This document shows, piece after piece, positions 1-36,858 of a stretch of 36,858 nucleotides of DNA. The translations under genes and the position numbers were made by a program. The notes under the pieces are model-generated. The model saw only the letters and a list, made by a program, of their open reading frames with translations, had not been told where the DNA came from and searched no databases. The stretch covers positions 1 to 36,858 of the forward strand of contig PHEX01000007.1 of assembly GCA_002843005.1 (NCBI GenBank), written 5' to 3'. How positions within the stretch are numbered: position 1 is the first letter of the stretch; the number at the start of each line of letters is the position of its first letter. This stretch comes from Candidatus Anoxymicrobium japonicum. Its GTDB lineage: Bacteria > Actinomycetota > Geothermincolia > Fen-727 > Anoxymicrobiaceae.

Positions 1-163
1 TGCGATGATGAATTCTCTATTGCTTGGAGCGGACAGCGCGGATAGAATTTGAGAGAGAAAGAGTTAGGCGGACTGGGTCAAAAAGTGCGAAAGTCCACTC
101 ACGAATACGTTATATATTCCCCCCCCGATTCCTGGTTACACCACTCTTCCCAACGCCCCGGAT

Positions 164-850
164 GTGGGAACCCCGGCTTCCAATCCTACCAAGCCCGACG
201 CGCCGACGTTTGGATCCGGTGGAGATGTTGACACACTGGGAGCCGCGGGGCTCGATGCCCCCGTGAGGCTGCTCGAGCCCAGTTGGTCGCACTTCCTGGA
301 GAAGGCGATGGTCGATGACGTGGCAGGGAGCCACATGCTCGTATCGACGCCACCCGAGGTTCATTTCACATGGGATACCACCGCTTACAACTCGAACGAG
401 ACGGTTTACCTTGGCGATGAAGATTGCACGCTGGTTATCGACAAGGTGAGCTTTCCTCCTGACGCTAATGGGTACACGGCGACTATCGTGGCTAAGGGCG
501 ATGTGAGGATAGACGCCTCGAATGGGACGAATTGGTTTGTCGATACCAATCAGACTTTGAACATCATCGCCGGCAAGGACATAAGGAGGACGACCACGGG
601 TTTCATGCTGGCGAGTTCGGAGAACTGCGCTTTTCACTTTTACGCGGGCCACGACATAGAGATGCGCGATATGGCGTGGAAAGCGGCGGGAGTTCACGAG
701 TTTTACGGTTCTTTCACGGCGGGCAACAGGGTGTATTTTGAAAGCCCGTACACGCTGTGGCAGTGGACGACTTTCAAATGGAGCAGGTGGGGATTGGATC
801 CGGTAGGCTGGACGCCGTCATTCACTGTACAGAGCTGGCGGGAAATATAG
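164..850 (+). CDS. C-terminal remnant of a PilX/DUF7305-like pilus-associated protein
   Basis: The 228-residue reading is rich in short beta-strand-like segments (VYLGDEDCTLVIDK, TLNIIAGKDI, FHFYAGHDIEM, FYGSFTAGNRVYF) and ends in SWREI. This resembles the C-terminal half of PilX-type minor pilus proteins, in which repeated strands of the type 'I.A.GDI' end in a conserved Trp. The open frame runs back to position 68 without a start codon and meets an in-frame TAG at 65-67. The GTG at 164 has no ribosome binding site and would begin inside a Pro/Thr-rich linker. A run of eight C at 119-126 is a possible frameshift point. The N-terminal membrane helix expected of a pilin-like protein is absent, so this is probably a broken or 5'-truncated gene. 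The family assignment is by general resemblance only. Confidence 0.45.
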   Translation: MGTPASNPTKPDAPTFGSGGDVDTLGAAGLDAPVRLLEPSWSHFLEKAMVDDVAGSHMLVSTPPEVHFTWDTTAYNSNETVYLGDEDCTLVIDKVSFPPDANGYTATIVAKGDVRIDASNGTNWFVDTNQTLNIIAGKDIRRTTTGFMLASSENCAFHFYAGHDIEMRDMAWKAAGVHEFYGSFTAGNRVYFESPYTLWQWTTFKWSRWGLDPVGWTPSFTVQSWREI

Positions 851-868
851 ACCAACTGGCGGAAATAT
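835..868 (+). repeat. Imperfect short direct repeat across a gene junction
   Basis: CTGGCGGGAAATATA (835-849) is followed seven bases later by CTGGCGGAAATAT (856-868). The first copy carries the end of the PilX-like frame just before its stop. The second carries the ribosome binding site and the first bases of the next gene's ATG. It looks like a small local duplication that supplied the translation start region of the downstream gene. Confidence 0.5.
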
Positions 869-1574
869 GAAAAGGTGCCCTGAGCACCTGGATGAAGAAA
901 CGATGGTGTCTTGCATGGATTGCGGCAGGGATTTCTGCCGCGTGTGCAATCCCATGCTGGGCGCCGGGCAGTGGTGCCCGATCTGCTACGACAGGTCGTT
1001 GAAAGACCTCACGGCGAAAGAGACGGGCGACGAGAAGCGGAAAAAGCGCGGGCGGCTGAGGATAAGTCTGAGAAATGCCGCGGTATTCACAAAAAAACAT
1101 TTTCCCATTTCTTTTTCACAGAAGATTTCATGGGAGGGGGAACCACCACTTGTGAAGGCATGGCCCGGGTTCCTGGTTGCCGCAATCGGGGGCGGCGGGC
1201 TCTGGATGGCAGCCGTGCTTCTGACGCGCAGGCGCCTTGCAATCTTTTCCATATGCGTGGCACTCCTCGTGGCATGTGCGGTGGTCCGGTCACTGGGTGT
1301 GAAATACGGGGTCGCGACAGCGGTGCTTGCTTCTGCGACAGTGATGTTGGCGCTGGTCGCGGGCGAGTTGATCGTGCAGTTGCTGTACCGTCTTGAGGTC
1401 ATCAGGAAACTCGATCTTGTGCGGGCCTGGGCAAACACTCCCAACAGCCGTATCTATGCCATTTATTACAAGAAGCTGCTGCTGGCGCGGATGCTTCCAG
1501 CGGTGGTGATCGCGTTCATTGTCGGGTGGTGGCCGCTCAAGCGCAAATTAGGCTGGAAAGGTTTCTCGACTTAA
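867..1574 (+). CDS. Zinc-finger (B-box-like) multi-pass membrane protein, function unknown
   Basis: This 235-residue protein starts with a cysteine-rich module of B-box/zinc-ribbon type, with candidate ligands C4, H7, C16, C19, C24, C27, C37 and C40. A basic linker (about residues 50-90) follows. Then come about four hydrophobic segments: roughly residues 97-119, 122-141, 146-170 and 207-226. A cytoplasmic metal-binding head on a small membrane domain is the likely layout; the role is unknown. The ATG at 867 is preceded by GGCGGAA. The stop codon TAA (1572-1574) lies inside the palindromic element at 1571-1670. Similar B-box-plus-transmembrane proteins occur in many bacteria without an assigned function. 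Confidence 0.75.
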   Translation: MKRCPEHLDEETMVSCMDCGRDFCRVCNPMLGAGQWCPICYDRSLKDLTAKETGDEKRKKRGRLRISLRNAAVFTKKHFPISFSQKISWEGEPPLVKAWPGFLVAAIGGGGLWMAAVLLTRRRLAIFSICVALLVACAVVRSLGVKYGVATAVLASATVMLALVAGELIVQLLYRLEVIRKLDLVRAWANTPNSRIYAIYYKKLLLARMLPAVVIAFIVGWWPLKRKLGWKGFST

Positions 1575-1670
1575 CTTTTGGGGAGCAGGTCTTTTTTCTT
1601 AAGTCGGTACACGTTATCTGGATTGAAGGCCATCGACTCTGAGAAAAAAGACCTGCTCCCCAAAAGTTAA
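1571..1670. repeat. Palindromic element E1 (TTAACTTTTGGGG family), 29-bp arms
   Basis: The left arm (1571-1599) begins TTAACTTTTGGGGAGCAGG. The right arm (1642-1670) is its exact 29-base reverse complement, with a 42-base spacer. The outer TTAA on the left contains the stop of the zinc-finger membrane protein. The outer TTAA on the right contains the stop of the minus-strand peptidase. The hairpin may act as a bidirectional terminator between these convergent genes. It shares its outer bases with the elements at 7943, 14147, 32631 and 33730. Confidence 0.9.
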
Positions 1671-2671
1671 GTCAGGATGTTCGCCCCGTTTTCCGTCAGC
1701 AGCACCGTTTCCTCGTGGCGCGCGCCGAACTCGCCTTCGATGTAGACGCCCGGCTCGATAGTGAAGACCATGCCGGGCTCGAGTGTGTCAGTTGAGAGGC
1801 TTGACAGGGTTGGCTTCTCGTGCGCCTCGAGGCCGACGCCGTGCCCGAGCCCGTGAACGAAGTTCTCGGCGAAACCGAGCGCTTCGAGCCGTTCGCGCGC
1901 GGCGCGGTCGACGTCTGCCGCCGCCACGCCGGGAGCGAGGATCGCGAACGCGGCGTCTGACGCCTCGCGCACCACATCGGTGACCCGCGCCTGGAGTTGA
2001 GTTGGCTCACCGAGGCAGATTGTCCTGGTGACGTCGCAGCAGTAGCCGTCCTTGAGCGCGCCGAAATCGATGACCACCAGGTCGCCTTGCTCGAGCCGCC
2101 GGTCGGTGATTCGCGCGTGCGGCATCGAGGAGTTCGGGCCGGAGGCTACGATAGTGTCAAACGCGGGTTTGTCCGCCCCGGCGCTCATCATCAAAAAATC
2201 AAGGCGGGCGGCGAGTTCGCGTTCTGAAACGCCGGGTGAGATCATGGGGAGCAGGTTCTCCCAGGCGCGCCGCGCACACCCGGCCGCGAGGCGGATGGCC
2301 TCGATCTCTGTCGGGTCTTTGCGCTCGCGCATGGTTTCGACGACCTTGCTTGTGAACTCGATTGTCGAGTCGGGCAACGACTTGATGAGCCTTTGCTGGA
2401 AAGCGATTGTGGACGAGTCTTCGAGCCCAACGGCGCCCTGGCGCTTGTGCAGGCTCGCGGCAATCGACTCGGTGATGTCGCGCGTGACGATATTGACGTT
2501 CCAGTTGGCCGTTTCGCGAGCCACCTGCTCGCGGTAGCGGCCGTCCGTGAAAATGGTGGCCGCCTCTCCTGTGATGACCGCGACAGCGCTCGAGCCCGTG
2601 AAGCCACTCAGGTACCGGACGTTTTCAGCCTTTGTGATTACAAGCGCGTCGAAGAATAAGGGGTCAGGCAC
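1667..2671 (-). CDS. pepP: Xaa-Pro aminopeptidase, M24 family
   Basis: This 334-residue creatinase/aminopeptidase-P-fold metallopeptidase removes N-terminal residues that precede proline. The N-terminal domain carries the typical NVRYLSGFTGSS. The C-terminal pita-bread domain has all five metal ligands: Asp in VVIDFGA, Asp in CDVTRT, His in HGLGHGVG, Glu in IEPGVY and Glu in RHEETVLLT. The first helix of the family (about 10-15 residues before 'DALVIT') is missing. The reading begins with GTG inside a palindromic repeat, whose bases encode the N-terminal MPDPL. The same repeat provides GGAAAGG six bases upstream of the GTG. The stop lies in another repeat (E1). In many bacteria pepP directly precedes efp on the same strand; here it is inverted and separated from efp by a glycosyltransferase. 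Confidence 0.93.
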   Translation of the reverse strand: MPDPLFFDALVITKAENVRYLSGFTGSSAVAVITGEAATIFTDGRYREQVARETANWNVNIVTRDITESIAASLHKRQGAVGLEDSSTIAFQQRLIKSLPDSTIEFTSKVVETMRERKDPTEIEAIRLAAGCARRAWENLLPMISPGVSERELAARLDFLMMSAGADKPAFDTIVASGPNSSMPHARITDRRLEQGDLVVIDFGALKDGYCCDVTRTICLGEPTQLQARVTDVVREASDAAFAILAPGVAAADVDRAARERLEALGFAENFVHGLGHGVGLEAHEKPTLSSLSTDTLEPGMVFTIEPGVYIEGEFGARHEETVLLTENGANILT

Positions 2672-2692
2672 CGTCTACCTTTCCGTCTACCT
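2660..2692. repeat. Repeat element E2 (GGGGTCAGGCACC family), single arm carrying a translation start
   Basis: The plus strand reads GGGGTCAGGCACCGTCTACC followed by TTTCCGTCTACC. The same sequence recurs at 17726 and, in the reverse sense, at 20672-20703. On the minus strand it reads GGAAAGG, six bases, then GTGCCTGACCCC. The GTG (2671-2669) is the apparent start of the peptidase gene and GGAAAGG (2684-2678) is its apparent Shine-Dalgarno. Confidence 0.85.
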
Positions 2693-2708
2693 CGCGCGCA
2701 AGGCAAGG

Positions 2709-2714
2709 TATAAT
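2709..2714 (+). promoter_or_regulatory. Possible -10 box for the glycosyltransferase-efp-nusB genes
   Basis: A perfect TATAAT lies 43 bases before the GTG start of the glycosyltransferase and just downstream of repeat E2. No convincing -35 box is present at 16-18 bases spacing, so this is a tentative call. Confidence 0.35.
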
Positions 2715-2757
2715 TGACCCGCGCGCTATCGATCATTCGCGAGAGAAGCAGGAACAA

Positions 2758-3864
2758 GTGAACATACTATTTCTTTGCTGGAGAGACGTAAAGAACCCGA
2801 GGGCCGGGGGGGCTGAGGTTTACATCTTTGAAGTGGGCAAGAGATTGAACGCGCGCGGCCACAGTGTCACGCTTTTCACGGCGGCGTTTCCCGGTTGCGC
2901 GCCGGAGGAGTCGATAGATGGCGTGCGGGTAATCAGGCAGGGCGCGCAGGTTACAGTGCAGTGGCGGTTTTACAGGTGGTGGAGGAGGCAGGGGCAAAAC
3001 GACGGCTACGACACGGTCGTTGAAACGGTCAACACAATCCCGTTTCTTACGCCTCTTTATATTCGTGGGGGAAAGATGCGCCGAAAAGCGCTGTTTTTCC
3101 AGCTTTGCGGTCGTGTATGGTGGTACGAGAGCGTATTCCCGCTCAACGTGATCGGTTTTCTTTTAGAGCCGCTTTACCTCCTGGCATACCGGCGGACCCA
3201 CGTGGCCACTATCTCGGAATCGAGCAGGAAAGACCTTGTGAGACACGGTGTGCCCGGGCGGCTTGTCGATATCTGCCCAGTGGGAATTGACGCGCGGCAG
3301 CCGGAAACGATTGCGTCCGGGGGCGATGGGCTGAATATACTGTTTGTCGGGCGACTTACACCGTCAAAGCGGCCAGATCATGTCATAAAGGCTTTTGCGA
3401 AAATACGCCTAACGCGCGCCGACGCCAGGCTGTGGATCGTCGGTGACGGCAAGCCTCGCTTCAAGGCCGGGCTCGAGCGGCTTGTCCGGGCGCTTGGGCT
3501 CGAGCGGGATGTCACATTTTTCGGACGGGTTTCAGAGGACGGGAAAGCGCGGCTCATGAGAGAAGCGCATGTGATCGCGGTAACCTCGGTCAAAGAGGGA
3601 TGGGGGCTGGTGGTGACAGAGGCGGCCGCGCGCGGCACTCCCGCTGTCGTGTACGATGTGGACGGGCTTCGCGATTCGGTTCGCGGCGGCGTAACCGGCG
3701 TGGTCTGCGGGGAGAACACTCCCGAAGTGCTCAGCCGCGAAGTTCTTGCGCTTGCGGCCGATGCGTTTCGCCTTGAGAAAATGAGAAATAACGCGCGCGC
3801 GTTCAGCAGTGAGTTCACCTGGGAGAAGGCAACGGAGGCATTTGAGCGTTTCATCGGATCGTGA
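2758..3864 (+). CDS. GT4-family glycosyltransferase
   Basis: This 368-residue GT-B-fold retaining glycosyltransferase probably transfers a sugar from a nucleotide donor to a lipid or polysaccharide acceptor at the inner membrane face. The N-terminal domain has the acceptor-side signature GGAEVYIFEVGKRL and HSVTLFTAAF. The C-terminal donor domain opens with ILFVGRLTPSKRP. It carries the EX7E-type motif in EGWGLVVTEAAA, followed by GTPAVVYDVDGL. It starts with GTG at 2758 preceded by AGGA. The stop is 18 bases before efp, so it is probably co-transcribed with efp-nusB, although functionally unrelated. The sugar and acceptor cannot be predicted from the sequence. Confidence 0.92.
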   Translation: MNILFLCWRDVKNPRAGGAEVYIFEVGKRLNARGHSVTLFTAAFPGCAPEESIDGVRVIRQGAQVTVQWRFYRWWRRQGQNDGYDTVVETVNTIPFLTPLYIRGGKMRRKALFFQLCGRVWWYESVFPLNVIGFLLEPLYLLAYRRTHVATISESSRKDLVRHGVPGRLVDICPVGIDARQPETIASGGDGLNILFVGRLTPSKRPDHVIKAFAKIRLTRADARLWIVGDGKPRFKAGLERLVRALGLERDVTFFGRVSEDGKARLMREAHVIAVTSVKEGWGLVVTEAAARGTPAVVYDVDGLRDSVRGGVTGVVCGENTPEVLSREVLALAADAFRLEKMRNNARAFSSEFTWEKATEAFERFIGS

Positions 3865-3882
3865 TATTGAACTGGAGGCAGG

Positions 3883-4443
3883 ATGTCTGTATCAACAGCG
3901 GAATTTCGAAACGGACTTGTGCTCGACCTTGACGGGCCGCTTATGCGCATTATCGAGTTTCAGCACGTGAAACCCGGCAAGGGCGGAGCTTTTGTCAGGA
4001 CAAAACTCAAAAACGTCGAGACCGGGAAAGTTATCGACAAGACGTTTCGCGCGGGGGAGAAGCTCGAGGAGGCGGTGCTCGAGCACAGGCGCATGCAGTA
4101 CCTGTACAAGGATGGCGGCAACGACATCTTCATGGATCTCGAGAGCTTTGAGCAGGTTCACGTGGCGGCATCTGTGATCGGCGAGGACGCGAACTTTCTG
4201 GTGGAAAATCAGGAGTTGAGCGTTTTCACGAGAAATGGAAACGCGGTGACGATTGAGTTGCCGCCAGCGGTAACGTTGCGTGTTTCGAGTGCGGAACCGT
4301 GGCTCAAGGGCGACACCTCGAGTGGCGCCACAAAGCCGGTGACGCTCGAAACGGGGCTGGTCGTCCAGGCGCCGCTTTTTGTCAACGTTGGAGACGCGCT
4401 CAAGGTGGACACCCGGACAGGGCGCTACATGGAAAGGGCCTAG
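3883..4443 (+). CDS. efp: Translation elongation factor P
   Basis: This 186-residue, three-domain factor binds between the P and E sites of stalled ribosomes and speeds peptide bond formation at polyproline stretches. The domain I tip loop reads VKPGKGGAF, placing Lys33 at the position that is post-translationally modified in EF-Ps of the lysine type; no modification enzyme is in the window. The last domain has the expected ETGLVVQAPLFVNVGD and ends DTRTGRYMERA. The ATG has GGAGGC upstream. The stop overlaps the nusB start (TAGTG), showing translational coupling. The efp-nusB pairing upstream of pyrimidine genes is common in Gram-positive and related genomes. Confidence 0.98.
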   Translation: MSVSTAEFRNGLVLDLDGPLMRIIEFQHVKPGKGGAFVRTKLKNVETGKVIDKTFRAGEKLEEAVLEHRRMQYLYKDGGNDIFMDLESFEQVHVAASVIGEDANFLVENQELSVFTRNGNAVTIELPPAVTLRVSSAEPWLKGDTSSGATKPVTLETGLVVQAPLFVNVGDALKVDTRTGRYMERA

Positions 4444-4877
4444 TGGTGTCGAGGGGACAGAGCAGCCGGGGTCACCAGCGCAAGTACGCGTTGCGAGTCC
4501 TCTTTGAGATGGACAGCAACAGGACGACTGTGCGCGAAGTAATGGATGGCAAGCGGCGCGCCGGCGAGGATGGGCCGGGGGATTTGGCGATTGAGCTCAT
4601 CGAGGGCGTTGTCCGGCACTTGCCGGAGTTCGACGATATCATCGGCAGGTACGCCGAGGGTTGGGACATCGAGCGCATGCCTGGGGTGGATCGCAACATC
4701 ATTCGCATGGCGCTCTACGAGCTGTTCTTTACAGACATACCACCGGGAGCGACTATCAATGAGGCCGTTGAGCTTGCCAAGGTTTATTCAACCGATGAGT
4801 CGGGCAAATTCGTGAACGGCGTGCTGGGCCGCGTGACCCGTGACAGGGAAGAGGGAAAATTGTCCTTGCCATCGTGA
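4443..4877 (+). CDS. nusB: Transcription antitermination factor NusB
   Basis: This 144-residue all-helical protein binds boxA RNA with NusE (ribosomal protein S10) in antitermination of rRNA operons. It has the family start RGHQRKYALRVLFEMD, the central IERMPGVDRNIIRMALYEL and the late PPGATINEAVELAKVYS with FVNGVLGRV. The start is GTG at 4443, overlapping the efp stop, or GTG at 4446; GGAAAGG at 4431-4437 fits 4446 slightly better. The gene is followed by the PyrR-controlled leader, so read-through from efp-nusB would pass the pyrimidine attenuator. Confidence 0.96.
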   Translation: MVSRGQSSRGHQRKYALRVLFEMDSNRTTVREVMDGKRRAGEDGPGDLAIELIEGVVRHLPEFDDIIGRYAEGWDIERMPGVDRNIIRMALYELFFTDIPPGATINEAVELAKVYSTDESGKFVNGVLGRVTRDREEGKLSLPS

Positions 4878-4906
4878 TGGAACAGTGCTAATCTTTTTCA
4901 TGGAGA

Positions 4907-4938
4907 CCCTTTAATCTGGTTCGGAGAAACCGGGAAGG
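4907..4938 (+). promoter_or_regulatory. PyrR-binding RNA hairpin of the pyr operon leader
   Basis: The leader reads CCCTTTAATCTGGTT, then CGGAGA, then AACCGGGAAGG. CTGGTT and AACCGG pair (one G-U) around a loop containing GAGA. Outer CCTT can pair with AAGG across an internal bulge. This matches the known PyrR-binding anti-antiterminator, with its conserved CCUUUAA, GAGA-type loop and GGGAAGG. When UMP is plentiful, PyrR should stabilise this hairpin and favour the terminator that follows. Confidence 0.8.
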
Positions 4939-4970
4939 AAGGAAACTTGAAGACAGGAACCACAAAAGAC

Positions 4971-5005
4971 GTCTTGCCGATTTTCGGCGGGGCGTTTAAC
5001 TTTTT
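4971..5005 (+). terminator. Intrinsic terminator of the pyr attenuator
   Basis: GTCTTGCCGA (4971-4980) pairs at all ten positions, counting G-U pairs, with TCGGCGGGGC (4984-4993) around a TTT loop. GTTTAACTTTTT follows. The U-tract is interrupted by AAC because it coincides with the left end of a TTAACTTTT repeat element. Position and order after the PyrR site fit a classic attenuator. Confidence 0.7.
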
Positions 5006-5137
5006 CCTCCTCCTCGAGTGAGAAAACGCATAATGGGGTCAAACCAAAATATGCGTTTTGCAACAGATAAATGATGGGAGTGCCCATAAAAACGCATATT
5101 TTGGTTTGACCCCATTATGCGTTTTCAAAAGTTAAAC
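4994..5137. repeat. Nested palindromic element E3 in the pyrR leader
   Basis: The outer arms are GTTTAACTTTT (4994-5004) and its complement within 5126-5137. Inside lies a second perfect inverted repeat with 37-base arms at 5023-5059 and 5089-5125, starting AAAACGCATAATGGGGTCAA. Each arm is itself bounded by AAAACGCATA and TATGCGTTTT. The 29-base loop contains a third small hairpin (ATGGG/CCCAT, 5074-5087). The inner unit recurs in opposite orientation at 33747-33849. Confidence 0.92.
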
Positions 5138-5159
5138 GGAAGAAGAAAGAGTTGACCAC

Positions 5160-5705
5160 ATGAGTTTTGAAGCGCGGACGAAGGTGATAGACGCGGAGGA
5201 TGTCGCGAGGGTCGTCACACGCATATCACACGAGATTCTGGAGCGGAACAGGGGCGTCGAAGACATTGTACTGGTTGGAATCCGCACCCGCGGGGTTTTT
5301 CTCGCGCGGCGACTTGCCACCGTTATTGAACGAATCGAAGGCTGCGCGATCGAGGTTGGCGAGCTCGACGTGTCTTTTTACCGCGACGACATCGCTTCCA
5401 GAGGAGGCGCCGCGAACGTCGGCGTCACCCGGATCGACTTTGACATCAACGACAAGCGGGTTGTGATTGTGGATGATGTCCTTTATACGGGGCGCACTAT
5501 CCGGGCGGCGATGGACGCGCTGATGGATTTCGGGAGGCCGCGGGTGATCCAACTGGCGGTGCTTGTCGATCGCGGGCATCGCGAGCTTCCTGTCAGGGCC
5601 GACTACGTTGGAAAGAACCTCCCGACATCGGGAAACGAGAGGGTCAAGGTCTCGCTCGAGGAGATAGACGGGACGGACATGGTAGAGATCGGCGAGGAGG
5701 CATGA
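5160..5705 (+). CDS. pyrR: PyrR, pyrimidine operon attenuator / uracil phosphoribosyltransferase
   Basis: This 181-residue RNA-binding regulator binds the pyr leader when UMP is bound. Family members also convert uracil and PRPP to UMP. The PRPP-binding signature [13 protein letters not shown] is at residues 101-113. The family pattern VGIRTRG is near residue 39, and the C-terminal part has [17 protein letters not shown]. Its own leader holds a PyrR target, so it is autoregulated together with the biosynthetic genes. The stop overlaps the pyrB start. The ATG is preceded by a purine-rich GGAAGAAGAAAG that begins right after repeat E3. Confidence 0.97.
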
Positions 5706-6640
5706 TGCCGGATGTGACGACAGATCACAGGCACCTGCTGTCGATATCAGATCTCGACGCTTCGGAGATACTCAATCTCCTGGACTCAGCGCGCTCGTTC
5801 GCGGAAGTCTCGATGAGGCCGGTCAAGAAAGTCCCCGCGCTTCGTGGCAGGACCATTGTCAACATGTTCCTCGAGCCGAGCACGCGCACAAAGATCTCTT
5901 TTGAAGTAGCTGCGAAGCGCCTCTCGGCCGACGTCATGAACTTTTCTCCAGCCGCGAGCAGCTTCTCCAAGGGTGAGAGCCTCAAGGACACGGGCAATAC
6001 GATAGTGGCAATGGGCGTGGACGCGCTGGTGATCAGATCCTCGAGCGCCGGCGCGCCTCATATTCTTGCCGATTGGGTGGACTGCTCGGTCATCAACGCG
6101 GGCGACGGCATGCACGAGCACCCCACCCAGGCTTTGCTGGACCTGTTCACGATGCGCGAGTGGCTGGGCCGGCTCGAGGGCCTCAAGGTCGCTATAGTCG
6201 GAGACATAGACCACTCGAGGGTCGCGCGCAGTAATATCCACGCGCTCAACAAGGTTGGCGCTGAAGTGATGCTCGTGGCGCCCCGATCGCTGTTGCCCGA
6301 GGCGGTAGAGGAGATTGGCGTCACAGTCACCAGCTCGCTTGATGAGGCGCTTGAGTGGTGTGACGTGCTCTATCTCCTGCGTATCCAGGTAGAGCGTGTG
6401 AATGAGTCCCGGTTTCCCTCCCTGCGCGAGTACATGCTGCTGTACGGACTTACTCAGACGCGCTGGTCGCGCTTGAAGCGCAAGCCGCTGGTGATGCATC
6501 CCGGCCCGATGAACCGTGGCGTGGAGATAGCGTCCGAGGTAGCCGACGAGGTCGAGCCGGTGATAATCGCTCAGGTGTCGGCCGGAGTCGCCGTGCGGAT
6601 GGCGGTTCTGTACGACATTCTTGGAGGCAGCCGTGACTGA
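5705..6640 (+). CDS. pyrB: Aspartate carbamoyltransferase, catalytic subunit
   Basis: This enzyme condenses carbamoyl phosphate with aspartate to carbamoyl aspartate, the committed step of pyrimidine synthesis; it acts in the cytoplasm as a trimer. It has the carbamoyl-phosphate motif FLEPSTRTKISFE near residues 56-68 and HEHPTQALLD near 138-146. Late motifs are LLRIQVER and MHPGPMNRGVEI. There are two adjacent start codons, 5702 and 5705. AGGAGG at 5695-5700 leaves four bases to 5705 and only one to 5702, so 5705 was chosen (311 residues). The gene overlaps the pyrR stop, and its own stop overlaps the pyrC start. No pyrI regulatory subunit is present. Confidence 0.97.
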   Translation: MPDVTTDHRHLLSISDLDASEILNLLDSARSFAEVSMRPVKKVPALRGRTIVNMFLEPSTRTKISFEVAAKRLSADVMNFSPAASSFSKGESLKDTGNTIVAMGVDALVIRSSSAGAPHILADWVDCSVINAGDGMHEHPTQALLDLFTMREWLGRLEGLKVAIVGDIDHSRVARSNIHALNKVGAEVMLVAPRSLLPEAVEEIGVTVTSSLDEALEWCDVLYLLRIQVERVNESRFPSLREYMLLYGLTQTRWSRLKRKPLVMHPGPMNRGVEIASEVADEVEPVIIAQVSAGVAVRMAVLYDILGGSRD

Positions 6641-7946
6641 TGGCGTTCTCATAAAAGGCGGCACGGTCCTTACGTTCCCGCAAGGGTTCATCAACGATGC
6701 CGACGTAAAGATCAAAGGTGGAATCGTGCGCAAGGTCGGATGCGGCCTGCGGCCGGATGGCTGCGACGTGGTGGACGCCTCGGGATGCGTTGTGGCGCCC
6801 GGCTTCATAGAGATGCACGCTCACCTTCGCGAGCCGGGGGCGGAGTACAAGGAGGATGTCGGCAGCGGGAGCCGCGGCGCGGCGCGCGGCGGCTACTCAG
6901 CCGTGTTTTGCATGCCAAACACGGAGCCTTCGATAGACAACTCCTCGGTCGCGGAGTACGTGTTCGACAGGGGAGAAGATGAAGGGCTGTGTATGATCCT
7001 CCCGCACGGGGCCATCACCATGGGCCGGAAAGGGCAGACGCTTGCGCCGATGGGAGAAATGGGCGCGTGCCGCGCGCGGGTCAAAGGGTTCAGCGACGAC
7101 GGGAATCCAGTGGTCGACTCTGAGATAATGCGCCGCGCGATGGAGTACGCCCGCACCATGGGGGCGCTCATAATTTCCCACAGCGAAGAGAAGAGCCTGT
7201 CGGTGGGCGGACAGATGAATGAGGGACGTTACGCGACGCTCCTCGGGTTGCGGGGAATACCGCCCGAGTCGGAACAGATCGGCGTTTTTCGTGATATATG
7301 CCTTGCGGAGATGACCGGCGCGAGATTGCACCTCGCCCATCTTTCCACGGCGGGCTCGGTGGAACTCGTGCGCGCGGCGAAGCGGCGTGGCCTGCCGGTT
7401 ACCTGCGAGGTCGCGCCTCATCACTTTTCGCTGGACGACTCCAGCTTGATGGGGTACGACACGAACATGAAGATGAACCCTCCGCTTCGCTCAAAAGAGG
7501 ATGTGGCGGCTATTCTCGAGGCGCTCTCCGACGGCACCATTGACGTGATCGCGACCGACCACGCGCCGCACGCGCCGCACGAGAAAGAAACCGAGTTTGA
7601 CCGCGCCCAGTTCGGGTGTGTGGGCATGGAGACGTGCTTCGCGCTGGTGATCACGCGGCTCGTGGACACGGGAGTGCTCAGCCTCTCAGACGCGATATCA
7701 AAACTTACCGTGGCGCCCGCGCGCGTCATGAGCATGGAGCGATTGGGCTATCACCCGGCGGTAGAGGAAGGCGCGCCCGCGAACATCGTTGTTTTTGACC
7801 CAGATCTCAAATGGACGGTTGACCCCGCGGCGTTCGAGTCACGCTCGCGCAACACGCCTTTCGCGGAGTGGCAGGTCAAAGGCAAGGTAGTGCACAAGGT
7901 GTTTCGCGGAAAGATGGTCGTCAGGGACGGTAAGCTCTCATGTTAA
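6633..7946 (+). CDS. pyrC: Dihydroorotase
   Basis: This zinc amidohydrolase of 437 residues cyclises carbamoyl aspartate to dihydroorotate. The metal-binding HAH is at residues 62-64 in [29 protein letters not shown] and [12 protein letters not shown] supply the remaining histidines and aspartate of the family. The length and pattern match the Bacillus-type (class I) enzyme. GTG at 6633, five bases after GGAGG, is preferred over the upstream in-frame TTG at 6621. The C-terminus RDGKLSC ends in a TAA that is part of the small palindrome at 7943-7967. Confidence 0.97.
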
Positions 7947-9073
7947 CTTTTGGGGGTCAAAAGTTAAGGGGGGTGCTGGTTCTCGAGGATGGGACTACAT
8001 ATCAGGGAGTCGCGTTCGGCGCGCCCGGCGAGTTCTTCGGGGAAGTCTGCTTCAACACGAGCATGACCGGATATCAGGAAATATTGACAGACCCGTCGTA
8101 CACGGGGCAGATGGTCAACATGACGTACCCGCTCATCGGCAACTACGGGGTGAACACCGAGGATTTCGAGTCCGACCGCGTCCACATGGGCGGCTTCATA
8201 GTGAGAGAATTGTCACGACTGCGCTCCAACTGGCGCTCCTCGGGCGACCTGGACGGTTTTCTAAAAAGCAACGGCACAGTCGGCCTCGAGGGCATTGACA
8301 CGCGCGCGCTCACGAGGCGCATTCGCGCAAAAGGCGCGATGAAGGCCGCATTGAGCACCGTCGACCTCGATCGCGACAGCCTTCTCGCTCGCCTCGAGGG
8401 CGCGCCGGGGCTCGTCGGGCGGGATATGGTTCGAGAGGTAACGATCTCGAAGCCGTACGTATGGGATGACGTCACGACGGACGAGGCCGGTGACCCGCGG
8501 TTCGAGATCGTCGCCTGTGACTTTGGGATCAAGCGTAATATTTTGAGGCTGCTTGCCAGTCTTGGCTGCCGCGTCACTGTTGTCCCGGCGAGCGCGACGG
8601 CGGAGGAGATACTCAATCTGAACCCCGACGGCGTGTTTCTCTCCAACGGCCCCGGCGATCCGGCGGCGGTCACGTACGCGATAGACACTGTTCGCGCTCT
8701 GCTGGGGAAAAAGCCGATCTTCGGCATTTGTCTGGGGCACCAACTGCTCGGGCTGGCCCTTGGCGGCAGGACATACAAGCTCAAATTCGGGCACCGCGGC
8801 GCCAACCAGCCGGTCATGCGCAAGGACACCGGGCGCGTCGAGATAACCGCGCAGAACCACGGTTTCGCGGTGGACACGGAAAGCCTGGCCCAGTGCGAGT
8901 ACTTTGATGTGGAACTCACGCACTGGAATCTCAACGACATGACATCCGAAGGGATGAGATGCGAAAAGGCGGGGGCCTTCTCGGTTCAGTACCACCCGAA
9001 GGCCGCGCCGGGACCGCACGACTCCCGTTACCTTTTCGAGGCGTTTCTCGACCTCATGAAGGAGTGGCGCTAA
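7940..9073 (+). CDS. carA: Carbamoyl-phosphate synthase small (glutaminase) subunit
   Basis: This 377-residue class I glutamine amidotransferase hydrolyses glutamine and channels ammonia to CarB. The N-terminal domain has [15 protein letters not shown] and [11 protein letters not shown]. The nucleophile Cys264 is in [11 protein letters not shown], and the catalytic His352 is in QYHP. The third triad position is unusual: the family's Glu (HPE) reads Lys354 (HPK, codon 8999-9001). The first residues, MLTFGGQKL, are encoded by palindrome E4. Family members normally begin close to the residues aligned with [13 protein letters not shown] at 7973 is an alternative start but has no spaced ribosome binding site. 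Confidence 0.95.
7943..7967. repeat. Minimal palindrome E4 (TTAACTTTTG ... CAAAAGTTAA) at the pyrC-carA junction
   Basis: TTAACTTTTG (7943-7952) and CAAAAGTTAA (7958-7967) are perfect complements separated by five bases. This is the shortest form of the TTAACTTTTGGGG family. It contains the pyrC stop and is read through in another frame as residues 2-10 of carA. Confidence 0.85.
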
Positions 9074-9078
9074 GTGCA

Positions 9079-9118
9079 AAAACGCAACAAAGGGGCTTGA
9101 CCCCCGGTGTTGCGTTTT
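9079..9118. repeat. Palindromic element E5 between carA and carB
   Basis: AAAACGCAACA (9079-9089) and TGTTGCGTTTT (9108-9118) are perfect complements. They enclose GGGG (9092-9095) and CCCC within a second inverted pair. It has the architecture of the AAAACGCATAATGGGG arms but with changed bases in both arms, so pairing has been kept. It does not prevent carB from being in the operon but may attenuate or process the mRNA. Confidence 0.75.
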
Positions 9119-9147
9119 CTCAAGCTATTTATGGGAGGAAGCGATAG

Positions 9148-12100
9148 ATGCCGCGCCGCACTGACATCGAGAAGATAATGATTATCGGTTCCGGGCCGAT
9201 TATCATCGGGCAAGCGTGCGAGTTCGACTACTCCGGCACCCAGGCGTGCAAAGTGCTCAAGGATGAAGGCTTCGAGATCGTGCTTGTCAACAGCAACCCC
9301 GCGACGATCATGACGGATCCGCAGTTTGCCGACCGCACGTACATCGAACCCGTTACGCCCGAGTGGGTGGAGAAGATAATCGAGCGGGAACGGCCACAGG
9401 CGTTGCTGCCGACGATTGGCGGGCAGACCGGCCTGAACGTTTCCGTCGCGCTCGCGAAAAGCGGTGTGCTGGACAGGTTCGGCGTCGAGCTTATCGGCGC
9501 GCGTTACGAGGCCATCGGCAAGGCGGAGGATCGAAACCTCTTCAAAAAGGCGATGCGGAACATCGGGCTTGACACCCCCGAAAGCGACTTCGCGTACACG
9601 CTCGCCGAGGCCGAGAGCATCGCGAAGGGAATGGGGTTCCCACTCGTCATCAGGCCTTCGTACACGCTTGGCGGCGGCGGCAGCGGACTCGTTTACAACA
9701 TGGCTGAGTGTCTCGAGACGGCGCGCCAGGGGCTCGACCTGTCACCGATAACCGAGATATTGATAGAGAAGTCGGTCAAAGGGTGGAAGGAGTACGAACT
9801 CGAGGTCATGCGCGACAGCAAGGACAACGTTGTCATCGTGTGTCCTATCGAAAACTTTGACCCGATGGGCGTCCACACGGGCGATTCGATAACGGTCGCG
9901 CCCGCGCAGACACTCACCGACGTCGAGTACCAGGCGCTCCGCGACGCTTCAATCGATATCATGCGCGAGATAGGCGTGGAGACTGGCGGCTCGAACATAC
10001 AGTTTGCCGTCGAGCCTGACACCGGGCGCGTCGTCGTCATCGAGATGAACCCGCGCGTGTCGCGATCGAGCGCTCTCGCTTCAAAGGCCACAGGTTTTCC
10101 GATAGCGAAGATAGCCGCGAAGCTTGCGGTAGGGTACACGCTCGACGAGATACCCAACGACATCACCCGCGAGACGCCGGCGTGTTTCGAGCCTGCTATC
10201 GACTATTGCGTGGTGAAGGTGCCTCGTTGGGCGTTTGAGAAATTCCCCGGCGCCGATGAGGCGCTGGGCACCAGAATGAAGTCGGTAGGCGAGGTCATGT
10301 CTATCGGCCGCACGTTCAAGGAGGCTATCCAAAAGGCGGTGCGCTCGCTCGAGATCGACAGGTACAGCCTGCGCGACCTGGAGGACACGCCGGAGCGTGA
10401 CCTGCTCGATGAACTCGAGGTCGCGAGCCACGACAGGCTCTATAAGATATATCACGCGTTGCAGGAGAACATAGGAATCCCAGAGATATTCGAGCGGACG
10501 GGAGTCGATTCCTGGTATCTCGACAACCTGGCTCAGATCGCGGAGATGGAACAAGCGCTCGATAGCCACGACATTGACAGCATACCTGATGATCTGTTGC
10601 GTGAGGCGAAGCGTTACGGCTTCTCGGATGTGGAGCTGGCGAGGTTGTTGGGCTCGAATGAGCTCGCGGTGCGTGAAAGCCGCAAGGAGCGGGGGATAAT
10701 CGCGATCTTCAAGTCCGTTGACACGTGCGCCTCCGAGTTCGAGGCGTACACGCCTTACTACTACTCCACGTACGAGGATGAGGATGAAACCCGCGACACC
10801 GGCAGGGAGAAGGTGATGATCCTCGGCGGCGGGCCCAACCGGATAGGCCAGGGGATCGAGTTTGACTACTGTTGTGTGCACGCGTCGTTCGCCTGCCGTG
10901 AGATGGGGTACGAGACTATAATGGTCAATTGCAACCCCGAGACGGTCTCGACCGACTACGACACGAGCGACCGGCTCTTTTTCGAGCCCCTCACGTTCGA
11001 GGACGTGATGAATATTGTCGATCGCGAGAAGCCGATGGGAGCGATAATTCAGCTCGGGGGGCAGACGCCGCTCAAGCTCGCGATACCGCTCGAACGCGCG
11101 GGGGTGAAGATACTCGGTACTTCTCCCGCGGCGATAGACCGCGCCGAGGATCGCGAGCAGTTCGGCGACATGCTGGAGAAGCTTGGCATAGATTGCCCGC
11201 CCGGCGGCGTCGCGACTTCGGTGGAGGGCGCTATCCAGGTAGCGGAGCGCATCGGCTACCCGGCGCTGGTAAGGCCCTCATACGTTCTCGGCGGGCGCGC
11301 CATGGAGATCGTTTACTCGGATGAGATGATGAAGTATTACATGGAGACGGCGGTCAAGGCCTCTCCCGAGCATCCTGTCCTCATCGACAGGTTTCTCGAG
11401 GACGCGAAGGAGGTAGACGTTGACGCGCTCTGTGACGGCGTTCGGGTGTATATCGGGGCTATCATGGAGCACGTCGAGGAGGCTGGCATTCACTCCGGCG
11501 ACTCGGCTTGCGTGATACCGCCGATTTTCTTGAGCAAGCGCGTAAAGGCGGACATCACGAGATTCACCGAGCAGCTTGCCATCGAGCTCGGGGTCGTGGG
11601 GCTTATCAACATTCAGTACGCGGTGAAGGACGAGAAGGTGTTTGTGCTCGAGGTAAACCCACGAGCAAGCCGCACGGTTCCGTTTGTGAGCAAGACGATC
11701 GGCATCCCGCTCGCAAAGATGGCGACGCGCCTGGCGCTGGGGCAGACGCTGGACGATCTGGGTTTGCGCGAGGAGCGGTTCTCGAAGCTCAAGCACATCG
11801 CGGTCAAGGAAGCCGTCCTGCCGTTTGTGAGGTTCCCCGGGGCGGACACAGTGCTCGGGCCTGAGATGAAATCAACAGGCGAGGTCATGGGCATAGACGA
11901 TTACTCGCCGGGATCCGACACCGGCATAGGGATGGCGATGGTCAAGTCGCAGATCGCGAGCTATAACCAGTTTCCCACGGCGGGCGCCGTGTTCATCAGC
12001 GTGCCGGATAAAAAGAAGAAGGACGCGGCGGACATAGCGCGGCGGTTCTTCGAGGAAGGCTTCAAGTTGCTCGCGACCGTCGGGATCGCGACGCGGATAC

Positions 12101-12411
12101 GCGAGCGGGGCCTCGACGTGGAGAGTGTAAACAAAGTAGGGAAGGGCAAGCCCGACATTGTCGATTTCATCCGGGACAGGAAGATTGATCTCGTGATCAA
12201 CGTTCCGGATGGTCACGGCAGTCGTGGGAGCGGGTATGCCATTCGCACTGAGGCGACCATGAACGGCGTGCCGTGCATTACGACCATAGAGCTTGCCTCG
12301 ATAGTCATCATGGGCATCAAAGCGTTGAAAAAAAGCGACATGAGGGTCAAGAGCCTTCAGGAGTACCACGCCGCAATCGAGAAAGAACTGGAGGAGGCGC
12401 AAGATGAGTGA
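9148..12411 (+). CDS. carB: Carbamoyl-phosphate synthase large subunit
   Basis: This 1087-residue enzyme makes carbamoyl phosphate from bicarbonate, ammonia and two ATP. It has two homologous ATP-grasp halves. The first starts with [17 protein letters not shown] and the second, near residue 560, with [16 protein letters not shown]. Each half has a carboxylate-rich metal loop ([17 protein letters not shown] and [17 protein letters not shown]). The oligomerisation segment lies between them. The C-terminal methylglyoxal-synthase-like allosteric domain (about 950-1080) includes [20 protein letters not shown]. Full family length with nothing missing. ATG at 9148 follows GGGAGGAAG. It overlaps the pyrK start by eight bases. 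Confidence 0.98.
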
Positions 12412-13222
12412 GGCTTCGACAACGGCGCCTGTTTCATCGATCGCGGTTGTCACAGCTCGCAATGAGGTCGCGCGTGACGTGCACGTTCTGACGCTCGAGA
12501 TCACCTCGGGCGCGCGCGCGCCGCTTCCAGGGCAGTTCTACCAGATCGATTGCGGGGGCGGCCGCGAGCACCTTCTTCCAAGGCCTATAGGAGCAATGGA
12601 CGCGCGAGTCAGCAGGGGAGGCGTGGCGCTGGCGTTCATGGTCGAGTCGGTTGGTTGGGGCACCGGCAGGTTGTGCCGGCTCGTTCCCGGCGATGAGATC
12701 AGGGTGCTTGGGCCGCTGGGCCGTGGATTTGGCCCGATCAGTGGAGGCACGGCGTTGATTGTCGCGGGAGGCATGGGCTTTGCTCCGCTATGTTTTCTCG
12801 CAAGCAAGATGGATAGAGATGGAGAACGGTATGATCTGCTGGCCGGCGTAAACTCAAAGGAAAAATATATGCCCGCCCTCGCTACGCTCAATGGAGTAGT
12901 CGAGGTTTTCTCGGACGATGGCACGATTGGCAGGAAAGGGATAGTGACCGACGGTGTGGCATCGCGTCTTGACGAGGGTGGTTACACGAAAGTCTACACA
13001 TGCGGGCCGGAACCCATGATGGAGTCAGTCGCCCGCGTGGCGCTGACGCGTGGAGTGCCCTGCGAGGTATCCCTCGACTCCAGGATGGCCTGCGGGATAG
13101 GAGCGTGCCGCGGGTGTGTGCGGGAAGGCTCACACGGGCGCAACCTGTGCGTCTGCGCCGACGGCCCGGTGTTCGACTCGCGCGACGTCAAATGGAATGT
13201 TACAACGAAGTTTGACCAATGA
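12404..13222 (+). CDS. pyrK: Dihydroorotate dehydrogenase B, electron transfer subunit
   Basis: This 272-residue FAD and [2Fe-2S] subunit passes electrons from the PyrD flavin to NAD+. The ferredoxin-reductase-like domain has the flavin loop LPRPIGAMD and the nucleotide-binding [11 protein letters not shown]. The C-terminus has the cluster ligands C230, C235, C238 and C251 in the family spacing C-x4-C-x2-C-x12-C. Its presence next to pyrD identifies a class 1B enzyme, which needs no quinone or oxygen and suits an anaerobe. The start overlaps carB, indicating translational coupling. Confidence 0.97.
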
Positions 13223-13232
13223 GACGTGGGAC

Positions 13233-14150
13233 ATGACAAAGATAAACCTTGCCGTAGACCTTGCGGGCATAAGGCTCGAGAATCCCGTGCTGCTGGCGTC
13301 GGGGACTGCCGGCTACGGCACGGAGCTCGCGCCGTTGATAGATTTGGGTAAGCTTGGCGGCATAATATTGAAGTCGGTCACGGTTGACGCGCGCGCGGGC
13401 AACCCGTCGCCGCGGATATGGGAGACGCCATGTGGGATGCTTAACTCGATAGGTCTCGAGAACGTTGGGATCGACGCGCTCGTGGAAAATACGCTCCCGG
13501 CGCTGGAGGAACTTGGGATGTCGGTTTTTGCGAGCATCGCGGGCGATACGGCACGGGATTACGAGCGTCTTTCCTCGAGGCTCCAGGGCGCGGGGGGAGT
13601 CGCGGGAATCGAGGTCAACGTTTCATGTCCTAACGTCGAGAAAGGCGGAATCCAGTTTGGCGCCGACGAGGGCGCGACAAAGAGTGTGGTGATGGCGGTT
13701 CGCGAAAACTGTTCACTTCCCGTTTTCGTGAAACTCTCGGCCGCGGTCACCGACATAACGCGCATCGCGCACTGTGCGGCGGATGCCGGCGCGACCGGCT
13801 TCTCGCTCATCAATACGATTCCGGGTCTTGCCATAGACACGGCCAGCAGGAGGCCCAGGCTCGGTGGCGTCACAGGCGGGCTGTCGGGTCCCGCGATCAA
13901 GCCGGTCGCGCTCAAGGCGGTCTGGGAGTGTTACAGAAAGATGGGAATGCCTGTGATAGGCGGCGGGGGCATCTATGATTCAGACGATGTGGTAGAGTTT
14001 TTGCTTGCCGGAGCGACCGCGGTATCAGTAGGAAGCGCGATGTTTTCAGACCCGCACAGGGCTATCGATATCGTTGAAGGATTGCCCGGCGCCGTGACGC
14101 GCGCGGGCGCGTCTTCAATTAAAGAGTTAATTGCCGGCATGCGAATTTAA
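13233..14150 (+). CDS. pyrD: Dihydroorotate dehydrogenase B, catalytic subunit
   Basis: This 305-residue FMN-containing TIM barrel oxidises dihydroorotate to orotate. The catalytic base is Cys132 in EVNVSCPNVEKGG, as in class 1 enzymes. Late motifs are GGLSGPAIKPVALK, IGGGGIY and AVSVGSAMF, the phosphate/FMN-binding loops. The ATG at 13233 gives the family N-terminus MTKINLAVDLAG; earlier in-frame codons run into pyrK. The pyrK-pyrD gap is 10 bases. The stop TAA lies in element E6. The usual next genes, pyrF and pyrE, are absent here. Confidence 0.97.
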   Translation: MTKINLAVDLAGIRLENPVLLASGTAGYGTELAPLIDLGKLGGIILKSVTVDARAGNPSPRIWETPCGMLNSIGLENVGIDALVENTLPALEELGMSVFASIAGDTARDYERLSSRLQGAGGVAGIEVNVSCPNVEKGGIQFGADEGATKSVVMAVRENCSLPVFVKLSAAVTDITRIAHCAADAGATGFSLINTIPGLAIDTASRRPRLGGVTGGLSGPAIKPVALKAVWECYRKMGMPVIGGGGIYDSDDVVEFLLAGATAVSVGSAMFSDPHRAIDIVEGLPGAVTRAGASSIKELIAGMRI

Positions 14151-14211
14151 CTTTGGGGTCAGTCCCCCATGGCGCGTCCGTGCGCCATGTGGGACTGACC
14201 CCAAAAGTTAA
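14147..14211. repeat. Palindromic element E6 between pyrD and truA
   Basis: The left arm begins TTAACTTTGGGGTCAGTCCC. The right arm ends GGGACTGACCCCAAAAGTTAA-like, pairing to the left with one indel (three T against four A) and one mismatch region near the tip. The central ATGGCGC and GCGCCAT close the hairpin. The left TTAA carries the pyrD stop and the right TTAA the truA stop. It can act as a bidirectional terminator for these convergent genes. Confidence 0.9.
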
Positions 14212-15020
14212 GCTTCGTGAATATCGTCGGGATACGCTACACGCCATAGATACAGGCCTCTCGCAGGGAGCGGATCCGCGCAGGGCTTCCCGCTTCCGTC
14301 CAGATGACGCCTGAGATCATCGAGGCTCATGCGGCCGCGCCCCACAGAGAAGATCGCCCCCGCCATTACCCTGACCATGCGGTACAAAAAAGCGTTCGCG
14401 ATGACGCGGATGCATAGCAAATCCTGGCTGACGCGGACGACATCGCACTTCAGCACGTTACGCACCGCGGAGACATCGCTTCCACCTTTGACGCGAAACG
14501 CGGAAAAATCATGCTCGCCCGGAAAAAGCGCGCACGCCTCTTCCATCATGCGGAGGTCGAGCGGCTTCGCCACGTGAAAGACGCGCTCCTCGAGGATCGG
14601 CGAAGGAGATTTCCTGTTGAGTATGAAATATCGGTACTCGCGCCACAACGCGTCTCGCCTGGGATCAAACCCCTCCCTGGCGCGCGCAAGCGCTGTTACC
14701 GCGATGCCATCGGGCAAGAGCGCGTTCAATCCGATGAGCGCCCTGTCCGTATCCACCTCACGCGCCAGGTCGAACGCCGCGACCTGTCCAACCGCGTGCA
14801 CGCCCTTGTCGGTGCGGCCCGCGTAACGCGCGACAACCTCTGTGCCCGTATAAGTAGAAGCGGCGCTCTCCAGCGCCCCATGGATCGTCGCGAGGCCCGG
14901 CTGCCTCTGGAAACCGTGGAACGAGGTTCCAACGTACTCGAGTGTCAAACAGTAACAATACCGTCTATCAAGAGTGTCTTGACAGGCGCTCTGGCGACCG
15001 GGCGCTGACACCAACGTCAT
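14208..15020 (-). CDS. truA: tRNA pseudouridine(38-40) synthase
   Basis: This enzyme makes pseudouridine at positions 38-40 of tRNA anticodon arms. Catalytic Asp71 is in AGRTDKGVHAVGQV. The family entry LTLEYVGTSFHGFQRQPG is at about 25-42, and LYRMVRVMAGA with the late ARGLYLWRV is present. The reading has about 24 extra residues before the usual start; ATG at 15020 overlaps the helicase stop by four bases (ATGA), which supports translational coupling from that start. Its stop lies in element E6. Confidence 0.95.
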   Translation of the reverse strand: MTLVSAPGRQSACQDTLDRRYCYCLTLEYVGTSFHGFQRQPGLATIHGALESAASTYTGTEVVARYAGRTDKGVHAVGQVAAFDLAREVDTDRALIGLNALLPDGIAVTALARAREGFDPRRDALWREYRYFILNRKSPSPILEERVFHVAKPLDLRMMEEACALFPGEHDFSAFRVKGGSDVSAVRNVLKCDVVRVSQDLLCIRVIANAFLYRMVRVMAGAIFSVGRGRMSLDDLRRHLDGSGKPCADPLPARGLYLWRVAYPDDIHEA

Positions 15021-17710
15021 AACGCTGGCACTCTGTGCTCGATCATCGACTCCAGGGACGAGTAGCTCACCACACCACGATCCACGGCGTCTATTGCTCT
15101 GCGCAAGTTGCTCGTGAGAACCGGATCAACTGAGACTTCGGCAATCTGTCTCATCAGATCGATAATCTGCTTCATCGTACGCACCATGTCGCCAACAGAC
15201 CTGTCAGGAAACCGGCTGAGCATCTGCTCGAGCCCTGCCCCTCTCGCCCAGAAAAACGCGGCTTCCCCGAAGCCCGTGTCGGGCGACCCAACGAGGTCGA
15301 GCCCGCGATTGCCCTCAGCGGCCTTTATGTCATCGAACACGCTGTTTAGCCAGTCAAGCGCATCGCCAAGCTTGCCCTGGAGATGTTCGTAACGAGCTCT
15401 CGCGACGCGCCTGGTTTCATCTGTCTCGGCCTCGCGCGACTCGTAAATAAACCACGACGCGAAAGCCGCGAGCTCCTCGGGTTCGAGTTGCGACAGTATC
15501 CCGGCATCGAGCGCCTCGACCAGCAAAAGATCGCACTCGTTATAAACGCGCCTGAGCATGTCGCCCTTACCTGTCATATCCTCACCTTTCACAAAACCAA
15601 AACTGTTCAAGACATCGAGCACGTCCACCAGCCGCCGCGACACGACATCGTGTCCCGAGTCCCTTTCCTTGCGAGCGCTATCCATCTGCCGGGATATCTT
15701 TTCCGCGCGCCGCGCGGATTGCGCGCATCGCTCTCGGCGCTCGCAATCGTTGCAACGGTTGCCCTTGATATCTTGCTCGAGCATTGTGATCGCCGTGAAC
15801 AGATCAATCTCCTCGGGTGTGCCACCGGCGCCGGCCGTGATCGAGCCGGCGTTCCTGCAAATCTCCTCTATCTTTGCTCCCGCCTGCTTGCGAACTTTCC
15901 TTGTCGGCGATGTGATCCTGGCAATGTCAACAACCCCAACCACGCGCGGTGGGTGCTTGAGGATCCGCTCGGAAACTTTCCTGTAACGTCCCATCGGATC
16001 CACAACAAGCACTCCGCCTGGCGTATTACGGCCCTCCTGGCGCTTGCGCACCACGGCCAGCGCCTTCTCCGAGCCTCGATGACCCACAAGAATGACATCG
16101 CCTGGCTGGAGCCGCGTCATAGTCTCTCTTACCTCGCGCTTTCGCCGCTCCTTTGCGATGGTGGAAAGCCGTCGCTGCGTTTTGGCAAGCTGCATCTCGA
16201 GCTGACGGAACTTCCGCGCGTCGGCATCCGGGCAGCGGCTCGCGTCGATCTCCTGATCGAGATCCTCGTCGAGAGCCTCCAGCCGCAACTGCAGTGTGAC
16301 CACGCGCTTATCCGCGCAGTACTGGGCAAAGGAGAGGTTTAGCAGGCGCTGAGCGCCTGTGAGGTCGTGCTCGGCCATGATATTCACCGCCATGTTGTAA
16401 GAGACCTCAAACCGCGATACGACAGGGTGCGGTTCGCGTTTCACAAGCGCGCGTATCTGGTCCACGTTAAAAAACTTCTGGTGAAGGATAACCGAGTAAC
16501 CGATCTCGTCGATCCCGCGCCGCCCCGCCCGCCCGGTGAGTTGCTTGTACTCGCCCGGGGTCAGCGGCCTGTGGGCCTCGCCGTTCCACTTGGAAAGTGT
16601 CTCAATAACCACGGTGCGCGCGGGCATGTTCATCCCGAGTGAAAGCGTCTCGGTCGCAAAGACGACCTTGATGAGTCCGCTTGAAAAAAGCTCTTCTACG
16701 GCTTCTTTGAAGAGGGGAAGAGCGCCCGCGTGGTGCGCCGCTACGCCCGCCTTCATCGCTGTCGCGAAGCTCTCGTAATTCAGGCACGCGAGATCCGCCG
16801 GATCGAGAAAACGCATCTTCTCGTCGAGGTACGCCTCGATAGCCTTTGCCTCGGCGGGGCTTGTCAGCGACATCCCATCCTTGCGGCAATAGGTGACGGA
16901 ATCCTGGCATGCGGCGCGAGAAAAAAGGAAGTATATCGCCGGCAGCATATCCCGCCGTTTGAGCTCCCTTATGACTTCAGTCCTTCTGGGCGCCAGGTTC
17001 GGCCCTCTCCCGCCACGACGTCCACTTCCCGATCCGGACGAACGATACTTGAGCGCCTCTATCTGCTCACTGATGACGCGGGTGAGATTTTTGTCGAAGA
17101 GCCCGCAAAGCGCTTTGCCAACGAAGTAGTGGTTGCGCAATTTGACGGGCCGCTCTTTCGAGAAAACGACATCCACGCCACCTCTGATGCTGTTCATCCA
17201 ATCGGCCAGGTCGCGCGCGTTGGATACTGTCGCGCTCAAAGCTACGATCTTCACCGTGTCGGGCAAAAGAATTACTATCTCTTCCCAGACCGCGCCCCTT
17301 TCCGGATCCTGCATGTAATGGACCTCATCTAAGACGACCACTCCCAGTTCATCCAGTTTCGAACTCGATTCATAGATCATGTTGCGCAGCACCTCGGTCG
17401 TCATCACGACCAGTGGCGCCTCGCCATTGATGCAGTTGTCCCCCGTGAGAAGGCCCACGTCGCCTTGCGGGTACACGCGGGACAAATCCCTGAACTTCTG
17501 ATTGGAGAGCGCCTTCATGGGCGTCGTATAGAAGAACTTCTTCCCCTGAGATCGCGCCTGCTCCAACGCGTACTCGGCGACCACTGTCTTGCCCGAACCC
17601 GTGGGAGCGGCCACGAGCACAGACCTGCCTTCCGAGAGCCTGTCAATCGCGTCGCACTGGAACTCATCCGGCGAAAACCCGTATTTTTTTCTGAATTCAT
17701 CGGTGTTCAT
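15017..17710 (-). CDS. Ski2/Mtr4-like (HelY-type) DEAD/DExH RNA helicase
   Basis: This 897-residue superfamily 2 helicase is probably an RNA-unwinding enzyme in RNA turnover or processing. The Walker A loop APTGSGKT is at 35-42, DEVH at 128-131 and SAT near 159. The second RecA domain has TETLSLGMNMPAR and the arginine finger motif QLTGRAGRRG. The middle has the rRNA-processing/arch region (LQPGDVILV) and a cysteine group CNDCERRERC, equivalent to that of actinobacterial HelY proteins. The C-terminus is a DSHCT-type helical domain. A Gly/Ser/Arg-rich stretch lies between motif III and the second RecA domain. The ATG at 17710 is preceded by no ribosome binding site, so a leaderless transcript is possible. 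Confidence 0.93.
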   Translation of the reverse strand: MNTDEFRKKYGFSPDEFQCDAIDRLSEGRSVLVAAPTGSGKTVVAEYALEQARSQGKKFFYTTPMKALSNQKFRDLSRVYPQGDVGLLTGDNCINGEAPLVVMTTEVLRNMIYESSSKLDELGVVVLDEVHYMQDPERGAVWEEIVILLPDTVKIVALSATVSNARDLADWMNSIRGGVDVVFSKERPVKLRNHYFVGKALCGLFDKNLTRVISEQIEALKYRSSGSGSGRRGGRGPNLAPRRTEVIRELKRRDMLPAIYFLFSRAACQDSVTYCRKDGMSLTSPAEAKAIEAYLDEKMRFLDPADLACLNYESFATAMKAGVAAHHAGALPLFKEAVEELFSSGLIKVVFATETLSLGMNMPARTVVIETLSKWNGEAHRPLTPGEYKQLTGRAGRRGIDEIGYSVILHQKFFNVDQIRALVKREPHPVVSRFEVSYNMAVNIMAEHDLTGAQRLLNLSFAQYCADKRVVTLQLRLEALDEDLDQEIDASRCPDADARKFRQLEMQLAKTQRRLSTIAKERRKREVRETMTRLQPGDVILVGHRGSEKALAVVRKRQEGRNTPGGVLVVDPMGRYRKVSERILKHPPRVVGVVDIARITSPTRKVRKQAGAKIEEICRNAGSITAGAGGTPEEIDLFTAITMLEQDIKGNRCNDCERRERCAQSARRAEKISRQMDSARKERDSGHDVVSRRLVDVLDVLNSFGFVKGEDMTGKGDMLRRVYNECDLLLVEALDAGILSQLEPEELAAFASWFIYESREAETDETRRVARARYEHLQGKLGDALDWLNSVFDDIKAAEGNRGLDLVGSPDTGFGEAAFFWARGAGLEQMLSRFPDRSVGDMVRTMKQIIDLMRQIAEVSVDPVLTSNLRRAIDAVDRGVVSYSSLESMIEHRVPAL

Positions 17711-17716
17711 GCATTC

Positions 17717-17722
17717 ATTGTA
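17717..17722 (-). promoter_or_regulatory. Possible -10 box for a leaderless helicase-truA transcript
   Basis: On the minus strand GATACAAT contains TACAAT and ends six bases before the helicase ATG. Transcription would begin at or next to the start codon, fitting the lack of a Shine-Dalgarno. Repeat E7 occupies the expected -35 area. The call is tentative. Confidence 0.35.
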
Positions 17723-17725
17723 TCA

Positions 17726-17812
17726 GGGGTCAGGCACCGTCTACCTTTCCGTCTACCGCAACATGGGGTCAGGCACCGTCTACCGCTTTAGCGGTAGACG
17801 GTGCCAGACCCC
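17726..17812. repeat. Repeat element E7 (GGGGTCAGGCACC family), solo arm plus full palindrome
   Basis: GGGGTCAGGCACCGTCTACC at 17726-17745 continues TTTCCGTCTACC as in E2. After GCAACAT, a complete palindrome (17765-17812) starts GGGGTCAGGCACCGTCTACC and returns as GGTAGACGGTGCC-A-GACCCC, closing on CGCTTTAGCG. One base is missing in the right arm. It separates the divergent helicase and corA genes. Confidence 0.9.
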
Positions 17813-17818
17813 TACTCA

Positions 17819-17824
17819 TATAAT
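17819..17824 (+). promoter_or_regulatory. Possible -10 box for corA
   Basis: A perfect TATAAT lies 29 bases before the corA GTG and seven bases after the edge of E7. The -35 position falls inside the palindrome and has no TTGACA-like hexamer. Confidence 0.4.
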
Positions 17825-17853
17825 GTCTTCAGGTTAGAGAAAGGAAATCACCT

Positions 17854-18849
17854 GTGCGCGTCTACCTGGAGAAAGCCGATGGCGGCATCACAACAACTTC
17901 ATCGCTCGATGGAGTTGCCCTGACCGACGCCAAACTACTCTGGATCGACTCCCTCGCTCCGTCCGACGACGAGATTTCTCGTATCGGCGAACTCATTGGA
18001 ACGCACCCGCTCGAACTCGAGTACTGCAGGAGGCCCGACGGCAAACCGAAACTGCAGGAGTTCCCCAACCACCTTTTCATCTCCTGGGAATTTCTCTGTG
18101 ATTCGCCCGAAACCGATGTGATAGAAACCACGCCGGTGTTTCTGTTTCTTGGCGCAAACTTCCTCGTGACCGTGCACCGTGACAAGCTCAGCGACATCGA
18201 CAACGTTTGGGACAAGCCCCGGGGCGGCCCGGAACTCCACAAACACAACCCGGCCCTCGTTCTCTACGCGATACTGAATAGCGCGGTTGATGATTACTTT
18301 CCGATAATCGAAGAGATCACGAACAACATCGACATGTACCAGGACATGCTGATGTCCGGCGAGGTAGCCGGCGACTTGCAGGTCATCATGTCACAGAAGC
18401 ACCGGAACATGGCTATGAGGAGACTCGTCATGGCTCACCGCGACGTGATCCTCAAGCTCGGGCGCAGGGACACGCCATTCGTGCCCGAGCACCTCACGCT
18501 TTACATCTTGGATATCTACGACCTCCTCATCCGCGTGGCCTCGGAAGTGGAAACAAACGCGGATCTCATCACGGCGTCGATGGACATCCACTTGAACGTC
18601 GTCTCGAACCGCTTAAACAAGATCATGAAGAAGTTGACGATAATCTCGACGATATTCCTGCCGCTGACGTTCCTCGTCGGTCTTTACGGGATGAACTTCA
18701 AGTACATGCCTGAACTCAGTTGGAAATACGGGTACCTTATGGCCTGGGTCGCCTTCCTCATCATCGCGGTAGTAACGTATTTCCTGGCCAGGTGGTTTGT
18801 AGACAAGCCGCCCCGAAAGCGCCGCGACATGGTCGGTGACGACAGTTGA
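17854..18849 (+). CDS. corA: CorA-type magnesium/cobalt transporter
   Basis: This 331-residue pentameric divalent-cation channel of the inner membrane has a large cytoplasmic N-terminal alpha/beta domain. A long stalk helix follows (about 190-270), then two C-terminal transmembrane helices. The selectivity signature GMN is present in LVGLYGMNFKYMPEL at the end of the first helix. The second helix is roughly YLMAWVAFLIIAVVTYFLARW. The basic C-terminal tail KPPRKRRD is cytoplasmic. GTG at 17854 follows AAAGGAAA. The stop overlaps the next gene's TTG. Confidence 0.95.
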   Translation: MRVYLEKADGGITTTSSLDGVALTDAKLLWIDSLAPSDDEISRIGELIGTHPLELEYCRRPDGKPKLQEFPNHLFISWEFLCDSPETDVIETTPVFLFLGANFLVTVHRDKLSDIDNVWDKPRGGPELHKHNPALVLYAILNSAVDDYFPIIEEITNNIDMYQDMLMSGEVAGDLQVIMSQKHRNMAMRRLVMAHRDVILKLGRRDTPFVPEHLTLYILDIYDLLIRVASEVETNADLITASMDIHLNVVSNRLNKIMKKLTIISTIFLPLTFLVGLYGMNFKYMPELSWKYGYLMAWVAFLIIAVVTYFLARWFVDKPPRKRRDMVGDDS

Positions 18850-19346
18850 ACGAAGCAGCGGGCAGTTATTCCACGATAGAAACGCCATCATCGGCAACCG
18901 GCGATCAGTGCTCGAGCATCCATGTCGAGCGCGTGCGTGCGTGCGACAGGCTCAAGGTTGAAGGCCCGCTGTTCGCGCTCGCGTCGGCCGTGGTAGTCGT
19001 TTCGTTCCTGTTGCCCGCACTGAGATCCCGTCACATGTGGATCAGCGCGCCGTGCGTCTTCCACAAAGTAACGCGCGTTCCATGCTTCATGTGCGGCATG
19101 ACCAGGAGCTTCGTGTTCACCGCTCACGGAAACTTGCACAGAGCGTTCGAGATGCATCTCCTCGGGCCACTTCTTTTTTTGGTGGCTTGCGGACTCGTGG
19201 CATATCTGGGAAGTGTACTCGCCTTCGGCTATCGCATAAAATACAGGCTGGCGCCACGAACGCGGAGAATAGCGTTCTGGTCGGCGCTTGGGATACTGTT
19301 GATATGCTGGGGAATCAAGATAGCCTTCATTAGAAGCGGTTGGTAG
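18846..19346 (+). CDS. DUF2752 family small membrane protein
   Basis: This 166-residue protein has three predicted membrane segments (about 42-60, 95-125 and 141-160). It has the DUF2752 core PCFMCGMTRSF, with C80, C83 and the Thr-Arg pair at 86-87. The family is widespread in bacteria and without a proven function; the Cys pair could bind metal or be redox-active. TTG at 18846 overlaps the corA stop (TTGA), suggesting coupling; no better-spaced start was seen. The preceding 40 residues are polar and unlike the family core, so the true start could be further in. Confidence 0.8.
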   Translation: MNEAAGSYSTIETPSSATGDQCSSIHVERVRACDRLKVEGPLFALASAVVVVSFLLPALRSRHMWISAPCVFHKVTRVPCFMCGMTRSFVFTAHGNLHRAFEMHLLGPLLFLVACGLVAYLGSVLAFGYRIKYRLAPRTRRIAFWSALGILLICWGIKIAFIRSGW

Positions 19347-19372
19347 CATTCAGGGTTCAGGGAAAGGAGCAG

Positions 19373-20035
19373 ATGATGGAGCAACAGCAGAGCAGTCTCG
19401 TTCAAAACCTCTATTACTACATTCAGGAGCGTGTTAACAGCGACTGGACAACGGAGGCGGGCATTGCGATCCTTCTCACGGTCGTCACCTGCGGCATCTA
19501 CGGCTGGTACATCTTTTACAAGTTGATGGAACGCAGGGACATGCACCTTGCCCGGATCGCGAATATGGTGAACACGTCCGTTGCGCTGCTCAACGAGAAG
19601 GCTGCCGCGAGCGGCAAGACCGAGCTGATCGGCCAGGAGGTAGCACAACTGGCGATGATCCAGCGTGAGATGTTCGATCAGAGCCGCGAGCGCGGCGCCG
19701 CTCTGTGGCTGGTGCTGGCTATCTTCACTGGAATAGCGCTCTGGATCGGATATTACTTCTTGATGGACGACTTCACAAAACATGACCAGCTCGAAGCGCA
19801 GTACTTCACATTGATGTCATCGGCACTCGCCAAAATGGAGTTGTCCACACAGGCTTCGCAGGCGGCGCCAAGTATCCCGGAGCGCAACTTCGTCGCCTAC
19901 CTCATCCTCTCTATCGTGACCTGCGGCATTTATTCCCTGTACTGGATGTATGTGCTGATCGATGACGTCAACCGGCATGTGGAAGCGCAGATACAATGGG
20001 AAGACTTTATCTACTCGGCGCTCGCGTCGGCGTGA
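19373..20035 (+). CDS. DUF4234-like membrane protein with two homologous halves
   Basis: This protein of about 220 residues has two copies of a DUF4234-like hairpin. The first is around ILLTVVTCGIYGWY (34-47) and the second around LILSIVTCGIYSLYW (177-191). A third hydrophobic segment, LWLVLAIFTGIALWIGYYFL (111-130), lies between them. The conserved VTCGIY is repeated exactly, pointing to internal duplication. The function is unknown. AAGGAG at 19364-19369 precedes ATG 19373 and ATG 19376; the second has the more usual spacing. It lies in the same direction as corA and DUF2752 and may be co-transcribed. Confidence 0.78.
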   Translation: MMEQQQSSLVQNLYYYIQERVNSDWTTEAGIAILLTVVTCGIYGWYIFYKLMERRDMHLARIANMVNTSVALLNEKAAASGKTELIGQEVAQLAMIQREMFDQSRERGAALWLVLAIFTGIALWIGYYFLMDDFTKHDQLEAQYFTLMSSALAKMELSTQASQAAPSIPERNFVAYLILSIVTCGIYSLYWMYVLIDDVNRHVEAQIQWEDFIYSALASA

Positions 20036-20098
20036 CGGCCAACACAATGATTTGTGATCCACGGGCGCGTCAGCGCTCTGATGAACAGGAGGCAATAA

Positions 20099-20638
20099 AT
20101 GAAATTCTGTAACCAGTGCGGGCAGGGCAGCGCCGACGAGGCTGTCTTCTGCATACAGTGCGGGACGCCACTTGCGGACGCTCAGCAAACACAAACCGTT
20201 AACCAACCAGGTGAGGCCACGCCAACACCAACGGCAGGCGACCCTCTCCCGCCGCCCCCACCGGGAATGCCTCCGGGAGCGGGTGCGCCGCCACCTCCCG
20301 GCTACACGCCTTATCGCCGGGCGCCTCAAACCGATGGAATGGCTGTCGCGTCCCTCGTGTTGGGCATCGCGGGATTCTTCTGCTGCCCTCTGATAAGTGG
20401 CATTCTAGCCGTGATCTTCGGATACATGGCGCGGCGCAACATCAAGGAGAGTGGTGGCGCTCTCGGGGGCGACAGCATGGCGACGGCAGGCATAATCCTG
20501 GGGTACGTCCAGCTCGGCCTGACCCTCCTGTTTATCGCTATCTGGATAATCACCATCGTAATATCTGGCACGAGTTGCTCACATCAAGGTTGCCACTTTA
20601 ACATGATATTTCCGGCGATCTTCATGGCGCTAGTCTAG
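20099..20638 (+). CDS. Zinc-ribbon and DUF4190 domain membrane protein
   Basis: This 179-residue protein begins with a zinc ribbon (C4, C7, C18, C21). A Pro-rich linker follows (about 45-75, with PPPPPG repeats), then a DUF4190-type membrane domain. That domain has MAVASLVLGIAGFFCCPL, ILAVIFGYMARRNIKESGG and a second pair of hydrophobic segments. The family is common and of unknown function. AGGAGG at 20087-20092 gives ideal spacing to the ATG. The C-terminal end (HQGCHFNMIFPAIFMALV) is less typical. The last base of the TAG stop is the first base of repeat E8, so the original C-terminus may have been altered by the element. Confidence 0.82.
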   Translation: MKFCNQCGQGSADEAVFCIQCGTPLADAQQTQTVNQPGEATPTPTAGDPLPPPPPGMPPGAGAPPPPGYTPYRRAPQTDGMAVASLVLGIAGFFCCPLISGILAVIFGYMARRNIKESGGALGGDSMATAGIILGYVQLGLTLLFIAIWIITIVISGTSCSHQGCHFNMIFPAIFMALV

Positions 20639-20703
20639 GGGTCAGGCACCGTCTACCTTCTACGCAGTAGAGGTAGACGGAAAGGTAGACGGTGCCTGAC
20701 CCC
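20638..20703. repeat. Palindromic element E8 (GGGGTCAGGCACC family), 22-bp arms
   Basis: GGGGTCAGGCACCGTCTACC plus TT at the left (20638-20659) is the perfect complement of the right arm (20682-20703). The tip holds a small CTAC/GTAG hairpin and an extra GGTAGACGG that duplicates part of the right arm. The left end overlaps the stop of the zinc-ribbon protein. It lies between convergent genes and could terminate both. Confidence 0.92.
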
Positions 20704-20713
20704 TGACCTGGCT

Positions 20714-20749
20714 CAACGCATAAAATGGTTTGACCCCATTATGCGTTTT
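20714..20749. repeat. Solo arm E9 of the AAAACGCATAATGGGG family at the xseB 3' end
   Basis: The plus strand reads AACGCATAAAATGG and then TTTGACCCCATTATGCGTTTT-like sequence. This matches the right arm of E3 (5089-5125) apart from a small gap. On the minus strand GAAAACGCATAA gives the last residues and the stop of xseB (20739-20741). Confidence 0.85.
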
Positions 20750-20978
20750 CTTCTTCGTCCTCCAGGGAGACGCTCTCGATTTCGCCTTCCATGGAATCGA
20801 CCAGCAGTTCTACCTTTGCCTGAGCTCCATCGAGTTTTTCCTGGCAATACTTGATAAGCTCGACGCCGCGCTCAAAAAGCGACAGGCTTTGCTCGAGTTC
20901 GAGTTCGCCGCTCTCAAGCGAGTTGGTGATCTTCTCAAGCTCCTCTATCGCTTCCTTGAAAGTAGGCTCATTCTTCAA
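20739..20978 (-). CDS. xseB: Exodeoxyribonuclease VII small subunit
   Basis: This 79-residue helical hairpin subunit coats XseA and is needed for single-strand exonuclease activity. It has the family pattern TFKEAIEELEKITNSLESGELELEQSLSLFERG, running in two helices, with LIKYCQEKLDGAQAKVE after it. TTG at 20978 is preceded by AGGA close upstream. The last residues ENA and the stop are encoded by repeat E9. It follows xseA with a six-base gap, as in most genomes. Confidence 0.94.
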   Translation of the reverse strand: MKNEPTFKEAIEELEKITNSLESGELELEQSLSLFERGVELIKYCQEKLDGAQAKVELLVDSMEGEIESVSLEDEEENA

Positions 20979-20984
20979 AAGTCC

Positions 20985-22289
20985 TCACTCCTTCCCTGTG
21001 ACCTCGGCGTCCAGAACGCCGCTCTCCAATTTTATCTTCAAGGCCGCCCCCACGACTACGTCCGCAGCGGAGCGGACCACTTTGCCCGTGGACTTCTCGA
21101 GCGTTATCGAATAGCCTCGCTTGAGCACCGCGAGCGGGCTCAAAGCCGTGACCCGCGCCTTCGCGCGTTCGAGCGCGATCCTCTGTCGCGCGAGCATCTC
21201 ATCCGGTCGCCCGAAAACCGGCCTGCTCACTATGACCCTGAGCCTGTACCTGCTACGCTCGAGACCCCTTCGTGGACTTTCTGGGAGCGCCTTTGAAGCA
21301 CGCTCCCACCTCTGCATGAACCGCCCCAGAAGGAAATCCACTCCTCTGTAGAGCGGCAAGCGCTTGATGCCCGCCAGTTGCCGTCGGTCGCTTTGCCCCC
21401 TCGCCGCCACATGTCCGCGCATGGCGACGGCGCTCGATCTAAGCATTGAGCGAACATGGGGGCAGTCAGGGACAGCGGCCTGAGCCGCCGAGGTTGGAGT
21501 GCTGGCCCATCTGTCGGCGACGAGGTCGGCGATGCTCACGTCCGGCTCGTGGCCTATGCCTGTTATCACCGGCAAGCGCATGCGCGCCACCGCGCGAGCC
21601 ACTTCCTCGGTGCTGAAAGGCTCGAGATCCTCGATAGAGCCACCTCCGCGGGCAAGAATCACCAGGTCTACAGGAAAATCGGAGTCGAAAAAACGCAACC
21701 CGGCGCATATCTGCTCAACCGCGCCGACGCCCTGCACTCGCACGCCCCGCACGAAAACACTCGCGGGCGGAAACCGTCTCGCAATCGTTGTGGTGACATC
21801 GCGAACGGCCGCGCCTCTCGGAGAGGTAACGACCCCGATGCGCTCGGGGAACGCCGGCAACGGCTTCTTGCGCGCGTCGTCGAAAAGCCCCTCAGCCTGC
21901 AGTTTCTTCTTTATCATCTCGATCCTGCGCTGAATTTCGCCTACCCCGAATAAGCGCATCTCAGACACTCTCACCTGGTAGCGACCCTGCTTCTCGTACA
22001 GAGTCAACACTCCTTCGACCACGACCGAGGCGCCGTCCTCGAGCTTGAAATCCAGGCTATCAAAAAGCCGCTTTGGCACGATGGCCGGCAATGTGGCTTC
22101 GCTGTCGCGCAGGCTCAAATAGACGTAGTACGGATAACGCGTGTTGAGTCCGGACGCCTCGCCCCGCACTGTCACGCGAATGCCCTCGAGAGCCTGCTTT
22201 GCCATCCGGTTGACCTCGCTCACCGTAAGGATCGTCTCGGCGTCAGGTGGCGCCTGATCTAACGGCAAGGTCATCTCTTCGTCTTCCAT
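20985..22289 (-). CDS. xseA: Exodeoxyribonuclease VII large subunit
   Basis: This 434-residue catalytic subunit degrades single-stranded DNA from both ends. The N-terminal OB-fold (about 20-120, TVSEVNRMAKQALEG and VTVRGEASGL) binds DNA. The catalytic domain carries GVVTSPRGAAVRDV, ILARGGGSIEDLEPF and TGIGHEPDVSIADLVAD, followed by RWASTPTSAAQA, the family's conserved motifs. The C-terminus has the conserved LKRGYSI. The length is slightly above the usual 400-450 midpoint. AGGAGAG lies eight bases before the ATG. The leader contains a solo repeat arm (E10) immediately upstream of that ribosome binding site. Confidence 0.97.
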   Translation of the reverse strand: MEDEEMTLPLDQAPPDAETILTVSEVNRMAKQALEGIRVTVRGEASGLNTRYPYYVYLSLRDSEATLPAIVPKRLFDSLDFKLEDGASVVVEGVLTLYEKQGRYQVRVSEMRLFGVGEIQRRIEMIKKKLQAEGLFDDARKKPLPAFPERIGVVTSPRGAAVRDVTTTIARRFPPASVFVRGVRVQGVGAVEQICAGLRFFDSDFPVDLVILARGGGSIEDLEPFSTEEVARAVARMRLPVITGIGHEPDVSIADLVADRWASTPTSAAQAAVPDCPHVRSMLRSSAVAMRGHVAARGQSDRRQLAGIKRLPLYRGVDFLLGRFMQRWERASKALPESPRRGLERSRYRLRVIVSRPVFGRPDEMLARQRIALERAKARVTALSPLAVLKRGYSITLEKSTGKVVRSAADVVVGAALKIKLESGVLDAEVTGKE

Positions 22290-22304
22290 CGATCCACTCT
22301 CCTT

Positions 22305-22321
22305 AGACGGTGCCTGACCCC
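22305..22321. repeat. Solo arm E10 of the GGGGTCAGGCACC family between xseA and the C39-like gene
   Basis: AGACGGTGCCTGACCCC on the plus strand is an isolated half of the palindrome seen at 20638 and 17765. It lies in the 41-base gap between the C39-like gene's stop and the xseA ribosome binding site. Confidence 0.8.
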
Positions 22322-22330
22322 TATTCTATT

Positions 22331-25183
22331 TTACTGTCGGTTGCCGTACATGGCGCGCTCGGCGATTATCGGACGTGATCCTGTGACCATGGTGGAAACC
22401 TGCCACTCGCCGGAAACAGTGTCCGCGATGTTATAGGTCTTCCGCGTGTGAGCGGGCAACGTCTCCACGGGACCGGGAACCGGCCCGGCGGGCGTCATGT
22501 ACGTGATAGTCACCACGGTGTCCTCATCACCAGGGTTCTGCGCCAGGACCCACGTCTCGAACCCGGCGCCGGTGCACCCCTCGGCAAGGTACCACGTTGT
22601 CTCCGGCTGGGTAACCCCGATGGAGTCATGCCCCCAACTCCGGTTGTTGCCGTACATGGCGCGCTCGGCGATAACCGGCATCGTTGAGTTTACCGTGGTC
22701 GAGACAGACCACTGATTCGGCACAAAGTCGGCGACAAAAAACGTCTTCCTGGAGTTTGCCGGCACAATCGCGGTTGGCCCGCTCGCCGGACCGGATTCGG
22801 TCATAAAAGCCAGAGTAACGCTTGCCGCTTCATCGTTAGGGTTCTGTACCAGAACCCACGTCTCGAACCCGGCGCCGGTGCACCCCTCGGCAAGGTACCA
22901 GTTGAGCGACGGGCCGGGCGCGCCTACCGAATCATGCCCCCATGTCCTGCCGTTCCCGTACATAGAGCGCTCAGCGATCACGGGACGGTTGGAGGACACA
23001 ACTGTTGAAACGGACCACTCGTCAGGAACGGAATCGGCCACATTGAAAGTCATTCGTGAGTTGCCTGGCAACTTTGCCGTGGGGCCCGTTTCCGGTCCAT
23101 GAGACGTCATATAACTCAAAGTGATCCGCGCGTCCTCACTGTTCGGGTTCTGCACGAGTATCCACGTCTCCATGCCGCCGTTTGTGCAACCCTCGGCGAG
23201 ATACCATTTGGCAAGTGGCGTTTTTGCCCCGATAGAGTCGGTGCCGACCGTCCGGCTGAAAGCGTATACCGCCCGCTCAGCCACAACAGCGCGTTGTGAA
23301 GTGACGGTAGTCGAGACGTCATACTCATTTGGAACCCAATCCGCTACGTTGAACGTCATCCTCGAGCCGGGCAGGATAGTGACAGACGGCCCGTCGAATT
23401 TTCCCTGGCTCGTCTGAAAATCCAGTTTTACGTTGGTCTCCAGTATAGCATTCGGGTTCTGCACTAAAACCCACGTCTCGAACCCGTCGCCGGTGCACCC
23501 TTCTGCGAGGTACCACGTCTCAGACGGACTGGACGCGCCTACCGAGTCGTGCCCCCAGGCGCGCGTTGTGGGCCCGGCGGGCGGCGCCCCAGCGCCCACT
23601 CCGCCGATCGTATCTTCGTAGTCGCCGTAAGCTGCTGTGCTGCCCGAGACAATGCCTTGCGCCACAACCTGAATATTGTCGGTCCGCCTTGTCCGCAGCG
23701 CTTTGACCGTCCACGACACGGCGCCAGCGCTGCCTGTCATGTCTATCCCTGCGACAGGTTCATTTGCCGGCCCCGAGACAATCTCATAGTCGGCGCTTCC
23801 GGCCTGGAGCGTCGCCGTGGGATTCTCGACGCTATACTGTTCGGCCATCGGCCCGGATCCGCGGTAATTTACATCCGCCGTGACGGCAAAAGTCTGGCCC
23901 GCTGTTACACTGTACGGCTTGTTGACATCCACAATCCACGGCGCCGCGATCATCGCCCAGCGATTCGAGTATTCCCAGAGTGTGTCTACGAACTGCGCCT
24001 GGTTGAAGTTGACATCGGGGCCAGAAGGCGATCCTTCGTACCACGGATCGTGAACGATAAAAATCCCAAGATCGTCGTTGTATCCTTTGACCACCCTGAA
24101 GTGCCCTGACGATGGAGGATCCCAGTAGTAGGTAAGCGCGATCACAGGAATGTCCTGCGAGATCAGATCCTTGATGTCCGCGTACCGCCGGTCATAGTTG
24201 GCCGAACCGTCCTCCCAGAACGCGGATGCCATCCCGTAACCTGATGAGCGCTCGTGATAACCACGAAGATTGATGTTCTGTATCGAAACACTCTTATTGG
24301 AAAAATGCGCCGCTCTCGCAAGCTCGCTGTTACAAACGCCGTAGCTGACGCCCTGGTTCGCGACTCCGGCGATCTCACCCTGGTTGACATCCGGGCCAAA
24401 GTAATCCATCACCATCTCCAGCGACGCGGGGCCGCACCACCAGCTCGTCTCCTGGGCGTGATACGGAATGCCTTCAATGTCATAGGCCACGGGCCCTGTG
24501 CCAGGTTGAAACACCGGCGCTCCCGCGCCGCGTGAGCTCCTGCTTTTTGCCACGCTCGCGCCGGTCACCGTCTTGCTCGACATCTCGTCAGTCGTCCGTG
24601 TGAGTTTGGATGCGCTACACGGCTTGTCTGAGGGTTCTTCTTTTGAAAACACGGGCGCGTAAACCTCAGCTATCCGCGAGCCATCAGACTTGAAAAACCA
24701 GTAGATGCGCTTGTCGGGCGCGATCCTCAGCGAAGGAACAGACAGCGAAGAAACTCCCATGCCTTTTCGTTTCATCCATCCTTTAACCATCGAAGAGGCT
24801 TCGCTCGCGGACACAAGTGGAAATTTGTCAAGAGAATAGTCGCTGTACCAGTGCCAATCCCCGTGCTCGGCATCGACACCGACAGTGGAAATGGTCTTAT
24901 TCGAACTATCCAGCACCGGAACCATGTACTCCGACGGCTTCCCATCGCTACTACTGATGAGAAGCGGTTCGCCCGCGCGCGCGCTACGCCAGCGCGGCAT
25001 GCCACCCGGATGGTTCCCGGCGGCGGCAACCTTCAGTATGAGCCTGGCCGCGTTTTCCTTCGCCTCCGACGGTGGCACAGGCCCACGCGCGGCGGCCCAT
25101 GCGCACGCTGATATGGACAAAAACAGGATAAACGCCAGTGCCGCCACCAACGGCCTTGTGGCAATCAACTCAAACCGTCGCAT
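22331..25183 (-). CDS. Secreted C39-like cysteine peptidase with four DUF5719-like repeats
   Basis: This protein of about 950 residues has a signal peptide (PLVAALAFILFLSISACAWAAA, cleavage near residue 32). A PepSY-like or linker region follows, then a C39-like papain-fold domain (about 235-430). Candidate catalytic residues are Cys250 in WWCGPASL, His361 in SGHFRVVKGY and Asp379 in IVHDPW. An Ig-like stretch (about 440-560) leads to four tandem repeats of about 95 residues. These carry WYLAEGCT, ETWVLVQNPN, a Pro-rich loop, FNVADxVP and VVAERAMYGN, a DUF5719-like beta domain. It probably acts at or outside the cell surface in peptide or cell-wall processing; the substrate is unknown. The ATG at 25183 lies six bases after GGAAGG; an earlier ATG at 25189 is too close. 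Confidence 0.85.
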   Translation of the reverse strand: MRRFELIATRPLVAALAFILFLSISACAWAAARGPVPPSEAKENAARLILKVAAAGNHPGGMPRWRSARAGEPLLISSSDGKPSEYMVPVLDSSNKTISTVGVDAEHGDWHWYSDYSLDKFPLVSASEASSMVKGWMKRKGMGVSSLSVPSLRIAPDKRIYWFFKSDGSRIAEVYAPVFSKEEPSDKPCSASKLTRTTDEMSSKTVTGASVAKSRSSRGAGAPVFQPGTGPVAYDIEGIPYHAQETSWWCGPASLEMVMDYFGPDVNQGEIAGVANQGVSYGVCNSELARAAHFSNKSVSIQNINLRGYHERSSGYGMASAFWEDGSANYDRRYADIKDLISQDIPVIALTYYWDPPSSGHFRVVKGYNDDLGIFIVHDPWYEGSPSGPDVNFNQAQFVDTLWEYSNRWAMIAAPWIVDVNKPYSVTAGQTFAVTADVNYRGSGPMAEQYSVENPTATLQAGSADYEIVSGPANEPVAGIDMTGSAGAVSWTVKALRTRRTDNIQVVAQGIVSGSTAAYGDYEDTIGGVGAGAPPAGPTTRAWGHDSVGASSPSETWYLAEGCTGDGFETWVLVQNPNAILETNVKLDFQTSQGKFDGPSVTILPGSRMTFNVADWVPNEYDVSTTVTSQRAVVAERAVYAFSRTVGTDSIGAKTPLAKWYLAEGCTNGGMETWILVQNPNSEDARITLSYMTSHGPETGPTAKLPGNSRMTFNVADSVPDEWSVSTVVSSNRPVIAERSMYGNGRTWGHDSVGAPGPSLNWYLAEGCTGAGFETWVLVQNPNDEAASVTLAFMTESGPASGPTAIVPANSRKTFFVADFVPNQWSVSTTVNSTMPVIAERAMYGNNRSWGHDSIGVTQPETTWYLAEGCTGAGFETWVLAQNPGDEDTVVTITYMTPAGPVPGPVETLPAHTRKTYNIADTVSGEWQVSTMVTGSRPIIAERAMYGNRQ

Positions 25184-25212
25184 CTTCATCCTTCCATGCA
25201 ACCGGTGTCCGC

Positions 25213-26661
25213 TTAACTGACCAGGCTCGCAACGAGCATCCCGGAGGCGGTTCCCTGTTCCGTGCCTACACCTCGCCCACCCGCGTCGCATCCTACAGCC
25301 CAGAGCCCCTCCAGCGGCATCTTCGGGTGCGGCTTCGAGGCGCCGACCTGCCCGGGTATCTGAGCAATGCCAATACACTCGCCGGTTCCCTTTCGCGTGA
25401 TGCGATTGGTGTCCTTGTTTGTAATGCGGCTCCTGGCGACGATGTTTTTTTCTACCTCTGGAAAGAAACTAAAATATTTCCGCTCCGCGACATCCAGTAT
25501 CTTCTTGCTGCGCTCCTCCTGATCCACATTATTTGAAGTTGCCGCCCCGATCAAGATGAGCTGGTGTCCCGGTGGCGCCAGCGTCGAGTCCCACTCCGTC
25601 GGAACAGGCCCGAATATGAAGGGATCGTCAGGCACGCCGTCCGGCTCATCGCAGTACGAGAAAATACGATCAGGATCCATCAGTGGGATCGGAAAAAACG
25701 ACGGCGCTTTGAGATCGACAACCCTCCTGTCCAGAAAGAGCTTGCTGGCGATCCAGGAGTAGGAAAGCTCTAGCGACTTGACATAATCCACGTACTCGGA
25801 AGGGAAGTTCTGCTCACCGGCCAGCTTCACCGTCTGCTTCAGGCCGGCGCTGGAGATAACCACGTCGGCGGGATACCGCTCCCCGTCCGAACCGAGGACT
25901 CCCGTCACGTGGGCGCCCTCGACGGTTATCTCTTCAGCCGCGACGCCCAGCACCAAGCGTCCCCCGTCACGCTTGAAGGCGCGCAGGAACGACCCCGGCA
26001 CCTCGATCGCGCCGCCTTTCGGCACTCCGAGAGTGCCGTATCGAAATATCTCGGAAACAACATGAATGAATTCGCCCGCCGAAGCCTTGTTGTACGGAAC
26101 GACAAGCAAAAGCATCGAAAGGCAATTCATGGCCCTGTGAACACCCTCGTCGTCGGTAAACAGGTGGAGAAAATCCCTTACGGTTATGTTGTCGTACCTG
26201 GCAACTGTGCCGGGCAAAGCCCTGGCCACGCCCGACAGCTCGCGCAACATTCCGGGAAAGCCAAAGCTCTTGACCGAGCGGTACAGCAAGTTAAGCACGT
26301 CGATCCTGTGCTTTCCCGTGATGTTCGCCATGGCCAGTTCCTTGATGGCCCGGGGACTCGTCACTTTCTGGTAGAGCTGAAAAAATCCCCTGTCGTTCAT
26401 CCACATCGTCTCAGCGGGGTTCCGCGTCAACCACGGCTGCGCTACGCCAAGCCCTCGGGCCGTCTGCCCGTGAGGCCCTCTCGAGCCGGTCGCGAACATG
26501 TGAATGCCGGTGTCAACCTTATAGCCGTTCTCCTCATAGGTGGAACACTTGCCTCCAATAACGGTGTTCTGCTCGAGCAAAGTGACGTTAACCCCGCGGC
26601 TCGCGAGCAGCGCCGAACATGAACTTCCTCCGGGACCACTGCCAATTACAACTGCTTTCAT
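25213..26661 (-). CDS. CrtI/phytoene-desaturase-like FAD oxidoreductase
   Basis: This 482-residue flavoprotein has the dinucleotide fold GSGPGG at residues 7-12 and Glu30 for the ribose. The CrtI family continuation GGKCSTYEENGYKVDTG follows. The C-terminal FAD motif is LWAVGCDAGGRGVGTEQ. The fold is that of carotenoid and retinoid desaturases, isomerases and saturases; the substrate is likely an isoprenoid or other hydrophobic polyene. No phytoene synthase is in the window, so a carotenoid role is not shown. The ATG at 26661 follows GGGAGAA; the longer open frame upstream has no coding resemblance. It is divergent from the SCP2 and oxidase genes and probably part of the same system. Confidence 0.88.
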   Translation of the reverse strand: MKAVVIGSGPGGSSCSALLASRGVNVTLLEQNTVIGGKCSTYEENGYKVDTGIHMFATGSRGPHGQTARGLGVAQPWLTRNPAETMWMNDRGFFQLYQKVTSPRAIKELAMANITGKHRIDVLNLLYRSVKSFGFPGMLRELSGVARALPGTVARYDNITVRDFLHLFTDDEGVHRAMNCLSMLLLVVPYNKASAGEFIHVVSEIFRYGTLGVPKGGAIEVPGSFLRAFKRDGGRLVLGVAAEEITVEGAHVTGVLGSDGERYPADVVISSAGLKQTVKLAGEQNFPSEYVDYVKSLELSYSWIASKLFLDRRVVDLKAPSFFPIPLMDPDRIFSYCDEPDGVPDDPFIFGPVPTEWDSTLAPPGHQLILIGAATSNNVDQEERSKKILDVAERKYFSFFPEVEKNIVARSRITNKDTNRITRKGTGECIGIAQIPGQVGASKPHPKMPLEGLWAVGCDAGGRGVGTEQGTASGMLVASLVS

Positions 26662-26745
26662 CCATTTCTCCCGTGACAATCCATGCAAACGAGTTCTTTT
26701 TCCTGTGCCGGTAGACAGCATCTCCACACAGGCCAGATCAACTGA

Positions 26746-26751
26746 TATTAT
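26746..26751 (+). promoter_or_regulatory. Possible -10 box for the SCP2-oxidase operon
   Basis: TATTAT, within GATATTATAACC, lies 30 bases before the SCP2 ATG in the 120-base divergent intergenic space. No clear -35 hexamer was found. Confidence 0.3.
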
Positions 26752-26781
26752 AACCAGGCATGAGAAAAAGGAGACGTGGAA

Positions 26782-27201
26782 ATGCCGTACTTCAGTGATA
26801 TTCAGCCTTTTTATGATTCGATAAAAGAACTCTTCCTGCGGCTGGCCGACGACCCTGTCACCAGAGAAAAGGCGCTGGCCTCGAATCTGGTGGTCCATTT
26901 CATCTACAGCGACCCTGATGGCGAAGTGTGGGTTGACTGCTCTGGCGACGAGATGCTCTTGCTCCCCGGTTCGCAAAATTTCTCGAATGCCGACGCGACT
27001 CTTCGGATGTCGCTCGACGTCGCGCACAAGTTCTGGCTCGGCAAGCTCAACCTCATCAAAGCGCTGACAATCGGAGACATCGAGTCGGAGGGCTCCGTCC
27101 CCAAATTGCTCAAGCTACTGCCGGTCATCAAGCCCGCGTTCAAGATATATCCCGAGATTCTCACTGAAAAAGGCCTGGAATCGATAATTGACGTCAGTTG
27201 A
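26782..27201 (+). CDS. SCP2 sterol-binding-domain protein (lipid carrier)
   Basis: This 139-residue single-domain SCP2-like protein should bind a hydrophobic ligand in its pocket. It has the family pattern NLVVHFIYSDPDGEVWVDC, then NADATLRMSLDVAHKFWLGKL, then the helix with GDIESEGSVPKLLKLLPV. It has no catalytic motif. ATG at 26782 is eight bases after AAGGAG; the in-frame GTG at 26776 is too close. It leads an apparent operon of FAD and iron-sulfur redox proteins and so probably presents or shuttles their lipid-like substrate. That role is inferred from context. Confidence 0.88.
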   Translation: MPYFSDIQPFYDSIKELFLRLADDPVTREKALASNLVVHFIYSDPDGEVWVDCSGDEMLLLPGSQNFSNADATLRMSLDVAHKFWLGKLNLIKALTIGDIESEGSVPKLLKLLPVIKPAFKIYPEILTEKGLESIIDVS

Positions 27202-27253
27202 GCCTGGACGACCGACAAGGCTTGACCCGTTGCGACATGGAGGAGCGTTTAGG

Positions 27254-28660
27254 ATGAACGGCTCGGCAAGCGCCGCCAGAGAACTCGAGAGGCTGCTCGG
27301 AAAAGATAACGTGCTTACCGGAACAAAGACCATCTCATCGTATTTCACGGAGCCACTCGAGGAAGCGGATCTCATCGTTGCCAGGCCGCGAAACGTGGAT
27401 CAGCTCTCCGACGTGGCCGCGTTCTCCTACGAGAGCGAGACGCCGTTGTTCTCGATCAAACGCAAGACCGATTGCGGAAACCTTTCGGGAAAGAAAGGAA
27501 TCCTCATAGACCTCTCTCGGATGAATCAGATCAAAAAGATCGACGCAAAAAACCTCACGGCGCACGTCTACGCCGGGGTGACCTTCGAGCAACTCTCGAG
27601 GGAACTTGCCAGAGAAAACCAGCGGCTGCTCTTCCCGCTCGCGGGAACCTCGCCCGGCGTCGTCAGGTCATACATGGATCGCGACGCGCTCATGGGCGAG
27701 GGAGGTTACAGGCACCCGCACATCTCCGTCTTCCACGCGATGATGGCCGACGGGCAAATGTGGGTCTCGGGTTCCCAGCAACTCACCGACGAAGGCCACG
27801 CCGACTTCAGGGAAGACCAGGGTCCTCAGTTCTCGCCGTTCTTCGGGGCGTCCGAGGACATATTCGGCATCCCGTATTACGGCCTGGTTTACACATACCC
27901 CAACCGCGAAGAGCGCAGGCTCATCGCTTTCGGCTTCGATGACCTCGCGCGCGCGAAAGACCTTCTTTACACGGTGAGCCGGGCCGAGTGGTGCTTCGAG
28001 TCGTTCGCCGCAAACGACCGCTATCTTTCGGTACTGCTCGCGGAGGGCAACGCCGCCGCTGTCGCGGGCATCAGGAAAAAGCTCAAGCCGTGGACCGTTG
28101 TGTTCACAGTGGAGCATTACAAAGACCTGGTGGACGCCTGGGAGCGGTACATAAAGGACGCCGCCGGGGATCTCGGAGGAAAACGCTTGTCGGGCCAGGT
28201 TCCACAGATGTGCGAGGCCGCGCTTCAAAAGCCGTGGAACATCTACGACCGCGATTTCTTCGGTGGACGGACCGACACCGTCAACTGCTACAACTACTTC
28301 AAAAACGTGCCGGACACTTTCGAAATAATAGACGAGCAGGCAAAATCCGCCGGGATAAAGCCTGAGAGCCTCGGCAAAATAGTGGTTCCCGTTTACTTCG
28401 GCGCCTCGGCCTACTGTGAGGCCGATATTTACTACAACCCTGAAGACACTATAGCAACAGACATGGTCAAAGCGGCCCGCCTCGAGGCTTACAAGGCGCT
28501 TATCGACGGCAACGCTTTCATCGACAAACCACGCGGGCCCGTGGCCGAAATGTTGTACGCGAAAATGGATCCCTCCTACGTGAACATGATCAAGTTGTTC
28601 AAGAGGACGGTCGATCCAAAAGGCCTGTTGAACCCGGACCAACTGCTGGAAGGAATCTAA
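27254..28660 (+). CDS. FAD-binding (PCMH/VAO-type) oxidoreductase, GlcE/GlcD-like
   Basis: This 468-residue flavoprotein has an N-terminal PCMH-type FAD domain recognisable from IVARPRNVDQLSDVAAFS, ILIDLSRMNQIKKIDA and AHVYAGVTFEQLSRELA. The Gly-rich pyrophosphate loop of the family is replaced by KRKTDCGN and a later GTSPGVVRSYMDR, so FAD binding may differ from the norm. A substrate-cap domain follows. It ends in the usual DPKGLLNPDQL. ATG at 27254 is preceded by GGAGGAG; the in-frame earlier starts overlap SCP2. It is followed three bases later by the iron-sulfur gene and likely forms a complex with it, as GlcE and GlcF do in glycolate oxidase. Confidence 0.88.
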   Translation: MNGSASAARELERLLGKDNVLTGTKTISSYFTEPLEEADLIVARPRNVDQLSDVAAFSYESETPLFSIKRKTDCGNLSGKKGILIDLSRMNQIKKIDAKNLTAHVYAGVTFEQLSRELARENQRLLFPLAGTSPGVVRSYMDRDALMGEGGYRHPHISVFHAMMADGQMWVSGSQQLTDEGHADFREDQGPQFSPFFGASEDIFGIPYYGLVYTYPNREERRLIAFGFDDLARAKDLLYTVSRAEWCFESFAANDRYLSVLLAEGNAAAVAGIRKKLKPWTVVFTVEHYKDLVDAWERYIKDAAGDLGGKRLSGQVPQMCEAALQKPWNIYDRDFFGGRTDTVNCYNYFKNVPDTFEIIDEQAKSAGIKPESLGKIVVPVYFGASAYCEADIYYNPEDTIATDMVKAARLEAYKALIDGNAFIDKPRGPVAEMLYAKMDPSYVNMIKLFKRTVDPKGLLNPDQLLEGI

Positions 28661-28663
28661 TCC

Positions 28664-29863
28664 ATGAAGCGGAGAATCACAGCCCCGCGCGAGGCCCTTG
28701 CCGAACTCAGGGAAGATTTCTCGCTTTGCGGCAAGTGCAAACTATGCCAGGGCGTCATGGCGCAACAGTGCGATGACCCGCGCTTCTGGCGCAACTGCCC
28801 TTCGGGTACCAGATTCCGCTACGAGGCGTACTACGCGTCCGGCAAACTCGAGATGGCGCGCTGCCTGGATCTCGTCGAGATAGAGCCTGACGACATGATG
28901 CGGCACGCCCTGTACACGTGCATGCTTTGCGGCTCGTGTGAAGACCGCTGTTATCCGGTCAAACAGTTGCACCCGCTGTGGGTCATACAGCTCATGCGCG
29001 AACAGGCGGTAGCCGACGGGTGGGCGCCGCTCGACCACTTCTCGGAGATGCTCGAAAACCTGGAGAAAACCGACAACCCTTACGGGATACCTTCTGAGAA
29101 AAGGGTTGAGTGGACAAAGGGCCTCAAGATGAAGAACGCGCTCTCAGAGCGGGTCGAGTACCTGCTGTTCGTGGGCGACGACTACTCGAGGCCGTCACAG
29201 GCCAAGCGCGCGGGTGCGGTCGCCCGGGTGCTCGACCACGCAGGGGTTGACTACGGCACGATGGGCGCCGCGGAGGTCTCGAGCGGCAGCGCGCCGCTCC
29301 TCATCGGCGACCGCGATTTCTTCGAGACGTTCGCCGCCGCGAACATCGAGCAATTCGAGAAAGCGGGGGTGACAAAGGTCGTCACCGCTGACCCGCACGC
29401 GTATGCGGTTCTCCGGGAGGAGTACACGAAGACGTACGACATGGAGGTCTACCACTTCGCGGAGATGGCAGCGAAACTGATCAAAGACGGAGCGCTGAAG
29501 CCGTCCAAAGAGGTCAAAGTCAAAGCCGTCTACCACGATCCGTGCAGACTGGGACGGCGCATGAGCGTCTTCGACGAGCCGCGCGCGGTGCTCGAGGCGA
29601 TACCGGGGCTCCAGCTCCTCGAGTTCGAGCGAGCACGCAAGAACGCGTTGTGCTGCGGCGGGGGCGGTGGCGTGTTTTTCTGGGAAAGCGAATTCGCTCT
29701 TCAAGTAGCAAAAGAGCGGCTTTTTGAGGCCGAGCACGTCGGCGCTGAAGCCATCGTCACCGCGTGCCCCATCTGCGTACGCATGTTCTCAGACGCCGTA
29801 GCCGAACGCAAATCAAACATGAAAATATACGATCTGGCCGAGTTGCTCGACCAGGCGCTATAG
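28664..29863 (+). CDS. Iron-sulfur CCG-domain (GlcF/HdrB-type) electron-transfer subunit
   Basis: This 399-residue protein has an N-terminal ferredoxin-like pair: C22, C25, C28 with C36 or C45, and C86, C89, C92, C96 in CMLCGSCEDRCYP. The C-terminus carries two CCG-type halves. The second is intact: HDPC at 294, CC at 330-331 in LCCGGGGG, and CPIC at 368-371. The first half keeps its fold pattern but has lost its cysteines. SS stands at 206-207 where CC is expected, and TADPHAY stands where TCPHCF is usual. It should carry two cubane clusters and one CCG cluster, passing electrons from the flanking flavoproteins to an unidentified acceptor. Confidence 0.92.
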   Translation: MKRRITAPREALAELREDFSLCGKCKLCQGVMAQQCDDPRFWRNCPSGTRFRYEAYYASGKLEMARCLDLVEIEPDDMMRHALYTCMLCGSCEDRCYPVKQLHPLWVIQLMREQAVADGWAPLDHFSEMLENLEKTDNPYGIPSEKRVEWTKGLKMKNALSERVEYLLFVGDDYSRPSQAKRAGAVARVLDHAGVDYGTMGAAEVSSGSAPLLIGDRDFFETFAAANIEQFEKAGVTKVVTADPHAYAVLREEYTKTYDMEVYHFAEMAAKLIKDGALKPSKEVKVKAVYHDPCRLGRRMSVFDEPRAVLEAIPGLQLLEFERARKNALCCGGGGGVFFWESEFALQVAKERLFEAEHVGAEAIVTACPICVRMFSDAVAERKSNMKIYDLAELLDQAL

Positions 29864-29872
29864 GGGGCACTC

Positions 29873-31492
29873 ATGGCAAAGAGCAGGATAAGAGAGGGGC
29901 TACGCGCCAGAAGAGTTGTCCACCGGCCTCATGTCATGGAGAAGGATCCCGAGCACAACCGGGAGGAGAACCTCGGCCTCGCGCTCGACGATCTGAGGGA
30001 AGCTCTTGGAGAAGAGTGGGCGACCGACGCGCCATCCATCCTTTGCGGATACGCCCGCGACCAGAGCTTCAAGCCGGCATCGTACCCGCACATCGTGGCG
30101 ATGCCCGCCAGTGTCGAGGAGGTCCAGGCCATCTACCGCGTCGCCAACGAGCGCCTGCTGGACGTAATGCCGTTCGGCACTGGCCTGACGACAGCGGGCA
30201 TCGCGCTTCCGTCGTACGGCGGGATACTCTGCGACCTTCGCAGAATGGACAACATCGTAGAGATCGACGGCGAGAATATGTTCGCCACCATCGAGCCTGG
30301 CGTCAACTACCTGATGCTCCAGGCCGCCGCGCAACGGGTCGGCTGCCGCGTGCTGAACCCTTCGACTTCGGCAACTGCGGGCGTCTTGAGCAACCACCTC
30401 TTTTGCAACATCAACACCATGGCGTCAAAGTACGGGTTCGGCATGGACAACATCATTGATGTCGAGGTGGCGCTGCCGACGGGCGAACTATTGAAGACGG
30501 GCGCTTCGTCGTACGGCGCCGCAAAAGGCGCCGTGCCCGGTCCTGGCCCCGACCTCTCCTGCCTGTTCCGGTACGCGTTCGGAACATACGGAATAGTGAC
30601 CAAGATGACCGTCCGGCTTTACCCCGAGGCGCCGTGCCACCAGCAGATATTCCCGGCGTACGAAGAAGACAAACTCGAAGTGATGGCCGAGGCCCTCTAC
30701 TCGGTCGCGCAAGATAATCTCTCACTTGAGCTCGCGCACCTGATGAACTCTTTTTACGGTATTTTCATGGGAGACACCAACGCCGAGGCGAGCAAGATAA
30801 CAGAACTCATGCCGCGCCATAACCTGGTCACGATCTTCGGCGGCGGTTCCCAGGAAGAGGCCGACCTCAAGGCCGAGGTGACACAACGCATGCTCCAGGA
30901 CAAGTTTCCTATGTTCGACTACCTCCCAAAGGAAGCAATCGAAGACATGACCGCGGAGTACGAGTACGTGGACATGGAAAAGTGGGTCAAATTCTTCAAC
31001 GTAACCGTGAGAGTTCAGCGCGTACGCGGCTCTTTCGTCATCGGCGCGCTCATAGATAAACTGGAAAACATGGTCGGTATCGAAAAGAAAATGCGCGCGG
31101 CGTGCACGAATCAGGTCGGAACAAACGACGACGCCCTTCCTCCGGACGACGCGAGCACGTACTTGCAGCCTTACCACATGGGCCGCAGCGCCTACATGGA
31201 ATACGACGTGTACACAAATCAGGCGGACAAGGACGACTTGATCAGAATAGTACTGGGATACGGCCGCGCGACCGCTACCGCCATGAGCCACGGAATGATC
31301 ATAGCCGCCGGCGGCGGGGCGCTCGTCAAGGGCCTGTTCCCCATGATGGACCTCGCCATGGCCGCGGCCCAGCCAAATATGGTTCAGCTCATGGACGCGT
31401 TCACAAAGATGAAGATGGCGCTCGACCCGAACAACATCTCGAACCGCCGCTGGGAGTACGACACCGGCTGCATGAAAAAGATATGTTTCTGA
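29873..31492 (+). CDS. FAD-linked oxidase, GlcD/VAO family
   Basis: This 539-residue flavoprotein has a PCMH FAD domain (about 60-290). It shows IVAMPASVEEVQAIYRVAN, the pyrophosphate loop PFGTGLTTAGI, LRRMDNIVEIDGEN and ATIEPGVNY. The motif GPDLSCLFRYAFGTYGIVTKMTVRLYP is that of glycolate/lactate oxidases and 4-cresol-type oxidases. The C-terminal cap ends KMALDPNNISNRRW. These enzymes oxidise alpha-hydroxy acids, phenols or alcohols. It begins 10 bases after the iron-sulfur gene. Two FAD oxidases around a CCG protein recall the GlcDEF arrangement, but the neighbours point to a lipid-like substrate rather than glycolate. The last residues CMKKICF are unusual. Confidence 0.92.
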   Translation: MAKSRIREGLRARRVVHRPHVMEKDPEHNREENLGLALDDLREALGEEWATDAPSILCGYARDQSFKPASYPHIVAMPASVEEVQAIYRVANERLLDVMPFGTGLTTAGIALPSYGGILCDLRRMDNIVEIDGENMFATIEPGVNYLMLQAAAQRVGCRVLNPSTSATAGVLSNHLFCNINTMASKYGFGMDNIIDVEVALPTGELLKTGASSYGAAKGAVPGPGPDLSCLFRYAFGTYGIVTKMTVRLYPEAPCHQQIFPAYEEDKLEVMAEALYSVAQDNLSLELAHLMNSFYGIFMGDTNAEASKITELMPRHNLVTIFGGGSQEEADLKAEVTQRMLQDKFPMFDYLPKEAIEDMTAEYEYVDMEKWVKFFNVTVRVQRVRGSFVIGALIDKLENMVGIEKKMRAACTNQVGTNDDALPPDDASTYLQPYHMGRSAYMEYDVYTNQADKDDLIRIVLGYGRATATAMSHGMIIAAGGGALVKGLFPMMDLAMAAAQPNMVQLMDAFTKMKMALDPNNISNRRWEYDTGCMKKICF

Positions 31493-31536
31493 CGTGAATG
31501 AGCAATCTCACGGCAAAGACACGGGAGGTTTAGACC

Positions 31537-32619
31537 ATGGCCGCGAACTCCAATGAAGTCATTGTCGCCGGCGCCGGCCTCGCCGGCCTTACGGCGGCGT
31601 TGAACCTTGCGCGAGATGGCAAGGACGTGCTGATCCTCGACCGGTTCGACCGTGTCGGCGGCATGCCGGAGGCGCACCCCGCCGTGGACGTCACGCCGCT
31701 CGAGTGCGGCCCATTGAGCAAGTTCACGGGCATCAAGCTCGGCGAGCCGCAGATCAGGCCTTGCGAGAACTGGAATTGCTACATCTACGATTACAAGGCG
31801 CCTATGGACATAAAGGCGGTCAACCTCCACTGTGTGGAGAGAGGCATCAGCAAGACGGCGCTCGACGTTCAACTCTACAACCTCTGCCTGGACGCCGGCG
31901 TCTCTTTCGAGTTCAACCGGCCACTCTTAACGCAGGGCGATTACGCCATGCTTCCCCCGGACTCGATTATAGCTACGGGCCTGTACGTCGAAACGTTCGA
32001 GGCGCTAAATATCCCTTACGAAAAAGTGTTCGGCTACGTCGGCAGAGGAAAAACGGACAACTGGCCCAGTTGCGGCGTATGGTTCTGCGATTACACCCTT
32101 GACTACGCGTACTACGGATCCAATAACGGCGTTGTGTTCGCGCTCTACTTTGCCCGTGAGCCTATCAAGGACAGTGAGTTCGAGCGCTTCCGTGAGATGC
32201 AGCTCGCCGGGCAGGAGGAAATGCGTTGTTCAGTTTGGGATTACCACGAGGGCGTCGCTCCAACAGCCTCGCGCAACAACCCGAGAATGTTCGCCGGCGA
32301 CAAGATACTGGCCGGGACACTTTCCGGGATGATGGATCCGTTCGCGCTGTTCGGCGTTCACGGCGCCCTCGTATCGGGCAAAATCGCCGCGATGGCTCAC
32401 CAGGACAAGGCCGAGGCGTACGCGCTCTTCGTTAAATACACGCGACATTTCAGGCGCAATCTTTTCGCGCGAAAAATATTCGACGCGACACCCGTCGGCT
32501 ACAAGAAAGCGTTTATGGGGCCGCAGGTCAAGTGGATGCAGGAGCACGCGGACAAACTCGCTTTCGCGACCAACTTTTTTTTGAAAGCGCTGCCAGGATA
32601 TCTAGAGATACCCCGGTAA
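31537..32619 (+). CDS. NAD(P)/FAD-dependent oxidoreductase, first tandem paralog
   Basis: This 360-residue flavoprotein has the Rossmann start VAGAGLAGLTAALNLA (GAGLAG 12-17) with Asp35 after the second strand, and DRVGGMPE. IIATGLYVE and KILAGTLSGMMDPFALFGVHGALVSGKIAA form the C-terminal FAD contact. The latter resembles geranylgeranyl reductase and related hydroxylase-fold flavoproteins. Family assignment beyond that fold is uncertain. ATG at 31537 follows GGGAGG. The whole length aligns with the next gene, showing a tandem duplication. It lies in the same operon as the two FAD oxidases. Confidence 0.85.
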   Translation: MAANSNEVIVAGAGLAGLTAALNLARDGKDVLILDRFDRVGGMPEAHPAVDVTPLECGPLSKFTGIKLGEPQIRPCENWNCYIYDYKAPMDIKAVNLHCVERGISKTALDVQLYNLCLDAGVSFEFNRPLLTQGDYAMLPPDSIIATGLYVETFEALNIPYEKVFGYVGRGKTDNWPSCGVWFCDYTLDYAYYGSNNGVVFALYFAREPIKDSEFERFREMQLAGQEEMRCSVWDYHEGVAPTASRNNPRMFAGDKILAGTLSGMMDPFALFGVHGALVSGKIAAMAHQDKAEAYALFVKYTRHFRRNLFARKIFDATPVGYKKAFMGPQVKWMQEHADKLAFATNFFLKALPGYLEIPR

Positions 32620-32630
32620 CAACCAGCGAT

Positions 32631-32664
32631 TTAACTTTTGGAGTCAGACCTTTTTTAAAGTCGG
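32631..32664. repeat. Solo arm E11 of the TTAACTTTTGGGG family
   Basis: TTAACTTTTGGAGTCAGACC followed by TTTTTTAAAGTCGG resembles the left arm and first spacer bases of E1 (TTAACTTTTGGGGAGCAGG, then CTTTTTTCTTAAGTCGG). No complementary arm is found nearby. It fills most of the 55-base gap between the two paralogous oxidoreductases, directly before the ribosome binding site GGAGAGG. Confidence 0.8.
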
Positions 32665-32674
32665 AGAGGTAAAA

Positions 32675-33733
32675 ATGGCTGAAGTGACAATTGTCGGCGC
32701 GGGACTATCGGGACTGGTCGCCTCGATCAACCTTGCCCGCGGCGGGAACACGGTTCGGATCCTCGAGCGCGAAAAACGCATTGGCGGCATGCCTGAGTTC
32801 CGGCCTGACCCGGCGGGAAGCCCGTTCGAACTGGAGGCTATCAAAAACTACACCGGAGTGGACATCGCGCCGGCGGTAAAACTAATAGACGAGGCTTACA
32901 TATACGCGTGGGGCAAGCGGTTCAACTTCCCCATGAGTTCATCAACAAAGATGTACATGGTCGAGAGGGGATCTCGCCAGACGTCGCTGGACAACCTCCT
33001 TTTTGAAGAAGCGCGCTCACTCGGCGTGGAAGTTGAATTCGACCATCCCGTGATCTCACAAAGCGATTACGCGCGGCTTCCTGCGGACACTATAGTGGCG
33101 ACAGGCTTGAAGATCGAACCTTATGCGGCGCTCAACATACCGTACTCGCCGCTATACGGTTACTTCGCTAAGGGGACTGTCGACCACGACCGGACAACCG
33201 TCTCACTCTGGATGGATGACTTCAGCAAAGATTACGCGTTCAACTGCGCCATCAACGGCATTTCGTTTGGGCTTATCTTCCAGCGCGGCAAGCCCATCAG
33301 CCACGCCGGCAAGGAGAAATACGTGGAGATGCTCGCCACATCTGAGGGAGTCGAGTTCAAAGAGTGGGCGGAGTTGCGAAGCGGGGCATGCCCCGTCGGA
33401 AGCGTGCGCAACCCCAGACTGTTCCACGAAAACAAGATACTCTCAGGGACACTGGCGGGAGTCATCGATCCTTTTCTTTTCTTCGGAATGCTTGGCGCGC
33501 TGACATCGGGAAGGATCGCGGCAAGGGCGATCGAGGACAAGGCCGGGGCGTACCGTGATTTCCGTCGGGCCACAATGACTTACTACCACAACTACGCGGC
33601 CAAGCGATTCTTTGACATGTTGCCCGACTTCGTCCGTCGATCAGTCGTTCGCGCCGGGCTAACGATCCTGCCGAACATCGAAAACTTCGGCATGAAACAC
33701 TTCGCGCGCAACCTTCCCGGCTGGCGCCCTTAA
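32675..33733 (+). CDS. NAD(P)/FAD-dependent oxidoreductase, second tandem paralog
   Basis: This 352-residue flavoprotein has IVGAGLSGLVASINLA (GAGLSG 8-13), Glu31 for the FAD ribose, and RIGGMPEF. It shares with its upstream neighbour MPE, VERGS, ALNIPY, VRNPRLF and KILSGTLAGVIDPFLFFGMLGALTSGRIAA. It is therefore a paralog and perhaps the partner of a heterodimer or a sequential step. The C-terminal 60 residues are helical and basic (HNYAAKRFFDMLPDFVRRSVVRAG) and may contact the membrane. ATG is preceded by GGAGAGG. The stop TAA lies in the TTAACTTTGGGG end of E12. Confidence 0.85.
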   Translation: MAEVTIVGAGLSGLVASINLARGGNTVRILEREKRIGGMPEFRPDPAGSPFELEAIKNYTGVDIAPAVKLIDEAYIYAWGKRFNFPMSSSTKMYMVERGSRQTSLDNLLFEEARSLGVEVEFDHPVISQSDYARLPADTIVATGLKIEPYAALNIPYSPLYGYFAKGTVDHDRTTVSLWMDDFSKDYAFNCAINGISFGLIFQRGKPISHAGKEKYVEMLATSEGVEFKEWAELRSGACPVGSVRNPRLFHENKILSGTLAGVIDPFLFFGMLGALTSGRIAARAIEDKAGAYRDFRRATMTYYHNYAAKRFFDMLPDFVRRSVVRAGLTILPNIENFGMKHFARNLPGWRP

Positions 33734-33849
33734 CTTTGGGGTCATGAAAACGCATAATGGGGTCAAACCAAAATATGCGTTTTTATGGGCGCTCCCATCA
33801 TTTATCTGTTGCAAAACGCATATTTTGGTTTGACCCCATTATGCCTTTT
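33730..33849. repeat. Composite palindromic element E12, second copy of the E3 inner unit
   Basis: TTAACTTTGGGGTCA (33730-33744) is followed by an inverted repeat with 37-base arms at 33747-33783 and 33813-33849, starting AAAACGCATAATGGGGTCAA. The only arm mismatch is GCC in place of GCG near the right end. The loop is the reverse complement of the E3 loop with one base changed, so this copy is inverted relative to E3. The left end contains the stop of the preceding oxidoreductase. The right end contributes two bases of the stop of the minus-strand repeat protein. Confidence 0.92.
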
Positions 33850-36625
33850 ATTCCACAAGACCGCCGATGGTGTCGGTGCCGGTGCCTCTGTTGTTCCAGT
33901 ACATGGCGCGTTCGACTATCACCCTGCTCCAGCTGGAAGTCTTTACCTTGATGGCGGCCCTTCCCTGTATCCCTGAGTGCTCGGCCATATTGAACGTCTT
34001 GCGGGAGTTGGCGGGGATTGTCTCGGTCTTTGTGACGTTGCCCTCGCCAGTCGGGGTAAGGTAGGTGATTTCTACCGTTGCTTCCTTGTCTGTCGCATTC
34101 TGAACGAGCGTCCACGTCTCGCGTCCATTGGTAGTTTCTCCATCGGGAAAGTAGAACGTGGGGGCGGATGCCGTGGAACTGGAACCTATGGAGTCGTGGC
34201 ACGCTTCTCCCGTTCCGTTGTTCCAGTACATGGCGCGCTCGGCGATTATGTAGCTCCTGCTATACACACAAGTCGAGACGTCCGTGTTGGGAGGGATATA
34301 GTCGTTTACCCTTACGGTTTTTCTGGAGTTGGCGGGCATTGTGAACGATGGACCATTAATCTCGCCGTCGGGCGTTTGGTAGTAGAGAGAAACGTCAACT
34401 GGGCCGTTCCACGGGTTCTGCACGAGTATGTACGTTGTGTAGTTCACGTCGTAGCCTGTCGCGCCCTCCGCGAGACTCCAGGTCATCGCCAGGGTGGTAG
34501 CGCCGATAGAGTCGTGTCCCTCGCGCCGGTTGTTTCTGTACATTGCGCGCTCGGGGATGATTGGAACATTTGATTCCACCTTGATGGAGGCGTCCTTCTG
34601 CCCTATGTCGGTCTCCATGTTAAAGGAGGCTCGGGAAGAGGCGGGCACAGTGTGGTTAATCGTTTTTGGTTCCCCTCCCTCTATCATGTAGGTGACGGTT
34701 GCCGTTGCGTCCGTGGCGTTCGGGTTTTGTATGAGGAGCCACGTCTCAAACCCCCAGAAAGATGAGCCCTCGGGGAAGTACCACGTTGTAGCGGGGGATG
34801 TCACGCCTATGGAGGAGTGGGCTTCCTCACAAGGAGCGCACTCTCCGGTCCACGTCATGGTTCTGTCAACGACAATTGATTTTGTGGAGTTCTGGGACTG
34901 TACCTTTGTGGAGAAATCTACCAGTTCCCCCATGACTGATATCAGGTGGTCGTTTGTGAGCGTGGTCTGTGAGTTCGGAGGAAGAGATACCGTCTCTATC
35001 TTGTTTGCCTTTCCAGTCGGCATGTATGTGATGGTGGTATTAACAGCAATATCGTTAGGGTTCTCTATCGTTATGTAGGTGGAGAACCCCCATGCGGTTG
35101 TGCCCTCTGGCAGGTACCAGGTAGTGAAAGAAGTGGAGTTCACCTTTTGCGCGTAGATGTCAGAGTTGCCGGAGCGATTGTCCTGCCACGTGACGATAGC
35201 GCCGCCCGCGCCGTCGGTTGTTATCATGGGGAAATGAGCACCGATGTCGTCGGGTGGAATAGGGCCAGAAAACCCTGACCCTGAACCACCAGCGATACTC
35301 CTACCAGCGATACTCCTCAAGGCGACCCCGTTGGCCGTCCACTGAGGGGCGCCCGCGGAGTTCACCTTTTGCGCGTAGATGTCAGAGTTGAGGGGATCGT
35401 AGTCCTCGTGGCTCTCGAAGTGATCATCCTCCCACGTGACGATAGCGCCACCCGCGCCGTCGGTTGTTATGGTGAGAGACCAGACGTATGAGCCCGCGAT
35501 CTTTCTTCGCAAGGCGACCCCGTTGGCCGTCCACCGGGGGGCGCCCGCGGCGTTCACCCTCTGCGTGTAGATGTTATAGACGCTGGAGCGCTCGTCAAGC
35601 CACGTGACTATGGCGCCACCCGCGCCGTCGGTTGTTATGGTGGGGTCCCAGGCGTCTGAGCCCGCGATCTTGCGCAAGGCGACCCCATTGGCCGTCCACC
35701 GGGGGGCGCCCGCGGAGTTCACCTTCTGCGCGTAGATGTCAGAGACGCCGGAGCGCCCGTCACGCCACGTAATAATAGCGCCGCCCGCGCCGTCCGATGT
35801 TATTGTGGGGAACCGGGCGCTTGAGCCCGCGATGTTGCGCAAGGCAACGCCGTCGGCCGTCCACTGGGGGGCGCCCGCGGAGTTCACCCTCTGCGCGTAG
35901 ATGTTAGAGTGGTAGGAGCGGTAGTCATACCACGTAACTATGGCGCCACCCGCGCCATCGGTTGTTATGGTGGGGGAATAGGCACCTGAGCCCCCGATGT
36001 TGCGCAAAAGCACGCCGTTGGCCGTCCACTGGGGGGCGCCCGCGGAGTTCACCCTCTGCGCGTAGATGTCCCAGACGCCGGAGCGCTTGTCCTGCCACGT
36101 GACTATGGCGCCGCCCGCGCCATCAGAGGTTATGGCGAGTTCCTCGGCGTCTGAGCCCGCGATCTTTCGCAAGGCGACCCCGTTGGCCGTCCACTGAGGG
36201 GTGCCCGCGGAGTTCACCCTCTGCGCGTAGATGTCCCAGACGCCGGAGCGGTAGTCAAGCCACGTGACTATGGCGCCGCCTGCGCCATCGGTTGTTATGA
36301 TGGGTTTCTCGACGTCTAAGTCCGCGATCTTTCGCAAGGCAACGCCGTTGGCCGTCCACTGGGGAGCGCCTGCGGAGTTCACCTTCTGCGCGTAGATGCC
36401 AGTGGCGCCGACACGCTCGTCATCCCACGTGATGATGGCGCCGCCCGCGCCATCGGTTGTTATGGTGGGGTTCTCGGCGTCTGAGAGTCCCGCGATCTTT
36501 CGCAAGGCGACCCCGTTGGCGGCCCACTCTCCCCCCGCCATGCAAACAGGCGCGGCAAGCATCACCGCGAGCATGAGGGCGACAACAAACAGGAGCCTGT
36601 GCGCCAACCACTTGAAACGTTTCAT
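33848..36625 (-). CDS. Secreted repeat protein: eight propeller-like units and four DUF5719-like domains
   Basis: This 925-residue exported protein has a signal peptide (LLFVVALMLAVMLAAPVCMA, cleavage near residue 31). It is followed by eight near-identical units of about 54 residues. Each has QWTANGVALRKIAG, ITTDGAGGAIVTWxDxRSG and DIYAQRVNSAGAP, with Asp-box-like turns typical of beta-propeller blades. From about residue 500 come four DUF5719-like domains (WYLPEG, WYFPEG, WSLAEG, FYFPDG; each with QNPN-like and RKTxxxxD segments). These match the C-terminal repeats of the C39-like protein at 22331-25183. A cell-surface or extracellular binding role is likely; the ligand is unknown. AGGAGG lies five bases before the ATG. 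The stop abuts E12. Confidence 0.88.
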   Translation of the reverse strand: MKRFKWLAHRLLFVVALMLAVMLAAPVCMAGGEWAANGVALRKIAGLSDAENPTITTDGAGGAIITWDDERVGATGIYAQKVNSAGAPQWTANGVALRKIADLDVEKPIITTDGAGGAIVTWLDYRSGVWDIYAQRVNSAGTPQWTANGVALRKIAGSDAEELAITSDGAGGAIVTWQDKRSGVWDIYAQRVNSAGAPQWTANGVLLRNIGGSGAYSPTITTDGAGGAIVTWYDYRSYHSNIYAQRVNSAGAPQWTADGVALRNIAGSSARFPTITSDGAGGAIITWRDGRSGVSDIYAQKVNSAGAPRWTANGVALRKIAGSDAWDPTITTDGAGGAIVTWLDERSSVYNIYTQRVNAAGAPRWTANGVALRRKIAGSYVWSLTITTDGAGGAIVTWEDDHFESHEDYDPLNSDIYAQKVNSAGAPQWTANGVALRSIAGRSIAGGSGSGFSGPIPPDDIGAHFPMITTDGAGGAIVTWQDNRSGNSDIYAQKVNSTSFTTWYLPEGTTAWGFSTYITIENPNDIAVNTTITYMPTGKANKIETVSLPPNSQTTLTNDHLISVMGELVDFSTKVQSQNSTKSIVVDRTMTWTGECAPCEEAHSSIGVTSPATTWYFPEGSSFWGFETWLLIQNPNATDATATVTYMIEGGEPKTINHTVPASSRASFNMETDIGQKDASIKVESNVPIIPERAMYRNNRREGHDSIGATTLAMTWSLAEGATGYDVNYTTYILVQNPWNGPVDVSLYYQTPDGEINGPSFTMPANSRKTVRVNDYIPPNTDVSTCVYSRSYIIAERAMYWNNGTGEACHDSIGSSSTASAPTFYFPDGETTNGRETWTLVQNATDKEATVEITYLTPTGEGNVTKTETIPANSRKTFNMAEHSGIQGRAAIKVKTSSWSRVIVERAMYWNNRGTGTDTIGGLVE
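35130..36529 (-). repeat. Coding tandem repeat array, eight units of about 165 bp
   Basis: The DNA itself is strongly repeated. GCCACCCGCGCCGTCGGTTG and GGCGACCCCGTTGGCCGTCC recur with few changes in each unit. The units encode the propeller-like blades of the secreted protein. Near-identity at the DNA level points to recent expansion or gene conversion. Units seven and eight (about 35130-35510) carry short insertions. Confidence 0.9.
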
Positions 36626-36764
36626 GTCATCCTCCTGTCAAAAAACTTCTTTCTTGTTCCTGCACTGTTATACGTTTGGCGGAAGTCATTTCAGACTGTC
36701 GGTTGTTTTTACCCAGTTGCAGTAGGCGTTCCACAGAGGTGTTTGCAGTTCGCACTTCCTATAG

Positions 36765-36858
36765 TGGACCCAGTTTTCTTGGACACGGATTAAGGGTTAA
36801 TCTTTCGTCCAAGGAGGTGGTCCGATGGGATCGACAGACAATGGAAAAGGAAGAGACA
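36765..36858 (+). mobile_element. Left end of a probable IS3-family insertion sequence, cut by the window edge
   Basis: TGGACCCAGTTTTCTTGGAC (36765-36784) looks like the terminal inverted repeat of IS3-group elements, many of which begin TGGACC with an internal TTGGACA. Forty bases later a strong AAGGAGGTGG precedes an ATG. The other end and most of the transposase lie outside the window, so the family is a likely guess only. Confidence 0.6.
36825..36858 (+). CDS. Start of a probable transposase orfA, partial
   Basis: ATG at 36825 is preceded by AAGGAGGTGG (36811-36820). The visible residues are MGSTDNGKGRD and then the window ends. Position 60 bases inside the IS-like terminus fits the first reading frame of an IS3-type element. 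Nothing further can be seen. Confidence 0.5.
   Translation, partial: MGSTDNGKGRD

Follow-up and report, generated by a model that had tools for sequence, protein, structure and literature searches.

We analysed a 36,858-nucleotide stretch of the Candidatus Anoxymicrobium japonicum genome (hereafter the window), in which the 5′ end of a peptidase gene, pepP, overlaps one arm of a dispersed repeat. The features at this locus are as follows.

867–1574, plus strand: gene for a CxxC-rich protein, the conserved downstream neighbour of pepP in two relatives (L258 and L260; neighbour comparison)
1568–1599, plus strand: arm of a second repeat family, supplying the stop codon of the convergent gene 867–1574 (inverted repeat I8)
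1642–1673, minus strand: the other arm of the second family, supplying the peptidase stop codon (ACT TAA, 1669–1667; inverted repeat I8)
1667–2671, minus strand: gene for an M24B Xaa-Pro peptidase of 334 aa, with a complete catalytic domain and without the N-terminal helix (Pfam, AlphaFold2, PDB matches)
2660–2692, minus strand: solo arm of the dispersed repeat, AGGTAGACGGAAAGGTAGACGGTGCCTGACCCC (13-mer core; 35 bp identical to 20670–20704, inverted repeat I5)
2669–2671, minus strand: GTG, the sole standard peptidase start before codon 50 (frame scan)
2675–2677, minus strand: in-frame TAG stop within the repeat, blocking upstream starts (sequence)
2678–2684, minus strand: Shine-Dalgarno (SD)-like GGAAAGG within the repeat (sequence, duplex energy)
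2758–3864, plus strand: GT4 glycosyltransferase gene, pointing away from pepP and separated from the repeat GTG by 86 bp (Pfam PF00534, PF13439)
3883–4443, plus strand: efp (elongation factor P), which in relatives is divergent from pepP and lies at a much greater distance (PF08207, positions in relatives)

Read on the minus strand, the repeat runs through GGAAAGG (2684–2678), TAGACG (2677–2672) and GTG (2671–2669) into CCTGACCCC, and the text across the junction of repeat and gene is GGTAGACGGAAAGGTAGACG GTG CCT GAC CCC, bearing out the original prediction that an SD-like GGAAAGG stands six bases before a GTG inside the repeat. The open reading frame that follows begins MPDPLFFDALVIT, giving a predicted N-terminal peptide of (M)PDPLFFDALVITK. 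An in-frame TAG six bases before the GTG (TAG ACG GTG) and a second TAG 15 bases further upstream both lie inside the repeat, and a search of the peptidase frame after the repeat GTG found no ATG, GTG or TTG until codon index 49, which leaves the repeat GTG, as had been claimed, as the only visible standard start from which the conserved strand DALVIT would be retained. Given these stops and the lack of another such codon before codon 50, translation must begin at the GTG of the repeat unless a non-standard codon is used, and because the blocking stop and the GTG are both in the repeat, this conclusion is independent of the sequence upstream of it. We infer from the reading frame that ribosomes would use the repeat GTG as the pepP start. 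With a canonical 16S tail assumed, the SD duplex at pepP has an energy of −9.6 kcal/mol, compared with a median of −8.0 for the best starts of other ORFs and −6.6 for background, and GAAAGG, aligned to the canonical anti-SD, sits about 4 nt nearer the GTG than ideal. A search upstream of pepP for a sigma-70-like promoter found none.

Comparison with relatives lacking the element showed a longer N-terminus in those proteins, and not the equally short one that had been named as grounds for refuting the original prediction. The window protein starts MPDPLFF-DALVIT, with seven residues and no helix before the conserved strand, whereas relatives carry 14–19 residues there, forming a helix before a DALxVT strand. 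In the nearest relative (PMJJ01000103.1, Actinomycetota fen_680; 64% identity), the protein opens with MSEARVQRLLGLLEEQGL-DALLVT; its MxxRxxxLxxxL segment recurs in fifteen further relatives, with the fuller pattern MxxRxxxLxxxLxxxxL before the conserved strand, so that the helix segment is present in 16 of 16 aligned relatives, one column (R) being nearly invariant. The match to the Pfam Creatinase_N domain (PF01321, 128 positions) starts at model position 14 for the window protein, against position 1 for the relatives; the rest of this domain is present. Likewise, the AlphaFold2 model of the window protein (pLDDT 94.6, residues 1–4 below 50) has no first helix, and that of the fen_680 protein has one at residues 2–15, which confirms the earlier claim that the first family helix is missing before DALVIT.

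The remainder of the protein is that of an M24B enzyme. Peptidase_M24 (PF00557) is complete (1–208 of 208), and D202, D213, H277, E306 and E320, established as metal ligands in the M24 family, occupy invariant alignment columns. PDB prolidases match the model at a TMq of about 0.9 or more, and the window protein has the fold, catalytic domain and metal-binding residues of the M24B Xaa-Pro peptidases and prolidases 5cdl, 1wy2 and 2zsg, differing from them in lacking helix 1 of the N-terminal domain. It is thus a truncated M24B Xaa-Pro peptidase, assigned by its catalytic domain; at the C-terminus it is 5 residues shorter than the fen_680 protein. In a relative-rate comparison of these two proteins using four family outgroups, unique changes numbered 13 (window) against 4 (fen_680) in the N-domain and 4 against 10 in the catalytic domain (Fisher p = 0.012, an exploratory test on small counts), a pattern that fits an enzyme still under constraint with a shifted N-domain.

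These data bear on the strongest rival account, in which pepP was recently inactivated when its start and first helix were lost, leaving a pseudogene, and the repeat GTG stands there by chance and sees little use. The presence of the helix segment in all 16 aligned relatives, with its nearly invariant arginine column, the mild excess of N-domain changes and the absence of a clear promoter upstream would agree with this account; however, the gene retains 334 open codons with no frameshift, every metal ligand is kept, divergence of the catalytic domain is not raised and the remainder is predicted to fold with high confidence. We consider inactivation unlikely, though it is the alternative that deserves most weight.

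The gene neighbourhood points to how the start was replaced. In three family relatives (L257, L258 and L260), pepP starts at an ATGA that overlaps the stop of a large upstream membrane-protein gene, and in three family genomes, pepP and efp are divergent with gaps of 16.0 kb (G002), 23.4 kb (G001) and 16.2 kb (G003). The window has the same divergent order with a gap of only 1.2 kb, which holds the glycosyltransferase gene, whose best relatives lie elsewhere. Downstream, the CxxC-protein neighbour is shared with L258 and L260; the upstream gene in fen_680 differs. The repeat is placed exactly where homology to the relatives ends, and sits at a synteny breakpoint, where pepP lost its upstream neighbour, its start codon and about 11 residues net. 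Together with the position of the repeat, the reduction of the gap from 16–23 kb to 1.2 kb indicates that a deletion or rearrangement took the old start.

A join of unrelated stretches at the multicopy 33-base repeat during assembly could mimic such a breakpoint: the genome is a metagenome-assembled one of 130 contigs with 172 copies of the repeat core, and another contig (C16) ends within a gene paralogous to the membrane-protein gene found upstream of pepP in relatives, the C16 protein having about 30% identity to several paralogues. Yet the ancestral neighbours stand in ancestral divergent order on both sides (CxxC gene, pepP, efp), an arrangement unlikely to arise from a random join, and since the stop and GTG lie in the repeat, the frame cannot start earlier and a misjoin would be possible only on the upstream side, making an artefact improbable. 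The original prediction, that the element simply landed in an intact pepP 5′ end and re-created its start, accords with the repeat lying exactly where homology stops, but is very improbable in that form, because no intact pepP 5′ end is present in the 86 bp separating the GTG from the divergent gene, and the gene overlapping pepP on its upstream side in relatives has been lost. What stands of that proposal is that the only standard start lies in the repeat and that the peptidase is otherwise intact; a simple landing does not, since the repeat marks a synteny breakpoint.

The explanation we favour, and regard as probable, is a rearrangement beside the 5′ end of pepP, after which a repeat arm supplied the start and the enzyme was kept. 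A deletion or rearrangement would have stripped pepP of its upstream operon partner, its original start codon and its first helix, leaving one arm of the dispersed palindromic repeat joined to pepP at about the FFDALVIT codons. By chance, this arm carries a purine-rich SD-like stretch and an in-frame GTG, at which ribosomes would now start, with MPDP from the repeat replacing helix 1; the truncated enzyme, keeping its catalytic domain, is probably still active. The element may have arrived first and the deletion followed, or recombination may have occurred between copies.

We next consider the repeat family itself, for which the genome sequence read comprised the stretches around repeat copies. 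The 13-base core, GGTGCCTGACCCC, occurs in at least 172 exact copies in the 1.77 Mb, 130-contig genome, six of them in the window, compared with 1 for a reversed-pattern control, a number far beyond chance. AGACG lies directly 5′ of the core in 166 of 172 copies, GGAAAGGTAGACG in 40 of 172, and the full GGAAAGGTAGACGGTGCCTGACCCC is found in 40 copies, forms without GGAAAGG being together commoner than the form containing it. The base directly 3′ of the core is T in 138 of 172 copies; the repeat therefore encodes MPDP and may also provide the initial base of codon 5 of the peptidase, with native sequence resuming at about FFDAL. An inverted partner lies within 90 bp of about 109 of the 172 cores, and such pairs form hairpins with energies between −45 and −52 kcal/mol (z about −10); the pepP copy belongs to the solo class (42 of 172), and its single arm showed no folding beyond background (z-score −0.09). 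The end of a long ORF lies within 60 nt of about 30% of copies, compared with 6% of random places. With more than 100 near-identical copies, mostly outside genes, and an inverted-pair structure, we take the repeat to be a REP/MITE-like family. An exact search of viral contigs for a repeat 20-mer found nothing, and a literature search with a repeat 12-mer in both orientations returned only an unrelated paper on a human-type gene; the motif is absent from the searched literature in a related context. An apparent orientation bias toward gene starts (51 forward versus 14 reverse) was rejected: in paired copies the reverse side forms the inside of the hairpin, and the same count made at random positions of these loci yields 24%.

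The original prediction further held that the repeat carries a portable translation start, which goes too far for the family as a whole. Across the 172 cores there was no enrichment of the GTG frame, with 15 long ORFs in this frame and 16 in frame +1, and in 33 of 172 copies the GTG frame stops at codon 5. The same SD-GTG block does recur in the window, as had been noted, at 17726–17750 (minus strand) and 20679–20703 (plus strand), yet a TGA directly after CCCC at both places limits the frame to four codons, MPDP-stop. Ten further long ORFs that open at repeat copies were scanned against Pfam: seven match no family and either look spurious or have another start, and the remaining three, CdsA-, OTCase- and Iso_dh-like, were rejected as repeat-started, a better start lying 12–16 codons downstream. 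More broadly, aspartokinase-, MurC-, OTCase-, CdsA-, Iso_dh- and GlmM-like genes (the first, second and last named from N-terminal sequence only) have a likelier start 9–16 codons past the repeat GTG, several with a clear SD. A genome search for other genes starting in the repeat, which had been proposed as a check, yielded one plausible case and no general use: a gene for a TMEM260-like TPR membrane protein (C16:20624–22858; 3125–5359, plus strand, of stretch L269) has GGAGAGG six bases before the repeat GTG, followed by the basic residues KKCVRRNHD, and no better start was found before its first membrane segment, suggesting that it may start at the repeat GTG. Plausible uses of this GTG among the 172 copies thus number two, pepP and perhaps this gene. 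A further reading, that the family is a mobile initiation block re-founding genes after 5′ loss, with MPDP-stop copies before ATGs serving as coupling leader peptides, is hard to credit. At 17710–17750 (minus strand), the MPDP-stop of the SD-GTG block (17726–17738) ends in a TGA a few bases before the ATG of an 897-aa ORF (15017–17710), with no SD evident between the two, and leader-peptide coupling to this ORF is possible from the arrangement.

Repeats at protein N-termini have precedents. REPs have been reported at the NH2 termini of ORFs, although many of these starts were thought to be perhaps wrong, translation beginning downstream and the REP thus being non-coding (PMC3733652); pepP differs in having no standard downstream start near its N-terminus. 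Like GTAG-tagged REPs and their RAYTs (PMC3733652, PMC2817692), the pepP repeat is short, high in copy, mostly intergenic and contains GTAG, and like them it often occurs as inverted pairs forming long hairpins. Unlike them, its single arm is not itself palindromic and its GTAG is internal to the paired element; it is neither a 20–40 bp palindrome with GTAG at one end nor associated with a RAYT flanked by the same repeat. The single Y1_Tnp found in the genome (C50:5537–5743; 3271–3822, minus strand, of stretch L262) has no core copy in its flanks, and its stretch is not among the core-holding loci, so a link between the repeat and this lone transposase was rejected. Upstream of the transposase gene lies a piece of a different palindromic family of the window (ATAATGGGGTCAAACCAAAATATGCGTTTT). 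As in the Rickettsia palindromic element RPE-1, expressed proteins with which at the N-terminus are cited in PMC3733652, repeat DNA enters the protein at pepP; RPEs are inserts in proteins, whereas the pepP repeat brings a start codon and replaces a helix. The pepP case is the same in kind as N-terminal REPs and RPE-1, and adds that the blocking stop and the only start both lie in the repeat and that relatives show what was replaced.

Other repeats also meet genes in the window. The second family (GACTTAACTTTTGGGGAGCAGGTCTTTTTTCT, with perfect inverted arms) provides the TAA stops of both convergent genes, pepP and 867–1574, so that pepP is framed by repeats at both ends. Its core, TTAACTTTTGGGG, has 5 copies in the window (expected 0.02); that at 7943–7955 contains the end of a pyrC-like ORF (6621–7946) and the first codons of a carA-like ORF (7940–9073; ATG TTA ACT TTT GGG G..), which seems to take its opening residues, MLTFGG, from the repeat. 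A third palindromic family (AAAACGCATAATGGGGTCAAACCAAAATATGCGTTTT) lies at 5022–5126, 20712–20751 and 33745–33849, its two 105-nt copies being in opposite orientation, 98% complementary and 28.6 kb apart. Two large minus-strand ORFs, 33848–36625 and 22331–25378, contain long tandem repeats of 165 bp (35304–36528) and about 306 bp (22530–23557), respectively.

Judged from the sequence, the pepP start is a real but rare, one-off reuse of a REP/MITE-like repeat after rearrangement, with presumed use of the GTG, and not a general mechanism. The case is ordinary in kind and instructive in detail. It calls for caution in annotating start sites near repeats: the repeat-derived start looks right at pepP, and in murC-, argF-, cdsA-, lysC-, Iso_dh- and glmM-like genes, the likelier native start is closely preceded by an in-frame GTG of the repeat. 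At pepP, where the same repeat bases hold the stop closing the frame to upstream reading as well as the replacement start, the locus illustrates how, in a small genome, a repeat can rescue a gene that lost its start.
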